Source of the DNA: Streptomyces uncialis
GTDB taxonomy: Bacteria; Actinomycetota; Actinomycetes; Streptomycetales; Streptomycetaceae
NCBI RefSeq assembly: GCF_001905345.1
Contig: NZ_LFBV01000010.1
Location: 124,001-188,000, forward strand
Length of the DNA: 64,000 bases
Direction: 5' to 3'
Shown here: positions 1 through 64,000 of the stretch, one piece after another
Position numbering within the stretch: position 1 is the first letter of the stretch
Layout of the letters: every line of letters begins with the position of its first letter
Position numbers and translations under genes: made by a program
Notes under the pieces: model-generated
What the model was told of the DNA's origin: nothing
Database searches by the model: none
What the model saw: only the letters and a program-made list of their open reading frames with translations

Positions 1-2953
1 CGGCCACCGACTTGCCGTCGGAGCCGGTGGCGCCGCGGGTGAAGCGGGGGTGGATGAGGCCGACGCAGGTGTACGGCAGACCGGGGACCTCTTCGACGGG
101 GACGCCGCGTTGCTCGGCGAGGAGCCGTACGTGGTCGAGATCCCTCCCGGCGTCGGCGCGGGCCAGGATCTTCCAGGGGACGCGCCGCAGCAGGACACGG
201 GTGGTCTCGCCGACGCCGGGCTTGACGAGGTTGACGTCGTGGATGCCGTACTCCTCGCTGATGCGTTCGACGGCGGCCCAGCCCTCCCAGGTGGGTGACC
301 GGTCGGCCGCGAGCAGTTCCTTGACCCGCCCGGCGACGGCCTCGGCGACCTCGTCGAAGCGGGCGGCGATCCGGTCGATGAAGTCGGTGGAGACATCGGC
401 GCCGGTGAGTTCGCGGTAGTACTTCGCGCCGTGGTAGTCGTCCGGTCCGACGAGGTCGGCGCGCAGGACGGTGCGGGATATCAGCCCGGAGACGGTGGAG
501 TTGAGGCAGGCGGAGGGGATCAGGTAGTCGTCACGGGTGCCGTAGGTGCGTACACATGATCCGGGGTCCGCGAGGACGGCGATCCCGGGGTCGAAGCCGC
601 GGATGCCGGTGCTCTCCTGGAAGTCTTCGAGGGCCTGGGCGAGTTCGCGGGTGATGGCGCCCTTGCCGGTCCAGCCGTCGACGAAGACGATGTCGGCGGG
701 GTCGTGGTGGGCGGCGAGCCAGCGCAGCGCGTTGGTGTCGATGCCCCGGCCCCGGACGATGGACACGGAGTAGTGCGGCAGGTCGAGTCCGTGGTGGTGC
801 CGGGCCCAGCGCCGCATCAGTACGCCGACGGGCGTTCCGGCGCGGGCGAGGGAGACCAGGACGGGCCGGGGTGAGCGCTCCGCGAGGACGATGTCGGTGA
901 CGGTGCCGACGGCCCCGGCGATCCGCTGGGCCGCGTCGGTGAGGGCGCTGTGGAACAGCTCCTGGTACTGGGGGCTCGGCTGGTACTCGACGGGCAGCGA
1001 CTCGGCGTAGTGGGCGCCGCCCGCCTGGATCGCCTCCTCGCGTTCCTCGGTGGGGGCCTCCAGCCGCACCGAGGAGAGGTCCTGGAGCAGCCAGCCCACG
1101 TCCTCGGAGGCGTAGGAGGAGAAGTCGGGGCCGCGGAGGGGCTCGGGGAGCATGGAGGGCCTTTCGGGGGCGCGCGTCGCGGCGGGCGGTATGTACGAGG
1201 GGACGACGGCCAGCACGACACGGGAGGTGTGCCGGGCGAGCTGGGCGAGGAGCCCGTCGGGGGCGTGCAGGGCGGGGGTGTCCGCGGTGGAGTCGACGAC
1301 GGCGACGACGGTGTCGAAGCCCGCACCGGCCACGTTGTAGGCGTAGCGGGTGCCGGGTCCGTCGCCCGGGTCGTCATGGGCGGGGAAGACCAGTCGGCTG
1401 CGGATGGCGTAGCCGGGGTCGTCCACGGCGAGGACGGGTGAGCGGGTGGTGGTGGAGAAGAAGAGGTCCGCGTCGAGCAGGTTCTCCAGCGCGGTGGCGA
1501 GCCGGAGCGGGGCGTACATGAGTTCCTCGAAGCCGAGGACGAGGACCCGCGGGCGGGTCGTGCCGGGCGCGGGGCGGAGGTGGGGGGCGAGCTGTGCGGC
1601 CATCGCCGGGAGCGCGGATTCGAGCCGGGCCTGGTGCTCGGGGGTGAACCCGTGCCGTCCGCCGTCGGGGATCCCGACGGGCCAGTCGAGGGCGGCGCGG
1701 ACGACGGGCGCGGTCGTGGGGCGCCCGGGCGTGGGATGGGTGGCCGCGTTCCGCCCGCTCGCGGGGACTGCCCCTGGCGTCGTCGGCGTCGGCATCGGCA
1801 TCGGCATCGGCGTCGGCGTCGGCGTCGGTACGGCTTCGTCGGGTGCCGGGGGCACGGTCTCGTACCGGGCGACCAGGGCTTGGCCCTTCGCCAGGACGTC
1901 GTCGGGCAGCCGCACCGTGCCCGCCGCGGTGGCCACGAGATCCACCCGCGCGCCGATCTCCCGGGCGAACGCGTCGAGCCGTCCGCGGTCCTCGGCCGAC
2001 CGCATGTCGATCAGCGCGACGATGACGTACCGCTCACGGGGATGACGGGCGTGCAGGGCGCGGATCGTGTTGAGGACGGTGTTGCCCGTGGAGAACTCGT
2101 CGTCCACCAGCACCAGGGGTCCGTCCCCGGCGAGCAGCGCGGGGTCCTCGGGGAGCAGCAGATGGCTGCTGGCGTGGGAGTGGGCCTCCTCGAACCCGGC
2201 GGCGGTGGCGACGCCGGGCACGGGGCGCCGGGTGGAGTGGAGGTAGGGGGCGAGGCCGATCCCGTCGGCGACACAGTGACCGAGACCCGTCGCGGTCTCC
2301 GCGTACCCGAGGACCACGGCCCGGCGGGCCTCCTCGGGGCCGAGGAGGGCGAGCACCCGGCGGCCGAGCTCATGGCCGTGTCCGTGGACGACGGCGGGTG
2401 ACCGGGGGACGTGCTTGCCGAGCACGTTCGACACGAGCAGGTGGGCGCGCTTGGGATTGCGGCGCAGCGCGAGCCCGAGAAGCTGCCTCAGCTCGTGACC
2501 GTCCGAAAGCCCCTGACCGTCCGAAAGCCCCTGACCGGCAGAGAGCCCCTGACCGGCAGAGAGGTCGTGGCCGCCGGACAGCTCGTCATCACCCGGGAGC
2601 TCATGGCCGCCGGAGAGCTCCTGACCGCCCGGGGGCTCGTGGGCTGCTGAAGGCTCACGGTCTCCTGAGGTCCCTTGACCACCGGTAGGGCCCGATCCGC
2701 CGCCGGTAGGGCCTGATCCGCGATCGCCAGGCCCCGATCCGTCGCTGACAGGCCCCGATCCGTCGCTGACAGGCCCCGATCGGCCGCTGGTAGGCCCCGA
2801 TCCACCGTCCGAGGGGCCCGATCCGCCTCCGGCGGGGCCAGGCCGGCCACCCGGGCGCCCAGGGGTGCCCGCGTCGGCGCCCGCCTCGGCACCCACCAGT
2901 TCGATCCCGAGCCGCCGCGCGACCCACGTCCCCGTCCACACCACGTCGTCCAT
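1..2953 (-). CDS. PRTase-TRSP-StiP fusion protein of the Ter cluster, truncated by the window edge
   Basis: I read one uninterrupted frame from ATG at 2953 to the window edge (984 codons, no stop). A type I phosphoribosyltransferase domain carries its PRPP loop as VDDEFSTGNT near residue 280. A Pro/Thr/Met linker follows, then a TRSP-like domain (LGFEELMYAPLRLA). From about residue 600 the frame runs on into a StiP-family domain with its own PRTase-like loop (FVDGWTGKG) near residue 780. Usually PRTase-TRSP and StiP are described as adjacent genes; here they are in frame with each other. These families belong to the Ter-linked operon proposed (Anantharaman, Iyer and Aravind) to make a nucleoside-like metabolite. 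Residues about 23-152 are a low-complexity Gly/Ser/Asp repeat inserted between the conserved N-terminus and the LALRRNPKRAHL motif. The start is 12 bases after the lyase gene stop, which suggests an operon. The biochemical product is unknown. Confidence 0.85.
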   Translation of the reverse strand, partial: MDDVVWTGTWVARRLGIELVGAEAGADAGTPGRPGGRPGPAGGGSGPSDGGSGPTSGRSGPVSDGSGPVSDGSGPGDRGSGPTGGGSGPTGGQGTSGDREPSAAHEPPGGQELSGGHELPGDDELSGGHDLSAGQGLSAGQGLSDGQGLSDGHELRQLLGLALRRNPKRAHLLVSNVLGKHVPRSPAVVHGHGHELGRRVLALLGPEEARRAVVLGYAETATGLGHCVADGIGLAPYLHSTRRPVPGVATAAGFEEAHSHASSHLLLPEDPALLAGDGPLVLVDDEFSTGNTVLNTIRALHARHPRERYVIVALIDMRSAEDRGRLDAFAREIGARVDLVATAAGTVRLPDDVLAKGQALVARYETVPPAPDEAVPTPTPTPMPMPMPTPTTPGAVPASGRNAATHPTPGRPTTAPVVRAALDWPVGIPDGGRHGFTPEHQARLESALPAMAAQLAPHLRPAPGTTRPRVLVLGFEELMYAPLRLATALENLLDADLFFSTTTRSPVLAVDDPGYAIRSRLVFPAHDDPGDGPGTRYAYNVAGAGFDTVVAVVDSTADTPALHAPDGLLAQLARHTSRVVLAVVPSYIPPAATRAPERPSMLPEPLRGPDFSSYASEDVGWLLQDLSSVRLEAPTEEREEAIQAGGAHYAESLPVEYQPSPQYQELFHSALTDAAQRIAGAVGTVTDIVLAERSPRPVLVSLARAGTPVGVLMRRWARHHHGLDLPHYSVSIVRGRGIDTNALRWLAAHHDPADIVFVDGWTGKGAITRELAQALEDFQESTGIRGFDPGIAVLADPGSCVRTYGTRDDYLIPSACLNSTVSGLISRTVLRADLVGPDDYHGAKYYRELTGADVSTDFIDRIAARFDEVAEAVAGRVKELLAADRSPTWEGWAAVERISEEYGIHDVNLVKPGVGETTRVLLRRVPWKILARADAGRDLDHVRLLAEQRGVPVEEVPGLPYTCVGLIHPRFTRGATGSDGKSVA
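1781..1830. repeat. Hexanucleotide microsatellite encoding a Pro-Thr/Pro-Met linker
   Basis: Repeats of GGCGTC and GGCATC on the plus strand encode alternating Pro-Thr and Pro-Met in the minus-strand protein. This is a flexible linker between the PRTase and TRSP domains. It stays in frame for any number of whole units. Confidence 0.75.
2498..2887. repeat. In-frame degenerate tandem repeat inside the PRTase gene
   Basis: Roughly 390 bases of short tandem units. One half repeats CAGGCCCCGATCCGTCGCTGA-like 21-base units; the other repeats GTCCGAAAGCCCCTGACC-like 18-base units. All stay in frame, encoding GSGPVSD-type and LSDGQG-type peptide repeats. The flanking residues are conserved in the PRTase family, so this looks like a local expansion rather than a domain. 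Confidence 0.8.
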
Positions 2954-2965
2954 CGTCCCTTGTGT

Positions 2966-4132
2966 TCAGCCGGAGAGCCCGGCGGCGAGAAGTTCCACGA
3001 AGCCGACGTCCTCGCGTGCGACGCCGAACACCTCGGCGCGCAGCAGGATGCGCTCGGCCCACGCGCGGTGGGGTTTCACCTCGTTCATCTTGTTCGTGTA
3101 GGCGGAACGCATCACGCCGCCGCCGTCCCGCTCCGGTCGCAGGATGTCCCGCGCGTCGCCGTACTCCTCGTGACTGACCACGGACAGCGCGTGCACGGGC
3201 TGGACGTGCGACGGATGGATACAGGTCTTGCCGAGCAGACCGTTGGCGCGGTCGAGCTCGATCTCGCGGAGCAGTCCGTCGAGGTCGTGCTCGATGAGCG
3301 TCTGGCGCAGCTCGTCCGCGCGGCCCTCCAGGAAGGGGCTGCGGCGCAGCTGGGGCTTGAACATGCGCTCCTGGAGCCGGAAGTACTCCCAGACCGGCCC
3401 CGTGACGGTGTAGCCGGTGCCGTCGGCGCGGCCGAGGAGGTTCACCACGTCACCGATGACGGAGGCGACGACCTGGACGTCGTAGGCGGTCAGGTCGGGC
3501 GGCCTGCGCAGCCCGTACACCGAGCAGAAGTCGGTCACGCCCAGTCGCAGGGCGAGAACGCGGTCGCGGTACTTGTCGACGGTACGGGCGATCCCGGTGA
3601 GGGTCTCGCGGCGGGTCTCCAGGTACAGCAGCTCCGGGGACTCCAGCACCGGCATCGCGAACAGTCTGCGGCCGTGGAGGGACTCGGCGGCGGTGAGGGC
3701 CTCCAGGAAGGGGATGCCCCGCTCCTCGGTGAACTTGGGCAGTACGAATCCGGACAGCAGCGCGCCGGCCGCGCCCAGGCGCCGCACCAGGTCGGGGATC
3801 TGCCCCGGCGTACGGACCCGGATGAAGAGAAGCGGCAGGTCACCGCCGGGGTGCGCGGCGAGGTCGGTGAGCTGGCGGACGATGTTCCGCTCGGCGTCGG
3901 GGACCTCGGTGTCCTCGATGGAGTCCTCCAGGCACAGCACCATGGACATCACGCCACGAGCGGCCTGTTTGCGGACGGCGTCGGCCAGCGCCGGCCTGGT
4001 GGCGGGGGTGTAGAGGGTCGCTCCCAGGGCGACCGCGAGCACCCGGGCGGGAGAGTCGGCGGTGAAGTCGCACGGCTCCCGGTGGAAGAGGCGCTGACGC
4101 ACCTCAGGGGCGATGTGCCCGAAATGACGCAT
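2966..4132 (-). CDS. HpcH/HpaI aldolase / CitE-like lyase of the Ter cluster
   Basis: 388 residues. The sequence fits the CitE-like HpcH/HpaI TIM-barrel family: VMSMVLCLEDSIEDT gives the acidic metal/substrate-site residues, LPLLFIRVRTP the conserved Arg strand, and FAMPVLESPELLY the metal-binding Glu. GKTCIHPSHVQPVH near the C-terminus is the CitE-type IHP motif. These enzymes cleave or form C-C bonds next to a carboxylate or thioester. The copy in Ter operons is predicted to act with the PRTases on a nucleoside-like product; its substrate is not known. It is the first gene of a minus-strand operon with the PRTase-StiP gene 12 bases downstream, and it diverges from a TerD gene. The start ATG is followed by the MRHFGHIAPEV N-terminus expected for this subgroup. 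Confidence 0.88.
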   Translation of the reverse strand: MRHFGHIAPEVRQRLFHREPCDFTADSPARVLAVALGATLYTPATRPALADAVRKQAARGVMSMVLCLEDSIEDTEVPDAERNIVRQLTDLAAHPGGDLPLLFIRVRTPGQIPDLVRRLGAAGALLSGFVLPKFTEERGIPFLEALTAAESLHGRRLFAMPVLESPELLYLETRRETLTGIARTVDKYRDRVLALRLGVTDFCSVYGLRRPPDLTAYDVQVVASVIGDVVNLLGRADGTGYTVTGPVWEYFRLQERMFKPQLRRSPFLEGRADELRQTLIEHDLDGLLREIELDRANGLLGKTCIHPSHVQPVHALSVVSHEEYGDARDILRPERDGGGVMRSAYTNKMNEVKPHRAWAERILLRAEVFGVAREDVGFVELLAAGLSG

Positions 4133-4182
4133 GACTCTCCCCGTGAAGCCGGAATGTTCCGACGCAATGTGGCCGGTAATAG

Positions 4183-4196
4183 TACGTAGGAACGTA
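4183..4196. promoter_or_regulatory. Inverted repeat in the hpcH/terD divergent intergenic region (candidate operator)
   Basis: TACGT-AGGA-ACGTA is a perfect 5-base inverted repeat in the AT-richest part of the 197-base gap between the divergent lyase and TerD genes. A second small palindrome, GGAATGTTCC, lies at 4161-4170. Its position, 50 bases from the lyase start, suits an operator or promoter. No regulator for it is seen in the window. Confidence 0.4.
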
Positions 4197-4329
4197 TGTC
4201 AGGGGTTCCCATGGGGCGTGAATTTCTGGTAATCAGCTGCGGTCCGTGTCGGCCCGCGGGGCCCGTTTTCCTTGTCGCGGCACGTCCCCCGCGTTGTCCT
4301 GGCGACCGCCGGGAAGGCAGGATGGCCGT

Positions 4330-5232
4330 ATGACGCACGCGATGCTGAAGGGGTCGAACGTCCCGCTCGAAGCGACGGCGGTACGCGCGGTGCTGCGCTG
4401 GTCCCCGGGGCAGGACGTCCCGGACGTCGATGTCTCGGCGCTGCTCCTCGGGTCCGGGGGGCGGGTGCGGTCCGACGAGGACTTCGTCTTCTACAACCAG
4501 CCGCGGCATCCGTCGGGCAAGGTGTGGCGGCTGGGCAAGAAGCGCGGGTCCCAGGGGCTCACCGACACCATTCAGGCGGATCTCGCGGGGCTGCCCGCCG
4601 AGGTCGACCGGGTGCTGTTGGTGGCGTCGGCCGACGATGTGCCGTTCGAGCGGGTGCACACGCTGTGCATCCAGCTGCATGACGCGGACGCGGCGGACGA
4701 CGAGCCGCTGGCCTATTTCGACATCAGGCCGGAGACGGGCGCGGAGACGGCGCTGATCTGCGGTGAGATGTACCGGCGTGGCGACGGCTGGAAGTTCCGC
4801 GCGGTGGGTGACGGGTACTCGAACGGCCTGGTCGGTCTCGCGACGGACTTCGGGATCTCGGTGGACGAGTCCGAGCAGGACCCGGAGCCGGACGCCGCGG
4901 AGCAGGTGCGGGACGCCGCGGTCCCGCCGCCCGCGCAGCCGTCCGCGGCGGCCCCGTCCGGCCCGGCGCACACCGTGCCCCGGCAGACCGCGCCCCATCC
5001 GGCGTATCCGCCCGCCCCGCGGGAACCGGCCGCCGGGCCCGCGTACGGCTATCCCCCGGCCGCGACGACGGCCGGCCCGTCGCCGCAGCCCACGTACGGC
5101 TACCCTCAGCCGCCGTCCGGGCAGCCGGGGGCCCCGCAGCCTTCGTACGGCTATCCGCAGCCGGTCGCCGCGGTCGTTCCCGACCCGGACTTCCGGCTGC
5201 CGCCGCAGGGCCCGCAGTTCCAGCCCCGCTGA
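4330..5232 (+). CDS. TerD-family protein with a Pro/Tyr/Gly-rich C-terminal tail
   Basis: 300 residues. Residues 1-180 are a TerD-type domain: MLKGSNVPL, a VDVSALLL strand, DEDFVFYNQP, IQLHDADAADDEPLAYFDI, and the closing GDGWKFRAVGDGYSNGLVGLATDFGISV. TerD domains are beta-sandwiches that bind calcium; the usual FDLDA acidic site is weakened here to VDVSA. From about residue 185 the chain is low-complexity, with repeats around YGYPP and YGYPQP, a natively disordered tail typical of streptomycete TerD paralogues tied to envelope stress. It is transcribed away from the lyase operon and converges on the TerA-like gene with only 59 bases between. The start is chosen at the ATG before THAMLKGSNV. 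Confidence 0.88.
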   Translation: MTHAMLKGSNVPLEATAVRAVLRWSPGQDVPDVDVSALLLGSGGRVRSDEDFVFYNQPRHPSGKVWRLGKKRGSQGLTDTIQADLAGLPAEVDRVLLVASADDVPFERVHTLCIQLHDADAADDEPLAYFDIRPETGAETALICGEMYRRGDGWKFRAVGDGYSNGLVGLATDFGISVDESEQDPEPDAAEQVRDAAVPPPAQPSAAAPSGPAHTVPRQTAPHPAYPPAPREPAAGPAYGYPPAATTAGPSPQPTYGYPQPPSGQPGAPQPSYGYPQPVAAVVPDPDFRLPPQGPQFQPR

Positions 5233-5291
5233 GGTTCCCGGCCGGCCGGCCGTCGCCCGGTGGCCGGTTCGGGTGCCCCGGAGGCGAGGGT

Positions 5292-6029
5292 TCAGCGGTC
5301 GGCCTTGGACTTGTAGCCCCGGCCCCACTGGAGGCCCCACCCGTACAGGCGGTCCAGCTCGGCCTGGAAGCCGTAGACGAACTTCACCTCGCGGCGGACG
5401 ATCAGCTCGTCCTTGACGTTCTCCAGTGAGAACACCGCGCAGGAACGGGCCTGCGGGGCGCGCTCGTCCAGCCCGATCTCGATCCGGGGACCGCTGCTGG
5501 GGTAGAGGGTGACGATGGCGTGGGTGCGGTCGAAGGCGGGGGTCTGGTCGTAGATGTAGACGAAGATCAGCAGGCGCTTGATCTCCTCCCGCTGGTCGAG
5601 GTTGACGAAGAGCGTCTCGCCGGTGCCCGAGCCGAAGCGGTCGTCCCCGCTGAGCTTGACGTAGGGCGCGCCGTTCAGGTCCCCGAAGAAGCCGCCGAGG
5701 GGCTGGACGACGCCCTTCGTCCCGTCCGTCAGCTCGTAGAGGCAGCCCAGGTCGAGGTCGACATTGACCATGCTCATGGTGTGGGCCTGGACGACATCGG
5801 GTTTGAACATCTTGAGCGGGCTGCTGAACAGTCCGCCGCGGTCCGGGCCGCCGATGTCCGAGTTGCGCATCCGCCAGGAGAGGTTGACGCGCAGATTCCC
5901 GGTGGCGGCGCCCTGCTTGGTCAGCGAGACCATGGGGCGCCGCTTGGTCAGTTCGATGGCGTTGCTCGCCGAGGCCCCTGACTCGAAGTCCGCCGAGCGC
6001 CCCGGCCACAATCCGTCCCAGAAGGACAT
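5292..6029 (-). CDS. TerA/TerD-superfamily tellurium-resistance protein
   Basis: 245 residues, starting MSFWDGLWPGR. The body has the TerD-superfamily pattern: VSLTKQGAATGNLRVNLSW as the first strands, VDLDLGCLYEL in place of FDLDAS, DRFGSGTGETLFVNL as the middle loop, and a long acidic IEIGLDERA region. It lacks the standard GxGYASGL ending of TerD and ends in YGWGLQWGRGYKSK, which fits the TerA-like branch. It probably works with the TerC-like membrane protein and TerD proteins as a metal- or stress-responsive complex at the inner membrane. It follows the TerC-like gene by 166 bases on the same strand. Confidence 0.8.
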   Translation of the reverse strand: MSFWDGLWPGRSADFESGASASNAIELTKRRPMVSLTKQGAATGNLRVNLSWRMRNSDIGGPDRGGLFSSPLKMFKPDVVQAHTMSMVNVDLDLGCLYELTDGTKGVVQPLGGFFGDLNGAPYVKLSGDDRFGSGTGETLFVNLDQREEIKRLLIFVYIYDQTPAFDRTHAIVTLYPSSGPRIEIGLDERAPQARSCAVFSLENVKDELIVRREVKFVYGFQAELDRLYGWGLQWGRGYKSKADR

Positions 6030-6195
6030 ACCGCCCCCCAATGCCCTGGTGTCCCGATGCCCGGCCGTCGGCCGGGTTTCTCCTGATCGTTGCAGCGGGG
6101 CGGCCGTGAGGACCATGCCTCACGACCGCCCCGTTGAGAGCGTTCCTCGTGGCGGGCGCCGTCACACTCCGGAACCGGCCACGGTCGGGCGATGC

Positions 6196-7338
6196 TCAGG
6201 CCCCGGACGTCACCTTCGACGCGTCGTCCGAGCCGTCGCCCTTGTGGCCACTCGCCACCAGGGCGCGGTTGCGCCGCACGGACGACCAGAACGACCAGCC
6301 GATCAGGACCACGCCGACGAGTCCGGTGACGAACTCGTTGACCTCGAAGCGGATGGTGATCAGCAGGATCGCGGCGAGCGCGCCGATCGCGTAGTGCGCC
6401 CCGTGCTCCAGATAGACGTAGTCCTCCAGGGTGCCCTGGCGGACCAGATAGACGGTGATGGACCGGACGTACATCGCGCCGATACCCAGGCCGAGGGCCA
6501 TGAGAACGATGTCGTTGGTGATCGCGAAGGCGCCGATGACCCCGTCGAACGAGAACGACGCGTCCAGGACCTCCAGGTAGAGGAACATGAAGAAGGCCGC
6601 TTTGCCCGCGAGGAGGATCACGGGCTTCCCGCTGCGCTTGGCTGCTTCCTCCGCCTCGTGCTCGCGTTCCTCCTCCTCGTCGAGCTTGCCCTCGAAGAAG
6701 CCGGACAGACCGCCGACGACCAGATAGGTGATGAGACCGGCGATCCCGGACAGCAGCACCGTCTCCGTCTTGTCGGCGTGGGTACCGCCGTGCTGGTGCG
6801 CTTGCGGCGCCAGATAGAGGGCGCTGATCATGAGCACGATCAGGGCGATGCACACGGAGAGCATCTCGACCTTGCCGAGCCTGGCCAGCGGGCGCTCGAT
6901 CCAGCGCAGCCACTTGATGTCACGGTCCTCGAAGATGAAGTCGAGGAAGATCATGAGGAGGAACATGCCTCCGAAGGAGGCGATCGACGCGTGGGCGTCG
7001 GTGACCAGTTCCTGATAACGGTCCTTGTCGTTGAGCGCGAGATCGACCGCTTCGATCGGACCGAGTCCGGCGCTGACCGCGACGATGACCACGGGGAAGA
7101 CCAGCCGCATACCGAAGACGGCGATCAGGATGCCGATGGTGAGGAAGATCTTCTGCCAGAAGGCATTCATCTTCTTCAGAATCCCGGCGTTGACCACCGC
7201 GTTGTCGAACGACAGCGAGATCTCCAGGACGGACAGGATCGCCACGATCCCGAACCCGACCCACCCCCCGTAGAGCAAGGCTGCGACGAGGCCGAGCGCG
7301 GTGACCGCGAACGACCAGCCGAAGGTTCTCAGAATCAC
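6196..7338 (-). CDS. TerC/DUF475-family integral membrane protein
   Basis: 380 residues with a GTG start. I count about eight to nine hydrophobic segments. The family marks are the acidic intramembrane motifs LEISLSFDNAVVNA near residue 40 and LEVLDASFSFDGVIGAF near residue 245, where the paired Glu/Asp residues are thought to bind a metal ion. A charged cytoplasmic loop (EEEEREHEAEEAAKRSGK) lies between the halves. TerC proteins anchor TerD partners at the membrane and some export manganese. Here the gene lies between a TerD and a TerA-like gene on the same strand, as expected for a Ter operon. Confidence 0.9.
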   Translation of the reverse strand: MILRTFGWSFAVTALGLVAALLYGGWVGFGIVAILSVLEISLSFDNAVVNAGILKKMNAFWQKIFLTIGILIAVFGMRLVFPVVIVAVSAGLGPIEAVDLALNDKDRYQELVTDAHASIASFGGMFLLMIFLDFIFEDRDIKWLRWIERPLARLGKVEMLSVCIALIVLMISALYLAPQAHQHGGTHADKTETVLLSGIAGLITYLVVGGLSGFFEGKLDEEEEREHEAEEAAKRSGKPVILLAGKAAFFMFLYLEVLDASFSFDGVIGAFAITNDIVLMALGLGIGAMYVRSITVYLVRQGTLEDYVYLEHGAHYAIGALAAILLITIRFEVNEFVTGLVGVVLIGWSFWSSVRRNRALVASGHKGDGSDDASKVTSGA

Positions 7339-7411
7339 TGGCTACCCATTCCTGTCACGGGGATTTCCCCGGTAGGAGTCCGGCAGGGGTCACCCCGCAC
7401 CGGGCCCAGCT

Positions 7412-7987
7412 TTACGAAACATTGACTCCGAAGTCTAGGGCGATGCCACGCAAGCCCGACGCGTACCCCTGGCCCACTGCACGGAACTTCCATTCATTTC
7501 CGTAACGGTAGACCTCACCGAAGATCATCGCAGTCTCGGTGGACGCGTCCTCCGAGAGGTCGTAGCGCGCGAGTTCCTGGCCGTCCGCCTGGTTGACGAC
7601 CCGGATGAAAGCGTTGCTGACCTGGCCGAAGCTCTGACCGCGGTTGTCCGCGTCATGGATGGAGACCGGGAAGACGATCTTGTCGCAGCCGAGCGGGACC
7701 TTGGACAGATCGATCAGGACCGACTCGTCGTCCCCGTCGCCCTCACCGGTGAGATTGTCACCCGTGTGCTCGACGGAGCCGTCGGGGCTCTTGAGGTTGT
7801 TGTAGAACACGAACCATTCGTCACCGAGAACCCGGCCCGCGGTGCACAGCAGAGCGCTGGCGTCGAGGTCGAAGGGGGCTCCCGTGGTGGAGCGTGCGTC
7901 CCAGCCGAGGCCGACCAGTACCTGTGTGAGATTCGGCGCGGCCTTGGACAGGGAGACATTGCCTCCCTTGGCAAGCGTGACACCCAT
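7412..7987 (-). CDS. TerD-family calcium-binding stress protein
   Basis: 191 residues, the standard TerD length. It has [15 protein letters not shown], the calcium-site [25 protein letters not shown] followed by [26 protein letters not shown], and the ending [17 protein letters not shown]. All acidic calcium ligands seem to be kept. It is closely related to the next upstream TerD gene, so the pair looks like a tandem duplication. The TerC-like gene follows after 73 bases on the same strand. Confidence 0.93.
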
Positions 7988-8134
7988 GATCGTCTTCCTC
8001 CCCGAGGTGATACTGCGTCTTCCCGGGGACCGCCAGACCCACGGACTGCGCCGTGGCCCCCCGGGCCCCCTGGCCGGGGGCGTTCGTACGACCGCCGACC
8101 GCCTGGCGCGGCGCGCGGATCGGGCGCCGCGCCG

Positions 8135-8217
8135 GGCGGTGGTGCGGTGTGCGGTACCGCGGTGATGCGGCGGGCAGTACCGCGATGGTGCGGTGTGCGG
8201 TGTGCGGTGTGCGGCGG
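8135..8217. repeat. GTGCGGT tandem repeat between the two terD genes
   Basis: Short units around GTGCGGT, with interspersed GGTACCGCG, fill the spacer directly downstream of the first TerD stop. The last part (about 8190-8216) is nearly perfect. No gene is seen in the 231-base spacer. Confidence 0.7.
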
Positions 8218-8218
8218 C

Positions 8219-8794
8219 TCAGACGTTGACGCCGAAGTCCTGCGCGATACCGCGCAGACCCGAGGCGTAGCCCTGGCCGATGGCACGGAACTTCCACTCG
8301 GCGCCGTTGCGGTACAGCTCGCCGAAGACCATCGCGGTCTCGGTGGAGGCGTCCTCGGAGAGGTCGTAGCGCGCGATCTCCTGGTTGTTCGCCTGGTTGA
8401 CCACGCGGATGAACGCGTTCCGCACCTGGCCGAAGGACTGCTGGCGGTTCTCGGCGTCGTAGATGGAGACCGGGAAGACGACCCGGGTGACGTCCGCCGG
8501 GACCCCGACCAGGCTCACCTTGATCTGCTCGTCGTCACCCTCGCCCTCACCGGTGAGGTTGTCACCGGTGTGCTCGACGGAGCCTTCCGGGCTCTTGAGG
8601 TTGTTGAAGAAGACGAAGTTCTGGTCGTTGGTGACCTTGCCCTCCGCGTTGGTCAGGATGGCACTGGCGTCGAGGTCGAAGTCCGTACCCGTGGTGGTCC
8701 GGACGTCCCAGCCGAGACCGATCACGACCGCGGTCAGGCCGGGGGCCTCCTTGGTCAGCGATACATTGCCGCCCTTGCTGAGGCTGACTCCCAC
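8219..8794 (-). CDS. TerD-family calcium-binding stress protein
   Basis: 191 residues from a GTG start. I chose GTG at 8794 because GGAGG lies four bases upstream and the protein then begins [13 protein letters not shown], the family N-terminus. It has [41 protein letters not shown] and [17 protein letters not shown], so all TerD calcium-site residues are present. It is the first gene of the minus-strand run terD-terD-terC-terA. Confidence 0.94.
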
Positions 8795-8908
8795 AAATCC
8801 TCCCGATGTTGTCCAGGGGCGCGGAGCCCCCGTCGTGCTGTGGTATCGGATCAACGTTTCGATCCTAGTGACGGGTTCCCGCACTCCGCAGTGCTTGGTC
8901 CCGAAGAA

Positions 8909-9367
8909 TCACAGGATGTCGAGGGCCTTGATGTAGTCGCCGAGATCCCGGGCGTCCGGCAGGCCGTTCACGACGGTCCAGCGCACGACGCCCTCCTTGT
9001 CGATGATGAAGGTGCCCCGGACCGCGCAGCCCTTGTCCTCGTCGAAGACGCCGTAGGCACGCGAGGCCTCGCCGTGCGGCCAGAAGTCGGACAGCAGCGG
9101 GTACTCCAGGCCCTCCTGCTCGGCGAAGACCCGCAGGGTGAACGGGGAGTCGTTGGAGACGGCCAGGAGCTGCACATCGTCGTTGACGAACTTCGGCAGT
9201 TCGTCACGCAGTGCGCACAGCTCGCCGGTGCACACCCCGGTGAACGCGAACGGGTAGAAGAGCAGCACGACGTTCTTCTCACCGCGGAAGTCGGACAGAC
9301 GCACGGTCTCGCCGTGCTGGTTCTTGAGCTCGAAATCCGGGGCCTTGGTACCGATCTCGATCGCCAT
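8909..9367 (-). CDS. AhpE-type peroxiredoxin
   Basis: 152 residues. This is a thiol peroxidase of the AhpC/TSA superfamily. The active site PFAFTGVCTGELC gives the peroxidatic Cys46 with a second Cys at 51, and the fold marks APDFELKNQHGE and TFIIDKEGVVRW are present. Length and motif fit the AhpE branch known from mycobacteria, which reduces hydroperoxides using mycothiol/mycoredoxin. It lies between the Ter cluster and DUF3052-aceE, probably with its own promoter, since nearly 540 bases of repeats separate it from the next upstream gene on the strand. Confidence 0.9.
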   Translation of the reverse strand: MAIEIGTKAPDFELKNQHGETVRLSDFRGEKNVVLLFYPFAFTGVCTGELCALRDELPKFVNDDVQLLAVSNDSPFTLRVFAEQEGLEYPLLSDFWPHGEASRAYGVFDEDKGCAVRGTFIIDKEGVVRWTVVNGLPDARDLGDYIKALDIL

Positions 9368-9630
9368 GGTGACGGTGTTCCTTCCACGCGGCTGTTCAGG
9401 TGACGACCAGCCTACGCAGCGGCCCCGCAAGCCCGACGGGGGGCTGCGGGCCCCCGTCCACGGCCCTGGACGGGGTGCTGGGGCCGACGCGGGGGCGCGG
9501 GGGGCAGGAGGGGCTGCTGGGGGCGGAGGGGGCAGCAGGGCGCCGTGACGGGCCTCGGCGGACCGGGCGGGGGCCTGGGCGGGGGCCCGGACGGCGGGCG
9601 GCCTCGGCGGACCAGGCGGCGCGGTCGGCG

Positions 9631-9766
9631 GCTCGCGGCGGGCGGCACGGCCGGCTCGCGGCGGGCGGCACGGGCCGACTCGCGGCGGGCGGCACGGGCC
9701 GACTCGCGGCTCGCGGCTCGCGGCTCGCGGCTCGCGGCTCGCGGCTCGCGGCTCGCGGCTCGCGGC
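9631..9766. repeat. Tandem repeats: 24-base units running into a 7-base GCTCGCG array
   Basis: Three units of the form CTCGCGGCGGGCGGCACGG are followed by about nine perfect copies of GCTCGCG. They fill the gap between the peroxiredoxin and DUF3052. The rest of the 9368-9906 gap is GC-rich sequence with no gene; the only other element seen is the terminator at 9771-9803. Confidence 0.8.
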
Positions 9767-9770
9767 AAGG

Positions 9771-9803
9771 AAAACGCCGCCCGTGGGGGTGCCACAGGCG
9801 GCG
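9771..9803 (-). terminator. Rho-independent terminator of the DUF3052 gene
   Basis: On the minus strand CGCCGCCTGTGG pairs with CCACGGGCGGCG (one mismatch) around a five-base loop and is followed by TTTT. It lies about 100 bases past the DUF3052 stop. Confidence 0.75.
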
Positions 9804-9906
9804 GGTGTATTCGTCGGCAGAGCCCCGCCGACGCCGGTCGGCGGGGGCCCGCACGGAGATCACGGACGCGGGAGCCGTTGGGGATGTCCCGCGCGAGGAG
9901 GTGGTG

Positions 9907-10344
9907 TCAGCGCTTCTTGGCGGCCGCCTTCGGGGTGACCAGACGGCTGCCGGTCCAGTCCTTGCCCGCGCTGATGCTCTTGGTCTGGGACAGACCCGCG
10001 GTCTGTGCGGACTCGTTGATATCGCTGGGTTCGACATAGCCGTCACGCCCGGTCTTGGGCGTCAGCAGCCAGACCGGGGAACCGTCGTCGATCAGCCCGA
10101 GGGCGTCGACCAGCGCGTCCGTCAGATCGCCGTCGTCCTCACGGAACCACAGCACTACGGCATCGGCTACGTCGTCGAAATCCTCATCGACGATGTCGCT
10201 GCCGATGATCTCCTCAATGGCCTCGCGGAGTTCCTGATCGGCGTCGTCGTCGTAGCCGATCTCCTGGACCACCTGCCCGGGCTGGAACCCCAGCCTGGCG
10301 GCAGGGTTCGTCCGCTCCTCCGCGTGGTCCGCGGTCGCGCTCAC
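9907..10344 (-). CDS. DUF3052 family protein
   Basis: 145 residues from GTG at 10344, chosen because AGGAGG lies seven bases upstream. The protein is acidic, with RLGFQPGQVVQEIGYDDDADQELREAIE, then VLWFREDDGDLTDALVDAL, and a Lys/Ala-rich end (TPKAAAKKR). This small actinobacterial family of unknown function usually sits next to aceE, divergently, as here. Membership is secure but no biochemical role can be read from the sequence. Confidence 0.88.
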   Translation of the reverse strand: MSATADHAEERTNPAARLGFQPGQVVQEIGYDDDADQELREAIEEIIGSDIVDEDFDDVADAVVLWFREDDGDLTDALVDALGLIDDGSPVWLLTPKTGRDGYVEPSDINESAQTAGLSQTKSISAGKDWTGSRLVTPKAAAKKR

Positions 10345-10901
10345 CGTTTGCCTCCTGATCATGTTCGGATGTTGTCTTGCGGGCCTCGCGCCTGCGCGAG
10401 GTATTGGCCGTAGTCCACACGGGCGGGACGGATCGCGCAAGTACCCGGCCGTCGAGACCGCCGAAACGGTGACGTTCCCGGCCGTCTCGACGCAACTCCA
10501 GGCACGAAATCACGGCAATCAGTGACACACACCACGACAGTCTGCCCTATTCGCCCGTTTCGCGAACCGAAGTAGGGGCAGCGGAAAAACCGGTACGCAT
10601 CCGAGACGGACACGGGGGCAAAAGATCGACGAGGCGCCGGGCGAGGTGAACACAAGGGGACATTCCGGCGCGCGGGGGACACATGGAGCGGGTGGCGGCG
10701 ATCACCCGGCCGCCCGTTCGGCCGGTACGGGATGGGCGTATCGTTGCGATTTGGCCGAACCGCCCCACCCTGCCGGACCGAGGTCCCGGTTACCTCCCGG
10801 TACAGATGACGTTTCCTGTCCTGCGGTACACGATGGGGAACGCCGCACCCACCAGCAGTGGCATGTCCCACGGCCGTGCCACCGGACAGTGAAGGAACAG
10901 C
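10345..10901. other. Divergent intergenic region upstream of aceE and DUF3052
   Basis: 557 bases with no convincing gene. It holds the promoters of both flanking genes. A TTCGCGAA palindrome lies at about 10558-10565 and a CCCGT/ACGGG inverted repeat near 10712-10731. I could not assign a promoter box or regulator with confidence. Confidence 0.4.
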
Positions 10902-13649
10902 GTGGCTTCCGGATTCGATCGCAACCCGATCATCATTGGCGGCCTTCCGAGCCAGGTCCCCGATTTCGATCCCGAGGAGACCCAGGAATGGCTCGACTCG
11001 CTCGACGCCGCCATCGACGAGCGTGGCCGTGAGCGGGCCCGCTATCTGATGCTCCGACTGATCGAGCGCGCCCGCGAGAAGCGTGTGGCCGTGCCCGAGA
11101 TGCGCAGCACGGACTACGTCAACACCATCGCCACCCGGGACGAGCCGTTCTTCCCCGGGAACGAGGAGATCGAGCGCAGGGTCCTCAACGCGACCCGGTG
11201 GAACGCCGCCGTGATGGTCTCGCGTGCGCAGCGTCCCGGGATCGGGGTCGGTGGCCACATCGCGACGTTCGCCTCGTCCGCGTCGCTGTACGACGTGGGT
11301 TTCAACCACTTCTTCCGCGGCAAGGACGAGGGCCACGGCGGTGACCAGATCTTCTTCCAGGGGCATGCCTCCCCGGGGATCTACGCCCGCGCCTTCCTGC
11401 TGGACCGCCTCGACGAGCGGCAGCTGGACGCCTTCCGGCAGGAGAAGTCGAAGGCTCCGGACGGACTCTCCAGCTACCCGCATCCCCGGCTGATGCCGGA
11501 CTTCTGGGAGTTCCCCACCGTCTCGATGGGCCTCGGCCCGCTGGGGGCGATCTTCCAGGCGCGGATGAACCGCTATATGCAGGCGCGGGACATCGCGGAC
11601 ACCTCTCAGTCGCATGTGTGGGCCTTCCTCGGTGACGGGGAGATGGACGAGCCCGAGTCGCTCGGCCAGCTGTCCATCGCCGCCCGTGAGGGGCTGGACA
11701 ATCTCACCTTCGTCGTCAACTGCAACCTGCAGCGGCTCGACGGACCGGTACGGGGCAACGGCAAGATCGTCCAGGAGCTGGAATCCCAGTTCCGGGGCGC
11801 CGGCTGGAATGTGATCAAGCTGGTGTGGGACCGCTCCTGGGACCCGCTGCTCGCCCGGGACCGGGACGGCATCCTGGTGAACCGGCTGAACACGACGCCG
11901 GACGGGCAGTTCCAGACGTATGCCACGGAGACCGGCGCGTACATCCGGGACCACTTCTTCGGTGACGACCAGCGGCTGCGCGCGATGGTCGAGAACATGA
12001 CGGACGACCAGATCCTGCATCTGGGGCGCGGCGGGCACGACCACAAGAAGATCTTCGCCGCGTTCGCGGCGGCCAAGGCGCACAAGGGTCAGCCGACGGT
12101 GATCCTCGCGCAGACGGTCAAGGGCTGGACGCTCGGCCCCAACTTCGAGGGCCGTAACGCGACCCATCAGATGAAGAAGCTGACCGTCGACGATCTGAAG
12201 GGCTTCCGTGACCGGCTGCATCTGCCGATCACCGACCAGCAGCTCGAAAGCGGTCTGCCGCCGTACTACCACCCGGGCCGGGACTCGGAGGAGATCCAGT
12301 ACATGCACGACCGCCGCAAGGCGCTCGGCGGATACGTCCCGACACGTGTCGTGCGGGCGAAGCCTCTGGAACTGCCCGGCGACAAGGCCTACGCGGCCGT
12401 CAGGAAGGGCTCGGGACAGCAGTCGATCGCCACGACGATGGCGTTCGTACGGCTGCTGAAGGACCTGATGCGGGACAAGGAGATCGGCAAGCGTTTCGTG
12501 CTGATCGCGCCGGACGAGTACCGCACGTTCGGCATGGACTCGTTCTTCCCGAGCGCCAAGATCTACAACCCGCTGGGCCAGCAGTACGAATCGGTGGACC
12601 GGGACCTCCTCCTCGCGTACAAGGAGTCCCCGACGGGGCAGATGCTGCATGACGGTATCTCCGAGGCTGGTTGTACGGCGTCGCTGATCGCGGCGGGCTC
12701 GGCGTACGCCACTCACGGCGAACCGCTGATCCCGGTGTACGTCTTCTATTCGATGTTCGGCTTCCAGCGCACCGGTGATCAGTTCTGGCAGATGGCGGAC
12801 CAGCTGGCGCGTGGCTTCGTGCTGGGGGCGACCGCCGGGCGGACGACGCTGACCGGTGAGGGCCTTCAGCACGCCGACGGTCATTCGCAGTTGCTCGCCT
12901 CGACCAACCCGGGCTGTGTCGCGTACGACCCGGCCTACGGTTACGAGATCGCCCATATCGTCCGGGACGGGCTGCGCCGGATGTACGGCGAGACCGCCGA
13001 CGGCGCGCCGGGTGAGGACGTCTTCTACTACCTGACCGTGTACAACGAGCCGATGCAGCATCCCGCCGAGCCGGAGGACGTGGATGTCGAGGGCATCCTC
13101 AAGGGTGTCCACCGGCTGAAGGCGGGCGAGCGGGGTGAGTTCGGGGCGCAGATCCTGGCGTCGGGTGTCGCGGTGCCGTGGGCACTGGAGGCGCAGCGTC
13201 TCCTGGCCGAGGAGTGGAACGTCCGGGCGGATGTGTGGTCGGCGACCTCCTGGAACGAGCTGCGCCGGGAGGCCGTGGAGGTGGAGCGGCACAACCTGCT
13301 GCACCCCGAGGAGGAGCAGCGGGTGCCGTATGTGACGCGGAAGCTGTCGGGGGCCGAGGGTCCTTTCGTGGCGGTGTCGGACTGGATGCGTTCGGTGCCC
13401 GACCAGATCGCGCGCTGGGTGCCGGGGGCGTACCAGTCGCTGGGTGCGGACGGGTTCGGTTTCGCGGACACCCGGGGTGCCGCTCGGCGTTACTTCCATA
13501 TCGACGCGCAGTCCATCGTGCTGGGTGTGCTCACCGAGCTGGCGAAGGAGGGCAAGGTAGACCGCGCGGCGCTGAAGCAGGCGATCGACCGGTATCAGCT
13601 GCTGGATGTGGCGGCGGCCGATCCGGGGCCGGCGGGCGGCGACGCGTAG
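10902..13649 (+). CDS. aceE: Pyruvate dehydrogenase E1 component, homodimeric type
   Basis: 915 residues from GTG, the normal size of the single-chain E1 of the pyruvate dehydrogenase complex. It oxidatively decarboxylates pyruvate using thiamine diphosphate and acetylates the E2 lipoyl domain, making acetyl-CoA. The ThDP motif is clear: [11 protein letters not shown], then [19 protein letters not shown]. Other marks are [22 protein letters not shown] near the N-terminus and [17 protein letters not shown] in the C-terminal half. It is monocistronic; a strong hairpin lies 18 bases past the stop. Its product feeds the fatty-acid operon encoded farther right, but no direct regulatory link is visible. 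Confidence 0.97.
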
Positions 13650-13666
13650 TCGCCGGGGCTGTTCCT

Positions 13667-13700
13667 CGGGGGTGGTGGGGCTTCGGTCCCGCCGCCCCCG
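13667..13700. terminator. Terminator hairpin between convergent aceE and I36 genes
   Basis: CGGGGGTGGTGGGGC and GTCCCGCCGCCCCCG form a 15-base stem with G-U pairs around a TTCG tetraloop. It sits between convergent stops, so it can serve both genes. Confidence 0.7.
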
Positions 13701-13718
13701 TCGGCGTTTCGCGGCCGG

Positions 13719-14204
13719 TCAGTTCTCCCAGACCTTGAACGCCCTGATCCGGTGGGGTGATTGCGGGGTCCAGGTGCCGTCGCCGGGGTAGGTGTCGAAC
13801 TCCCCGGTCTCGTCGCAGGTGCCGGACTGGTAGGTGGTGACGGGGCGTCCGAGTCGGTTGGCGAGGGATTGCGCGCTGGTCCCCTGCGGGAGGGGTACGC
13901 AGCTCTCGATGTCGATCTCGGACAGGTCATGGGCGGTCCGGGTGCCCTTGAAGTCCGGCTTGGACCACAGACACAGTTCCCCGGGCCCGCAGGCGCCGAG
14001 CGTGGTGCGGGTCATGGCGGCCGGGGTGGTGGCGTTGCGGGCGGCGGGTGCGCCGGCGGTCCGGTGCGGGGTCGTGGTGCCGCGGGAGTGCGGTGCGTCG
14101 GCGGGCCGGGCCGAGGGCGAGGCGGCGACTCCCGTGTGGACGGGACCGGCGAGGGCCAGGGCCGTGGCGGTCGCGGCGGTGGCGAGGAGCAGGTTGGTGC
14201 GCAT
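13719..14204 (-). CDS. Secreted peptidase inhibitor family I36 protein
   Basis: 161 residues from ATG at 14204, giving MRTNLLLATAATATALALAG as a Sec signal peptide. A Pro/Thr/Ala-rich spacer follows, then the domain ACGPGELCLWSKPDFKG ... SCVPLP ... SLANRLGRPVTTYQSGTCD. This Cys-paired crystallin-like fold is the I36 / beta-gamma-crystallin-like family found in many streptomycete exoproteins such as SMPI. Four cysteines in two likely pairs are visible. The target protease is unknown. A GGGGG stretch precedes the start. Confidence 0.82.
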   Translation of the reverse strand: MRTNLLLATAATATALALAGPVHTGVAASPSARPADAPHSRGTTTPHRTAGAPAARNATTPAAMTRTTLGACGPGELCLWSKPDFKGTRTAHDLSEIDIESCVPLPQGTSAQSLANRLGRPVTTYQSGTCDETGEFDTYPGDGTWTPQSPHRIRAFKVWEN

Positions 14205-14300
14205 GTGGTCGAACCCCCGTGTCGTACTGATCACTTGGTGCCACTGTCGCCTGCGGGGCGGAGCGGAAGGAAGGGTTCCGAGGCGGTGCCACCCGGACAG

Positions 14301-14339
14301 GCGAAAACCCCACCGGTCGGGAACTGGTGGGGTTTCGCG
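14301..14339 (-). terminator. Terminator downstream of the DHA2 efflux gene
   Basis: GCGAAAACCCCACC pairs with GGTGGGGTTTCGC (one bulged A) around an 11-base loop. It lies about 75 bases past the efflux gene stop. Confidence 0.7.
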
Positions 14340-14411
14340 AGCGTTGGCGGCCGTCCGCGGTGTTGCCGTGGCGGTCGGGCCGGTGCTGGTCGGCGACGTG
14401 GCGCCGACCAG

Positions 14412-16034
14412 CTAGATGTGGGCCGCCGAGGCGCCCGCCTGGGCGTTGTCGCCCCGCTTGGTGAGCAGGGCGACGAAGATCGCCACGAAGCCGACGGCGG
14501 CGGCGACGAGGCAGGCGAGGCTCATCCCGGAGATGAACGTGTCGTGGGTGACACCGGTGATCGTCGCGGCGATGTCGGCCGGGGTGCCCGGGGCTATGGG
14601 TGGGGCGCCGACCTGGACGGCCTCGGCCGCCTGGTCGAGCTGGTCGGGGGTGAGCGGCGGCAGGTCGGCGTCCGTCCAGTTGCCGGGGAGGTCGCTGTGG
14701 ACCTTGGAGGCCATGACGGCGCCGAGCACGGCGGTGCCGAGGCTGCCGCCGATCTGCATGGCGGCCTGCTGGAGTCCGCCCGCGACCCCGGACAGTTCCA
14801 TGGGCGCGTTGCCGACGATGACCTCGGTGGCGCCGACCATGACCGGTGCGAGACCGAGGCCGAGCAGGGCGAACCAGATGGACATGGTGAAGCTGCCGGT
14901 CCCGGCGTCGAGGGTCGACATGCCGTACATGGCGAGCGAGGTGACGGCCATGCCGCCCGCCAGCGGGATACGCGGGCCGACCTTGGTGATCATCAATCCG
15001 GCGAGCGGGGAGCCGACGATCATCATGCCCGTCAGCGGCAGCAGATGGACGCCCGACTGCACCGGGCTCATCCCGTGCACCCGCTGGAGGTAGAAGGTGA
15101 CGAAGAACAGTCCGCCCATGAAGGCGATGGCCATGAGAACCATCAGGACCACACCGGCCGACAGCGGCACGGAGCGGAAGAGCCCGAGCGGGACGAGCGG
15201 CTCCTCGACCTTCGTCTCCCAGAAGGCGAACAGGATGAAGGAGGCCACCGCGATACTCATGAAGGTCCAGGTCAGTCCATCGCCCCAGCCCCACTCGGGG
15301 GCCTTGATGATGGCCCAGACCAGGCAGAACATGGCCGCGGACAGCAGCACGATGCCGATGATGTCGAAGGAGCGCGGCGCGTTCTTGGCACGGTGGTCCG
15401 TGAGGATCAGCACACCCAGGACGAGGGCGACGACGCCGACCGGCACGTTGATGAAGAACACGGACTGCCAGCTCACGTGCTCGACGAGCAGACCGCCCAC
15501 GATCGGGCCGCCCGCGGTGGAGGCGCCGATCACCATGCCCCAGATGCCGATGGCCATGTTGAGCTTCTCGGCGGGGAAGGTGGCGCGCAGCAGGCCGAGC
15601 GCCGCCGGCATGAGCAGCGCGCCGAACAGACCCTGGAGGACCCGGAAGAAGATCACGTAGGCGATGCCGTCGGACAGGCCGATGGCGGCCGAGGCGAGGG
15701 CGAAGCCGACGATGCCGATGAGGAACGTCTGGCGGTGTCCGAACCGGTCACCGAGCTTGCCCGCGGTGATGAGGGAGACGGCGAGCGCGAGGAAGTACCC
15801 GTTGGTGATCCATTGGACGTCCGCGAAGGTCGCGCCGAGGTCCCGCTGGATCTCGGGGTTGGCGATCGCCACGATGGTGCCGTCGAGGGCCACCATCATC
15901 ACGCCGATCGCGACGGCGAAGAGCGTCAGCCAAGGGTGGCCGCGCAGCCCTTGGGCCTTGGTGGGGCCCGGGACGAGCGGGGTCGGCACCTCGTCCGCCG
16001 GACCGGTCTTGTCGACGGTGGTCTGACTAGTCAT
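14412..16034 (-). CDS. DHA2 (EmrB/QacA) family 14-TM MFS efflux transporter
   Basis: 540 residues with about 14 hydrophobic segments. It is a proton-driven drug exporter: LFAVAIGVMMVALDGTIVAIANPEIQRDLGA is motif D1 of the DHA2 group (shown here only as a landmark), GKLGDRFGHRQTFLIG is motif A, and GGPIVGGLLVEHVSWQSVFFINVPVG is motif C. The substrate cannot be read. The gene diverges from a TetR regulator, and a palindrome sits exactly between its -35 and -10 boxes, so repression by that TetR with relief by a substrate drug is likely. The transcript is predicted to be leaderless. Confidence 0.92.
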   Translation of the reverse strand: MTSQTTVDKTGPADEVPTPLVPGPTKAQGLRGHPWLTLFAVAIGVMMVALDGTIVAIANPEIQRDLGATFADVQWITNGYFLALAVSLITAGKLGDRFGHRQTFLIGIVGFALASAAIGLSDGIAYVIFFRVLQGLFGALLMPAALGLLRATFPAEKLNMAIGIWGMVIGASTAGGPIVGGLLVEHVSWQSVFFINVPVGVVALVLGVLILTDHRAKNAPRSFDIIGIVLLSAAMFCLVWAIIKAPEWGWGDGLTWTFMSIAVASFILFAFWETKVEEPLVPLGLFRSVPLSAGVVLMVLMAIAFMGGLFFVTFYLQRVHGMSPVQSGVHLLPLTGMMIVGSPLAGLMITKVGPRIPLAGGMAVTSLAMYGMSTLDAGTGSFTMSIWFALLGLGLAPVMVGATEVIVGNAPMELSGVAGGLQQAAMQIGGSLGTAVLGAVMASKVHSDLPGNWTDADLPPLTPDQLDQAAEAVQVGAPPIAPGTPADIAATITGVTHDTFISGMSLACLVAAAVGFVAIFVALLTKRGDNAQAGASAAHI

Positions 16035-16041
16035 ACGGCGG

Positions 16042-16071
16042 ACAGTAATGTCAGCCTCTGACAGTTGACAA
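16042..16071 (-). promoter_or_regulatory. Promoter of the efflux gene with embedded TetR-type operator
   Basis: Reading toward the transporter: -35 TTGTCA (16066-16071), 18-base spacer, -10 TACTGT (16042-16047). The spacer holds the perfect palindrome TGTCAG-CCT-CTGACA (16049-16063). The predicted start of transcription falls on the ATG at 16034, so the mRNA would be leaderless. Confidence 0.65.
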
Positions 16072-16136
16072 ACAAATTCACTAGCCGGTAGCTGTCACCT
16101 TACTCACAGATAGAGTGACCTGCGGAAACAGAGGAA

Positions 16137-16805
16137 ATGGGGCGCGGCGTGACATCACCCCGACCGGGACTGCGTGAGCGGAAGAAGGCGCGCACACGGG
16201 ACGCACTGCTGCGGGCGGCGCTCGAACTGTTCACCACCCAGGGGTTCGAGGAAACCACCGTCGACGAGATCACCGAGGCCGTCGACGTCTCCCAGCGCAC
16301 GTTCTTCCGCTACTTCCGCAACAAGGAAGAAGTCGTCTTCGCGGTCCAGGACATGATCGAGTCCCACTTCGTGGCGGCGCTGCGCGAGCGCCCCCGGACC
16401 GAGGGGCCGCTGGAGGCGCTGCGCAACGCGGTGCTCCAGACCTGGGACACGGTCGACGACACCATCGACACGACCGTGCCCATGCCGCTGCACATGCGCA
16501 CCTATCAGATGATCGAATCCACCCCCTCCCTGCTCGCCAGCCATGTCCGCCGCTCCTCGGAGGTCGAGGAGCAGATGGCGCGGCTCGTCGCGGAACGCGA
16601 GGGCCTGGACGTCGACGAGGACCCCCGGCCACGCGTCGCGGTGGCGGTGTTCACCGGCGTGATGCGGGTCACGGGCCGCCTGTGGGGCGCGGGCGAGGAC
16701 ACCAGCATCGAGTCCATCCGCGACCTCACCGCGCGCTATCTGGACCATCTGGGCCCCGCCCTGGCCGGGGACTGGCGCACCGGCCCGTCGCGATCGCCCC
16801 GATAA
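16137..16805 (+). CDS. TetR-family transcriptional regulator
   Basis: 222 residues. The N-terminal helix-turn-helix is canonical: RDALLRAALELFTTQGFEETTVDEITEAVDVSQRTFFRYFRNKEEV (landmarks TTVDEI and FRYF). The rest is an alpha-helical ligand domain of the TetR C-terminal type. It diverges from the DHA2 transporter with a palindrome between them and is the likely local repressor. GTG at 16149 is an alternative start, giving 218 residues. Confidence 0.9.
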   Translation: MGRGVTSPRPGLRERKKARTRDALLRAALELFTTQGFEETTVDEITEAVDVSQRTFFRYFRNKEEVVFAVQDMIESHFVAALRERPRTEGPLEALRNAVLQTWDTVDDTIDTTVPMPLHMRTYQMIESTPSLLASHVRRSSEVEEQMARLVAEREGLDVDEDPRPRVAVAVFTGVMRVTGRLWGAGEDTSIESIRDLTARYLDHLGPALAGDWRTGPSRSPR

Positions 16806-16837
16806 CGCCCCGCGCGGGCACCGATCAGGCGCGCCGC

Positions 16838-16862
16838 CGACCCGACCCGACCCGACCCGACC
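16838..16862. repeat. CGACC pentanucleotide repeat
   Basis: Four to five perfect CGACC units downstream of the TetR stop. The gap 16806-17043 has no other feature I can support. Confidence 0.6.
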
Positions 16863-17043
16863 GGAGCGCACCGCCGACCGCACGCCGGACGGCGCACTCC
16901 CGCGCGCGAGACACACACAGCGGCTACGGAACGTGACAATCCCCCTGCCTTCGCGCCCCCTTTGACACACTTGCACCGGTGAAATCGTGATGCGTGTCAC
17001 CCAGCGCACGCAGTCGTGCGGGCTTCTCCTAGGGTGTGCCGCA

Positions 17044-18255
17044 GTGACTTCCTTCGACTCATCCCCTCAACTCGGCGCCTGGCGGGCAGTGCTCGCCCTG
17101 GTCGTCGTCCTCGTGATGCTGGCGACCACCGGCTGGACGACCCTGCACGGCCGCGGCGAGCGCGGTTCCGCCCTGAGGGCAGCGCTCTCCGCGTGGGAGC
17201 GCGGTCACCTCGACGGCCGCCCCCTCCCGGACCCCCAGGTCCCTCCGGCGCGGCTGTCGCAGTTCTTCGCCTCGCTCACGGCCCAGCAGCAACGCCTGCT
17301 CGTCCACCGCCATCCCCTGGCCGTCGGCAACATGAACGGCGCTCCCGTCTCCCTGCGTTATCTCGCCAACCGCACGGCACTCGGCATCGCCCGCGAGCAG
17401 GAGTCGCAGCGCGCGCGGGACAGCAGACTCTCCGCGGCGGGCCAACGGGACGCCGAACGCCGTATGCAGCGCTACGACGCCCTCAGCCGGCCGGGCCGCC
17501 AGGTCCTCGCCTTCGACCCGACCGGACCCGGACGGGTGGCAGAGGTCCTCGGCGACCTGGAACGCGCCCAACGGGTCTCCGTCGTCGTACCCGGCGTCGA
17601 CACGACCCTGATCACCTTCCAGCGGGACGACCGCGCGTACTCCACGCCCCTCGGTATGGCCCGTGCCCTCCATGACGCCGAACGCGAGGCGAGCCCGCGG
17701 ACCCGCACCTCGGTGATCGCCTGGGCCGACTACCGGGCGCCCGACGGGCTCGGCGTCGAGGCCGCGACGGCGATACGGGCCGAGAGCGGCGCGGTCCGCC
17801 TCAACGCGATGCTGCGGGGCCTGCCGGGCCGCGGCGGGATCGCCCTCTACTGCCACAGCTACGGTTCCGTCCTGTGCGGGGTCGCCGCCCCGGGGCTGCC
17901 GTCCCGTGTCAGCGACATCGCCGTCGCCGGAAGCCCCGGTATGCGCGCCGACAGGGTGTCCCAACTGCGCACCCACGCGCGCGTATGGGCCACCCGGGAC
18001 GGTGACGACTGGATCGAGGACGTACCGCATCTCGAACTCGGCTCCCTCGGCCACGGCGCCGACCCCGTCTCCCCCGCGTTCGGCGCCCGGCTGCTGTCCG
18101 CGCGCGGAGCGGACGGACACACGGGCTACTTCGAGCCCGGCACCGAGAGCCTCACCAACTTCGCCGAGATCGGCGTCGGGGCCTACCAGGGGTTGCGTTG
18201 TGCCGACCGGGACGACAGTTGCAGGAGTGGTCTGTCCACGGGCGCCGCGGCCTGA
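17044..18255 (+). CDS. DUF1023 alpha/beta hydrolase, membrane-anchored (paralogue 1)
   Basis: 403 residues from GTG at 17044, giving an N-terminal membrane segment (WRAVLALVVVLVMLATTGW). The C-terminal half is the DUF1023 alpha/beta-hydrolase domain: VVVPGVDTTLITF, VIAWADY, the nucleophile elbow CHSYGSVLCG, SPGMRADRV, and DGHTGYF with the likely catalytic His. The middle has the paralogue-shared HRHPLAVGNMNGAP ... NRTALG. It is predicted to be an extracytoplasmic serine hydrolase; no substrate is known. It is about 45-50% alike by eye to the protein at 21835-23187. The start could lie at 16987. Confidence 0.85.
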   Translation: MTSFDSSPQLGAWRAVLALVVVLVMLATTGWTTLHGRGERGSALRAALSAWERGHLDGRPLPDPQVPPARLSQFFASLTAQQQRLLVHRHPLAVGNMNGAPVSLRYLANRTALGIAREQESQRARDSRLSAAGQRDAERRMQRYDALSRPGRQVLAFDPTGPGRVAEVLGDLERAQRVSVVVPGVDTTLITFQRDDRAYSTPLGMARALHDAEREASPRTRTSVIAWADYRAPDGLGVEAATAIRAESGAVRLNAMLRGLPGRGGIALYCHSYGSVLCGVAAPGLPSRVSDIAVAGSPGMRADRVSQLRTHARVWATRDGDDWIEDVPHLELGSLGHGADPVSPAFGARLLSARGADGHTGYFEPGTESLTNFAEIGVGAYQGLRCADRDDSCRSGLSTGAAA

Positions 18256-18330
18256 CGCGCGTAGAAGACGTAAGAAGTGCGGCCCCCTACGGGAGGGACG
18301 GAGACGCCCGTGCCGCATACGATGACCAGC

Positions 18331-19197
18331 ATGGGTGATGTACTGGCCGGATTTCACGCCGCTTGGGAGTTCGAGTCCGATTCCGTGCTCATCCGCTTCG
18401 AACGGGGGATACGCACGCCCAAGCTGTTCCAGGCACTCGGGGAACGCCGGGTCCCCCACGAGGCGGTCGCCGCCGTCACAGTGACCCCCGGCAGACGCGG
18501 AACGGTCGTCCTGCACGCCGTACCGAGACCCGGCGCCGACCCGCTCATGGACGCGGCGGCGGGACAGCTCAAGGAAGGCGCCGACCCCTACCGCCTGGTC
18601 CTCCCGGCGGAACGCGCGACACTCGCCGAGTACTACGCCGACGAACTGCGGCCCCTCATCGGCGAAAGCGGCACCGGCGAACCCCCGGACCGCTACCTCG
18701 TGACCGCGCCGGAAGCCCCCCTGCACTTCAAGGCGTACGACGGCAAGGCGGCCTTCGACGGCAAAGCCGTCTCCTACCGCTGGTCATGGACCGGCGCCTC
18801 CTCCGCGAAATGGAAGGCCGGCGACCAGAAGTTCCCCGTCGCCGACCTCAACGGGGTCGAATGGCGCTCCCCCGAACTCTTCGAAGGACATCTGCGGCTG
18901 CTGCTCCGTGACAACACCCAGCAGCCCGCCCAGGCCGACCAGGACCCGGCGGCGGTGGTGTTCGGCCTCGGTTACGGGCCCGTGCACGAGTCCCTGCCCT
19001 TCGCCGCCTCGGTGCTCGCCGCCGTACGGTCGTGCGGACCGGTCGGAGCCGTCCCCGCCCTCCACGCCCCGCCAGGCCGGCGCGACCCCGCGGACATCGC
19101 GGACCGCATCCGGCACCTCGGCGAACTCCACCAGGCGGGACTGGTGACCGACGAGGAGTTCCTGTCGAAGAAGGCGGAACTGCTCGCCGAGCTGTGA
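18331..19197 (+). CDS. DUF4429 protein with C-terminal SHOCT motif
   Basis: 288 residues. Two DUF4429-type repeats can be seen: residues 1-115, starting MGDVLAGFHAAWEFESDSVLIRF, and about 130-240, around HFKAYDGKAAFDGKAVSYRW. The end (DIADRIRHLGELHQAGLVTDEEFLSKKAELLAEL) is a SHOCT motif, usually an oligomerisation helix pair. Function is unknown. I chose ATG 18331 because a TACGAT -10 box lies seven bases upstream, which fits a leaderless start; ATG 18322 is the alternative. It lies between the first hydrolase and the two-component system. Confidence 0.83.
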   Translation: MGDVLAGFHAAWEFESDSVLIRFERGIRTPKLFQALGERRVPHEAVAAVTVTPGRRGTVVLHAVPRPGADPLMDAAAGQLKEGADPYRLVLPAERATLAEYYADELRPLIGESGTGEPPDRYLVTAPEAPLHFKAYDGKAAFDGKAVSYRWSWTGASSAKWKAGDQKFPVADLNGVEWRSPELFEGHLRLLLRDNTQQPAQADQDPAAVVFGLGYGPVHESLPFAASVLAAVRSCGPVGAVPALHAPPGRRDPADIADRIRHLGELHQAGLVTDEEFLSKKAELLAEL

Positions 19198-19220
19198 CCC
19201 CCAGGGGCGACCAGGGTTCC

Positions 19221-19238
19221 CTCATACCCCGGTATGAG
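19221..19238. promoter_or_regulatory. Palindrome upstream of the kinase-regulator operon (candidate regulator box)
   Basis: CTCATACC-CC-GGTATGAG has perfect 8-base arms. It contains CATACCCCGGTA, a 12-mer found twice more, in opposite orientations, at 21707-21739. A half-site, CGGTATGAC, follows at 19255-19263. It is placed 63 bases before the kinase start, which suits autoregulation by the response regulator. Confidence 0.6.
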
Positions 19239-19300
19239 ATGCGGTCCAGCACCTCGGTATGACGGCAGAACGGCACACCGGTGCCTACCCTGATCAGGCT

Positions 19301-20707
19301 ATGAGCACCGCACCCCCACCCCCAGGCCCGCCAGGGCGGACCTCACCGCGCACCTTCGCACACCGCGCCCGGACCACGGCCCGGGACGCACTGCGCGACG
19401 TCGGCGTCGCCCTCGTCACCCCGACCGGATCCACCGAGGCCCTGCTGTCCCAGGCGTCCAGGTCCTGGATGCGGATGATCCCCTACGTGGTCGCCCTGGC
19501 CCTCGTGTCGAGCCTGCTCCCCACCACCATCGGCCTCCTCATCCGCGACTACGAGGTCGCCGGAGCGCTCGCCGGTGCCCTCGCGGTCGCGCAGACGGCG
19601 CCGTTGCTCCTCGCCGTGACCAGACCGCTGCCCGCCTGGTGGATCATCGGCAGCGCGAACGTCCTCTGCGCCGTGACCACCCTCGACGCGACGGCCGACC
19701 GACCGGCTCCCTGGCTCCCCCCGGCCATCGTCGGGTACGCGGCGCTCAGCCTCGCGCTCGCCCTGCGGGAGAAACGCCGCACCCTGGTCGCCGTCTGGCT
19801 GACGACCACGGTCGCCAGTCTGCTGCTCGCCGCGCTGAGTGCCCCGGGCAGCCAGGACACCAGCGTCCTGATGATCGTCCTCAGCGGGGCGATGCTGCTG
19901 GTCGGCACGCTGATAAAGGACCGCCGCGAAGCACAGCACAAGCTCGCCGAACAGGAGGACATCAACGAAGCGGAGCGTTCCCACCGGGCCCTTCTGGAGG
20001 AACGCGCGCGTATCGCCCGCGAGTTGCACGATGTCGTGGCGCACCATATGTCGGTGATCACCGTGCAGGCCGACTCCGCCCCCTACCGGCTGGGGAACCT
20101 TCCCCCCGGCGTGGTCAAGGAATTCGAGTCCATAGCCACCGGGGCGCGGGAGTCCCTGGGCGAGATGCGCCGTCTGCTGTCGGTGCTGCGCAGCGAGGAC
20201 ACCGCGGGCGAGCGGGCTCCCCAGCCGGGTCTCGACCGGCTGAGACATCTGGCCGACGCCACCGTGCGCGCGGGGGTGCCGGTCGTACTGTCGTCCCCCG
20301 AGATCGCCCTCGTCAGGGAACTGGCTCAGCTGTCGCCCGCCGTGGACCTGTCGGCGTACCGCATCGTCCAGGAGGCCCTGGCCAATGTGGTGCGCCACGC
20401 CCCGGGCGCCCTCACCGAGGTACTCGTCTCCACCGACCGGAAACATCTCACCGTGGCGGTCGTCAACCGGCCCTCCAAACGACCCTCCTCCGCTCCCTTG
20501 GAACATGGATCGACGGGGCACGGGCTGATCGGCATGGCGGAACGTGTCCGGCTGGTCGGCGGCACACTCGATGTCGGGCCGCTGCCCGACGGAGGGTTCC
20601 GTGTCGCGGCCAGGATGCCCGTCGTCGAACCGGGCGGTACCGCGCCCGCCCCCGACCGACCGCCGACCGCCGGTCCCACCAGCACCAAGGAGCAGCCTCG
20701 CCCATGA
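19301..20707 (+). CDS. NarL-type sensor histidine kinase
   Basis: 468 residues. A Pro-rich N-terminus is followed by five to six hydrophobic segments (residues about 60-200), then a HisKA_3 dimerisation box with the phospho-acceptor His243 in RIARELHDVVAHHMS. A C-terminal HATPase region follows (VQEALANVVRHAPG ... GHGLIGMAERVRLVGG). This is the DesK/NarX-like class with no extracellular sensor domain, so the signal is probably sensed within the membrane. The stop overlaps the regulator start by four bases (ATGA), so the two are translationally coupled. Confidence 0.93.
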   Translation: MSTAPPPPGPPGRTSPRTFAHRARTTARDALRDVGVALVTPTGSTEALLSQASRSWMRMIPYVVALALVSSLLPTTIGLLIRDYEVAGALAGALAVAQTAPLLLAVTRPLPAWWIIGSANVLCAVTTLDATADRPAPWLPPAIVGYAALSLALALREKRRTLVAVWLTTTVASLLLAALSAPGSQDTSVLMIVLSGAMLLVGTLIKDRREAQHKLAEQEDINEAERSHRALLEERARIARELHDVVAHHMSVITVQADSAPYRLGNLPPGVVKEFESIATGARESLGEMRRLLSVLRSEDTAGERAPQPGLDRLRHLADATVRAGVPVVLSSPEIALVRELAQLSPAVDLSAYRIVQEALANVVRHAPGALTEVLVSTDRKHLTVAVVNRPSKRPSSAPLEHGSTGHGLIGMAERVRLVGGTLDVGPLPDGGFRVAARMPVVEPGGTAPAPDRPPTAGPTSTKEQPRP

Positions 20708-21381
20708 CCATCCGCGTGATCATCGTCGACGACCAGGCCATGGTCCGGGCGGGGTTCGCCGCGCTCCTCGCCGCGCAGAGCGACATCGACGTCGTGGGCG
20801 AGGCGCCGAACGGCAAGGAGGGGGTCGTCCTCAGTCGCACCGCTCACCCCGACATCGTGCTGATGGATGTACGTATGCCGGAGATGGACGGACTGGCGGC
20901 CACCCGTGTCCTGCTCGACCCGCCGCCCGGAGTGGTGCACCGGCCCAAGGTCCTCATGCTCACCACGTTCGACGCGGACGACTACATCTTCGAGGCGCTG
21001 CGCGCCGGCGCCTCGGGCTTCCTCCTCAAGGACGCGCCGCCCGCGGACCTGATCTCGGCGGTGCGGGTCGTCGCGGGCGGGGACGCCCTCCTCGCGCCCT
21101 CGGTGACCCGCCGGTTGATCGCGGAGTTCGCGGAGCGCAAGACCAGCTCGCGGCGTGAGCGGTCCCTCGCGCTGAACGGACTCACTCCACGGGAGACCGA
21201 GGTACTGGGGCTGATCGCCCGGGGCCTGTCCAATCAGGAGATCGCCGACCGGCTCGTCCTCGCGGAGCAGACGGTCAAGACGCACATCGGACGGGTCCTG
21301 GCCAAGCTGGGGCTCCGGGACAGGGCCCAAGCGGTGATCTTCGCGTACGAGTCGGGGCTCGTCACGCCCGGAGAGCGGTAG
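20704..21381 (+). CDS. LuxR/NarL-family response regulator
   Basis: 225 residues. The receiver domain has Asp55 as phospho-acceptor in IVLMDVRMPEMDG, with the acidic pocket DDQAMVRAGF at the N-terminus and Lys in LLKDAPP. The C-terminal GerE helix-turn-helix is LTPRETEVLGLIARGLSNQEIA ... VKTHIGRVLAKLGLRDRAQAV. It is the partner of the overlapping kinase gene. I infer it binds the CATACCCCGGTA motif found upstream of the kinase and of the next operon. Confidence 0.94.
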   Translation: MTIRVIIVDDQAMVRAGFAALLAAQSDIDVVGEAPNGKEGVVLSRTAHPDIVLMDVRMPEMDGLAATRVLLDPPPGVVHRPKVLMLTTFDADDYIFEALRAGASGFLLKDAPPADLISAVRVVAGGDALLAPSVTRRLIAEFAERKTSSRRERSLALNGLTPRETEVLGLIARGLSNQEIADRLVLAEQTVKTHIGRVLAKLGLRDRAQAVIFAYESGLVTPGER

Positions 21382-21834
21382 GGCCACGCACCGCTAGCGG
21401 TCCGGGTCCCGCACGGAACCCGGACGCCCGCCCGAGGTGGCGGTCCCCGACAGTTCGCGCACGCGCCCCTCGACCGTCCCACGGTCGGGGGGCGCGGCCG
21501 TACGCCCCTCCCCTCCCGCCCTCTCCCGTTCCCTCCCACTGTGCCCTCCCGCTGTGCCCGGCCGGGGGCCCGGCCGGGGCTGCTTGGGTGCCCGTTCGCC
21601 CGCGTCAGCCCTGTCGTAGGCGCCCAGGGAAGAGCCACGCAGCGCCGGATCGCGAAGGTTCGGGCCGTCAGGAGGCGGCCGGTCTTCGGCTCCCTGGGAC
21701 CAGCCGGTACCGGGGTATGACGACCCCATACCCCGGTACTACCCGCGACTTGGCTCCGCAGTGTGACGTGCGGCGTGCGTTCAGCTCCGTACCTTCCCCT
21801 CGTCAGACGAACGGACCGACGGGGAGGGCGAGCG
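21382..21834. other. Intergenic region between the response regulator and second hydrolase
   Basis: 453 bases. The left two thirds are GC-rich with Pro/Arg-like low complexity in all frames and hold no gene that I can support. The right third holds the inverted-repeat box at 21707-21739 and the RBS of the next gene. Confidence 0.5.
21707..21739. promoter_or_regulatory. 13-base inverted repeat, two copies of the CATACCCCGGTA box
   Basis: GTACCGGGGTATG and CATACCCCGGTAC are perfect reverse complements separated by seven bases. The right arm is identical over 12 bases to the box upstream of the kinase. It lies about 95 bases before the second hydrolase gene and is a strong candidate operator for the adjacent response regulator. 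Confidence 0.65.
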
Positions 21835-23187
21835 ATGGACCACAACTCGCTTGTACGGCAAGGCAGTTACAGTGCCACCACGACGATGGCGCGGGTGCGG
21901 GATCACAAGGCCCGAGGGACGACCACTCCTGTCGAACCATCGGCCTCCACGGCCAGGGTCCGAGCACGCGGCCGACTCCGTTCCCGGGTCCCCGCTCAGG
22001 GCCGGCGGGCCGGGCGGGGCAGGCGGACCTTGATCGCGATGGCCCTGGTCACGGCGGCCTTCGCGGGGACCACCGGCCTGGCCGTCGGGAACGCCCAAGT
22101 CCCGCTCACCGGGCCACCACCCGGCACCGCCGCATGGCGGGCGGACCGTTCCCTCGGGGTCCACCTGCCTGACCCGGCCGCCACGACTCCCACCGGGACA
22201 GCCCGGTTCTTCGGCACGCTGGACGACTCGGAGCGCGAGAAGCTGGCCGAACGACACCCCGGGGTCGTCGGCAACCTCGACGGCGCCCCGCTGGACCTCC
22301 GGTACCAGGCGAACAGGCGCGCTCTGCTGGACAGCCGGGCACAGCAGCAGAAGCAGGCGGCGAGCCGGGAGCTTCCGGTCCGGGACCGCCAGCGGGCCCG
22401 GGAACGGATCACCCGGTACTCCGAACTGCTCGCACCAGGCCGACGGATACTGGCCTTCGATCCCCGGGGGCGAGGGCAGATCGCCGAGGTGCACGGCGAC
22501 CTCGGGACCGCGCGCCATGTCTCGGTGATCGTTCCGGGCTCCGACATCGACGTGAGCACCTTCGACCGGACCACCGACACCTACGGCACACCGTCCGGGA
22601 TGGCCAAGTCGCTGCGACAGGCAGCAGGGGGCGGCACGGCGGTCGTGGCCTGGGCGGGCTACACGACACCGGTGGGCATCGGTCCCGACGCGGCCACCGG
22701 TGGGCTCGCGGAGGCCGGGGCGCCACGGCTCAGCCGGTTCGTCGCGGGACTGCGCGCGGTGGGTCGGCCGGCGCCGACCGTGTTCTGCCACAGCTACGGC
22801 TCGGTCGTCTGCGGCCTGGCGGCGCCCTCGCTCATGACCTCCGACCTGGTGGTGCTCGGCTCACCGGGAATGCGCGCGGACAGCGTCTCCGATCTGGGCA
22901 CGGACGCCCGGGTGTGGGCGGCCAAGGACGACAGCGACTGGATCGGCAAAGTTCCGAACGTCCGGTTCCTCGGTCTCGGACACGGCGAGGACCCCGCAGG
23001 ACCCGCGTTCGGCGCCCGCCCGGTCCCGGCCCACGACGCCCACGGCCACACCGGCTATTTCGCACCGGGCACCGCTTCGCTGGCCGCCTTCGCGGACATC
23101 GCCACCGGCACCGGGACGGCCGACAGCGGCCTCCAGACCGACACGGACCAGGGTCACACCCGCGCACGGCAGGAGGTCGCGTCATGA
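21835..23187 (+). CDS. DUF1023 alpha/beta hydrolase, membrane-anchored (paralogue 2)
   Basis: 450 residues from ATG at 21835, preceded by GGGGAGGG. A basic N-terminus and one membrane segment (ALVTAAFAGTTGLAVGN) come first. The DUF1023 hydrolase domain follows: VIVPGSDIDVSTF, VVAWAGY, nucleophile elbow CHSYGSVVCGL, SPGMRADSV, DAHGHTGYF. It shares HPGVVGNLDGAP and GRRILAFDPRGRGQIAEVHGDL with paralogue 1. It overlaps the acyltransferase by four bases, which suggests they act on the same surface polymer or lipid. Expression is probably driven from the inverted-repeat box upstream. Confidence 0.86.
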   Translation: MDHNSLVRQGSYSATTTMARVRDHKARGTTTPVEPSASTARVRARGRLRSRVPAQGRRAGRGRRTLIAMALVTAAFAGTTGLAVGNAQVPLTGPPPGTAAWRADRSLGVHLPDPAATTPTGTARFFGTLDDSEREKLAERHPGVVGNLDGAPLDLRYQANRRALLDSRAQQQKQAASRELPVRDRQRARERITRYSELLAPGRRILAFDPRGRGQIAEVHGDLGTARHVSVIVPGSDIDVSTFDRTTDTYGTPSGMAKSLRQAAGGGTAVVAWAGYTTPVGIGPDAATGGLAEAGAPRLSRFVAGLRAVGRPAPTVFCHSYGSVVCGLAAPSLMTSDLVVLGSPGMRADSVSDLGTDARVWAAKDDSDWIGKVPNVRFLGLGHGEDPAGPAFGARPVPAHDAHGHTGYFAPGTASLAAFADIATGTGTADSGLQTDTDQGHTRARQEVAS

Positions 23188-24572
23188 ACAGCGTCATGAA
23201 CCGCCGGAAGACCAGGTCGGCACCGCCGATCAGCAGGACGGCACCGCTCATCGCTGATCGCCGGGGAGCTGACTCCTCGCAAGGGGCGAAGCGGCCCGTC
23301 TCGCGGGGGGCGAAGCCGCCCATGGCGAGGGCCCCGGGCTCATCGACGCTCAGCCGGGCGATCGGCCGGGCTGGAGCCGCCGTCGGCGCGATAGACGCGA
23401 AGACCCCGCCGAGTCGGGACCGGGCGATCGACGGATTGCGGGCCATGGCTCTGCTGGCCGTCCCCACCGGGCACTGGCTGCTGGGCGGCTTCACGCTCGG
23501 CGCGGACGGAGCCCTGCGCAACGCGAGCCCCTTGTCCGCCTTCGGTTCGCTCGCGCCCATCAGTTGGCTGCTCCAGATGCTCGGAGTCTTCTTCCTGGTC
23601 GGCGGCTACGCCTCGGCGCTGTCCTACCGGCGGACCCGGCAGCGGGGCGGGTCGGCGGCGGACTGGCTCCGGCAGCGGTTGGCGCGGCTGGGACGGCCGG
23701 TGCTGGGTGTGACGGCGGTGTGGGCGGTGCTGATACCGGTGCTGACCGCCGCGGGGATACCGGAGACGACGCTGCGGACAGGTTCCACGCTGGTGGTCCA
23801 GCCCTTGTGGTTCGTCGGCGTCTACGCCGTGATCACGGCCCTGACACCGCTGTGCATACGGGCGGCGGAGCGGCTGGGGGCCTGGGCGGCGGCTCCCCTG
23901 ATCGGTTCCGTGGCGGTGGTGGATTTCCTGCGGTACGGCCCCTACGCGGAGGCGATGCCTTCTTCGCTGAGCCTGTTGAATCTCTTGCCGGGCTGGATGT
24001 TCGCCTATCAGCTCGGGGTGTGCTGGTCGCAGGCGCGGCTGGGGCGGCGCGGGGCCTGGGTGCTGCTCGGCGGGGGTGTGGCGCTGTTCGTGGCGCTGTT
24101 GGCGGTCTTCCACTACCCGGCGTCGATGGTGGGGGTGCCAGGAGCGGAGCGGACGAACTCCCATCCGCCGTCGCTGCTGGTGCTGGCACTGGCCGCGGCG
24201 CAGTGCGGGGCGGCGATGCTGCTGCGGGACCGGATCGGCCGGGCGTTGCGGAGGCCGGGGCTGTGGGCTCCGGTCGTGGTGATCAATCTGTCGGCGATGA
24301 CGATCCTGTGCTGGCATCAGACGGCGATGCTGGCGGCGGCCGTGCCGGCGTCACTGTTCGGCACGGTGACTGGCCTGGTCGGGGCGCCGGAGAGCGTGGG
24401 GTGGATCGGAGCGCGGTTGGCGTGGATACCCGTGTTCGCGTTGCTCTTGGTCGTGGTCGGCAGATGGACGCGCGGCTTCGAGTCCCCGTGGGCGGGGACG
24501 GGTCGGACCAGAAGGGCGGTGGCCGGGCTGCTGGCGGCGGGTTTCGCGGCATTCGCCCTGGGGTTGGCGTGA
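23184..24572 (+). CDS. Acyltransferase 3 family membrane protein
   Basis: 462 residues. A basic, disordered N-terminus of about 75 residues is followed by about ten hydrophobic segments. RDRAIDGLRAMALLAVPTGHWLLG is the acyltransferase-3 motif 1 region (Arg/Asp near the first helix; landmarks AIDGLR and GHW). These proteins transfer acyl groups, often O-acetyl, to cell-surface sugars or secondary metabolites. It overlaps the upstream DUF1023 hydrolase by ATGA, so the two are probably made in fixed ratio. The true start may be one of the later Met codons. Confidence 0.82.
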   Translation: MNSVMNRRKTRSAPPISRTAPLIADRRGADSSQGAKRPVSRGAKPPMARAPGSSTLSRAIGRAGAAVGAIDAKTPPSRDRAIDGLRAMALLAVPTGHWLLGGFTLGADGALRNASPLSAFGSLAPISWLLQMLGVFFLVGGYASALSYRRTRQRGGSAADWLRQRLARLGRPVLGVTAVWAVLIPVLTAAGIPETTLRTGSTLVVQPLWFVGVYAVITALTPLCIRAAERLGAWAAAPLIGSVAVVDFLRYGPYAEAMPSSLSLLNLLPGWMFAYQLGVCWSQARLGRRGAWVLLGGGVALFVALLAVFHYPASMVGVPGAERTNSHPPSLLVLALAAAQCGAAMLLRDRIGRALRRPGLWAPVVVINLSAMTILCWHQTAMLAAAVPASLFGTVTGLVGAPESVGWIGARLAWIPVFALLLVVVGRWTRGFESPWAGTGRTRRAVAGLLAAGFAAFALGLA

Positions 24573-24785
24573 CAAGCGGGCGCCGGGCCGCCCACGAGTG
24601 TGGACGCCCCGGCGGGGCCGGCGGTGGAGTGGGTGGGCGAGGTGAGTGGTCAGGGTGAGTGGTCGAGGTCGGGCGCCAGGGTCGGGGCAGGTGTCAGGGC
24701 CGGGGCGAGGGCCGGGTGTTGCTCTCGCGGCTGCCGGCAGCGGGTCGTGACGTCTGCGGACAGGGAGGCACGGGCGCCTGGGGTG

Positions 24786-25796
24786 TTACTCGCGGCCCGC
24801 CGAGGTGAAGGTCATGTCGGCGTAGCGCTCGCCGGAGACCTGAGCGGCGAGGGGGTCGAGGAGGGACAGTTCCTCGTCGCTGAGCGAGATACGGATGGCG
24901 GCGGTGTTCTCCTCGACACGGCTGCGGCTGCGGGTGCCGGGGATGGGGATCACGGACAGGCCGTGGATGTCGGCCTGCTGGTGCACCCAGGCGAGGGCGA
25001 CCTGGCCGAGGGTGGCGTGGTGAGCGGCGGCGACCGTACGGATGGGGGTGAGGAGGGAGGCGTTGGCGGTGGCGTTGGTGCCGGTGAAGCGGGGCAGTTC
25101 ACGGCGGAAGTCGTCGGCGGTGAGTTCCTTGTCGGCGCTGACGAAGGACCCGGTGAGGAAGCCGCGGCCGAGCGGGGAGTAGGGCACGAGGGCGATGCCG
25201 AGTTCGGCGGCGGTGGGGACGACGCCCCGTTCGATGTCCCGGCTGAAGAGGGACCACTCGGACTGGACGGCGGCGATCGGGTGGACGGCGTGAGCGGTGC
25301 GCAGTTCCTGGCCGGTGACCTCGCTGAGGCCCAGATGCTTGACCTTGCCGGCCTGGACCAGCTCGGCCATGGCGCCGACGGTCTCCTCGATGGGCGCGTC
25401 GGGTGCGCGACGGTGCATGTAGTACAGGTCGATGGTGTCGATGCCGAGGCGCTGGAGGCTGGCGTCGACGCTGGAGCGTATGTAGGAGGGGTCGTTGTTG
25501 ATGGAGCGGTTGGTCGGGTCGTCGGGGTCGATCGACAGGGCGAACTTCGTGGCGAGGACGATCTCGTCGCGATGGGCCCGGAGGAAGGGGGCGAGGAAGC
25601 GTTCGTTGTCGCCGGCGCCGTAGACGTCGGCGGTGTCGTACAGGGTGACGCCGAGTTCGAGGGCGCGTTCCAGGGTGGCTCGGGCCTCGTCGGTGTCGGT
25701 GGGGCCGTAGGCGAAGGTCATGCCCATGCAGCCGAGTCCTTGGAGTCCGACCTGGGGTCCGTCGGCGCCGAGGCGGGTGGTCGTGAGACGCGTCAT
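24786..25796 (-). CDS. Aldo/keto reductase
   Basis: 336 residues. The AKR TIM barrel shows the catalytic tetrad: Asp and Tyr in LYDTADVYGAGDNE, Lys in VLATKF, His in DLYYMHRRAP. The NADPH-binding end is seen as VIPIPGTRSRSRVEEN. It fits the AKR13/YajO-like subgroup that reduces aldehydes. Its start overlaps the stop of the MerR gene by four bases (ATGA), so it is the second gene of a MerR-controlled operon. Confidence 0.93.
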   Translation of the reverse strand: MTRLTTTRLGADGPQVGLQGLGCMGMTFAYGPTDTDEARATLERALELGVTLYDTADVYGAGDNERFLAPFLRAHRDEIVLATKFALSIDPDDPTNRSINNDPSYIRSSVDASLQRLGIDTIDLYYMHRRAPDAPIEETVGAMAELVQAGKVKHLGLSEVTGQELRTAHAVHPIAAVQSEWSLFSRDIERGVVPTAAELGIALVPYSPLGRGFLTGSFVSADKELTADDFRRELPRFTGTNATANASLLTPIRTVAAAHHATLGQVALAWVHQQADIHGLSVIPIPGTRSRSRVEENTAAIRISLSDEELSLLDPLAAQVSGERYADMTFTSAGRE

Positions 25797-26446
25797 TGGG
25801 TGAGGTTCCTCTCGGAGGGGGAAGCGGCTGTGGAATAGAAGTCGATCTTGTGGTCCAGGACGGCGAGCGTGTCGCGGAGCTCGGCGATCCGGGTCAGCAC
25901 ATCGCGGCGGGTGGCTTCCAGGAGCCGTTGCCGCTCGGGGAAGTTGTGGTCACCGTCGCGGACGAGTTCGGCGAAGCGGACCATGCCGGCGACCGGCATC
26001 CCGGTGAGCCGGAGCTTGCCTACGAGGTCGAGCCAGTCGAGGTCGCGGTTGCGGTAGCGGCGCTGACCGGTGTGGGAGCGGTCGATGTGCGGCATCAGGC
26101 CGATCCGCTCGTACCAGCGCAGGGTGTGGGCGGTGAGACCGGTGTGGGCCGCGACCTCGCTGATCGTGTAGCGGTCCTGCCCTTCGGGGCGCGGATACGG
26201 GGAGGGCTCGGCGGCACAAGCCGGCTCCCCTGGGTCCGGGCCCGGGACGGAGGTGGTGACGCCGTCCCGGGGAGTCAGGTACGTCGCTTCGGCGGGGCCG
26301 TGCGCGTCGGCCGGACGCGGGCCGGTGTGGCTTGTGGGGTGGGCGAGACCGGAGCGAGTGTCCGGACCGGCCCCCGGGGTCGGCGTGGTGGGGGTCAGCG
26401 GGGTGGGGGCGGGCGTGGTCTGGGTCACCGTTTCCATCACCGTCAT
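25793..26446 (-). CDS. MerR-family transcriptional regulator with Pro/Thr-rich N-terminal extension
   Basis: 217 residues from ATG at 26446. The first 90 or so residues are low-complexity (TPAPTPLTPTTPTPG), unusual for MerR, whose DNA-binding domain normally starts within ten residues. The domain itself is clear: YTISEVAAHTGLTAHTLRWYERIGL, then YRNRDLDWLDLVGKLRLTGMPVAGM, followed by a long coiled-coil. The start is placed seven bases after a TAGCGT -10 box, predicting a leaderless mRNA. It probably senses an aldehyde or stress signal and controls itself and the AKR. A downstream start near the domain is possible but no RBS supports it. Confidence 0.85.
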   Translation of the reverse strand: MTVMETVTQTTPAPTPLTPTTPTPGAGPDTRSGLAHPTSHTGPRPADAHGPAEATYLTPRDGVTTSVPGPDPGEPACAAEPSPYPRPEGQDRYTISEVAAHTGLTAHTLRWYERIGLMPHIDRSHTGQRRYRNRDLDWLDLVGKLRLTGMPVAGMVRFAELVRDGDHNFPERQRLLEATRRDVLTRIAELRDTLAVLDHKIDFYSTAASPSERNLTQ

Positions 26447-26453
26447 GACCGCC

Positions 26454-26484
26454 ACGCTAGGACCTTGGAGTGCACTCCAGGCAA
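26454..26484 (-). promoter_or_regulatory. MerR-type promoter with 19-base spacer and palindromic operator
   Basis: Minus strand: -35 TTGCCT (26479-26484), 19-base spacer, -10 TAGCGT (26454-26459). The spacer carries the 14-base perfect palindrome TGGAGTGCACTCCA (26466-26479). Overlong 19-base spacing with a dyad in the spacer is the hallmark of MerR-activated promoters. Confidence 0.8.
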
Positions 26485-26568
26485 GCGTGTTTAGGCGGGG
26501 CGGGAGGCGGGGTGGGTGGGAGGGGAGGGGGAGGGCCCCCTCCCTGGCGGGTGGATAGGGTCGGGAGC

Positions 26569-27408
26569 ATGCAGAGCCTCGGGTTGATGGAAGGGTGGCC
26601 GGTTCCGGCTGCCGCTGGTGCGGTGGTACGGGCCGACGGGGAGTTGGTGGGGGCGTTCGGGCCCACCGGGCAACGGTTCGCGTTGGCCTCGGTGACCAAA
26701 CCCCTGGCGGCGTACGCGGTACTGGTGGCGTACGAGGAGGGCGCGGTCGAGCTGGACGAGGCGGCGGGGCCGGAGGGGGCGACCGTACGGCATCTGCTGG
26801 CGCACACCAGTGGGCTGGCGTTCGACGAGCACAGGGTGATGGCGGAGCCCGGGGGGCGGCGGCTGTACTCGAACGCCGGGTTCGAGGTGCTCGCCGATCA
26901 TGTGGCGAAGGCGACGGAGATCCCGTTCGGGGAGTATCTGCGGCAGGCGGTGCTTGAGCCGTTGGGGATGGTGGACACGTCCTTGGAGGGGAACGCCTCC
27001 CCGGCCAAGGACGGGGTGTCGACGGTCGACGACCTGGTGCGCTTCGCCGCGGAGGTGCAGGCTCCCCGGTTGCTCGACCCGCGGACGGTGGCGGAGGCGA
27101 TGACGGTGCAGTTCCCGGGCACCAAGGGTGTGCTGCCGGGGTACGGTCACCAGAACCCGAACGACTGGGGGCTGGGGTTCGAGATCAGGGACGCCAAGTC
27201 GCCGCACTGGACGGGGAGTTCGTCGTCACCGAGGACGTTCGGGCACTTCGGGCAGACGGGTACGTTCCTGTGGATCGACCCGGACGCGCGGTGGTCGGAC
27301 GGCCGGGGTGCCGGAGCGGCGTGCGTCGCGCTCACGGACCGGGCGTTCGGCCCGTGGGCGGTCGAGGTGTGGCCGAAGCTGACCGACGCGGTGCTCGCCG
27401 AGTTGTGA
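26569..27408 (+). CDS. Serine hydrolase, beta-lactamase / class C PBP-like
   Basis: 279 residues. The SxxK motif is SVTK near residue 43; the YxN motif is YSN in RRLYSNAGFEVLADH; HTSGL follows SxxK as in esterase EstB-like enzymes; GHFGQTG serves as the KTG-like box. It lacks a signal peptide, so it is probably a cytoplasmic esterase or amidase rather than a true beta-lactamase. A TAGGGT box eight bases before the ATG suggests a leaderless transcript. Confidence 0.87.
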   Translation: MQSLGLMEGWPVPAAAGAVVRADGELVGAFGPTGQRFALASVTKPLAAYAVLVAYEEGAVELDEAAGPEGATVRHLLAHTSGLAFDEHRVMAEPGGRRLYSNAGFEVLADHVAKATEIPFGEYLRQAVLEPLGMVDTSLEGNASPAKDGVSTVDDLVRFAAEVQAPRLLDPRTVAEAMTVQFPGTKGVLPGYGHQNPNDWGLGFEIRDAKSPHWTGSSSSPRTFGHFGQTGTFLWIDPDARWSDGRGAGAACVALTDRAFGPWAVEVWPKLTDAVLAEL

Positions 27409-27725
27409 GGGCGGCCGGTGCGCGGGCCGTCCGCCGCTGAGGGCCTACGGGCGGGGTGACGCATTCCCGGAGTCGCCGCGATACAGAAGTCCTCACGACA
27501 GCAAGAGTCGTCGTGACACAGGAGTCGGTTGGGTGTCGCGTCGGCGTGGCGAGCATGGCCTGGTCGTGCGTTGGCGTGGCATGCGCGGCCGGAGTTCGCC
27601 TTGGTCTGGTCATGCGCGGCCTGTACCGCGCGGGTCCGTGGGCCGTGCGGTCGGGGTCACCGGGGGCGGGCCGTCGGAACGGTGAGGGTGTCGTCGCTCG
27701 GGGCCGGGCCGGGGGCTGGTGGGGG
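27409..27725. other. Convergent gap with no recognised feature
   Basis: 317 bases between the convergent serine hydrolase and pirin genes. It has GTCGTG- and GGCATGCGCGGCC-like short repeats but no gene, clear terminator or member of the GCGCAGTTCCCC repeat family. Confidence 0.5.
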
Positions 27726-28493
27726 TCAGCGGGGTGGGCGGGGGCTCATTTCCCAGAGGAGGATCTCGGCCGCGGAGGTCGCGGTGAGTTCCAGGCCCTT
27801 CGGGTCGGTGAGGCGGGCCGCGTCACCGGGGGCGAGGTGGGCGTCGGGTCCGGGGGTGTCGGGTTCCCCGTTGCGTGACGTGTCGGACTCCCCGCCATGT
27901 GGGGGGTCGTGGGGGATGCCGCCGGGTGCGGGGCGGTCCGTCGGGTGCAGCCGGAGGTCTCCGCGGACGACGTGGATGTACACCTGGGCGGCGTCCGGGA
28001 CGGCGGTGCGTTGGGCCGGGGCGAGACGGCGCACATGGAGTACGGCCCCGGCCTCGGGGACGGCGTACGGGGTGGAGTCGGCGATACCGCGGACGACCTC
28101 GTAGCGGGGCTCGCCGCCCGGGTTCAGCGGGGCCAGCCACATCTGGACGAAGGTCAGCGGGGTGGGGCCGTCGTTGCGTTCGACGTGATGGACACCGGTC
28201 GCGGCGCTGAGGCGCTGGACGTCGCCGGGGCGCACCACGCTGGTGTGGCCGGCGGAGTCGCGGTGGGTGAGCTCGCCCTCGACGACCCACGTGATGATCT
28301 CGGTATGGCTGTGCGGGTGCTCGTCGAAACCGGCGCCCGGGGCGAGGCGTTCCTCGTTGCAGGCGATGACCGCGCCGAACCGGAGGTTGTCGGGGTCGTA
28401 GTGGGAGCCGAAGGAGAAGGCGTGCCGGGTGGTGATCCCGGCCTCGGGGTCGCCTCCGGGGTAGCGCTCAGCGGCGCGGCGCACATCCGTCAC
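27726..28493 (-). CDS. Pirin family protein
   Basis: 255 residues. The N-terminal cupin holds the pirin metal site: FDEHPHSHTEIITWVVEGELTHRDS, with His-x-His and a downstream His-His-Glu region (TGVHHVERND). A short C-terminal cupin region follows, split by a Pro/Gly/Asp-rich insertion (about residues 185-225). Pirins are iron-binding proteins; some oxidise quercetin, and one is a partner of acyl-CoA or pyruvate metabolism in other actinomycetes. The role here cannot be told from the sequence. Confidence 0.88.
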   Translation of the reverse strand: MTDVRRAAERYPGGDPEAGITTRHAFSFGSHYDPDNLRFGAVIACNEERLAPGAGFDEHPHSHTEIITWVVEGELTHRDSAGHTSVVRPGDVQRLSAATGVHHVERNDGPTPLTFVQMWLAPLNPGGEPRYEVVRGIADSTPYAVPEAGAVLHVRRLAPAQRTAVPDAAQVYIHVVRGDLRLHPTDRPAPGGIPHDPPHGGESDTSRNGEPDTPGPDAHLAPGDAARLTDPKGLELTATSAAEILLWEMSPRPPR

Positions 28494-28980
28494 GGCCCCA
28501 CGGTAACCGTCGGTGGATCACGGCGGGCGGACGGCCCGGGTCCATGGGCCGAAGCAGCGGGCGGGTCAACGGCCCGAGGCTGAGGGGGGCGGGCGCCTCG
28601 GGCGGGCCGGGCGGTGCGAGCTTTGCGGGTACCTCAGGCGGGCCGGGCGGTCCGGGCGCCCCAGGCCCTGCGGGCGGTCCAGACGGGTCGGGCTGTGCGG
28701 GCGGTCCGGGCTGGTCCGGGCGGTCCGACTACGCGAGCTGTGCGGGCGCCCCAGGCCGTGCGGGCGGTCCAGGCGGCGCCGGGCTGTGCGTGAATTCGAT
28801 GGGGCGGGCGGGTGTTGCCCGTGCGGGGGCGGGAATGGCGGTGACTGGAGCGGCGGGGCCGGGCTCGTGCTTGGGGAGGGACGTGTGTTCGGGGCGGCGG
28901 GTCCGCCGGCTGTGCCGTTCCCGGGCCGTCGTCGCCCCCGGGGATACGTTTGGCCGTCCCGATAAGGCAGTCTTGTCATC
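28494..28980. repeat. Degenerate GGGCGGTCC-type repeats upstream of fasR
   Basis: 487 bases. The part 28590-28780 consists of imperfect units around GGGCGGTCC and GCGGGCGCCCCAGGCC. The plus-strand frame can be read as a Gly-rich collagen-like peptide, but there is no RBS or conserved motif, so I do not call a gene. The right end holds the fasR promoter region, the AT-richest part being 28945-28980. Confidence 0.55.
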
Positions 28981-31089
28981 GTGCCCGAACCCGACGTCGG
29001 CAAGACCGATCCCGCAGCCCACGGCGCATCGCGCGGCCCCGCCTCCGGTTCATCACGGGCCGCGGACCCAGGCGGACCACGTGTGCCGGACCCCGGTACG
29101 TCCGTCGTGAGGCGTTCCGCAGGGCCGCCGCGCTCCGGGGGGACCCCGCGCGGTGTGCACCCCGATTCCTGCGAGTACGGGGACCCGCCCAGGTCCGGTG
29201 GGCGTCCGGCGGGCTCCCGGGCCACCGTGGGTCCGCCGCCCCACGAGCCGTCCCCCACCCGGGCCGAACGGGGCTGGCGAGCCCAGCACGTCCAGCGATC
29301 CCAGCACGTCGAGCGGCCCCAAGGTTCCCAGGGGTCCCGGTCGCCCCGGCTACCTCAGGCACTTCGGCTGTCGCGGCCCGTCCCCGTCCCCGCCGCCGTC
29401 GCCACGGCGGTCGGTGCGGTCGGTGCGCCTGGTGCGCGTGGTGCATCTGACGCATCCGGTGCGCCGAGCGCGTCCGGCGCGTCCACGACCACCGGCCCGG
29501 TCCGCACCGCCGACCCTGCCCCGATCCCCGCCGGAGCCACCCGCCCCACGGAACCCACCGGACGTACCGGACCTGCCGGACCCACACAACCCGCCGACCT
29601 CACCGACCTCACCGACCTCACCGACCTCACCGACCTCACCGACCTCACCGACCTCACCGGTATGAGTGTTCCGGACAGTGGGGCCTCGGACGACGGTGCC
29701 GCCTCGGATGCCGCTGACCGGCGGGCCGCCGAGCGCCATGAGGACGCCGAGTCCGCGCAGCACCCGGCCCGCCGGTCCGCCCCGTCCCGTACCGCCGGCG
29801 GCTCAGGCCAGGGCGGCAGCGGCAGTGGCGGCGGCAGGGCCGGTGGTGGCCGGGGTGGGGACGGGAACGGTGGGGGCGACGACGGGGACGACGGTCATCG
29901 TGGGGCCGGCCCCGGGGACCCTCCCCCGCCGCACCCCCACCCCGCGACGCTGCGCAGGCTGGAGAAGTCGTCCGGCAGTCTCGCCGCGCAGGCGATCGCG
30001 CGGATGGACGAGACGCTGTCCTGGTACCGGGCGATGCCGCCGGAGAACCGTTCCTGGATCGGGCTGGTGGCGCAGGCCGGTATCGCCGCGTTCACCGAGT
30101 GGTTCCGGCGGCCGAACGCGCCGCAGGCGATCTCGACGGATGTGTTCGGGACGGCGCCGCGCGAGCTGACGCGGGCGATCACGCTGCGCCAGACCGTGGA
30201 GATGGTGCGGACGACGATCGAGGTGATGGAGTCCGCGATCGACGAGGTCGCGGCGCCGGGCGACGAGTCGGTGCTGCGGGAGGCGCTGCTGGTCTACGCG
30301 CGGGAGATCGCGTTCGCGACGGCGCAGGTGTACGCGCAGGCGGCGGAGGCGCGGGGCGCGTGGGACGCGCGGCTGGAGTCCCTGGTCGTCAACGCGGTGC
30401 TGTCGGGCGAGGCGGACGAGGGCGCGGTGAGCCGGGCCGCCGCGCTGGGCTGGAACTCCCCCGAGCATGTGTGCGTGGTCCTGGGGACCGCGCCGGACGG
30501 GGACAGCGAGCTGACGGTGGAGGCGATCCGCCGGGCCGCGCGGCACGCGAAGCTCCAGGTGCTGACGGGGGTCCTCGGTGACCGGCTCGTGGTGATCGCG
30601 GGCGGCAGCGACAATCCGTTGCAGGTGGCGAAGGCCCTGATCGGGCCGTACGCGCAGGGACCGGTGGTGGCGGGGCCGATCGTCCCGGACCTGCTGGCGG
30701 CGACGCGGTCGGCGCAGGCGGCGGCCGCGGGTCTGAAGGCGTGCGGGGCGTGGCAGGACGCGCCGCGCCCGGTGCTGGCGGACGATCTGCTGCCGGAGCG
30801 CGCGATCGCGTCGGACCCTGCGGCACGCGAGCAGTTGGTGGAGGAGATCTACAGACCGCTGGAGGAGGCGGGCTCGGCGCTGCTGGAGACGCTGAGTGTC
30901 TATCTGGAGCAGGCGAGCAGTCTGGAGGGGGCGGCGCGGATGCTGTTCGTGCATCCCAACACCGTGCGCTACCGGCTTCGACGTGTGACTGATGTCACCG
31001 GATGGTCACCCTCCGACGTACGGTCGGCGTTCACTCTGCGGATCGCCCTGATCCTCGGCCGGCTGGCCGACGGTGACGTTCCGACGTAG
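28981..31089 (+). CDS. fasR: FasR, PucR/CdaR-type activator of the fatty-acid synthase operon, with an unusual N-terminal extension
   Basis: 702 residues if GTG 28981 is the start. Only the part from about residue 318 (PHPATLRRLEKSSGSLAAQ) is conserved. It includes RSWIGLVAQAGIAAFTEWFRRP, a central GGDEF-like region, and the C-terminal PucR helix-turn-helix EGAARMLFVHPNTVRYRLRRV. In S. coelicolor FasR lies just before fabD and activates fabDHPF; gene order is the same here. The first 317 residues are Pro/Ala/Gly/Asp-rich with seven TDL tripeptides; a FasR of about 390-400 residues is normal. The true start could be a later one such as ATG 29662, but MPEPD looks like the expected N-terminus, implying an internal expansion. 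Confidence 0.85.
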   Translation: MPEPDVGKTDPAAHGASRGPASGSSRAADPGGPRVPDPGTSVVRRSAGPPRSGGTPRGVHPDSCEYGDPPRSGGRPAGSRATVGPPPHEPSPTRAERGWRAQHVQRSQHVERPQGSQGSRSPRLPQALRLSRPVPVPAAVATAVGAVGAPGARGASDASGAPSASGASTTTGPVRTADPAPIPAGATRPTEPTGRTGPAGPTQPADLTDLTDLTDLTDLTDLTDLTGMSVPDSGASDDGAASDAADRRAAERHEDAESAQHPARRSAPSRTAGGSGQGGSGSGGGRAGGGRGGDGNGGGDDGDDGHRGAGPGDPPPPHPHPATLRRLEKSSGSLAAQAIARMDETLSWYRAMPPENRSWIGLVAQAGIAAFTEWFRRPNAPQAISTDVFGTAPRELTRAITLRQTVEMVRTTIEVMESAIDEVAAPGDESVLREALLVYAREIAFATAQVYAQAAEARGAWDARLESLVVNAVLSGEADEGAVSRAAALGWNSPEHVCVVLGTAPDGDSELTVEAIRRAARHAKLQVLTGVLGDRLVVIAGGSDNPLQVAKALIGPYAQGPVVAGPIVPDLLAATRSAQAAAAGLKACGAWQDAPRPVLADDLLPERAIASDPAAREQLVEEIYRPLEEAGSALLETLSVYLEQASSLEGAARMLFVHPNTVRYRLRRVTDVTGWSPSDVRSAFTLRIALILGRLADGDVPT
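29598..29660. repeat. Nine-base ACCGACCTC tandem repeat in fasR
   Basis: About seven near-perfect copies encode (Thr-Asp-Leu)n within the N-terminal extension of FasR. The number of whole units can change without altering the frame. Confidence 0.85.
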
Positions 31090-31094
31090 GCGCC

Positions 31095-31111
31095 TTGTAG
31101 GGGGCCTACAA
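31095..31111. promoter_or_regulatory. Inverted repeat between fasR and fabD (candidate FasR operator)
   Basis: TTGTAGG-GGG-CCTACAA has perfect 7-base arms. It lies six bases past the fasR stop and about 62 bases before the fabD start, the place where FasR is known to bind in S. coelicolor. It could also be part of a weak terminator of fasR. Confidence 0.6.
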
Positions 31112-31173
31112 TTCCCCCCTCGGTTCTTCGTCCCTGTCCCCACGGGCGGCTTCCGCCGTCGACAAGAGAGAGT

Positions 31174-32154
31174 GTGAGTGTGCTCGTACTCGTCGCTCCC
31201 GGCCAAGGCGCGCAGACGCCCGGCTTCCTGACTCCTTGGCTCGATCTGCCCGGTGCCGCCGACCGGGTGGCGTCCTGGTCGTCCGCCATCGGCCTCGACC
31301 TCGTCCACTACGGGACGCGGGCCGACGCGGACGAGATCCGTGACACCGCGGTGGCGCAGCCGCTGCTGGTGGCGGCCGGAATCCTGTCCGCGGCGGCGCT
31401 GACCGGCGCGGACCCGGTGGATGCCGTCGACCGTACGGCCGCCACGCCGCTCGCGGGGCTGTCGGCGGATGTCGTCGCGGGTCACTCGGTCGGGGAGATC
31501 ACCGCCGCCGCGTTCGCCGGGGTGCTGTCCCCGACGGAGGCGCTGCGGCTGGTGCGTACCCGTGGGCTGGGGATGGCGGAGGCCGCCGCGGCCACCGAGA
31601 CGGGTATGGCGGCGCTGCTGGGCGGTGACCCGGAGGTCGTGCTGCCGTATCTGGAGAAGCTGGGGCTGACCGCGGCGAACGTGAACGGCGCGGGTCAGAT
31701 AGTGGCGGCGGGTACCGCCGCGGAGCTGGCCGCGCTGGCGGAGGACAAGCCGGAGGGGGTGCGCAGGGTGGTGCCGCTGAAGGTGGCGGGCGCGTTCCAC
31801 ACCAGGCACATGGCCCCGGCGGTGGACGTGCTGCGGGAGGCGGCCGGGAAGCTGGCTCCGCTGGATCCCGCGGTGGCGTACGTGTCGAACAAGGACGGCC
31901 GTGCGGTCGCGTCGGGCGGCGAGGTGCTGGACCGGCTGGTCGGGCAGGTCGCGAACCCGGTGCGCTGGGACCTGTGCATGGAGACGTTCAAGGAGCTGGG
32001 GGCGACGGCGCTGGTGGAGGTGTGCCCGGGTGGGACCCTGACGGGTCTCGCCAAGCGCGCGCTGCCGGGTGTGCCGACCCTGGCCCTGAAGACCCCTGAC
32101 GACCTCGACGCCGCTCGGGCGCTGATCGCCGAGCACGCCGGGCAGACGGCCTGA
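31174..32154 (+). CDS. fabD: Malonyl-CoA:ACP transacylase FabD
   Basis: 326 residues from GTG. It moves malonyl from CoA to ACP to start type II fatty-acid synthesis. The active site GHSVGE gives catalytic Ser105, with the oxyanion APGQGAQ at the N-terminus and catalytic His in GAFHTRHM. ACP-loop marks such as VNGAGQIVAAG are normal. It is the first gene of the fabD-fabH-acpP-fabF operon, the next gene starting 25 bases on. Confidence 0.97.
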   Translation: MSVLVLVAPGQGAQTPGFLTPWLDLPGAADRVASWSSAIGLDLVHYGTRADADEIRDTAVAQPLLVAAGILSAAALTGADPVDAVDRTAATPLAGLSADVVAGHSVGEITAAAFAGVLSPTEALRLVRTRGLGMAEAAAATETGMAALLGGDPEVVLPYLEKLGLTAANVNGAGQIVAAGTAAELAALAEDKPEGVRRVVPLKVAGAFHTRHMAPAVDVLREAAGKLAPLDPAVAYVSNKDGRAVASGGEVLDRLVGQVANPVRWDLCMETFKELGATALVEVCPGGTLTGLAKRALPGVPTLALKTPDDLDAARALIAEHAGQTA

Positions 32155-32179
32155 GCCTGAGAAGGAGAGTCCGGAGAGC

Positions 32180-33181
32180 ATGGCGAAGATCAAGACCGGT
32201 AGGGGTGCGCAGTACGCGCGCATCCTGGGTGTCGGCGGTTACCGTCCGACACGGGTCGTCCCGAACGAGGTGATCCTGGAGACGATCGACTCGTCCGACG
32301 AGTGGATTCGTTCGCGGTCCGGGATCGCCACCCGGCACTGGGCGAACGACCAGGAGACCGTGACGGAGATGTCGCTGGAGGCGTCGGGGAAGGCGATCGC
32401 CGACGCGGGGATCACCCCGGAGCAGATCGGCGCGGTCGTCGTGTCGACGGTGTCGCACTTCAAGCAGACCCCGGCGGTGGCGACGGAGATCGCGGACCGG
32501 ATCGGTACCCGTAAGGCCGCCGCGTTCGACATCTCGGCGGGCTGCGCGGGTTTCGGCTACGGGCTGACGCTGGCGCGTGGCATGGTCGTCGACGGCAGCG
32601 CGGAGTACGTGCTGGTGATCGGTGTGGAGCGGCTGAGCGATCTGACGGACCTCACGGACCGTGCGACGGCGTTCCTGTTCGGGGACGGCGCGGGCGCGGT
32701 GGTCGTGGGTCCGTCGGCGGAGCCGGCGATCGGGCCGACCGTGTGGGGCTCCGAGGGCGACAAGTCGGAGACCATCAAGCAGACGGTGCCGTGGACGGAC
32801 TACCGGGACGGCACGGTCGAGAAGTTTCCCGCGATCACGCAGGAGGGCCAAGCGGTGTTCCGCTGGGCCGTGTTCGAGATGGCGAAGGTCGCCCAGCAGG
32901 CGCTGGACGCGGCCGGGATCAGCGCGGACGACCTGGACGTCTTCATTCCGCACCAGGCCAATATGCGGATCATCGATTCGATGGTGAAGACACTGAAGCT
33001 GCCGGAGCATGTGACGGTCGCCCGTGATGTGGAAACCACCGGCAACACGTCGGCCGCCTCGATCCCGCTCGCTATGGAGCGGCTTCTGGCGACCGGTGAG
33101 GCGAAGAGCGGCGACACCGCGCTCGTGATCGGATTCGGGGCGGGTCTCGTGTACGCCGCCACGGTCGTTACCCTCCCCTAG
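32180..33181 (+). CDS. fabH: 3-oxoacyl-ACP synthase III FabH
   Basis: 333 residues. It condenses acyl-CoA primers with malonyl-ACP. The catalytic triad is visible: Cys122 in SAGCAGFGYGL, His in FIPHQANMRI, Asn in GNTSAASIP. In streptomycetes it prefers branched-chain primers. An AGGAGAG ribosome site precedes ATG. Second gene of the fab operon. Confidence 0.97.
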   Translation: MAKIKTGRGAQYARILGVGGYRPTRVVPNEVILETIDSSDEWIRSRSGIATRHWANDQETVTEMSLEASGKAIADAGITPEQIGAVVVSTVSHFKQTPAVATEIADRIGTRKAAAFDISAGCAGFGYGLTLARGMVVDGSAEYVLVIGVERLSDLTDLTDRATAFLFGDGAGAVVVGPSAEPAIGPTVWGSEGDKSETIKQTVPWTDYRDGTVEKFPAITQEGQAVFRWAVFEMAKVAQQALDAAGISADDLDVFIPHQANMRIIDSMVKTLKLPEHVTVARDVETTGNTSAASIPLAMERLLATGEAKSGDTALVIGFGAGLVYAATVVTLP

Positions 33182-33256
33182 GCAGTCGTGCGGATCTACG
33201 GTCCGTACGGAAACTGCTGAGCACACCCTCTGGACAGGACAAGAAGGAGCGCCGAA

Positions 33257-33505
33257 ATGGCCGCCACTCAGGAAGAGATCGTCGCGGGTCTCGCAGAGAT
33301 CGTGAACGAGATCGCCGGCATCCCCGCCGAGGACGTCCAGTTGGACAAGTCCTTCACCGATGACCTGGACGTCGACTCGCTGTCGATGGTCGAGGTCGTC
33401 GTCGCGGCCGAGGAGCGTTTCGAGGTGAAGATCCCGGACGAGGACGTCAAGAACCTCAAGACGGTCGGTGACGCGACCGCGTACATCCTGAAGAACCAGG
33501 CCTGA
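33257..33505 (+). CDS. acpP: Acyl carrier protein
   Basis: 82 residues, acidic, of normal length. The phosphopantetheine site is Ser41 in DDLDVDSLSMVEVVV. It carries the growing acyl chain for the Fab enzymes. It is 75 bases after fabH with AAGGAGCG before ATG, and 76 bases before fabF. Confidence 0.97.
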   Translation: MAATQEEIVAGLAEIVNEIAGIPAEDVQLDKSFTDDLDVDSLSMVEVVVAAEERFEVKIPDEDVKNLKTVGDATAYILKNQA

Positions 33506-33581
33506 TCGCAGGCCTGGCAAGCCTGCCGCCACCCGGCGGTGGCGCCGCTGAATCCCTCGTAACCGTGGAGAAAGAATTCCT

Positions 33582-34844
33582 GTGAACTCGACCAATCGCA
33601 CCGTGGTCGTCACCGGTATCGGCGCAACCACACCGCTGGGTGGCGACGTGGCCTCGACCTGGGAGGGTCTGGTGGCCGGGCGTTCCGGTGTCCGTCTCCT
33701 CCAGGAGGAGTGGGCGGCGGACCTGCCGGTCCGTATCGCCGCCCGGGTCGCCGTGGAACCGGGCGAGGTGCTGCCTCGCCCGCAGGCCCGCAAGCTGGAC
33801 CGTTCGGCGCAGTTCGCGCTGGTCGCGGCCCAGGAGGCGTGGCGGGACGCGGGCTTCACCGCGAAGGCCGGTGAGGACGTGTCCGTCGATCCCGACCGGC
33901 TGGGCGCGGTGATCGCGTCGGGTATCGGCGGGGTGACGACGCTTCTCGACCAGTACGACGTGCTGAAGGAGAAGGGTGTCCGCCGGGTGTCGCCGCACAC
34001 GGTGCCGATGCTGATGCCGAACTCCCCGGCGGCGAACGTGGGGATCGAGCTGGGCGCGCGGGCCGGGGTGCACACCCCGGTGTCGGCGTGCGCGTCGGGC
34101 GCGGAGGCCATCGGGTACGCCATCGAGATGATCCGCACGGGCCGTGCGGACGTCGTGGTGGCCGGTGGTACGGAGGCGTCGATCCATCCGCTGCCGATCG
34201 TCGCGTTCGGCAACATGATGGCGATGTCGAAGAGCAACGACAACCCGGAAGGGGCCTCGCGTCCGTACGACGCGGACCGCAACGGGTTCGTGATGGGCGA
34301 GGGCGCGGGCGTCGTCGTCCTGGAGTCCGAGGAGCACGCGAAGGCCCGGGGTGCCCGGATCTACGCGGAGGCCGTCGGCCAGGGCATCTCGTCGGACGCG
34401 CACCACATCACGCAGCCGGAGCCCTCCGGCAGCGGGATCGCGCGCGCGCTGCACCATCTGATGGACGCGTCGGATCTGAAGCCGGCGGAGATCGTGCATG
34501 TGAACGCGCACGCGACGTCCACCCCGCAGGGTGATGTCGCGGAGGTCAAGGCGCTGCGGAAGGTGTTCGGCGACGATGTCGACCACATGGCGATCTCGGC
34601 GACGAAGTCGATGACGGGGCATCTGCTGGGGGGCGCGGGCGGGGTCGAGACCGTGGCGTCGGTCCTGGCGCTGTACCACCGGACGGCTCCGCCGACGATC
34701 AACATCGACAATCTTGATCCCGAGGTCGAGGCGGATGTGGTGCGGGGGGAGGCCCGGGCGTTGCCGCCGGGGCGGATCGCCGCGTTGAACGACTCGTTCG
34801 GGTTCGGTGGGCACAACGTCGTGCTGGCGTTTCGATCGGTCTAG
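33582..34844 (+). CDS. fabF: 3-oxoacyl-ACP synthase II FabF
   Basis: 420 residues from GTG. The condensing-enzyme triad is Cys170 in VSACASGAEA, His in HVNAHATSTPQGD, and His in KSMTGHLLGGAGGVE. It extends acyl-ACP with malonyl-ACP. Last gene of the FasR-regulated operon; the repeat block of 34.9-35.3 kb follows and may terminate transcription. Confidence 0.97.
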   Translation: MNSTNRTVVVTGIGATTPLGGDVASTWEGLVAGRSGVRLLQEEWAADLPVRIAARVAVEPGEVLPRPQARKLDRSAQFALVAAQEAWRDAGFTAKAGEDVSVDPDRLGAVIASGIGGVTTLLDQYDVLKEKGVRRVSPHTVPMLMPNSPAANVGIELGARAGVHTPVSACASGAEAIGYAIEMIRTGRADVVVAGGTEASIHPLPIVAFGNMMAMSKSNDNPEGASRPYDADRNGFVMGEGAGVVVLESEEHAKARGARIYAEAVGQGISSDAHHITQPEPSGSGIARALHHLMDASDLKPAEIVHVNAHATSTPQGDVAEVKALRKVFGDDVDHMAISATKSMTGHLLGGAGGVETVASVLALYHRTAPPTINIDNLDPEVEADVVRGEARALPPGRIAALNDSFGFGGHNVVLAFRSV

Positions 34845-34920
34845 CCGGCGCTTCGCGCCTGCTGCCCGTGGTGCAGGGGCCTCCGCCTGGTGGTGGGGGT
34901 CCCTTTCGCCGTCCTCGGGG

Positions 34921-35027
34921 GGCCTGGCGGGGGCCGGGGTTTCCTCGGCTGGGCGCGGTTGGCCCGGTGCGGGGGCCTGGCGGGGCCCTGGGTTTCCTCG
35001 GCTGAGCGCGGTTGGCCCTGTGCGGGT
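34921..35027. repeat. Two 53-base tandem units downstream of fabF
   Basis: The unit begins GGCCTGGCGGGG and includes TTTCCTCGGCTGNGCGCGGTTGG. The two copies are nearly identical. The GGCTGGGCGC part also appears at the edges of the other two intergenic repeat blocks. Confidence 0.75.
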
Positions 35028-35038
35028 CGTTCGTGGGT

Positions 35039-35256
35039 GCGCAGTTCCCCGCGCCCCTGGATGCTGCCCCACTCGGGGGTTCTACGGGTGCGGGTGCGCT
35101 CTCGCGTTTTGCGCAGTTCCCCGCGCCCCTGGGAGGTGCCCCACTCGGAGGTTATTCGGGTGCGGGTGCGTCCTCGCGTTTTTGCGCAGTTCCCCGCGCC
35201 CCTGGGGGCTGCCCCACTCGGTAGTCCTACGGGTGCGGGTGCGCCCTCGTGATCTG
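35039..35256. repeat. Intergenic repeat block A: three 72-73 base units
   Basis: Three tandem units each start GCGCAGTTCCCCGCGCCCC at 35039, 35111 and 35184 and continue CTGCCCCACTCGG ... GGGTGCGGGTGCG. The block lies between the convergent fabF and DUF3145 genes. The same box recurs in blocks B and C. Confidence 0.85.
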
Positions 35257-35287
35257 CGCGGTTGGCCGCGCGACCGGTCCGTGGTGC

Positions 35288-35782
35288 TCAGACGACCTGG
35301 TGGAGCCAGCGGACGGGGGCGCCTTCGCCCGCGTAGCGGAAGGGTTCGAGTTCGTCATCCCAGGGTTTGCCGAGGAGTTTGGCGATCTCGGCCTCCAGGT
35401 CGGTCTCGTCGCGCTGGGAGCGGGCGAGGGCGGCGCGCAGGCGGTCCTCGGGGATGAGGATGTCGCCGTGGATGCCGGTGACGGCGTGGAAGATGCCGAG
35501 GTCGGGGGTGGAGCTGTAGCGCTCGCCCTCGGCGCTGGCGCAGGGTTCCGAGGTGACCTCGAAGCGCAGCAGGTCCCAGCCGCGCAGCGCGGAGGCGAGT
35601 TTGGAGGCGGTGCCGACCTCGCCCCGCCAGGAGAACTCGGACCGCCAGGTGCCCGGTGCGGCGGGCTGCCTGATCCAGTCGAGGTTGACGCGCGCTCCGA
35701 GTACGCCCGCTACCGCCCATTCGACGTGCGGGCACAGCGCGCGCGGTGCGGAGTGCACGTACAGGACTCCACGTGTCGTCAC
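35288..35782 (-). CDS. DUF3145 family protein
   Basis: 164 residues from GTG at 35782, with GGAGG eight bases upstream. It begins MTTRGVLYVHSAPRALCPHVEWA and has WRSEFSWRGEVGTASKLASALRGW and LGIFHAVTGIHGDILIPEDRLRAAL. This actinobacterial family of unknown function is found beside the fab operon in many streptomycetes, so a link to lipid synthesis is plausible but not shown. It converges on fabF. Confidence 0.88.
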   Translation of the reverse strand: MTTRGVLYVHSAPRALCPHVEWAVAGVLGARVNLDWIRQPAAPGTWRSEFSWRGEVGTASKLASALRGWDLLRFEVTSEPCASAEGERYSSTPDLGIFHAVTGIHGDILIPEDRLRAALARSQRDETDLEAEIAKLLGKPWDDELEPFRYAGEGAPVRWLHQVV

Positions 35783-36201
35783 CGGGACCTCCAGGGTGGG
35801 GCGAGGGTCGCCTGGTCCGGCGGCCTCGCGCCCGTGCCGAGCGATTTTTCCTCAGAACCAGCGGAAAGCCAATGAAAACAGACAGATGTGACGTGATGTA
35901 ATTTACCGGAACCTCAGCTGCTCGGTGCCACGGGGACGGCAAGCCCGCCCTGTCACGGCCTGGAGGGGCAGTGACGGGCACCTCGGGGCCGAGGCTACCG
36001 TGCGGCGGGGCGCGGAGGGTGACGTACCGTCGGTCCCGCCCGTCGCGAGCCCCGGGCTTTCACTCTCGGGGACGTGCCCCGGACACCCGGTCGGAGGTGC
36101 CGGCCACGGCTTCCGCGGGGTGTCGCGGGTCATGGTTTTCCTGGCGGCTCAACCCTGGGGGCCGTCAGCACGTCGTGCAAGGCGACAGAGGGGAGCCGGA
36201 G
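35783..36201. other. Divergent intergenic region DUF3145 / SGNH lipoprotein
   Basis: 419 bases. An AT-rich stretch at about 35865-35910 (AATGAAAACAGACAGATG ... GATGTAATTTACC) probably holds the DUF3145 promoter. The right part is GC-rich leader; GGGGAG lies close to the SGNH start. No other gene is supported. Confidence 0.5.
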
Positions 36202-37125
36202 ATGCGCAGGCGTAGACACCGTCCAGGCCCGGCCGGCCGGGGTTCGCGGAAGGCCGTGGTGACGGCCGCGGCGGTGCTGGCGGGGGTCGTGGGACTGAGC
36301 GGTTGCGACGCGGTGGGCGGTGACGAGCCCGCTCCGTTCAGCGCGTCGGACAAGGCGAAACCGAAGCGGCTGTGGGACCGCAGTCCCCGGTCGATGGCGG
36401 CGATCGGGGACTCGATCACCCGGGCGTTCGACGCCTGCTCGGTGCTGTCGGACTGTCCGGAGGCGTCCTGGGCGACCGGTTCCGACGCGACGGTCCGCAG
36501 TCTGGCGGTCCGGCTGCTGGGCCGGACGGGTGCGGAGCGGCGGAGCTGGAACTACGCGCGGACCGGGGCCCGGATGGTGGATCTGCCGGAGCAGATGCGG
36601 CAGGCGGCGGCGCACAAGCCGGGGCTGGTGACGGTGCTGGCGGGGGCCAATGACGCGTGCCGGTCGTCGGTGGCGGCGATGACCCCGGTGGAGGACTTCC
36701 GCGCGGACTTCGAGCAGGCGATGCGCACGCTCCGGCGGACGTCGCCCACGTCCCAGGTGTACGTGGCGAGCGTGCCGGACCTGAAGCGGCTGTGGGAGGC
36801 GGGCCGGGGGAACGCGCTGGGCAAGGAGGTGTGGAAGCTGGGGATCTGCCCGTCGATGCTGAAGGACTCGGACGCGCTGGACAGCAAGTCGCAGGCGCGG
36901 CGGGACCGGGTGCGGGAGCAGGTGGTGCGGTACAACACGGCCCTCAAGGAGGTCTGTGCGAAGGATCTGCGGTGCCGTTACGACGGGGGCGCGGTGTTCG
37001 GGTACCGGTTCGACGACACGCAGCTGAGCACCTGGGACTGGTTCCACCCCAGCAAGGACGGTCAGTCGCGGCTGGCGGAGATCGCCTACCGGAAGGTGAC
37101 CTCCCGTACGCCGCCCGCGTCCTGA
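36202..37125 (+). CDS. SGNH/GDSL-family lipoprotein hydrolase
   Basis: 307 residues. A twin-Arg-like basic N-terminus and hydrophobic stretch end in the lipobox LSGC, so the mature protein is anchored as a lipoprotein outside the cell. The SGNH blocks are present: AAIGDSITRAF (Ser nucleophile), ARTGAR (Gly), LAGANDAC (Asn), and DWFHPSKDGQ (catalytic Asp/His). It is probably an esterase or lipase, or an enzyme that trims acyl groups from surface glycans. Monocistronic; GH3 converges on it after 91 bases. Confidence 0.9.
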   Translation: MRRRRHRPGPAGRGSRKAVVTAAAVLAGVVGLSGCDAVGGDEPAPFSASDKAKPKRLWDRSPRSMAAIGDSITRAFDACSVLSDCPEASWATGSDATVRSLAVRLLGRTGAERRSWNYARTGARMVDLPEQMRQAAAHKPGLVTVLAGANDACRSSVAAMTPVEDFRADFEQAMRTLRRTSPTSQVYVASVPDLKRLWEAGRGNALGKEVWKLGICPSMLKDSDALDSKSQARRDRVREQVVRYNTALKEVCAKDLRCRYDGGAVFGYRFDDTQLSTWDWFHPSKDGQSRLAEIAYRKVTSRTPPAS

Positions 37126-37216
37126 CAGTGTCCGAGTCCTGACGGGCGCGGGGCATGTGCGGTGTGCCGGGGGTGGGCCGCGCGGGGCCCGGTGCGGGCG
37201 CCGCGCGGTCCCGTTC

Positions 37217-39736
37217 TCAGACCTTGAGGTCCGCCCGCAGCCGCAGGTCGGCGACGGAGCGGCCCGCTTCGACGGTGTACGGGCCGTCCGCGAGGTACCA
37301 GCCCACGGTCTGCTCGTCCCAGACCTCGAACGCGCGGCGGGCCACGGTGATCACGGCTTCGGCCGTCCCGCCGGGCGCCGCCTCGACCCCGGCGAATCCC
37401 GCGAGGCGGCGGGCGGGCCGTCCGTGGCGGGCCGGGTCGGCGGGGGCGAGGTACACCTGGACGACCTCGCGTCCGGCGCGGAGCCCGGTGTTGCGGACCC
37501 GTACCCGTACGGTGAGCGCGTCGGGCGCCTCGCCCTCGACGGTGAGCGACTCGTAGGTCCAGTCGGTGTAGCCGAGGCCGTGTCCGAAGGGGTGGACGGG
37601 CCGGGCTCCGGCGCGTTCCCAGGCGGTGTACCCGATGAACACGTCCTCCGTGTAGTCGAGGACGCCGTTCTCGGGGACCACCCGGGTGACCGGGGTGTCG
37701 GCGAGGGTGCCCCAGGTGGTGGGCAGGCGTCCGCCGGGCTCCTCGGCGCCGAGGAGGACGTCGGCGAGTGCGGCGCCGCCCTCCTGGCCGGGGAACCAGG
37801 TCAGCAGGACGGCCGGTACGTCGCTCTGCCAGGGGAGTTCCACGGGGGCCCCGGAGTTGACGACGACCACGGTCCGGGGGTTGGCGGCGGCGACGGCGCG
37901 GACGAGTTCGTCCTGGTGGCCGGGCAGGGCGAGGCCGGTGCGGTCGAAGCCCTCGGACTCGACGCGTTCGGTGGTGGCGACGACCACGACGGCGGTGTCG
38001 GCGGCGCGGGCCGCGCGGACGGCCTCCGCGACGAGGTCGGCGGGGTCGCGGCGGGGTCCGAGGTGCAGCAGGGAGAACACCACCCCGGCCAGTGGGGCGG
38101 AGGTGTTCGCCTTGGGGGTGAACCGCAGGGACACCGGGACGTCCACGCCTTCGGTGAGGGTGACGTGGCCGCGTTCCCTCGCCTCGCCGAAGAACGCGGC
38201 GAAGGGGTCGTCTCCGGCGCCGGTGGAGTCGTCGCCGGAGTGCAGTTCGCGGCCGTCGACGGTGAGGGTGAGGGCGCCGTGGCCGCGGGTGCCGAAGGTG
38301 TGCTCGCCGGACTCGCGGGGGGTGAACGTCCCGGTGATCTCGACGCTGTGCAGGGCGTCGTGGGTGACACCGTCGGGCAGGTCGTCACCGAGCCACTGGA
38401 CGTGTCCGCCCGGCAGACCGGCGGTGGCGAGGACGGTGCCGTCGGCGGCGCGGCAGATCGCCTGGAGCGCGAAGCCCGCCGCGGCGGGGTCGAGTTCGTC
38501 GTTGGGGTCGGCGCCGACGGAGTAGCTGAGGTTCCCTTCGGGGAGGGCCGCGGTGAGGCCGTCGAGGGGGGAGACGATCCGGTCGGGGAAGACGGTGGCG
38601 GAGCCGCCGCCGAGGACCCGGGCGTCGCGGGCGGCGGCGCCGATCAGGGCGATCCGCCCCCCGGCGGCGATCGGCAGGACCGGGGCGGCAGCGGCCGTGC
38701 CGGTACCGGGTGCGGTCCCGGTCGGGGTGCCGGGGACCGGCTCGTTGCGGACGAGGACGAAGCCGCGGCGGGCGATCTCCCTGGCCAGGGCGCGGCCGTC
38801 GACGGTCGCGGGCGGCTCGGTGACGACGGGTTCGGCGCCGTCCAGCGCGCCGGTGCGGGCGGCGAGCAGCAGGACCCGCCGGACGGCCCGGTCGACATGG
38901 GCCACGTCGATGTCCCCCGCGCGGACCGCGGCGGCCAGCGTGTCCCCGTAGACGGTCCGGGGGCCGGGCATCGCGACGTCGAGGCCGCCTTCGAGGGCGG
39001 CCTTGGTGTCGCGGGCGGCGAGCCAGTCGGAGACGTTGTACCCGTCGAAGCCCCATTCGCCGCGCAGGACCTCGTTCACGAGGTAGCGGTGCTCGGTCAT
39101 GGTGGTGCCGTTGACGGAGTTGTAGGCGGTCATGATGCCCCACGGGTGGGCGTTCGCCACCACCGTCTCGAAGGGGGCCAGGTACAGCTCGCGCAGGGCG
39201 CGGGCGGAGACCCGGTTGTCGACGGTGAAGCGGTCGGTCTCGGCGTCGTTGGCGACGAAGTGCTTGACGGTGGTGCCGACCCCGCCGGACTGCACGCCCC
39301 GCACATATCCGGCGGCGACGGCGCCGGTCAGCAGCGGGTCCTCGCTGTACGCCTCGAAGTGGCGTCCCCCGAGCGGTGAGCGGTGCAGGTTGACGGTCGG
39401 CGCGAGCAGGACGTGGACGCCCTTGCGGCGTGCCTCCTGGGCGAGGAGGACTCCGGCGCGGTGGGCGAGGTCCGGGTCCCAGGCGGCGGCGAGCGCGGTC
39501 GGTGACGGCAGGGCGATGGACGGGTCGTCGGCGCTCCAGCGCACTCCGCGGACGCCGACCGGGCCGTCCGACATGACCAGGGACCGCAGGCCGATCCCGG
39601 GGACGGCGGGCAGCGACCACATGTCCTGTCCGGCGAGGAGTCGCGCCTTGGTGTCCAGGTCGAGCCGGGCGAGCGCGGCGTCGGCGGCGGCCTCCCTGGC
39701 CCGGTCGGCCGGGGTGCGGCTGGTGCGGTCCGTCAT
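37217..39736 (-). CDS. Glycoside hydrolase family 3 beta-glucosidase with PA14-like insert
   Basis: 839 residues from ATG at 39736 (AGGAGG six bases upstream). Domains in order: GH3 N-terminal barrel with KHFVANDAETDRF and the nucleophile Asp in GFDGYNVSDWLAARD; GH3 C-terminal domain from about residue 310 (RGFVLVRNE, IALIGAAARDARVLGGGSA); a PA14-like insert around residues 440-570 (FTPRESGEHTFGTRGHGALTL, landmarks TFGTRGHG and LTVDGREL); fibronectin-III-like end (YTDWTYESL, LRAGREVVQVYL). No signal peptide, so it acts inside the cell on imported beta-glucosides. The divergent TetR gene is its likely repressor. Confidence 0.94.
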   Translation of the reverse strand: MTDRTSRTPADRAREAAADAALARLDLDTKARLLAGQDMWSLPAVPGIGLRSLVMSDGPVGVRGVRWSADDPSIALPSPTALAAAWDPDLAHRAGVLLAQEARRKGVHVLLAPTVNLHRSPLGGRHFEAYSEDPLLTGAVAAGYVRGVQSGGVGTTVKHFVANDAETDRFTVDNRVSARALRELYLAPFETVVANAHPWGIMTAYNSVNGTTMTEHRYLVNEVLRGEWGFDGYNVSDWLAARDTKAALEGGLDVAMPGPRTVYGDTLAAAVRAGDIDVAHVDRAVRRVLLLAARTGALDGAEPVVTEPPATVDGRALAREIARRGFVLVRNEPVPGTPTGTAPGTGTAAAAPVLPIAAGGRIALIGAAARDARVLGGGSATVFPDRIVSPLDGLTAALPEGNLSYSVGADPNDELDPAAAGFALQAICRAADGTVLATAGLPGGHVQWLGDDLPDGVTHDALHSVEITGTFTPRESGEHTFGTRGHGALTLTVDGRELHSGDDSTGAGDDPFAAFFGEARERGHVTLTEGVDVPVSLRFTPKANTSAPLAGVVFSLLHLGPRRDPADLVAEAVRAARAADTAVVVVATTERVESEGFDRTGLALPGHQDELVRAVAAANPRTVVVVNSGAPVELPWQSDVPAVLLTWFPGQEGGAALADVLLGAEEPGGRLPTTWGTLADTPVTRVVPENGVLDYTEDVFIGYTAWERAGARPVHPFGHGLGYTDWTYESLTVEGEAPDALTVRVRVRNTGLRAGREVVQVYLAPADPARHGRPARRLAGFAGVEAAPGGTAEAVITVARRAFEVWDEQTVGWYLADGPYTVEAGRSVADLRLRADLKV

Positions 39737-39818
39737 GGCGTTCCTCCTGGGGGTGGGCGCGGGTCCGGCCCGTTCCGGTCCTTCCATCCTGCACCCGTAC
39801 CTGTGAATCGGTAGGTTT

Positions 39819-39836
39819 CGTTATCTTCTCGTTATC
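39819..39836. promoter_or_regulatory. CGTTATC direct repeats between GH3 and TetR genes
   Basis: Two CGTTATC copies 11 bases apart (39819-39825 and 39830-39836), one helical turn, lie in the AT-rich island between the divergent start codons. GTTT and AAAC flank the pair symmetrically. It is a candidate operator for the adjacent TetR protein. Confidence 0.45.
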
Positions 39837-39892
39837 AAACGATGTCGTACGGTCCTGGGGACGGCAACGGGCAGCGGAGAGGGGACCGGCGG

Positions 39893-40465
39893 ATGGCGCC
39901 CAGGACCAGGAAGGACGCGCGGCGGGCCGAGATCGTCCGGGCCGCGCTGGAGGCGATCGCGGAGCGCGGCTACCGCGGCGCGAGCCTCGCCTCGGTCGCC
40001 GAGCGGGTCGGGCTCACCCAGCAGGGGCTGCTGCACTACTTCCCCACCAAGGACGACCTGCTCGTGGCGGTCCTCGCGGAGCGCGACCAGTGGGACTCGG
40101 CCCCAGGGTCCGGCTGGCGCGCCGATCTGCTCGCCGCGCTCGTCGAGTACAACGTGATGCGGCCCGGGGTGGTGCAGACGTTCTCCGCGCTGCTCGGGGA
40201 GAGCGTCACCGAGGACCATCCGGCGCGCCCGTACTTCACCCTGCGGTACACGAGGGTCCGCGCGGAGATGGCGCGGTCGCTGCGCGGCGAGTACGGGGAG
40301 CGGCTGCCGTCCGGGCTCACCCCCGAGCAGGCGGCGCCCCTGCTGGTCGCGGTCATGGACGGTCTCCAGTACCAGTGGCTGCTCGATCCGGAGGCGGTGG
40401 ACATGGCGGAGGCGTTCCGCGCGTTCCTGACCCTCCTGGGTACGGAGCCCCGTACGGGGAGTTGA
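39893..40465 (+). CDS. TetR-family transcriptional regulator
   Basis: 190 residues from ATG at 39893, chosen for GAGAGGGGA upstream; ATG 39842 would add 17 residues with no RBS. Helix-turn-helix: EIVRAALEAIAERGYRGASLASVAERVGLTQQGLLHYF (landmarks GASLASVAERVG and LHYFPTKDDL). The C-terminal domain is of the TetR_C sort that binds sugars or small hydrophobics. It diverges from GH3 and probably controls it. Confidence 0.9.
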   Translation: MAPRTRKDARRAEIVRAALEAIAERGYRGASLASVAERVGLTQQGLLHYFPTKDDLLVAVLAERDQWDSAPGSGWRADLLAALVEYNVMRPGVVQTFSALLGESVTEDHPARPYFTLRYTRVRAEMARSLRGEYGERLPSGLTPEQAAPLLVAVMDGLQYQWLLDPEAVDMAEAFRAFLTLLGTEPRTGS

Positions 40466-40606
40466 CCGGGGCGGGGACGGTGCGCGGGGCGGGACCCGGC
40501 TGCCGTCCCGGGGGACCTGGGAGCTGGTGCGGGAACTTGTGGGGCTGGTGCGGGGAACTCCCGTACCGCGATACTCACTCCACCCCACAGGCAACGGAGG
40601 TCTCAC

Positions 40607-41899
40607 GTGCACGGTTCGACACGGACGGCGACACGTACGGTGGCGCTCGCGGCAGCACTCCTGCTCGGCCTCACCGGCTCCCCCGCGACGGCCGCCCCGG
40701 CGGCCGGCGCGGACATCGGCACCCCGACGGCCGAGGAACGGCGGCTCGACCGGGCCGTGCCGCAGGAGATCCTGCGGCGCTCCGGATTCGCCGCGCTCAC
40801 CCCCGCGTTCGGCCGTGCGCTGGCCTCCGCGGACTCCTACGGCGAGGCGCGGCGGGCCGTCGACCGGCACGGCTCGGCGCTGTGGGACCGCGCGGTGGAC
40901 CGGGCGCAGGGCCGGGGCCCGGTACGGGGGGACCTGAGCCGGGACGACGACCGGCCGCTGTACTGGGCGCGGCTGGCGATGAGCCGGGAACTGCGCTCCT
41001 GGCAGCCTGGGTTCGAGCTGGGCGGGGAGCGGCGGGCGCGGCTCGTCGAGCTGCTGGAGACGGTGTCCCGGGGGCAGGACTCCCTCCGTTTCCCCGAGCG
41101 GGACGGTGACCGGCGCGGGGCGGGGGCGCCGCTGCGGATACTGGTGACCGGGTTCGACCCGTTCACCCTCGACCGCGACATCCGGATCAGCAATCCTTCG
41201 GGCGCCGCCGCGCTCGCCCTGGACGGCACGGTGATCCGGACCGCGCGGGGGCCCGCGCGGATCGAGACCGCGGTGTTCCCGGTGCGCTGGCAGGACTTCG
41301 CGGACGGTGAGGTCGAGCGGACGCTCGGGCCCCATCTCGACGACATCGATCTGCTGACCACCATCAGCCAGGGCCGGGTGGGCCGCTTCGACGTGGAGCG
41401 GACCAACGGGGCGTGGCGCGGGGGCTTCCCCGACAACGACAACGTCTCCCGTACGGAGACCGTGCCGGTCGCCGGGCTGACCGGCGTCCAGCCGCAGTGG
41501 TCGTCCAGCAGCCTGCCGTACGCGGCGATCGTGGCCGCGCCGACCGGGCGGTTCCCGGTACGGGACAACACGGCCGTGACGGAGATCCCGCTCGGGGGTA
41601 CGGCGGCGGTGGACCGGGCGGACGGGCCGACGGCGGGGTCCACGGCGCGGGCCGGGGGCGGGGGCAACTATCTGTCCAACGAGATCGCGTACCGGGCGAC
41701 GCTGCTGCGGGACCGGTTCGGTCCGGCGGGGCTGCCGGTGGGGCATCTGCACACGCCCGTGCTGGAGTTCGGGGCGGGTAACACGGATCCCGTGACCGGG
41801 GTGGTGAGCGATCCCGGGCATGTGCGCAACCGCGTCGACATCGTGGCCCAGATCCGCACGGTCCTGACGGTCGCGGTCCGCAGTTCCCCGCGCCCCTAG
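40607..41899 (+). CDS. Secreted C15 pyroglutamyl-peptidase-like protein with Cys-to-Ser change
   Basis: 430 residues from GTG (GGAGG upstream), with a Sec signal peptide (ALAAALLLGLTGSPATA). Residues 1-165 are a helical extension not found in standard pyrrolidone-carboxylate peptidases. From residue about 175 the C15 fold is seen: ILVTGFDPFTLD, ISQGRVGRFDVERTNGAW (catalytic Glu), GGGGNYLSNEIAYRA, and GHLHTPVLEFG (His382). The catalytic Cys of YLCN is Ser357 here, so the protein may be a serine variant or inactive. The final residues SSPRP and the stop are encoded by the intergenic repeat box at 41879. Confidence 0.82.
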   Translation: MHGSTRTATRTVALAAALLLGLTGSPATAAPAAGADIGTPTAEERRLDRAVPQEILRRSGFAALTPAFGRALASADSYGEARRAVDRHGSALWDRAVDRAQGRGPVRGDLSRDDDRPLYWARLAMSRELRSWQPGFELGGERRARLVELLETVSRGQDSLRFPERDGDRRGAGAPLRILVTGFDPFTLDRDIRISNPSGAAALALDGTVIRTARGPARIETAVFPVRWQDFADGEVERTLGPHLDDIDLLTTISQGRVGRFDVERTNGAWRGGFPDNDNVSRTETVPVAGLTGVQPQWSSSSLPYAAIVAAPTGRFPVRDNTAVTEIPLGGTAAVDRADGPTAGSTARAGGGGNYLSNEIAYRATLLRDRFGPAGLPVGHLHTPVLEFGAGNTDPVTGVVSDPGHVRNRVDIVAQIRTVLTVAVRSSPRP

Positions 41900-42351
41900 G
41901 TTCCTTCGGCTGGGCGCACCTGTCCCTTTGCGGGTACTGACGGGGGTGCGCAGTTCCTCGCGCCCCTGGATGCTGCCCCTTCGGGCTGTTCGTCGGGTGC
42001 GGGTGCGCCCTCGTCTTTTGCGCAGTTCCCCGCGCCCCTTTGGGGGCGCCCGCCTGGGGCTGTCGTCAGTCTGCGGGCTGTCAGCAAGCTGGGCCGGGGT
42101 TCAAGCCATCCTCCTCGCGCAGTCGCTCGGCTGCGGGAGGGGGTGGGCGGGAATCTCTGCCCGCAGACTCCGATGCTCTTCAGCAGAGCTAGGGGAACGT
42201 CCGACCGAGCGCGTTGGAGCGAGGACGGAGAATCCCGACCGGCCCCGACCCGAAGAACAAACAGAACGCGCCCCAAAGGGGCGCGGGGAACTGCGCAAAC
42301 CCACCGAGCGACGGCACAGGAACAATCGCGCCCAGCCGGACAGACCTCAGA
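41879..42351. repeat. Intergenic repeat block B
   Basis: Forward GCGCAGTTCCCCGCGCCCC-type boxes lie at 41879, 41949 and 42019. A core at 42132-42297 matches block C (59881-60047) almost base for base. A box in reverse orientation lies at about 42280-42297, followed by GCGCCCAGCCGGACAGACCT. The block fills the gap between the convergent C15-like and EI24 genes. Both strands carry open frames in the core, but these look like by-products of the repeat. Confidence 0.85.
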
Positions 42352-42359
42352 AGCGAGAA

Positions 42360-43139
42360 CTACGCCGCGTCCGCCACCGAGCCGGACGGCTTCTGGTCCT
42401 CGCCCATCAGGTCCCGTGCCATCATCGTCGCCCCCGCGACCGCCCCGGGCATCAGGAACACCGCGACGAACGGCACGAGGAAGGCCAGCGCCAGCGGCGT
42501 ACCGAAGCCCCAGACCATCATGCGGCGGTCCCGCAGCATCTGAAGACGCGTACGGACATTGATGCGGCGCCGCTGAAGGGCGACCGCGGTCAGCTCCTCC
42601 GTGAGGAAGAAGCCGGTGACGAGGAACCCGATCACGGGGATCAGCGTCTGCCCGACGACCGGGATGAACCCGAGGCCGAACAGCAGCACGCCCCACACCG
42701 CCGCGCGGGCCACGATCCGCAGACTGTCCCGCGCGGAGATCCACAGTTCCTTCCACAGCGGCAGGTCGGACACGGGAGCCGTCCCGTCGGGGGACACGTC
42801 CCGGTCGACCTGCTCGGACAGCTCCTCGTAGAAGGGCTGGCCGATGAGCAGCGTCACGGCGGTGAAGGTGACGACGGCCAGCAGCAGCGACAGCCCGAAG
42901 AGCAGGGCCGTCAGGAAGCCGCGGAACAGGCCGAGCCAGGGCGAGCCCCAGTCGTCGGCGAACGGGGTCGCCCAGCCCACGAAGTCGTCGCCCCACAGGA
43001 ACAGGCCCACCAGGGCACCCGCGTAGAGGACGAGCGTCACGAGTCCCGGTATCAGTCCGAGGCCGAACGCCTTGCCGTGGGCGGCGACCCAGCGCTGCCC
43101 GCTCACCAAATACTTGAACCCCACCCCAAGATCACGCAT
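42360..43139 (-). CDS. EI24 / CysZ-like membrane protein
   Basis: 259 residues. Four to five hydrophobic segments are separated by a cytoplasmic loop (EELSEQVDRDVSPDG), with the family marks GLGLIPGLVTLVLYAG, LGFIPVVGQTLIPVIG and FLTEELTAVALQRRR. The family includes sulfate transporter CysZ, but actinobacterial members have no proven function. It is alone on its strand, with block B directly downstream. Confidence 0.85.
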   Translation of the reverse strand: MRDLGVGFKYLVSGQRWVAAHGKAFGLGLIPGLVTLVLYAGALVGLFLWGDDFVGWATPFADDWGSPWLGLFRGFLTALLFGLSLLLAVVTFTAVTLLIGQPFYEELSEQVDRDVSPDGTAPVSDLPLWKELWISARDSLRIVARAAVWGVLLFGLGFIPVVGQTLIPVIGFLVTGFFLTEELTAVALQRRRINVRTRLQMLRDRRMMVWGFGTPLALAFLVPFVAVFLMPGAVAGATMMARDLMGEDQKPSGSVADAA

Positions 43140-43239
43140 AGGCGCACGATACCCGGGGCGGGGCGGGGGTCCTGACGGCCGGGACGCGGCCGTCAGAACA
43201 CTGTGACGGTCGTGTCGATGCTGTGACGGGCGGGCCCGG

Positions 43240-44259
43240 TCAGCTGTCGAGGGTGACGATCATCTTGCCCGTGTTGTCGCCGCGCAGCACCCCGAGGAAC
43301 GCCTCCAGCGTGTTCTCGATGCCGTGGACGACGGTCTCGCGGTACTTCAGCTCCCCGGACCGCACCCAGCCGCCGACCTCCTGGACGAACTCCGGCTGGA
43401 GGTCGTAGTGGTCGCCGACGAGGAAGCCCTGGATACGGCCCCGGGTCTGGATCAGCCGGGCGAGGTTGCGGGGGCCGGGGGACGCCTCGGTGTCGTTGTA
43501 GACGGAGATCGCTCCGCAGATCGCGATGCGGCCGTCCCGGTTGAGGCTGCCGATCGCCGCTTCGAGGTGGTCGCCGCCGACATTGTCGAAGTAGACGTCG
43601 ACGCCGTCGGGCGCCGCGGCCTTCAGCTGTTCGTGGACGGGGCCGTTCTTGTAGTTGAACGCGGCGTCGAACCCGTACTCCTCGGTGAGGAGGCGTACCT
43701 TCTCGTCGGAGCCCGCGGAGCCGATGACCCGGCCCGCGCCCTTGAGCCGGGCGATCTGGCCGACCTGGGAGCCGACGGCCCCGGCCGCGCCGGAGACGAA
43801 GACGGTGTCGCCCTCCTGGAGCGCGGCGACGCGGAGCAGTCCCGCGTACGCGGTGAGACCGGTCATGCCGAGCACACCGAGGTAGGTGCTGAGCGGGGCG
43901 AGGCCGGGGTCGACCTTGACGGCGTGGCTCGCGTCGAACACCGCGTACTCCCGCCAGCCGAGGAAGTGCAGGACGTGGTCACCGACCTCGACGCCCTCGT
44001 CCCGGGAGGCGACGACCTCGCCGACCGCGCCGCCCAGCATCGGCCGGTCCAGCTCGTACGGGTCGACGTAGGTCTTCACGGCGTTCATCCGGCCCCGCAT
44101 ATAGGGGTCGACCGAGAGATGGAGGTTGCGCACCACGACCTGTCCGGGGCCGGGCTCGGGGATCTCCGTCTCGCGCAGGGCGAAGTCGGAGGGCTGCGGC
44201 CAGCCGTGCGGGCGGCTGAGCAGCAGCCATTCACGGGAGGTGGTGGGGGTGGCGGTCAT
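43240..44259 (-). CDS. NADP-dependent medium-chain oxidoreductase (curcumin/leukotriene reductase-like)
   Basis: 339 residues from ATG at 44259. It belongs to the zinc-free MDR family: LHLSVDPYMRGRMN near residue 45, the Rossmann motif VFVSGAAGAVGSQVGQIARLKGA (landmarks SGAAGAVGS), GSAGSDEKVRLL, and DVYFDNVGGDHLEAA. Such enzymes reduce the double bond of enones and alkenals. It diverges from a MarR gene, whose operators lie between the two, so it is probably induced when MarR binds an electrophile. Confidence 0.93.
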   Translation of the reverse strand: MTATPTTSREWLLLSRPHGWPQPSDFALRETEIPEPGPGQVVVRNLHLSVDPYMRGRMNAVKTYVDPYELDRPMLGGAVGEVVASRDEGVEVGDHVLHFLGWREYAVFDASHAVKVDPGLAPLSTYLGVLGMTGLTAYAGLLRVAALQEGDTVFVSGAAGAVGSQVGQIARLKGAGRVIGSAGSDEKVRLLTEEYGFDAAFNYKNGPVHEQLKAAAPDGVDVYFDNVGGDHLEAAIGSLNRDGRIAICGAISVYNDTEASPGPRNLARLIQTRGRIQGFLVGDHYDLQPEFVQEVGGWVRSGELKYRETVVHGIENTLEAFLGVLRGDNTGKMIVTLDS

Positions 44260-44362
44260 GGGGGGACTCTCCTCCTGGGTCGGGCGGTCGGACGCGCGCT
44301 GCCGGGCGAACACACACCGCGCTCCACGCGGTACGTCGTGCGCGGTACCGCACGGGCCGTAC

Positions 44363-44438
44363 TTCACATGGTGAAACTTCACAATCTGAAACAAATACTT
44401 GTCTTAATATTTCATGATGTCAAGTATCGGGGTAACCT
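44363..44438 (+). promoter_or_regulatory. MarR promoter/operator region
   Basis: TTCAC-ATG-GTGAA (44363-44375) is followed by a further TTCAC. ATACTTG and CAAGTAT form a second inverted repeat (44395-44401 / 44421-44427). A TAACCT -10 box at 44433-44438 lies seven bases before ATG 44446, predicting a leaderless marR mRNA. The dyads are placed to block both divergent promoters. Confidence 0.6.
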
Positions 44439-44445
44439 GATCCGT

Positions 44446-44883
44446 ATGGCCACCGAGCACCGCACCCCGCCCGTCGATCCGCTGACCCTGGAGGTCGTCG
44501 AACTGATCGGCGCCGTCGTCGCGCGGTACCACGAGGAGTACGAGGAGGTCGCCGGGCGGCACGCGCTGACCGGGGTGCAGGCCAGGACGCTCGCGCTGCT
44601 GTCGCTCGGGCCGCTGCCGATGCGCCGGGTCGCGGAGAGCCTCAAGTGCGAACCGTCGAACATCACCGGCATCGTGGACCGGCTGGAGGTCCGCGGGCTG
44701 GTGGAACGCCGCGCGGACCCCGACGACCGGCGGGTGAAGCTGGCGGCTGCCACCCCCGAGGGGCAGCGGCTCGCCCGCGTCCTGCGCGACTCCCTGGACT
44801 TCGCCCGGGAACCCCTCGCCGCGCTCTCCGACGCCGAACGGCTCGCCCTGCGCGACCTGCTGCGCCGGATGCTCCCGGTCTGA
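44446..44883 (+). CDS. MarR-family transcriptional regulator
   Basis: 145 residues, normal MarR length. The winged helix-turn-helix is PLPMRRVAESLKCEPSNITGIVDRLEVRGLVERRADPDDRRVKLAAATPEG (landmarks SNITGIVDRLE and RADPDDRRVK). A single Cys lies at the start of the recognition helix (SLKCEPSN), a place that could sense oxidants or electrophiles, as in some OhrR/MarR proteins. It diverges from the MDR oxidoreductase and likely represses both. Confidence 0.93.
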   Translation: MATEHRTPPVDPLTLEVVELIGAVVARYHEEYEEVAGRHALTGVQARTLALLSLGPLPMRRVAESLKCEPSNITGIVDRLEVRGLVERRADPDDRRVKLAAATPEGQRLARVLRDSLDFAREPLAALSDAERLALRDLLRRMLPV

Positions 44884-45137
44884 CCGGTCTGACCGGTCCG
44901 CCGGGTCCGACTGCTCCGAACGGTCTGACCGGTCCGACCGGCCTGATCGGTCAGGCCGGCGGGAGCGGTCTCGTCTGGGCGGCCCGTGCCGGGGGGTCAC
45001 GGGCCGCCCCCTGATACGCGCGCCGGGCGCCCGGCGTTCACCGGAGCCCGGAGCCGGGGTCGGAGCACAGGCCGACCCCCGTACCGGCGCCCGGCCGGAA
45101 CCCAGGCCCGGGCACGGGCCGGAACACGGGCCGGGCG
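44884..45137. other. Convergent gap with CTGACCGGTC repeats
   Basis: 254 bases between marR and the PucR gene. The first 70 bases are tandem CTGACCGGT-like units (about six copies), then GCCCGTGCCGGGGGGTCACGGGC, which can form a hairpin. No gene is seen. Confidence 0.5.
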
Positions 45138-46490
45138 TCAGGTCCAGGTGCCGAGTTCGCCGCGCAACCGCTGCGCGCGCAGGACGAGTTCGAGTTCGAA
45201 CCGGCGGTCCGGGTCGTCGATCTCGTCGCCCCACAGCTCCCTGATCTGCCGCAGCCGGTAGCGCACGGTCTGCGGATGGACGCCGAGCCGGCCGGCGACC
45301 TCGGGGGCGCCGCCCCGGGTCTCCAGCCAGGCGAGCAGGGTCTCCGCGAGCCGCCGCCCATGGGTGCGTCCGCAGTCGGCGAGCGGGGCGAGGGCCCGGC
45401 GGGCGAGGTCGTCGATCAGTTCCTCGGGCTGGAGCAGCACCAGGGCCTGGGTGTGCTCCGTGCACAGCAGCACCTCCCCGGTGGGCAGCAGTCCGCGTTC
45501 CATCAGCCGGACGGCCGCCTCGGCCCAGCGCAGCGACTTCGCCGCGTCGACCAGCGGCACCGGCGGACCGATCGCGCCGGACCAGCCGGTCATCGCCCGG
45601 CGCAGCAGTTCCGGGCGGCCCGCCGCGTCCGGTTCGGGCACGACCACCCGGGGCAGTTCCGCCTCCATGTCCAGCAGCACGCCCTGGCCGACGGCCGGCG
45701 CCACCGCTTCCCGCGCGGGCCGCAGCAGCACACCCGCGGCGACCGTCGTGGGCAGCGGCCAGCCGATCCGCGCGGCGCGCTCCGCGAGGGCGGCGGCGAA
45801 CTCGGGCGGTCCGTGCGGGCCGTGCGCGGCCTCGGGACCGGCCGGGGAACGGACGCGTTCGGCGAGCAGGAGTTCCATCAGCTTGCGCTGGAGCCGCAGC
45901 CGCTCCCCCGCCTGCCGGGCGGCGGCCTCCGCGTAGCCCCGCACCGACTGGTCGACGAGTCCGTCGAGGTACTCGTAGCCCGCGTCGGCGAGTTCGTACA
46001 TGGCGGGCGGCGGGATGTCGACGCGCTGGCCGATCTCCGCGAGGCGGCGCCACGCGAGCCGGACGCCCATCCGGTAGATCGCCTGGAGCGAGTCGAGGGT
46101 GCGCCCGCCGAGTCCCTCGCCGCGGCCGAAGTCCTGGAAGACCTCGGGATGGACCCGGGGCCGGTCCTCGGGGGAATCCAGATGCTGGACGAAGACCTCG
46201 ATGGCGCGGCGGATGCCGACGAGGGACTTGGGCTCGCCGGAGTCGTCGAGGATGACGGGCAGATGGGGGTACTCACGGCGGATCTCGCCGAGGATCTCCT
46301 CGGCGAGGACGGGCACCTCGGCCATGGCGAGCGCGGCGAACTGCCGCACCTGGGTCCGGGGCACGTCGTGCCAGGCCGACAGCGGTCCCCCGGGGTGCGG
46401 GCCGGGGCCGGGCGGCACGGGGCCGGCCGGTGCGCCCGGTGGTCCGGGGGTGCCCCGGCGAGCCGGGGACGGGGAGGGGACGACGGCCAC
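45138..46490 (-). CDS. PucR/CdaR-family transcriptional regulator
   Basis: 450 residues from GTG. A Pro/Gly-rich N-terminus is followed by a helical domain (RRAIEVFVQHLDSPEDRPRVHPEVF), a GGDEF-like middle, and the C-terminal helix-turn-helix APEVAGRLGVHPQTVRYRLRQIRELWG, the same DNA-binding class as FasR. It lies between the MarR region and the envelope locus and follows the small membrane gene by three bases. Targets are unknown; control of the divergent DUF3068 gene is possible. Confidence 0.9.
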   Translation of the reverse strand: MAVVPSPSPARRGTPGPPGAPAGPVPPGPGPHPGGPLSAWHDVPRTQVRQFAALAMAEVPVLAEEILGEIRREYPHLPVILDDSGEPKSLVGIRRAIEVFVQHLDSPEDRPRVHPEVFQDFGRGEGLGGRTLDSLQAIYRMGVRLAWRRLAEIGQRVDIPPPAMYELADAGYEYLDGLVDQSVRGYAEAAARQAGERLRLQRKLMELLLAERVRSPAGPEAAHGPHGPPEFAAALAERAARIGWPLPTTVAAGVLLRPAREAVAPAVGQGVLLDMEAELPRVVVPEPDAAGRPELLRRAMTGWSGAIGPPVPLVDAAKSLRWAEAAVRLMERGLLPTGEVLLCTEHTQALVLLQPEELIDDLARRALAPLADCGRTHGRRLAETLLAWLETRGGAPEVAGRLGVHPQTVRYRLRQIRELWGDEIDDPDRRFELELVLRAQRLRGELGTWT

Positions 46491-46493
46491 GGG

Positions 46494-46646
46494 TCAGCGC
46501 TCCTGCGGGGCCGTCTCGTACGTCACGAGCGGGGTGTTGGGCTGTTCGGGGGTGGCGTCGAGCAGTGCCACGACACCGACGGCGGTGCCCGCGGCTAGGG
46601 CGGCGGCGACCACGACGGTGATCGTGGCGGCGAGCAGTCTGGGCAT
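46494..46646 (-). CDS. Small membrane protein, DUF2613-like
   Basis: 50 residues from ATG at 46646: a single hydrophobic segment (LLAATITVVVAAALAAGTAV) and a short polar tail (TPLVTYETAPQER). Size and build resemble DUF2613 small secreted proteins, which in mycobacteria sit beside aftD; here an AftD-like gene is 4 kb away. An in-frame ATG at 46709 would give 71 residues. Identification is tentative; the gene is coupled to the PucR gene. Confidence 0.55.
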   Translation of the reverse strand: MPRLLAATITVVVAAALAAGTAVGVVALLDATPEQPNTPLVTYETAPQER

Positions 46647-46968
46647 GTGCTGGGTCCAGCCTCTCCGGTCGAAAGGTCGTCCCCACCCTGGAAGATCCAC
46701 ACGATCCATGATCCGTACGCTGTGCGCCGCTGGTCACAGGCTTGAGGGCCATCGGCCGTCCTGTGGCGACGCGTGCCGGTCCCGTCCGGCTGGGGTCAGT
46801 CTCGACAAGCATTGACACCTAGTCAAGGGTGCGCCTACGGTTCCCGGCCCATAACGCGCCCTCGCTTTTCCTCGCCGCGCGCTCACGCTCCGTCACCTCG
46901 TGACGGCGTCCTCCTTCGATCCACCTCACCGTGTCGAGCTGTCCCGACCCCTCCCCTGGAGTGCCCGG

Positions 46969-47946
46969 ATGCGACGTACCGCCTCACCCCTGTCCCTCGT
47001 CCTGCTCGGCGCAGGCACCTTCCTGCTGGTGCTCGCCGCGATGCTCGCCTGGTACGTGGAACCGCGTGCCCAGCGCACCCCCATAGACACCGACGTCACC
47101 ACTGTCTTCGCAGGTCAGGGCAGCTACTTCGATACGAAGAAGGTCAAGACCGTCAAGGGCACACCGCTCACCATCACCCGTAAGGTGCGCGGCGACGTGG
47201 CCGACAGCGAGAAGAGCGGCCGGGCCATCTGGGACGTCGCGACGAGCGTCGACACGGACGCCTCGCTGCCGGCCGCCGATCCGCACGACGCGCTCCAGTG
47301 GACGCTGGAACGCTGGGTGACCGACCGGAAGACCAACCGTCCGGTCCACTGCTGCGAGGAGAGCCCCTATTTCGAGGGCGAGGCGTATCTGAAGTTCCCG
47401 TTCGGCGTGGAGAAGCGCTCGTACAGCTGGTGGGACAACACGCTCGGCGGGACCGTGCAGCTCGCCTACCAGGGCACGAAGAAGATCCAGGGCCATGAGG
47501 GATACCGGTTCACGGCGAAGGTCGACGCGGTGAAGACCGGCACACGGCAGGTGCCCGGAATGCTCGTCGGGCAGCCCGCGCGGGGCCAGGTGCTGGCCGA
47601 GGAGTGGTACGCCAACCACGGCATCGAACTGGTCGCCGACCAGCGCACGGGCCGCATCCTGTTCGCGGCGATCGGCCCCCGCAAGACGCTGCGGGCGCCC
47701 GGCGGGGACACCGACGAGGTGGTGCTGCTGGAGAGCGAGCGCATCGCGTTCACGAAGGACACCCAGAAGAAGCAGGTCGAGCTGGCCGCCGCGGACGGAC
47801 GCAGGCTGGTCCTGGTGGGGCTGACGGTGCCGGTGGGGGCGGGGGTGCTGGGCCTGCTGCTCGCCGCCGCGGGCACGGTGCTCGTCGTCCGGGGGCGCCG
47901 GAAGGACGACGAGGCGGCTCCGGCGGCCGAACTGTCACCCAGCTGA
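46969..47946 (+). CDS. DUF3068 (porin PorA family-like) membrane-anchored protein
   Basis: 325 residues from ATG at 46969 (GGAG nine bases upstream). One membrane segment at each end (LVLLGAGTFLLVLAAMLAWYV and LTVPVGAGVLGLLLAAAGTVL, landmarks) brackets an extracellular domain of about 250 residues with a vicinal Cys pair (HCCEES). This fits DUF3068, whose mycobacterial member Rv0227c lies in the arabinan locus. Function is unknown. It opens the rightward envelope locus and is followed by 600 bases of repeats before the glycosyltransferase. Confidence 0.85.
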   Translation: MRRTASPLSLVLLGAGTFLLVLAAMLAWYVEPRAQRTPIDTDVTTVFAGQGSYFDTKKVKTVKGTPLTITRKVRGDVADSEKSGRAIWDVATSVDTDASLPAADPHDALQWTLERWVTDRKTNRPVHCCEESPYFEGEAYLKFPFGVEKRSYSWWDNTLGGTVQLAYQGTKKIQGHEGYRFTAKVDAVKTGTRQVPGMLVGQPARGQVLAEEWYANHGIELVADQRTGRILFAAIGPRKTLRAPGGDTDEVVLLESERIAFTKDTQKKQVELAAADGRRLVLVGLTVPVGAGVLGLLLAAAGTVLVVRGRRKDDEAAPAAELSPS

Positions 47947-48548
47947 GGGGGTACGGGGGGTAACAGGTGCCGAACTTGTCACCTCGGTGAGTAGCCGCAG
48001 CGAACGGCTGGGCGAAAACTGTCCATCCCACCCAACACCATCCGTGCAGCACCCCAGCACATTCGAGCACGACCCCGTCCCGTACCGGGGTCCGCTCGCC
48101 CCGTTCCGAACCGTTCCGAACCGTTCCGTGACCTCGGTGCGACCCGTACCGACCGCCCTCGCCGTTTCCCGTACGGCGTCCGGCGTTCCGTACCGCGCCG
48201 CACCGCCCGCCCCTCTCCACCCGTACCGCCCATCCCCACCCGTACCGCTCGGAGTACCCGACCGGTGCCGGGACCGCGCCGCACCCTCTTCCCCCCGGGG
48301 CGCGGTCCCGGCACCGCGGTGTCATGCACCGCACAGAAACGGCGAACCCGCCGGACCGCGAACCACCGCCCGTCACCGCACCGCACCGCACCGCTCAGCA
48401 CGGCACGGCACGGCACCACCGCACCACCCGCACCGCTCACGACCGCACCGCACCGCACCACCACCGCACCGCACCGCACCGCACCGCACCGACCCCGTTC
48501 GTCGACCGTCCCCACGGTTGCTCACCCCGAGACGAGTTGGAGCACCAC
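47947..48548. repeat. CCGCA-rich low-complexity region upstream of the glycosyltransferase
   Basis: 602 bases with no supported gene. From 48370 to about 48495 it is made of ACCGC and CACCGCACCG units; the left part has repeated CGTACCG and GTTCCGAACC. A promoter for the glycosyltransferase operon must lie here or upstream of DUF3068, but no clear box is seen. Confidence 0.65.
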
Positions 48549-50087
48549 ATGCCCCAGCACGTGCCCGCTTCGCCGCGCACGGCCGCACCGCGGTCCGCGC
48601 AGCCACCGGCGGCGCCGCCCGCAACGCCCCGCCGCATCGTGTTCCTCACCCGTCGTGACCTCGGCAACCCGGCCGCCGGGGGCTCCGAACTGCTCGTCGA
48701 CAAACTCGCCGACGGCCTCACCCGGCTCGGGCACCAGGTGACCCTGGTGTGCGGCGGGCCGGCCGCCCGCCGCGACTACCGGGTCGTGTCGGCGGGCGGC
48801 GACCTCGGTCACTATCTGCGGGCCCGCCGGACCCTGGCCCGCCAGGTCGGTGACTGCGATCTGCTGGTCGAGGTGTGCAACGGCATGCCCTACCTGGCGC
48901 CGCTCTGGCACCGGGGTCCCACCCTCTGTCTGGTCAACCACGTCCACACCGATCTGTGGGACATGCGCTTCGGCGGGGGTCCCCTCGCCCCCGCCGGACG
49001 GCTCGGCCGCAAGCTGGAGCACTGGGCGCTGCGGGAGGGCCAGCGGCGCAATCTGATGGTCGCCGTGTCGTCCTCCACCGCCGACGCGCTGGGCGACATC
49101 GGCGTGGAACGCGACCGCGTCCGGGTCGTCCACAACGGGGTCGAGGAACCGGGACCCCAACTCCCCCGCTCCGGCGAGCCGCTGTTCCTCGCGATGGGAC
49201 GGCTCGTCGAGTACAAGCGGATCGATCTGCTGCTGCGGCTGTGGGAGCGGGTCCGGCCGGTGACCGGCGGCCGGCTCGTCATCGTCGGGGACGGCCCCGA
49301 ACGCGCCCGGCTGGAACGGATGGCCGGTCCCGGGGTCGAGTTCGCCGGACATGTCACGGAGGCGGAGAAGCACCGTCTGCTGTGCGCGGCCTGGCTGTTG
49401 CTGCATCCCTCGGCCGTCGAGGGCTGGGGGCTGGTGGTCACCGAGGCGGCGATGTGCTCGACCCCGACCGTCGGCTTCGACGTACCCGGGCTGCGGGACT
49501 CCGTCGACGACGGGGTGACCGGAGTGCTCGCCCGGGGCGAGAGCTCGTTCGCCGCCGCCTGGTGCTCGCTGGCCCTCAGCGAGCGGCGGCGGGCGTCGAT
49601 GGGCGCCGCCGCGCGTGAGCGGGCCGCCGGTTACACGTGGGCGAACACGGTGCGCGCGTTCCGGGACGTGGCCGTGGAGGCCGCGACCGGACAGCGCCCC
49701 GCCCCCGTGACGGCGTCCGCGCCGATCCCCGCGCCCGTACCGGTGGCGACCGTACCCGCCGCACGAATCCCGTCCGGCGGGCCGGTCCCGAGCGGCGGGC
49801 CGGTTCCGAGCGGTGGGCCCGTCCGGTCCCGGTCCGGTGGGTCCGCCCCGTCCGGCGGCACGGTCCTGACCGCCGCACCCGCACCCACACCCGTGCCCGC
49901 CGCACCCGCGCCCGTATCCGCCGCACCCGTCCCCGTCCCCACCGTGCCCGCCGCGCGGACACCCCTGTCCGCGGCGTCCGCGGCCCCCGTCCCCGCGGCC
50001 CCCGTCCCCGCTCCCCTGTCCGTCCCTGCGTCCGCCCGGGTCCCGGGTGCCGACGAGGGCGGCGCACCGCCGTCCCGGCGGAAGTGA
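48549..50087 (+). CDS. GT4-family glycosyltransferase with Ala/Pro-rich tail
   Basis: 512 residues. A GT-B fold retaining enzyme: RRIVFLTRRDLGNPAAGGSE at the acceptor N-domain (landmark NPAAGGSE), VSSSTADAL, then MGRLVEYKRIDLLLRLW, IVGDGPERARLE and the donor-site EX7E-type stretch HPSAVEGWGLVVTEAAMCSTP (landmarks SAVEGWGLVVTEA). It probably uses a nucleotide sugar on the inner face of the membrane. Residues from about 385 are a low-complexity tail with VPSGGP units. It is six bases ahead of the methyltransferase. Its closest known setting is mycobacterial Rv0225, beside Rv0224c and DUF3068. Confidence 0.9.
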   Translation: MPQHVPASPRTAAPRSAQPPAAPPATPRRIVFLTRRDLGNPAAGGSELLVDKLADGLTRLGHQVTLVCGGPAARRDYRVVSAGGDLGHYLRARRTLARQVGDCDLLVEVCNGMPYLAPLWHRGPTLCLVNHVHTDLWDMRFGGGPLAPAGRLGRKLEHWALREGQRRNLMVAVSSSTADALGDIGVERDRVRVVHNGVEEPGPQLPRSGEPLFLAMGRLVEYKRIDLLLRLWERVRPVTGGRLVIVGDGPERARLERMAGPGVEFAGHVTEAEKHRLLCAAWLLLHPSAVEGWGLVVTEAAMCSTPTVGFDVPGLRDSVDDGVTGVLARGESSFAAAWCSLALSERRRASMGAAARERAAGYTWANTVRAFRDVAVEAATGQRPAPVTASAPIPAPVPVATVPAARIPSGGPVPSGGPVPSGGPVRSRSGGSAPSGGTVLTAAPAPTPVPAAPAPVSAAPVPVPTVPAARTPLSAASAAPVPAAPVPAPLSVPASARVPGADEGGAPPSRRK

Positions 50088-50093
50088 GGTCCG

Positions 50094-50900
50094 ATGCAAG
50101 CCCCTGGTCCAAGAGTCGGCCGTACCGGTGCGGGCCGCCCCCCGGCGCGCCCCGCGGACGGTCCGCGGCGGCCGTGGCGGAAGGACCCCTCCTTCCGGCG
50201 GTCGGCCGCGCTGTTCCGCGCGTTCCTGCGGGAACAGGACGACCCCGAGGCGTGCTACACCCTGCTCGCCCAGGACGCCGCCGACCAGGTCGAGGCGTAC
50301 GGCGGGCCGCTCGACGGGCGGACCGTCGTCGACATCGGCGGTGGCGGCGGGTACTTCACCCGGGAGTTCCGGCGGCGCGGCGCGTGTGCGGCGCTGTTCG
50401 AGCCGGACCCCCGGGAACTGGGCGGCTCCCCGCCCGAGGGCGCGGTCGTCGCGGACGGCTATCTGCTGCCGCTCGCGGACGGCACCGCCGATGTGTGTTT
50501 CTCCTCGAACGTCCTGGAGCACGTGGACGATCCGCAGACCTTCCTCAGTGAGATGGTCCGCGTCACCCGCCCCGGCGGGCTGATCTATGTCTCGTTCACC
50601 AACTGGCTCTCCCCGTGGGGCGGTCACGAGGGGGCGCCCTGGCACTATCTGGGCGCCCGCCGGGCGCGGGACCGCTACGAGCGGCGCTCCGGCCGCCCCG
50701 CCAAGCACATCCTCGGCGAGAACCTCTTCGCCGTGCACGTAGGTCCGACGCTGCGCCAGGTGAGGGCGCGGACCGATGTCACCGTGGTGTCCGCCCGGTC
50801 CCGCTACTGGCCGTTCCTGGCCGGTGCGGTGACCCGGGTGCCGGGCCTGCGGGAATTCGCCACCTGGAACCTTCTCCTCATCCTCAGGCGGTGTCCATGA
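50094..50900 (+). CDS. SAM-dependent methyltransferase (Rv0224c-like)
   Basis: 268 residues. The class I fold has motif I VVDIGGGGGYFTREF, an acidic EPD after beta-2, motif II FSSNVLEHVDDP and RVTRPGGLIYVSFTNWLSPWGGHE. A His-containing GHEGAPWHYLG stretch is typical of this envelope-linked group. It probably methylates a sugar or lipid carrier made by the neighbouring glycosyltransferase. ATGA overlap with the AftD-like gene couples their translation. Confidence 0.88.
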   Translation: MQAPGPRVGRTGAGRPPARPADGPRRPWRKDPSFRRSAALFRAFLREQDDPEACYTLLAQDAADQVEAYGGPLDGRTVVDIGGGGGYFTREFRRRGACAALFEPDPRELGGSPPEGAVVADGYLLPLADGTADVCFSSNVLEHVDDPQTFLSEMVRVTRPGGLIYVSFTNWLSPWGGHEGAPWHYLGARRARDRYERRSGRPAKHILGENLFAVHVGPTLRQVRARTDVTVVSARSRYWPFLAGAVTRVPGLREFATWNLLLILRRCP

Positions 50901-53900
50901 CCAGTACGGCCCCGGCGGCCCAGGCTCCCCCTCCGGCCGCCCCGCGCACCACCAGCACCACCGAAGGCCCTCCCGGGGTGCCCCGGTCGCGCCGGTGGCT
51001 CGCCGGTTTCTGGGCCGTGGTGTTCACGCTGTTCCTGGTGGTGTCACCAGGACGGATGACGTTCGACACCAAGCTCGGGGTCACGGTCGACCCCTGGCAG
51101 TTCCTCGGCGACCTCGGCCAGTTGTGGCAGGACCGGGCGGGCTTCGGCACGCTCACCGACCAGTACATCGGCTACGCGTTCCCGATGCTCCCCTACTACG
51201 GGCTCGCCGATCTGGCGCAGCTCCCGGTGTGGCTCGCGGAGCGGCTGTGGCTGTCGATCGTGGTGACGGCCGCGTTCTGGGGCGCGCTGCGGCTCATGGA
51301 ACGCCTCGCCGTGGGCAACCGCTCGACGCGGCTGCTGGGCGCGGCGGTGTACGCGCTGTGGCCGACGTACACGATCGTCGTCGGTTCCACGTCGGCGGCG
51401 GCGCTGCCCGGCGCGCTGCTGCCGTGGGTGCTGCTGCCGCTGGTCGACGACCGGTACAGCGCGCGGGTCGCGGCCTTGCGTTCCGCGCTGCTCGTGGTGT
51501 GCATGGGCGGGGTGAACGCGGCGTCGACGCTGGCGTCGCTGCTGCCGGTGGCGCTGTATCTGCTGACCCGGCCGCGCGGTCCGCGGCGGCGGGCGCTGAT
51601 CCTGTGGTGGGTGCCGGGGGTGCTGCTGGCGACCCTGTGGTGGGTGGTCCCGCTGCTGCTGCTCGGGGTGTACGGCGAGAACTTCCTGCCGTACGTGGAG
51701 ACCTCCCGGGTCACCACCGACACGATGGCGGCGACGGAGGCGCTGCGCGGCGCCGGGAACTGGGTCGCGTATCTGAACTTCGGTGAGCCGTGGCTGCCCG
51801 CCGGGTGGAGTGTCGCGTCGTCGGTGCCGGTGATCGTGGCGTCGGCGGTCGCCGCCGCGCTGGGTCTCGCGGGGCTGGCCCGCCGGGACGTGCCGGAGCG
51901 GCGCTGGCTGACGCTGACGGTGCTGACGGTGGCGTTGCTGACCCTGGCCGGGTACGGCGGCACGTTCGGCGGTCCGTTCCACGGCTTCGTGCAGGATCTG
52001 CTGGACGGTGTGCTGGTGCCGTTCCGCAACATCTACAAGTTCCAGACGGGCCTCGCGCTCGCGCTGGTGCTGGGTCTGACGCATCTGCTGGCCGTCGCGG
52101 TGCGTGCGCACGGGGCGCGGCCGGTGCGGGGCCGCCGCTGGGCGCCCGCGGTCGCCGCGGTGCTCGTGGTGCCGGGTCTCGCGCTGCCGTACGTCAACGG
52201 CTCGATCCTCCAGCCGGGTTCGTTCCAGAAGCTGCCCGATTACTGGGAGACCACGGCCGGCTGGCTGGAGAAGAACACCCCGGACAGCCGGGCGCTGGTG
52301 GTGCCCGCGACCGCGCACGGCGTCTACACGTGGGGCTCCCCCATCGACCAGCCGCTGGACGTGCTCGCCAAGTCCCGCTGGGCGCAGCGCGACTACGTCC
52401 CGTTCGGGACGGCGGGCAACCGGCGGGCGATGGACGCCGTGGAGCAGGCGCTGCTGACCGGTGCCGAGGTGCCGGGGCTGCGGGACTTCCTGAGCCGGGC
52501 GGGGCTGCACCATGTCGTCGTCCGCAACGACCTGGACCCCGACCAGATCGGATACGTCCCGACGACCACGGTGAAGCGGACCCTGGAGCAGTCCGGGTAC
52601 GAGCGCGTCGAGGGCTTCGGCCCGGTGATGACCGGCGGGCGGATCGCGGACGACACCCCCCTCCAGGTCGAGGGGCTGTTCGCCCGGCAGCGCGCGGTGG
52701 AGATCTACGAGCCGGCGGCCGGTACGAAGCGCCCCGGCCAGGCGGGGATCTACGCCGCCGCCGACACGGCCGTGGTGTCCGGCGGACCGGAGACGCTGCT
52801 GCCGCTGTCGGGCGACCCGTCGCTGCGCGACCGTCCGACGGTCCTGACCGGTGACGGGCACCCGGGCGTCGACAAGCCCGCGCTCCAGGTGGTCGGGGAC
52901 GGGCTGCGGCGCGCCGACACCCGCTTCGGCCTGGTGAACACCAACACCTCGTACACGTACACCGAGGACGAGCGGAACCACTCCGGGAGTGTGCAGGACC
53001 CGGGTGACGAGCCGCACCAGATCCTGCCGAGGAGCGGTGTCCGGCATCAGACGGTCGCCGAACTGCGGGGCGCCCGCGCGGTGACCGCGTCGTCCAGCGG
53101 CAACTGGCTGTTCCATCTGCCGCAGTACGACCCGGTGAACGCGTTCGACGGGAACCCGGACACGGCGTGGGCCGTGGGCACCTCGGGGGACGCGGCCGGT
53201 GAGTGGCTGCGGATCGCGTTCGAGGGAACGACGGAGATGCCGTCCTCGCTGACGGTCACCCCGCTGCCGCAGAACGGGACCCGGGCCGCGCCGACGAAGG
53301 TGCGGGTGGAGACCGAGCGCGGCAGCGAGACGAGTCCGCTGCGCGCCAACGGGAAGCCCCAGGACATCAAGTCCCCGCCGGGTGGGACGGACTGGCTGAG
53401 GATCACGATCGTGGAGACCGAGTCGGGCGGCCCCGGGCTGACCGGTGCCGGGTTCTCGGAGATCGAGATCCCGGATGTGTCGGTGACCCGGATGCTGAAG
53501 CTGCCCACGGACGCCGAGGACGCCACCCGCGCGGGTGCCGAGACGGTGTCGCTGCACCGGACGGCCGACCCGGGCGGGCTGTCCCCCGCCGGTACGGAGT
53601 CGGGGCTGCACCGCTCCTTCACCACCTCCGACGGCGGGGCGCACCAGGTCAGGATGAGCGCGGTACCGGTCCCCGGCGAGGCGCTGGACAAGCTGCTGTA
53701 CGGGGCGGGCACCGAGCGGCCCCGCAACCAGGTCGTCGCGACGGCCGCCTCCACCGCGCGCCTCGGCGCGCAGCTGTCGGCGCGCAATCTCACCGACGGG
53801 GATCTGACGACCGCGTGGATCGCCGGGGACGAGCCGGTGGTCCGGCTGGCCTGGCGGGACAAGCGGCCGGTGGACCGGCTGGTGCTGACCGGCGCGGGCG

Positions 53901-55429
53901 GCCTGTCGGCCCGCCCCACGAAGGTCGAGATCAGTTCGCCGGACGGCGCGGCGATCGCGAACGTGGACGACAACGGCTGGGTGCGTTTCGACCCGATCAC
54001 CACCGATGAGCTGGAGATCAGGGTGACCGCCACCTCCGAGGTCACCCTGCACAACCCGGTCGCCGGTGACGATCTGCGGCTGCCGGTCGGCCTGACGGAG
54101 ATCACCGTCCCCGCGCTGGAGCCCGACGGCTACCGCACCGAACGGCCGTCCGACGGGCGGAGCTTCACCCTGGAGTGCGGCGAGGGTCCGGCGGTCGCGA
54201 TCGACGGGGTCCTCCACGCGACGAGCGCCAAGGGCGTCGTCCAGGACCTGGTGGAACGGCGGCCCGTCGATGTGACGCTGTGCCAGCGGGACGAGCCGGA
54301 CGCGGAACTCACGCTCGGCACGGGCACGCACACACTGGAGGCGGGCGACGAGGGTCCGCTGGCCGTCACCGCGGCGACCCTCACCCGGGGCGAGGCCGCC
54401 GCACCCGCGACGGCCACGCGTGAGCTGAAGGTCGACGACTGGCTCGGCGACCGCCGTCAGCTCACCGTCGGCTCCGGCGCGGAGTCGTACCTGACGACGT
54501 ACGAGAACGTCAACGAGGGCTGGAAGGCGACCCTCGACGGCAAGGAGCTGACCTCGGTCCGGCTCGACGGCTGGCAGCAGGGCTTCCGCGTCCCCGAGGG
54601 CGAGGGCGGCAAGGTCACCCTGAGTTACGAGCCCGCGCGGACGTACGAGATCGGGCTGGTCGTCGGGTTCGCCGCGCTGCTCGGTCTGGTCGGTCTGGTG
54701 CTGTGGCGCCGCCAGGAGGAGAACCCGCACGGCCCGTCGGCGGCGGTGAACGGTCCGGGGACCCTCCTCGGCACGGTCGCGCTGACCCTGGTGGCCGTGG
54801 TGATCGCGGGCTGGTTCGCCCTGCTCGTCCCGGTCCTGGCGGTGCTCGCGCTGCGCCGTCACACCCTGCTGGTGCCGATCGCGTTCGTGTCGATGACGGC
54901 CGCGGGTGTCGTGGCGGCGACCGGCGCGGGCGAGGCTCCGGCGGCGGGCGAGGGGTCGTTCGGCCCGCTGGCGCAGGTGCTGGCGCTGATCGCGCTGTTC
55001 GCGGCGCTGGTGACGGTCGGCGGGGGCGGCGGCGGACACCGCCGCCGGACCGCCGGTCCGGCGGCGGCCGGTCCCACGGGTACGGCGGTGCTTCCGGCGC
55101 AGCCGTACGGGGCGCCCGCGGCGCAGCCCGCGCCGGCGGCGACGCCCACCGCGCGTCCTTCGGGTCCGTCGGTTCCTGCCGGTCCTGCCGGTCCTGCCGG
55201 TCAGGGTTCCGCTTCGGCCGTCGCAGGTTCGGACACGGCTCCGACCGCACCTGCCGCACCTGCCGCACCTGCCGCACCTGCCGCACCTGCGGGAACGTCC
55301 GGGGCGGGTCGAGCGGACGGGCCGGACGAGGCGAAGCGTACGGCTGGGCAGGACGGCCGGGACGGGCGGACCGTCACCGCGCGGGGGCCCGGCTCCGGGG
55401 CACGGGACGCGGGCGGGGGCGCTCGGTGA
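50897..55429 (+). CDS. AftD-like alpha-(1->3)-arabinofuranosyltransferase family protein (DUF3367)
   Basis: 1510 residues, one of the largest proteins here. The N-terminal 430 or so residues are a GT-C membrane domain with about ten helices; DTKLGVTVDPWQFL near residue 55 holds the Asp typical of GT-C first loops, and FRNIYKFQTGLAL is an AftD family motif. A long extracellular part follows, with F5/8-type-C (carbohydrate-binding) folds near residues 720-850 (PVNAFDGNPDTAWAV) and 950-1060 (NLTDGDLTTAWIAGD). Two to three C-terminal helices and an Ala/Pro tail close it. In mycobacteria AftD adds arabinose in arabinan; streptomycetes lack that polymer, so donor and acceptor here are unknown. It overlaps both neighbours by four bases or less. 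Confidence 0.9.
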   Translation: MTSTAPAAQAPPPAAPRTTSTTEGPPGVPRSRRWLAGFWAVVFTLFLVVSPGRMTFDTKLGVTVDPWQFLGDLGQLWQDRAGFGTLTDQYIGYAFPMLPYYGLADLAQLPVWLAERLWLSIVVTAAFWGALRLMERLAVGNRSTRLLGAAVYALWPTYTIVVGSTSAAALPGALLPWVLLPLVDDRYSARVAALRSALLVVCMGGVNAASTLASLLPVALYLLTRPRGPRRRALILWWVPGVLLATLWWVVPLLLLGVYGENFLPYVETSRVTTDTMAATEALRGAGNWVAYLNFGEPWLPAGWSVASSVPVIVASAVAAALGLAGLARRDVPERRWLTLTVLTVALLTLAGYGGTFGGPFHGFVQDLLDGVLVPFRNIYKFQTGLALALVLGLTHLLAVAVRAHGARPVRGRRWAPAVAAVLVVPGLALPYVNGSILQPGSFQKLPDYWETTAGWLEKNTPDSRALVVPATAHGVYTWGSPIDQPLDVLAKSRWAQRDYVPFGTAGNRRAMDAVEQALLTGAEVPGLRDFLSRAGLHHVVVRNDLDPDQIGYVPTTTVKRTLEQSGYERVEGFGPVMTGGRIADDTPLQVEGLFARQRAVEIYEPAAGTKRPGQAGIYAAADTAVVSGGPETLLPLSGDPSLRDRPTVLTGDGHPGVDKPALQVVGDGLRRADTRFGLVNTNTSYTYTEDERNHSGSVQDPGDEPHQILPRSGVRHQTVAELRGARAVTASSSGNWLFHLPQYDPVNAFDGNPDTAWAVGTSGDAAGEWLRIAFEGTTEMPSSLTVTPLPQNGTRAAPTKVRVETERGSETSPLRANGKPQDIKSPPGGTDWLRITIVETESGGPGLTGAGFSEIEIPDVSVTRMLKLPTDAEDATRAGAETVSLHRTADPGGLSPAGTESGLHRSFTTSDGGAHQVRMSAVPVPGEALDKLLYGAGTERPRNQVVATAASTARLGAQLSARNLTDGDLTTAWIAGDEPVVRLAWRDKRPVDRLVLTGAGGLSARPTKVEISSPDGAAIANVDDNGWVRFDPITTDELEIRVTATSEVTLHNPVAGDDLRLPVGLTEITVPALEPDGYRTERPSDGRSFTLECGEGPAVAIDGVLHATSAKGVVQDLVERRPVDVTLCQRDEPDAELTLGTGTHTLEAGDEGPLAVTAATLTRGEAAAPATATRELKVDDWLGDRRQLTVGSGAESYLTTYENVNEGWKATLDGKELTSVRLDGWQQGFRVPEGEGGKVTLSYEPARTYEIGLVVGFAALLGLVGLVLWRRQEENPHGPSAAVNGPGTLLGTVALTLVAVVIAGWFALLVPVLAVLALRRHTLLVPIAFVSMTAAGVVAATGAGEAPAAGEGSFGPLAQVLALIALFAALVTVGGGGGGHRRRTAGPAAAGPTGTAVLPAQPYGAPAAQPAPAATPTARPSGPSVPAGPAGPAGQGSASAVAGSDTAPTAPAAPAAPAAPAAPAGTSGAGRADGPDEAKRTAGQDGRDGRTVTARGPGSGARDAGGGAR
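55246..55296. repeat. CCTGCCGCA tandem repeat in the AftD-like tail
   Basis: Five or so units of GCACCTGCC encode Ala-Pro-Ala repeats near the C-terminus, after the last membrane segment. Confidence 0.75.
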
Positions 55430-56814
55430 CCGCTGTGGACGGTCCGGCCCGGCCCGCCGCACCGGCGGGCCCGGTCCGGGTGCCCTTCCCCGTCGTCGAC
55501 GAGGTGTCGCGGCACTGCGTCCACGAGACGGAGCCGGACACCGTCCATATCGAGGTGCGGCTGCCGGGGCGGCCCGACCCGGAACGGCTGCGGCGGGCGT
55601 TCGGCGAGGCCCTGCGGCGCCACCCGCGCGCCTTGATGCGGGAGGCGCCGGGCCCCTGGTACCGGCGGCGCTACAGCTGGGAGCTGACGAACGGTCCCGA
55701 CACGGAGGTGGTGACGTTCCCCGCGCCGGGACCCGGCGCGCTGGAGCGGGCGAGGGCCCGTGCCCTCGCGACGGCACCCCCGCTGTCGGCGTCCCCGCCG
55801 ATCCGGCTGGAGGCGGTCGAGGACCCCGCGCGGCCCGGCGGGACGGTGCTCTTCCTGACGCTCAACCACACCGCGCTGGACGGTCCGGCCGGTATCCGTG
55901 TCCTCGCGACCGCCGCCGGGCTGTACGGCGGCGCCGGTGACGACGCGTCGTCCCCGCCCGCCCCGGCCCGGTGCGCCCCCGGGCCGGGCCCGGCCGACCC
56001 GGCGCCGGGCCCCTCCCCCTGGGCGCGGCCCGCCCGGCTGGCCCCCGGCACCCCGGCCCGGCCCGCCGGGGCGTCCGGCCCCGGCAACGGGATGCTCGTC
56101 CTCGACCTCGATGTCCCGCGCCGCCCGCCCGGCGCCCCGTACACCGTGAACGACCAGCTGATGGTGGCCACCGCGCTCACCGTGGCGCACTGGAACCGGA
56201 CGCGGGGGGAACGGCCGCGCCCGGTGCGGATCACCATGCCGGTGGACGACCGGCCGCGCGGGCCCGGGATGCCGATCGGGAACGGCACCCGGCTGGTCGA
56301 GGTGCCGTTCACCGCCGCGGAACTGCGGCCCGCCGCCTGGGGCGGCGACGAGTGGCACCCGGCGGCGGTGCGCGGACTGCTGACGCGGACCGCGGACCGT
56401 ACCCGCGCGCTGAAGGCGGCGGAGCGGCCGCAACTCGGGCGCGGGGCGACGCTGCTGACCGCGCCGGTGCTCCCGGTGCTCTGGCGGGCGGCCGTCACCC
56501 GGCTGCTGCGCCGCGCGCTGACGCCCTGGATGTCCACCACCCTGGTGAGCAACATCGGACGGGTGCCGTACCCGCTGGACTTCGGTGACGCGGGCCGGTC
56601 CGACGCGCTGTGGATCTCCGCGCCCGCGCGGATGCCCCGGGGGTTCACGGTGACCGTCGCCTCCACCGCCGGACGGCTGCATGTGGTGCTGCGCTGGTCG
56701 ACGGCGCTGCTCGGGGACGCGGACGGCGCGCGGCTGCGGGAACTGTTCGAGCGGTATCTGGACCTGACCCGGCCCCCGGTGGCCGGGGACGGGGCGCGGG
56801 AGGGGACCCGATGA
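55426..56814 (+). CDS. Condensation-domain / PapA-like acyltransferase
   Basis: 462 residues from GTG, overlapping the AftD-like stop (GTGA). The catalytic HxxxDG motif is NHTALDGPAG near residue 145, in the setting of the chloramphenicol-acetyltransferase / condensation superfamily. The second half has TVNDQLMVATALTVAHWNR and ITMPVDDRP, as in stand-alone acyltransferases such as PapA and WS/DGAT enzymes. There is no carrier protein or adenylation domain nearby, so it more likely moves an acyl group to a sugar or lipid than makes peptide bonds. A Pro/Gly-rich loop splits the two halves. Confidence 0.82.
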   Translation: MTAVDGPARPAAPAGPVRVPFPVVDEVSRHCVHETEPDTVHIEVRLPGRPDPERLRRAFGEALRRHPRALMREAPGPWYRRRYSWELTNGPDTEVVTFPAPGPGALERARARALATAPPLSASPPIRLEAVEDPARPGGTVLFLTLNHTALDGPAGIRVLATAAGLYGGAGDDASSPPAPARCAPGPGPADPAPGPSPWARPARLAPGTPARPAGASGPGNGMLVLDLDVPRRPPGAPYTVNDQLMVATALTVAHWNRTRGERPRPVRITMPVDDRPRGPGMPIGNGTRLVEVPFTAAELRPAAWGGDEWHPAAVRGLLTRTADRTRALKAAERPQLGRGATLLTAPVLPVLWRAAVTRLLRRALTPWMSTTLVSNIGRVPYPLDFGDAGRSDALWISAPARMPRGFTVTVASTAGRLHVVLRWSTALLGDADGARLRELFERYLDLTRPPVAGDGAREGTR

Positions 56815-57602
56815 CACGGACCACGCGGGACGGCACGGGGACCGGTGACCGGGCGGCGGACGACGGACGGGGCGGGGACGGCAGCGCGCCGCGCGGACTG
56901 CGGGACTTCTACGAGGACCCGGGGGTGCCCGTCGCGTCGGGGGACGCCCGCAGTCTGCGGCAGGCGCGGATGCTGGCCGCCGCCCTCGGCCCCGCCGCCG
57001 GACGCCCGGCCGTCGTCCTGGACGTGGGCTGCGGCGACGGCACCGCGGCGCGGACCGCGGCGCCGCTGCTGGCCGGGCACCGGGTCATCGGCGTCGACTG
57101 GTCGCAGGACGCGCTGCGCCGGGCCCGCGCCCACCTCACGGACGTGGTGCGCGGCGAACTCACCGACGGGGGGCTGCCGCTGCGCTCCGGCTCGGCGGAC
57201 GCCGTGCTGTTCAGCGAGGTCATCGAGCACCTCGTCGACCCCGACAGCGCCCTGGACGAGCTGCGCCGGGTACTGCGGCCCGGCGGGCATCTGATGCTGT
57301 CCACCCCGAACCTGGCCGCCTGGTACAACCGGGCGCTGCTCCTCGCGGGGGTGCAGCCCGTGTTCTCCGAGGTCAGCCTGCGGGGCATCCATGGGCGGCC
57401 CGGCCGGGAGGTCGTCGGTCATCTGCGGCTCTACACGGCACGCGCGCTGCGGGAGTTCGTCGCGGCGTCCGGTTTCGAGGTGGTCCGGCTCGCGGGCGCC
57501 CCGTTCCACGGGGTGCCGCGTCCGCTGCGCGGCCTGGACCGGCTGGCCTGCGCGGCGCCGTCCCTCTCCTCGATCCTGCTGCTGCACGCGCGAAGGACAT
57601 AG
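56811..57602 (+). CDS. SAM-dependent methyltransferase (second of the locus)
   Basis: 263 residues. Motif I is VVLDVGCGDGTAARTA, motif II AVLFSEVIEHLVDPDSAL, then RVLRPGGHLMLSTPNLAAWYNR. The last part (HGRPGREVVGHLRLYTARALREF) is the Methyltransf_11-type sugar/lipid O-methylase pattern. ATGA overlap with the acyltransferase. It is not a close copy of the first methyltransferase of the locus, so two separate positions may be methylated. Confidence 0.88.
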   Translation: MTRTTRDGTGTGDRAADDGRGGDGSAPRGLRDFYEDPGVPVASGDARSLRQARMLAAALGPAAGRPAVVLDVGCGDGTAARTAAPLLAGHRVIGVDWSQDALRRARAHLTDVVRGELTDGGLPLRSGSADAVLFSEVIEHLVDPDSALDELRRVLRPGGHLMLSTPNLAAWYNRALLLAGVQPVFSEVSLRGIHGRPGREVVGHLRLYTARALREFVAASGFEVVRLAGAPFHGVPRPLRGLDRLACAAPSLSSILLLHARRT

Positions 57603-57604
57603 CC

Positions 57605-58567
57605 GTGGGGTGGGGGGTGGCCGCCGCGCTGCTCGCGAACGTGCTCTACAGCACCGGGTTCGTGCTGGAGAAACGGGCGCTCGCGCGGCTGCCCGCGGTG
57701 AGCGTGCGCGAACCGGTGCGGCTGCTGTGGCTGGTGCTGCGCAGTCCGCTGTGGATCGGCGGCGCGCTGGCGCTGGCCGCCGGGTTCGGCGCGCAGCTCG
57801 CCGTGTACCGGACGCTGCCGATCGCCGCCGCGCAGGGCATCTTCGTGTCGGGGCTCGTACTGCTCCTGCTGCTGTCGTCGCGGGTCCTCGGTGAGGAGAC
57901 CTCGGGGCGTGAGCGGTACGCGATCGGGGCGATCCTGCTGGCGCTGCTGATGGTCGTGCTGTCGCTGCCGCACGGCGCCGGGTCCGCGGAGGCGGTGGGC
58001 GCGGGGGCCCCGGCCGGGGTGATCCTTCTGGTGTGCGTGCCCACGCTCGCGGCGGGCCTCGGGCTGTACGCGGTGACCGAGCGGCGGGCCGGGCGGCGGC
58101 ACCGGATGCCGACGGCCGGTGTCGAGTACGGGGTCGCCGTCGGGCTGCTCTACGGGGTCAGCTCGCTGGCGATCAAAGGGGTCTCCGGGCATCTGCCGGA
58201 CCTCGCGCGGGCACCGGGCGGGGCGCTGCTCGGGCTGCTCGGCTCGCCGTACCCCTATCTGCTGCTGTGCACCGGGGTGTTCGGGCTGATCATGTCGCAG
58301 GCGGCGCTCCAGCGCTGCCGGGCGTCCTTGATCGTGCCGGTGTGCACCACGGTGTCCTGTGTGTTCTCGGCCGTCCTCGGGACCCTCGCGTTCGGTGAGG
58401 CGCTGCCCGGTGATCCGGTGCGGCTCGCGCTGCGGGTCGCGGGGACGGTCCTCGCGGTGTCGGTCCTCCTCGCGATGCCGAAGCACGACTCCCCGCCCGG
58501 TCCCGCCGTACCCGACCGTCCCGCCGTCCCGTCCCCGACCCCGCCGTGCCCGACCGCAAGGAGCTGA
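57605..58567 (+). CDS. DMT/EamA-like integral membrane protein
   Basis: 320 residues from GTG, two bases past the previous stop. About nine to ten hydrophobic helices in two EamA-like halves (VLYSTGFVLEKRALARL ... GLLYGVSSLAIKGVSGH). The marks fit the DMT superfamily. Proteins like this flip lipid-linked sugars in some bacteria, so in this setting it could move a glycolipid intermediate across the membrane; this is inference. The C-terminus is Pro-rich and cytoplasmic. Confidence 0.82.
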   Translation: MGWGVAAALLANVLYSTGFVLEKRALARLPAVSVREPVRLLWLVLRSPLWIGGALALAAGFGAQLAVYRTLPIAAAQGIFVSGLVLLLLLSSRVLGEETSGRERYAIGAILLALLMVVLSLPHGAGSAEAVGAGAPAGVILLVCVPTLAAGLGLYAVTERRAGRRHRMPTAGVEYGVAVGLLYGVSSLAIKGVSGHLPDLARAPGGALLGLLGSPYPYLLLCTGVFGLIMSQAALQRCRASLIVPVCTTVSCVFSAVLGTLAFGEALPGDPVRLALRVAGTVLAVSVLLAMPKHDSPPGPAVPDRPAVPSPTPPCPTARS

Positions 58568-58572
58568 CCCCC

Positions 58573-58803
58573 ATGAGTCCTGACGATCCGCTGCTCGACC
58601 TTCTCGTGTGCCCGCTGGACAAGGGCGCGCTGCGTCTGGTCGGTCCCGAGGGGGGTGCCCCCGGGACGGCCCTGTACAACCCGCGGCTGCGGCGGCTGTA
58701 CCCGGTGGTGGACGGGGTGCCGCAGTTGCTGCCCGCGTCGGGGACGGCGGTGACGGACGCGGAGCACGAGCGGTTCACGGCCGGGGCCCCGGCGGACGGC
58801 TGA
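58573..58803 (+). CDS. Trm112-family small protein
   Basis: 76 residues, AAGGAG nine bases upstream. It has LLDLLVCPLDKGALRLV and RRLYPVVDGVPQLLP, the Trm112 / YcaR pattern. Only one Cys of the usual zinc-binding set is seen, so it probably binds no zinc. In other organisms Trm112 activates methyltransferases; two methyltransferases lie just upstream, so it may be their partner. Confidence 0.82.
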   Translation: MSPDDPLLDLLVCPLDKGALRLVGPEGGAPGTALYNPRLRRLYPVVDGVPQLLPASGTAVTDAEHERFTAGAPADG

Positions 58804-58838
58804 GCGGTTCCCCGGCGCCGGTGCGGCACGATGGGGGC

Positions 58839-59420
58839 ATGCCCCGTACCCCGTCCGTGCCCGGTGCCCCGTTCGGTCCGCTGGAGTTCCAGCTGGTGCT
58901 GCTGCGGCGGATGGCCGACCACCAACCGGATCTGGTGGCGGACGCGCGACGGACGCTCGGGGTGTCCGTCACGGAGATGCGCGAGGCGAACCGGCGGTGG
59001 CAGGCGATGTCCCGGTCCCCGCGGGGGCGGGGGGCCGCCGGGCGTTACCGGTCGGTGCTGGGGCCGCCCGAGTCGCGGTCCGCCCGGCGGGTCGGGGACC
59101 TGGAGTGCGAGGCGCTGCTGTGGCCGGTGCCGTTGTGGCCGGACCTGCGGTTCGAGGTGCTGACGGGGCCCGGTGGGGCGGTGTGGAACGAGTGGCTCGT
59201 ACGGGCGCCGGGGTGTGCGGGGCCCGTGCTGCGGGGGGTCGGTGACCTCGTGCCCTGGTCGGTGACCGTAGACGAGGTCGCCTCGGCGTTCCCGCCGGCG
59301 CGGCCTTTGCAGGGGTCGGCGCCCGGGCGGTGGGGACTGGCGTTCACCGCGAGCGGTGCGCCCTATGCGTACACAGCGGAGTTCACGTGGGGCCTCCTCC
59401 AGCGGATCTCCCCCGGGTGA
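58839..59420 (+). CDS. Hypothetical protein
   Basis: 193 residues, not recognised. The N-terminal part is helical (PLEFQLVLLRRMADHQPDLVADARRTLG, landmarks LEFQLVLLRRM), the middle has LECEALLWPVPLWPDLRFEVL, and the end AYTAEFTWGLLQ. No signal peptide or membrane segment. A CACGAT box lies seven bases before the ATG, which suggests a leaderless mRNA separate from the envelope operon. Codon use is normal for the region, so I take it as a real gene. Confidence 0.75.
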   Translation: MPRTPSVPGAPFGPLEFQLVLLRRMADHQPDLVADARRTLGVSVTEMREANRRWQAMSRSPRGRGAAGRYRSVLGPPESRSARRVGDLECEALLWPVPLWPDLRFEVLTGPGGAVWNEWLVRAPGCAGPVLRGVGDLVPWSVTVDEVASAFPPARPLQGSAPGRWGLAFTASGAPYAYTAEFTWGLLQRISPG

Positions 59421-60225
59421 CCCTTCCCCTGGTACCCCTTGGGTTCCTGTGCTGGGCGCACTTGTTCCCGCACAGGTCGTTCGTGGGTGCGCAGTTCCCC
59501 GCGGGTCGCCTTCGCTTGCGCTTCTGAGGTCTGTCCGGGTGGGCGCACTCCGTTCCTGTGCCGTCGCCCGGTGGATTCGCGCAGTTCCCCGCGCCCCTGT
59601 CGGGGCGCTGCCTAGCTGGTCTTGTCCGTCGGGCGGGGGGTCCGTCCGGCTGGGCGCACTCCGTTCCCGTGCCGTCGCCCGGTGGATTCGCGCAGTTCCC
59701 CGCGCCCCTGTCGGGGCGCTGCCTGGCTGGTGTTGTCCGTCGAGTGCGGGCCGGTTCTCGTCTTTGCGCAGTTCCCCGCGCCCCTGAAGGGGCGCCTACC
59801 TGGGGCTGTTCTCAGTCTGCGGGTGTGGTCAGGCCCCGGGCCGGGCGGGGTCGAACCACCCTCCTCTCGCAGTCGCGCTGCTGCGGGAGGGGGTGGGCGG
59901 GAATCTCTGCCCGCAGACTCCGATGCTCTTCAGTCGGGCAAGGGGGATGTCGTACCGAGCGCGTTGGAGCGAGGACGGAGAATCCCGACCGGCACCGACC
60001 CCAAGAACCGGCCGGACGCGCCCCAAAGGGGCGCGGGGAACTGCGCGAAAACGAGGGCCGACCCGCACCCGACGAACAAACCCGAAGGGGCAGCATCCAG
60101 GGGCGCGGGGAACTGCGCACCCCACGAACGACGGCACACGAACGAAGTACGCCCAGCCGGACAGACCTAGGAAGCGCAAGCGAAGGCGACCCGCGGGAGC
60201 TCCCGTACAGGAACAAGTGGGCCGG
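59421..60225. repeat. Intergenic repeat block C, about 0.8 kb with inverted-repeat edges
   Basis: Forward GCGCAGTTCCCCGCG boxes lie at about 59489, 59578, 59691 and 59766; two units (59540-59600 and 59650-59715) are near-identical. The core at 59881-60047 matches block B. Boxes in reverse orientation follow at about 60030 and 60100. The edge CCCGCGGGTCGCCTTCGC ... GGTCTGTCCGG at 59500-59545 recurs inverted at about 60152-60200. The whole 817-base gap between convergent genes is this element; no other gene is supported. Confidence 0.85.
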
Positions 60226-60237
60226 CCACGGCGGACC

Positions 60238-61122
60238 TCAGGCGACGCACCCCGTGAGGGACTTCGCCAGGGCCGACGCCGTCTCGGGGTGGAGGCCGAG
60301 GAACAGGTTCGGCTCGATCAGCTCCAGCTCCATGACCCGGGGCACCCCATCGTCCCCGTCGACGAGATCCACCCGAGCGTAGACAGGCGCCCCCGAGAGG
60401 GGGACAGCCGCCAGCGCCCGCCGCGCCACCGCCAGCTCCGCCGGACCCGGCGTCCACCCCCGCACCCCGGGATGCGCGGTCTTGGCCGCGTCGAAGGCCG
60501 CCCCGGCCTCCAGGACGGCCCCCTTCCGTATCGCGTGGTGGAAGGTCCCCCCGATATGGACCAGGGCCCGCTCCCCGGTCGTCTCGATGGCCCGCATATA
60601 GGGCTGGACCATCGCGGTGAGCCCTTCCGCGTGCATCCGCGAGACCTGCTCCCGGGCCCGCCGCACGGCCCCCGCGCCGCCGTCCTCGTACCGCGCCGCG
60701 TACCGCGCGCCCGCGCCCCAGGTGGGCTTGACGACGAACGGACCGTCGGGGAAGCCGGGTTCCGCGCCGGGCGGGACGAAGCGGGTGGGGACCACGGGCA
60801 CGTCCGCGCGGGCGAGGTCGTCCAGGTAGCGCTTGTCGCTGTTCCAGCGGAGTACCGGCGCGGGGTTGACCAGCCGGGTCAGCGTGGCGCAGCGGTCGGC
60901 CCAGGCGAGGAACTCGGTGACCCGCTGGGTGTAGTCCCAGGTGGAGCGGACCACGGCGAGGTCGAAGGAGGCCCAGTCGGCCCCGGGGTCGTCCCACGCC
61001 ACCGCCTGTCCGGCCGCGCCCGCCGCGGTCAGCGCGTCGAGCATCGCCGGGAGGTCGGGATCGGTCACCCCGCCGGGGCGGGGACGGTAGGTGACCAGGG
61101 CGATCCTGGGGGTGCGGGACAC
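60238..61122 (-). CDS. ATP-grasp ligase (RimK/glutathione-synthetase-like)
   Basis: 294 residues from GTG at 61122, chosen for AGGAG eight bases upstream. ATP-grasp marks: FVVKPTWGAGARYAARYED as the glycine loop with ATP-binding Lys (landmark VVKPTWGAG), MVQPYMRAIETTGERALVHIGG, and the metal site RVMELELIEPNLFLGLHPE (Glu ... Glu-x-Asn). Enzymes of this fold join a carboxylate to an amine using ATP. The substrates are unknown and there is no partner gene. It lies between repeat block C and the divergent MerR-PP2C gene. Confidence 0.85.
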   Translation of the reverse strand: MSRTPRIALVTYRPRPGGVTDPDLPAMLDALTAAGAAGQAVAWDDPGADWASFDLAVVRSTWDYTQRVTEFLAWADRCATLTRLVNPAPVLRWNSDKRYLDDLARADVPVVPTRFVPPGAEPGFPDGPFVVKPTWGAGARYAARYEDGGAGAVRRAREQVSRMHAEGLTAMVQPYMRAIETTGERALVHIGGTFHHAIRKGAVLEAGAAFDAAKTAHPGVRGWTPGPAELAVARRALAAVPLSGAPVYARVDLVDGDDGVPRVMELELIEPNLFLGLHPETASALAKSLTGCVA

Positions 61123-61196
61123 GGCGGAGCTCCTGGTGGAAGGCGGGCGGACGGACCGGACGCAGGGTAACTCTCCGGATGTCCGGGACACCACGC

Positions 61197-61227
61197 TTTA
61201 CCTTGCCCCTCGGTCAAGCCCCAGGAT
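61197..61227 (+). promoter_or_regulatory. MerR-type promoter of the MerR-PP2C gene
   Basis: -35 TTTACC (61197-61202), 19-base spacer, -10 CAGGAT (61222-61227). CTTG ... CAAG arms (CTTGCCCCTCGGTCAAG) form an imperfect dyad around the spacer. The layout implies that the product binds and activates its own promoter. Confidence 0.7.
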
Positions 61228-61259
61228 CGGGGACAGGACGAGGAGCGGGGTGGGCGGTC

Positions 61260-62438
61260 ATGAACGGCGGGTTCCCGGACGGCGAGGGCACGGGCGGCGA
61301 GGGCACGGGCGGCGGGGACGGCGGCGGGGACGGCCCGGGGGCCGGTGCCTCGCTGACCATCGGCGCGTTCGCGCGGGCCGCCCGGCTGTCGCCGAAGGCC
61401 CTGCGGCTGTACGACGAGCTGGACCTGCTGCGTCCGGCCCGGGTGGACCCCCGGTCGGGCTACCGCTTCTACTCGCCGGACCAGTTGGAGCGGGCCCGTC
61501 TGGTGGCGTGGCTGCGCAGGCTGGGGATGCCGCTGGCCCGTATCCGTGAGGTGACGGCCCTGGCGCCGCCACGCGCGGCACAGGCGGTGCGGCGGTACTG
61601 GGCCGAGGTGGAGGCGGAGACCTCGGCCCGTCGTGACCTCGCGGAGTTCCTCGTCGACCAGCTCTCCGCACCCTTACGACCGAAGGAGCCTGTCATGACC
61701 CTGGAACTGCGCTGCGCGGCCCTGTCGGACGGGGGCCTGGTGCGTCCCGGCAACCAGGACGCCGTCCACGCGGGCACCCGGCTGCTGGCCGTCGCGGACG
61801 GCTTCGGGCCGGGCGGGGCGCCCGCGAGCGCCGCGGCCGTCGAGGCGCTGAAGGCCCTGGACGGCGGGACACTGGACCCGGGCGACGTGCTGAACGCCCT
61901 GGAGGACGCGGTCGCGCGGGCGGCCCGCGCGGTACGCGAGGTCGCCGTGCGGACGGCCGGGGCGGCGGGCCGGGCGGAGGTGGGGACGACGCTGACCGCG
62001 CTGCTGTGGACCGCCTCGCGGCTGGCGCTCGTCCATATCGGGGACTCCCGGGCGCATGTCCTGCGCGACGGTGAGCTGTTCCTCGTCACGGAGGACCACA
62101 CCGTGACGGGTTCGCTGGTCGAGGAGGGACGGCTCACCGAGGAGGAGGCGCGGTCGCATCCGGGGCGGTCGCTGCTGCTGCGGGCGCTGACGGGCTCCGG
62201 CGGGCACGGTGTACCGGACATCCGGCTGCACGACACCCGGCCGGGCGACCGCTATCTGCTGTGCTCGGACGGACTGTCGGCGGTGGTCCCCGGGGAGCGG
62301 CTGCGGAGCGTGCTCGTGGCGGCCCCGGACCCGGCCGCGGCGGTGCGCGAGCTGCGTGCGCGGGCGTACGAGGCGGGGGCGCCGGACCATCTGAGCTGTG
62401 TCGTCGCGGAGGTCGCGGAGCGGGCCCCCGGCGGCTGA
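61260..62438 (+). CDS. MerR DNA-binding domain fused to PP2C-type phosphatase
   Basis: 392 residues. After a Gly-rich N-terminus of 30 residues comes a MerR domain: TIGAFARAARLSPKALRLYDELDLLRPARVDPRSGYRFY (landmarks KALRLYDELDLL and SGYRFY) with a short linker helix. From about residue 148 a PP2C Ser/Thr phosphatase follows: SDGGLVRPGNQDAV (Asn replaces Glu in the usual RxxNED), LAVADGFG (metal Asp), GTTLTALLW, LVHIGDSRAHVLRDGEL, LLCSDGLS and PDHLSCVVAEV (metal Asp). It joins gene control to phosphatase activity. A dyad in its own promoter suggests autoregulation. Confidence 0.9.
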   Translation: MNGGFPDGEGTGGEGTGGGDGGGDGPGAGASLTIGAFARAARLSPKALRLYDELDLLRPARVDPRSGYRFYSPDQLERARLVAWLRRLGMPLARIREVTALAPPRAAQAVRRYWAEVEAETSARRDLAEFLVDQLSAPLRPKEPVMTLELRCAALSDGGLVRPGNQDAVHAGTRLLAVADGFGPGGAPASAAAVEALKALDGGTLDPGDVLNALEDAVARAARAVREVAVRTAGAAGRAEVGTTLTALLWTASRLALVHIGDSRAHVLRDGELFLVTEDHTVTGSLVEEGRLTEEEARSHPGRSLLLRALTGSGGHGVPDIRLHDTRPGDRYLLCSDGLSAVVPGERLRSVLVAAPDPAAAVRELRARAYEAGAPDHLSCVVAEVAERAPGG

Positions 62439-62520
62439 GGAGGGTGCAAGCTTGCGGGTGCGGCGTCCGGCCGCGCGGGGCGGTGACCGTCCCGGACCTC
62501 CCAGACGAGGAGCAGCACGC

Positions 62521-63999
62521 GTGACCGTTCTCTTCCCGGCCCTGACGGACCCCCGCGCGGCGGACCGGCCCGCGCTCCGCTTCGGTGACCGCTCGCTGAC
62601 GTACGGGGCGCTGGCGTCCGCGGCGGGGCGGGTGGGGCGGCTGGTCGCCGGGGAGGGGCGGGTCGCGGTGTGGGCGGTCCCGTCGCCGGAGACCGCGGTC
62701 GGGGTGGTGGGCGCGCTGCTCGCGGGGGTGGCGGTGGTGCCGCTGAATCCCGCCTCGGGTGCGGCGGAGCTGGCGCATGTGGTCGCCGACAGCGCGCCGC
62801 GGCGGGTGCTGGTGGCACCGGGTACGGAGCTCCCGGCGGCGTTGCGGGGCGTGCCCCGGCTGGAGGTGTCGGCGGAGCCGGACGGCGGTCCGGGCGCGGA
62901 GCCGGCAGGGGAGCCCGTACGGGAAGAAGGGTGGGGCGGGGAGGTGCCCGCGCTCGTCGTCTACACCTCGGGGACGACCGGTGCGCCGAAAGGCGCGGTG
63001 CTCCCCCGGCGGGCGCTCGCGGCGAGTCTCGACGCGCTGGCGCGGGTGTGGGCGTGGACGGGTGACGACGTGCTGGTGCACGGGCTGCCGCTGTTCCATG
63101 TGCACGGGCTGGTCCTGGGGACGCTGGGGCCGTTGCGGCTCGGGGGTGAGGTGCGGCATCTGGGGCGGTTCAGCACGGAGGGGGTGGCCCGGGAGCTGGG
63201 CGCCGGGGCGACGATGCTGTTCGGGGTGCCGACGATGTACCACCGGATCGCGGAGGCGCTGCCCGGTGATCCGGCGCTGACGCGGGCGCTGGCGGGGGCG
63301 CGGCTGCTGGTGTCCGGTTCGGCGGCGCTGCCCCTGCGGGACCACGAGCGGATCGCGGCGGCGACCGGGCGGCGGGTGGTGGAGCGGTACGGGATGACGG
63401 AGACGCTGATGAACACGGCCGTCCACGCGGACGGTGAGGCGCGGGCGGGGACGGTCGGGCCGCCGCTGCCGGGGGTGGGGCTGCGGCTGGTGGACGAGTC
63501 GGGGGCGGCGCTGACCGCGCCGGGTCCCGGGGAGGTCGGGGAGATCCAGGTGCGGGGGGCGAATCTCTTCACGGGGTATCTGAACCGGCCGGAGGCGACG
63601 GCCTCGGCGTTCACGGCGGACGGCTGGTTCCGTACCGGGGACATGGGGGTGCTGGACCCGGACGGGTATGTGCGGATCGTCGGGCGCAAGGCCACGGACC
63701 TGATCAAGAGCGGTGGTTACAAGATCGGGGCGGGGGAGGTCGAGAACGCGCTGCTGGACCATCCGGGGGTGCGGGAGGCGGCGGTGACCGGCGAGCCCGA
63801 CCCGGATCTCGGGGAGCGGGTGGTGGCCTGGGTGGTCGCCGCCGACCCGGCGGACCCGCCCGGGGCGCGGGAGCTGGCGGAGCATGTGGCGGCGGCGCTG
63901 GCCCCGCACAAGCGGCCGCGGGTGGTGCGGTACGTGGCGGAGCTGCCGCGCAACGACATGGGCAAGGTCCTGAAGCGGGCCCTGACACAGGGCGGTTGA
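62521..63999 (+). CDS. matB: Malonyl-CoA synthetase MatB (acyl-CoA synthetase)
   Basis: 492 residues from GTG (GAGGAG upstream). It makes malonyl- or methylmalonyl-CoA from the free diacid, ATP and CoA, supplying extender units for fatty acids and polyketides. It closely resembles S. coelicolor MatB as I recall it. Adenylation motifs: VVYTSGTTGAPKGA (A3), GLPLFHVHGLVLG, VERYGMTETLMNT (A5), WFRTGDMGVLDPDGYVRIVGRKATDLIKSGGYK (A7-A8; landmarks RTGDMG and GRKATDLIKSGGYK), and catalytic Lys in NDMGKVLK. It is 82 bases after the MerR-PP2C gene on the same strand. The stop is the last codon of the window. Confidence 0.94.
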   Translation: MTVLFPALTDPRAADRPALRFGDRSLTYGALASAAGRVGRLVAGEGRVAVWAVPSPETAVGVVGALLAGVAVVPLNPASGAAELAHVVADSAPRRVLVAPGTELPAALRGVPRLEVSAEPDGGPGAEPAGEPVREEGWGGEVPALVVYTSGTTGAPKGAVLPRRALAASLDALARVWAWTGDDVLVHGLPLFHVHGLVLGTLGPLRLGGEVRHLGRFSTEGVARELGAGATMLFGVPTMYHRIAEALPGDPALTRALAGARLLVSGSAALPLRDHERIAAATGRRVVERYGMTETLMNTAVHADGEARAGTVGPPLPGVGLRLVDESGAALTAPGPGEVGEIQVRGANLFTGYLNRPEATASAFTADGWFRTGDMGVLDPDGYVRIVGRKATDLIKSGGYKIGAGEVENALLDHPGVREAAVTGEPDPDLGERVVAWVVAADPADPPGARELAEHVAAALAPHKRPRVVRYVAELPRNDMGKVLKRALTQGG

Positions 64000-64000
64000 G

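Follow-up and report, generated by a model that had tools for sequence, protein, structure and literature searches.

Eight genes located between positions 46969 and 58803 of a 64,000-nucleotide stretch of Streptomyces uncialis DNA (the whole of which is referred to here as the window) all lie on the + strand in the expected order, and their arrangement recurs across the genus, where this cassette is one unit. The reading that we prefer, and to which we give an even chance of being correct, is that the cassette represents an acylating version, specific to this lineage, of an ancient actinobacterial module that makes and exports an envelope glycolipid or lipoglycan.

Results

Organization of the cassette and its flanks

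The presence, order and + orientation of every gene, as reported by the first-pass annotation for eight families running in one direction, were confirmed by Pfam and NCBIfam profiles, with sub-threshold matches for the DMT-like gene and the predicted fold for the acyltransferase. The first gene specifies a PgfA/LmcA protein (DUF3068, PF11271; 46969..47946), which matched PF11271 with 254 bits and NCBIfam NF053601 with 308.3 bits (cut-off 160), and whose start at 46969 is, judged by where homology begins, more likely than one at 46900. By homology, PgfA would be a CD36-like periplasmic lipid carrier, the family being described as a lipid-cavity protein in PMC8972800; a phmmer search of the cassette PgfA against PDB sequences returned nothing at E 0.1, and the LmcA structure of M. 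smegmatis has already been published. Some 600 bases lie between the PgfA gene and that of the GT4 glycosyltransferase (48549..50087, Glycos_transf_1 93.6 bits), and the former may constitute its own transcription unit, apart from GT4 onwards. The GT4 reading frame is open from 48324, with 48549 being the likelier start by the same criterion of homology.

These are followed by a class I methyltransferase resembling MtrP/Rv0224c (MT1; 50094..50900, Methyltransf_11 61 bits), by an AftD-family GT-C glycosyltransferase carrying an F5/8-type C carbohydrate-binding domain (50897..55429; PF11847 about 754-757 bits, cut-off 26), by a stand-alone acyltransferase of the condensation/WS-DGAT/PapA fold (55426..56814) and by a second class I methyltransferase (MT2; 56811..57602, Methyltransf_23 79.6 bits), in which a D-x-GCGDG segment is invariant in 23/23 aligned rows. 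The short overlaps said to link these four genes are indeed there: three in number, each of exactly 4 bases, with the sequence ATGA for MT1/AftD, GTGA for AftD/acyltransferase and ATGA for acyltransferase/MT2. The cassette is completed by a DMT/NIPA-like membrane protein, a candidate flippase (57605..58567), and by a Trm112-like protein (58573..58803; PF03966 33.9 bits, cut-off 22), a possible activator of a methyltransferase.

Two flanking genes had been overlooked in the first-pass annotation, namely a divergent PucR-type regulator on the - strand (45138..46490; Pfam HTH_30 69.3 bits) and a ninth gene of no known family on the + strand at about 58839..59420, for which Pfam and NCBIfam searches of 58836-59420 were without match. 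The 50-amino-acid mini-protein with one hydrophobic stretch (46494..46646), which is encoded on the - strand, opposite to the cassette, had been called DUF2613-like. Profile-profile comparison lends this call some support, hhalign against the DUF2613-type proteins of the mycobacteria-like family f3 giving 79% probability and a score of 28.0 where the top decoy among 23 segments reached 15.1; a Pfam search did not match DUF2613 (PF11021).

Conservation within Streptomyces

Conservation was assessed in two sets of loci, one picked by AftD alone (49 Streptomyces loci, of which the 37 full-length ones were kept and 12 under 20 kb excluded) and one picked by the acyltransferase (80 named loci, these being the best 80 of 306 relatives, of which 72 were kept and 8 under 19 kb excluded). 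All eight genes were present in the same order and on one strand in 35/37 of the AftD-picked loci, the remaining two having no recognizable DMT gene, and in 67/72 of the acyltransferase-picked loci. Conservation of order and strand to this extent makes a chance arrangement unlikely. The presence of the acyltransferase in the 80 named loci is by construction, since these were selected as its relatives.

Counted gene by gene, PgfA was found in 37/37 full-length AftD-picked and 70/72 long acyltransferase-picked loci, MT2 in 37/37 and 72/72, the DMT gene in 35/37 and 70/72, and Trm112 in 37/37 and 71/72, with the acyltransferase present in all 37 of the former set. The proposed conservation of acyltransferase, MT2 and DMT gene alongside AftD is thereby borne out in Streptomyces. 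The flanks recur as well, with the PucR-type regulator beside the cassette in 34/37 and 70/72 loci, the mini-protein in 26/37 and 62/72, and the ninth gene downstream in 23/37 and 67/72. A GT4 profile (cluster C0, possibly a composite of several GT4 genes) matched in 46/49 Streptomyces loci and in 45/51 loci of the class sample.

The AftD cassette is carried by 47 of 121 Streptomyces genomes, about two in five. In trees built with 18 hand-chosen Streptomyces cassette loci and the window, AftD and PgfA of the cassettes each formed a single clade among the rows sampled. Six of the seven AftDs of family f69 (f3, f68, f69 and the like being family labels of the class sample) grouped with the Streptomyces AftD (SH-aLRT 91, not starred, midpoint root); the PgfA tree holds no f69 row and bears on no such grouping. 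Lone PgfA genes of other Streptomyces, of which 20 regions were taken (15 of a high-scoring and 5 of a divergent type), were considered as equivalents of the cassette PgfA and rejected, the tree giving two separate clades, both with 100/100 support.

The acyltransferase and the DMT-like protein

The acyltransferase reached the cut-off of no Pfam family (PapA_C 15.2 bits, cut-off 30), and its assignment comes from an AlphaFold2 model (pLDDT 87.8) in which the two-lobe condensation/WS-DGAT/PapA fold and an HxxxD motif are predicted, H148 and D152 being invariant in 42/42 aligned rows. A structure search with this model retrieved 8s6l (Z 32.2), the WS/DGAT enzyme 6chj (Z 27.1) and PapA5 1q9j (Z 22.9), with which the modelled fold is shared over 336-385 residues, together with HxxxD, at an identity of just 13-20%; unlike these WS/DGAT, PapA5 and stand-alone condensation-fold enzymes, the cassette protein belongs to no curated family and is high-scoring only in AftD-positive genomes among the 121 sampled. 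Matches above 150 bits, obtained with a profile built mostly from cassette copies, occurred in 46/47 AftD-positive versus 0/74 AftD-negative Streptomyces, the best other match among those listed being 56.5 bits. On this distribution, an accidental adjacency of acyltransferase and AftD is rejected. The fold also serves peptide synthesis.

The DMT-like protein is a candidate flippase whose family assignment comes from sub-threshold profiles (NCBIfam NF038012 DMT_1 31.4 bits, cut-off 50; NIPA 21.4 bits, cut-off 26.2). Its AlphaFold2 model is all-helical (pLDDT 86.2), and a structure search with it gave no match at E 0.001, with 6i1r, a DMT-type nucleotide-sugar transporter, at rank 49 (E 0.34), too weak to count in favour of the family.

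AftD and the supply of its sugar donor

The window AftD matched PDB 6wbx/6w98 with an E of about 2.5e-131, and belongs to the same family as mycobacterial AftD (6w98, 6wbx, 6wby) over nearly its full length, including the carbohydrate-binding region and the conserved acid, Arg and Lys positions. The first-pass annotation had staked its pathway on the retention of GT-C residues, and at the GT-C position following TM1 the acidic residue is kept: it is Asp57 counted from 50897 in the window protein (codon 51065..51067, + strand), and D or E in 103 of 107 aligned AftDs (D 81, E 22, G 2, gap 2), with the 22 Glu residues belonging to 18 Streptomyces and 4 f68 proteins. A catalytic role for this residue may be assumed by analogy with the GT-C fold, its placement in AftD depending on a general statement about GT-C enzymes in PMC12041299.

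The donor supply differs from that of mycobacterial AftD. An arabinofuranosyltransferase takes decaprenyl-phosphoryl arabinose as donor, a product of Rv3806c and DprE1/E2. In the window genome DPPR synthase reached 39.3 bits against a cut-off of 207, and DprE1 had no match over its cut-off of 500 (best E 3.3e-15), while at curated cut-offs both are lacking in 45 of 79 AftD genomes. Emb arabinosyltransferases (PF04602) were found in 12/178 class genomes, all of family f3, which Emb and DUF2613 suggest to be a mycobacteria-like family, and in none of the 14 Streptomyces genomes that the class sample includes. The first-pass premise that streptomycetes do not make arabinogalactan is supported to this extent. 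The view that the locus simply duplicates the mycobacterial arabinan locus is rejected, since the Streptomyces sampled have no Emb and neither DPPR synthase nor DprE1 passes its cut-off in the window genome. Probably, the window AftD is not an arabinosyltransferase fed by the DPPR synthase/DprE1 pathway.

Relationship to the tmaT locus and distribution outside Streptomyces

Homology to the mycobacterial Rv0224c-Rv0236c region, as originally proposed, is upheld by the PgfA model, the AftD structures and the MtrP- and GT4-like neighbours, although the key likeness is to the tmaT locus, with its role in trehalose-glycolipid acylation and transport, and less to arabinan synthesis (PMC8698533). The tmaT locus of C. 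glutamicum comprises AftD, TmaT, LmcA, MmpA, a glycosyltransferase and MtrP (PMC8698533, PMC7775120), and its products are described as acting in glycolipid acetylation/transport and LM/LAM synthesis (PMC8698533); two-hybrid data connect Rv0227c to TmaT and to AftD (PMC6656915). PgfA/LmcA, GT4, the MtrP-like methyltransferase and AftD are common to the cassette, the tmaT locus and Rv0224c-Rv0236c, to which, for f3 loci, a DUF2613-like mini-protein may be added, and those four genes occur together in the window and in 37/37 full-length AftD-picked loci. In contrast to the tmaT locus, the cassette has neither a TmaT-like AT3 gene in its operon nor MmpA, and instead contains a soluble condensation-fold acyltransferase, a second methyltransferase, a DMT-like protein and Trm112. 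A TmaT-like AT3 gene was found in 0/49 Streptomyces AftD loci and, some 4-8 kb downstream on the other strand, in 8/80 named loci, while MmpA was found in 0/121 Streptomyces genomes, including that of the window.

Outside Streptomyces the class sample contains 75 genomes with AftD, and the survey there covered 51 loci from 49 of them (G283 giving three); the resulting counts do not represent a random sample, since the loci were hand-chosen to spread over families. Homologues of the MtrP-like methyltransferase, GT4, PgfA and AftD recur in these class loci: MT1 gave tblastn matches of 44-54% identity in approximately 36/51, with 44% in a mycobacteria-like locus (L150), and the cassette GT4 is homologous to GT4 genes adjoining AftD elsewhere. 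The core is found in many other families. Of the 51 loci, three had the acyltransferase family, four a DMT relative and none Trm112, and the MT2 profile gave weak matches on MT1-like or other methyltransferases. Among the seven f69 loci, an acyltransferase relative directly follows AftD in two and lies within 2 kb in one, which, with the grouping of the f69 AftDs, gives the preferred reading independent support. Parts of the tmaT locus stand together also in families without Emb. MmpA was found in 47 genomes outside f3; for the class loci its count was taken from clustering, because the MmpA-type profile also scores AftD weakly. The published finding is that MmpA homologues are absent outside corynebacteria and mycobacteria.

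Discussion

Considering the strong homology to the solved mycobacterial AftD, the enzyme could still be a pentofuranosyl transferase (for arabinose or ribose) that decorates a wall polymer using DPA or DPR from an unrecognized pathway or from genes at another site in the genome. DPA is possible in Streptomyces relatives, because three of the four AftD-positive Streptomyces of the class sample possess DPPR synthase and/or DprE1 (both in G128 and G161, DprE1 alone in G107), and 10 genomes belonging to f68, f77 and f60 have DPPR synthase no farther than about 12 kb from AftD (G302, G292, G244, G332, G271, G312, G352, G327, G296 and G225); as this synthase is near AftD in four exceptions of the f77/f68 type and in others, a pentofuranose donor is normal in some lineages. 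Three-component pentofuranose systems (GT136; PMC11127046) resemble AftD in having a GT-C enzyme, equipped with a carbohydrate-binding module, that uses a lipid-linked donor outside the membrane. Unlike the cassette, their loci encode a polyprenyl-phosphoribose synthase and a MATE flippase, two families with no match among the nine cassette-region proteins scanned. The donor pair moreover does not track AftD, being found in 2/4 class-sample Streptomyces with AftD versus 6/10 without, and together with the sub-threshold donor genes of the window genome and the 45 AftD genomes lacking both, this makes a pentofuranosyl transferase unlikely.

The restriction of the cassette to 47/121 Streptomyces, the condensation fold typical of NRPS domains, a second AftD within a second cassette-like locus in three Streptomyces genomes (G359, G406, G456) and an AMP-binding ligase gene that begins 3.6 kb downstream in the window and is seen again downstream in some relatives would all suit a patchily occurring cluster that makes a glycolipid-like secondary metabolite for secretion and has recruited AftD and PgfA to glycosylate and export it. 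This is nevertheless improbable given the recurrent flanks (PucR in 34/37 loci), the single clades of AftD and cassette PgfA, the kinship with a conserved envelope module and the lack of any PKS/NRPS module in the 10 neighbouring proteins scanned. Least probable of all, and in our opinion rather remote, is a locus that modifies surface proteins or an existing wall glycopolymer of the teichoic/teichulosonic acid type, as opposed to a lipid-anchored product: Streptomyces walls contain glycopolymers (PMC11481543) and AftD bears an F5/8-type C glycan-binding domain, yet a protein which by homology has a lipid cavity (PMC8972800) accompanies AftD in every full-length AftD-picked locus, and no LCP ligase or polymerase family was matched (Pfam, NCBIfam) among the nine cassette proteins scanned.

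For the preferred acylating glycolipid or lipoglycan module, we infer every catalytic step, the order of steps and the product as follows. In the cytosol, GT4 would assemble the sugar head group on a lipid, after which MT1 and MT2, perhaps with Trm112 assisting MT2, would methylate or otherwise condition the sugar-lipid. The condensation-fold acyltransferase would esterify the glycolipid, in the slot of the mycobacterial membrane acetyltransferase TmaT, and the DMT protein, in the slot of MmpA, would carry it across the membrane, outside which PgfA would act as carrier of the lipid. AftD would add at least one sugar from a polyprenyl-phosphate donor not made by the Rv3806c/DprE1 pathway. To our knowledge, Streptomyces does not make the lipids and sugars associated with the mycobacterial gene set, and the cassette may for that reason build an undescribed surface glycolipid.

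A broader scenario, which we hold tentatively and at slightly less than even probability, is that PgfA, MmpA, TmaT, MtrP, GT4 and AftD form an older actinobacterial glycolipid-export module, often situated near polA/rpsA, which did not originate for mycolates or arabinan and whose mycolate and arabinan use is derived in mycobacteria. Streptomyces would have lost the module at that site, save for a lone PgfA in many species, with about two-fifths of the genus carrying elsewhere the rewired cassette, in which acyltransferase and DMT protein replace TmaT and MmpA, for an undescribed surface glycolipid. PgfA, MmpA, TmaT and AftD have been studied in mycobacteria and corynebacteria, where the literature consulted reports several as essential and interprets them as machinery for mycolates, lipoglycans or arabinan. 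That they occur together in families lacking Emb, and AftD in genomes lacking a DPA pathway, points to a different basic job. Streptomyces, being free of a mycolate phenotype, and C. glutamicum are tractable hosts for finding that job, which could also reveal an unknown component of the Streptomyces envelope.

Organisation of the cassette in the window

On the + strand of the window, which belongs to an 8.9 Mb genome, are located PgfA (a DUF3068 protein, also named LmcA; 46969-47946), a GT4 enzyme (about 48549-50087), the MtrP-like methyltransferase 1 (MT1; 50094-50900), AftD (50897-55429), an acyltransferase (55426-56814), methyltransferase 2 (MT2; 56811-57602), a DMT-like membrane protein (57605-58567) and Trm112 (58573-58803). 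The first-pass annotation had described these eight genes as running in one direction with short overlaps, and both points were borne out, since all eight are on the + strand and three junctions consist of exact four-base overlaps (ATGA, GTGA and ATGA). Two companions were found beyond the set described there, namely a regulator of PucR type, divergently oriented, and a ninth cassette gene (58839-59420) specifying a protein of about 190 aa without a known family.

The same annotation had also noted a DUF2613-like mini-protein. The likeness gained support from an alignment comparison, in which the Streptomyces mini-protein alignment matched the DUF2613-type proteins of family f3 (called mycobacteria-like here on the basis of its Emb and DUF2613 proteins) with 79% probability and a score of 28.0, as compared with 15.1 for the best of 23 decoy segments; its strand, however, is minus, and it yielded no Pfam match. 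A DUF2613-type protein is positioned directly upstream of AftD in all six f3 loci examined, and the two tested by Pfam were both confirmed.

Elsewhere in the window, a single protein (61179-62438) joins a MerR-type DNA-binding domain to a PP2C phosphatase domain. An AMP-binding enzyme of the acyl-activating type (62398-63999) is found downstream of the cassette, as is also the case in some relatives, and could act as supplier of the acyl donor.

The cassette is one unit in Streptomyces

Forty-nine Streptomyces loci were fetched by means of AftD, and the counts refer to the 37 for which the full 20 kb was available. The eight core genes occur in order and on the same strand in 35 of these; PgfA, GT4, MT1 and Trm112 are present in every one, as are the acyltransferase and MT2 (37/37 each), and the DMT gene in 35, which upholds the earlier expectation that the last three are conserved with AftD. 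The PucR regulator accompanies 34, the mini-protein 26 and the ninth gene 23 of the 37. A second set, 72 named loci chosen through the acyltransferase and no shorter than 19 kb, showed all eight core genes in order in 67 cases; here, 70 loci contain PucR, 67 the ninth gene and 62 the mini-protein.

AftD is present in 47 of the 121 sampled Streptomyces genomes, 46 of which contain an acyltransferase match above 150 bits, the sole exception (genome G407) having its AftD on a 5.6-kb contig. No such match was obtained in the 74 AftD-negative genomes, and the best match outside cassettes, among the matches listed, reached 56.5 bits. In three genomes (G359, G406 and G456), another cassette-like locus provides an additional AftD. 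The cassette is thus one unit in Streptomyces.

AftD and the acyltransferase

The first-pass annotation had made its pathway idea depend on the GT-C catalytic residues of AftD. An acidic residue at the GT-C position, Asp57 in the window protein, is retained in 103 of 107 aligned sequences (81 D and 22 E, the latter being 18 from Streptomyces and four from family f68), and further Glu, Arg, Lys and Asp positions are kept in 104-105 of the 107. Because these positions are kept, AftD looks like a working enzyme.

The acyltransferase has no curated family match in Pfam or NCBIfam, and the best 80 named relatives, out of 306 found, are all Streptomyces records (S. lincolnensis, S. canus and S. coeruleorubidus among them), in agreement with the streptomycete origin given in the first-pass annotation. 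Its AlphaFold2 model (pLDDT 87.8) adopts a condensation fold, which could be superposed on 8s6l (Z 32.2, 3.2 Å, 385 residues), the WS/DGAT structure 6chj (Z 27.1, 3.7 Å, 337 residues) and PapA5 1q9j (Z 22.9, 3.4 Å, 336 residues), and its H148-x3-D152 motif is invariant in 42 of 42 aligned sequences. In the seven loci fetched from family f69, a relative of this acyltransferase (54-99 bits) directly follows AftD in two (L143 and L147) and is situated within 2 kb of it in a third (L146). Six of the seven f69 AftDs form the group nearest to Streptomyces AftD (SH-aLRT 91, not starred, midpoint root). Considering both the position of these relatives and this placement, the association of AftD with the acyltransferase may predate Streptomyces.

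Relation to the PgfA-MmpA-TmaT-MtrP-GT4-AftD module

One sample of 178 genomes of the class, including 14 of Streptomyces, underlies the class counts for AftD, PgfA, DPPR synthase, DprE1, Emb and MmpA. AftD was detected in 79, PgfA above the cut-off in 74 and both in 64; for 59 of the 79 AftD genomes, the distance between PgfA and AftD is at most 20 kb. Among 51 non-Streptomyces AftD loci, picked to spread over families rather than at random, the recurrent clusters were AftD (44), GT4 (42), PgfA (40), the TmaT-kind AT3 acyltransferase (32) and MmpA (32), while an MtrP-like methyltransferase was found in 21 by clustering and in 39 by profile. MmpA exceeded the curated cut-off in 59 of the 178 genomes, 47 of these outside f3; PMC8698533 describes it as having no homology to proteins outside corynebacteria and mycobacteria. 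Emb arabinosyltransferases are confined to 12 of the 178 genomes, all f3, and module members are spread more widely; therefore, the module exists in families without Emb. Fourteen control genomes were screened alongside for AftD, PgfA and MmpA, and C. glutamicum alone among them matched. Among the open-access papers listed, no title was found on the cassette, nor on the module outside Corynebacterineae. Two f77 loci (L131 and L132) contain three AftD-like genes per 20-kb stretch, one in each being on a very long branch.

The module elsewhere includes TmaT and MmpA, whereas the Streptomyces cassette includes a condensation-fold acyltransferase, MT2, DMT and Trm112. MmpA was detected in none of the 121 Streptomyces genomes and a TmaT-like AT3 in none of the 49 fetched AftD loci; an AT3 is encoded about 4-8 kb downstream, on the opposite strand, in eight of the 80 named loci. 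A simple replacement of MmpA by the DMT protein is not favoured, since a DMT relative is found near AftD alongside MmpA in four of 11 f68 loci. We infer that the lost TmaT and MmpA roles may have been assumed by the acyltransferase and the DMT protein.

Genomic position and PgfA types

Outside Streptomyces, the module is often located near polA (11/51 loci) and/or rpsA (17/51). PgfA occurs in 91 of the 121 Streptomyces genomes, 44 of them without AftD, and a lone PgfA of high-scoring type is situated between polA and rpsA in all 15 loci fetched for it (L240-L254). Cassette and lone PgfAs form separate clades, each with 100/100 support, and the window genome contains the cassette type only. Five more fetched PgfA loci (L255-L259) represent a divergent third type, sited elsewhere than polA-rpsA. 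We read the polA-rpsA site as a decayed ancestral site and the cassette as relocated or separately acquired, the direction being our inference. In L240-L254, the protein adjoining PgfA has a transglycosylase-like SLT domain, and a methyltransferase is encoded further on; in L257, an MPAB/Lcp-type oxygenase neighbours the divergent PgfA, as do related proteins in L258 and L259.

The AftD donor

In the window genome, neither DPPR synthase (39.3 bits against a cut-off of 207) nor DprE1 exceeded its cut-off, and both are missing in 45 of the 79 AftD genomes. Judged from its gene content, the AftD donor in the window genome is probably not DPA. Some lineages do couple the module to a pentofuranose donor, since ten genomes of f68, f77 and f60 (G302, G292, G244, G332, G271, G312, G352, G327, G296 and G225) encode DPPR synthase, often with DprE1, no further than about 12 kb from AftD. 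Of the four Streptomyces in the class sample that possess AftD, three hold DPPR synthase, DprE1 or both elsewhere in the genome. Both enzymes exceed their cut-offs in eight of the 14 Streptomyces of that sample, away from AftD and not tracking it.

A possible common function

Mycolates and arabinogalactan are not known from Streptomyces. For C. glutamicum, PMC8698533 reports that acetylation and transport of a trehalose glycolipid require TmaT, MtrP and MmpA, and that LM/LAM is affected by loss of LmcA (PgfA). In M. smegmatis, PgfA acts with MmpL3 in mycolate trafficking according to PMC9678360, the authors of which question the true orthology of LmcA and PgfA. The crystal structure of PgfA/LmcA is described in PMC8972800 as having CD36-like cavities with no lipid seen inside, and a two-hybrid link of Rv0227c to TmaT and to AftD is noted in PMC6656915. 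There is about an even chance that the common denominator of module and cassette is an acylated glycolipid, which would be translocated across the membrane and have PgfA as its carrier, with a coupling to AftD.
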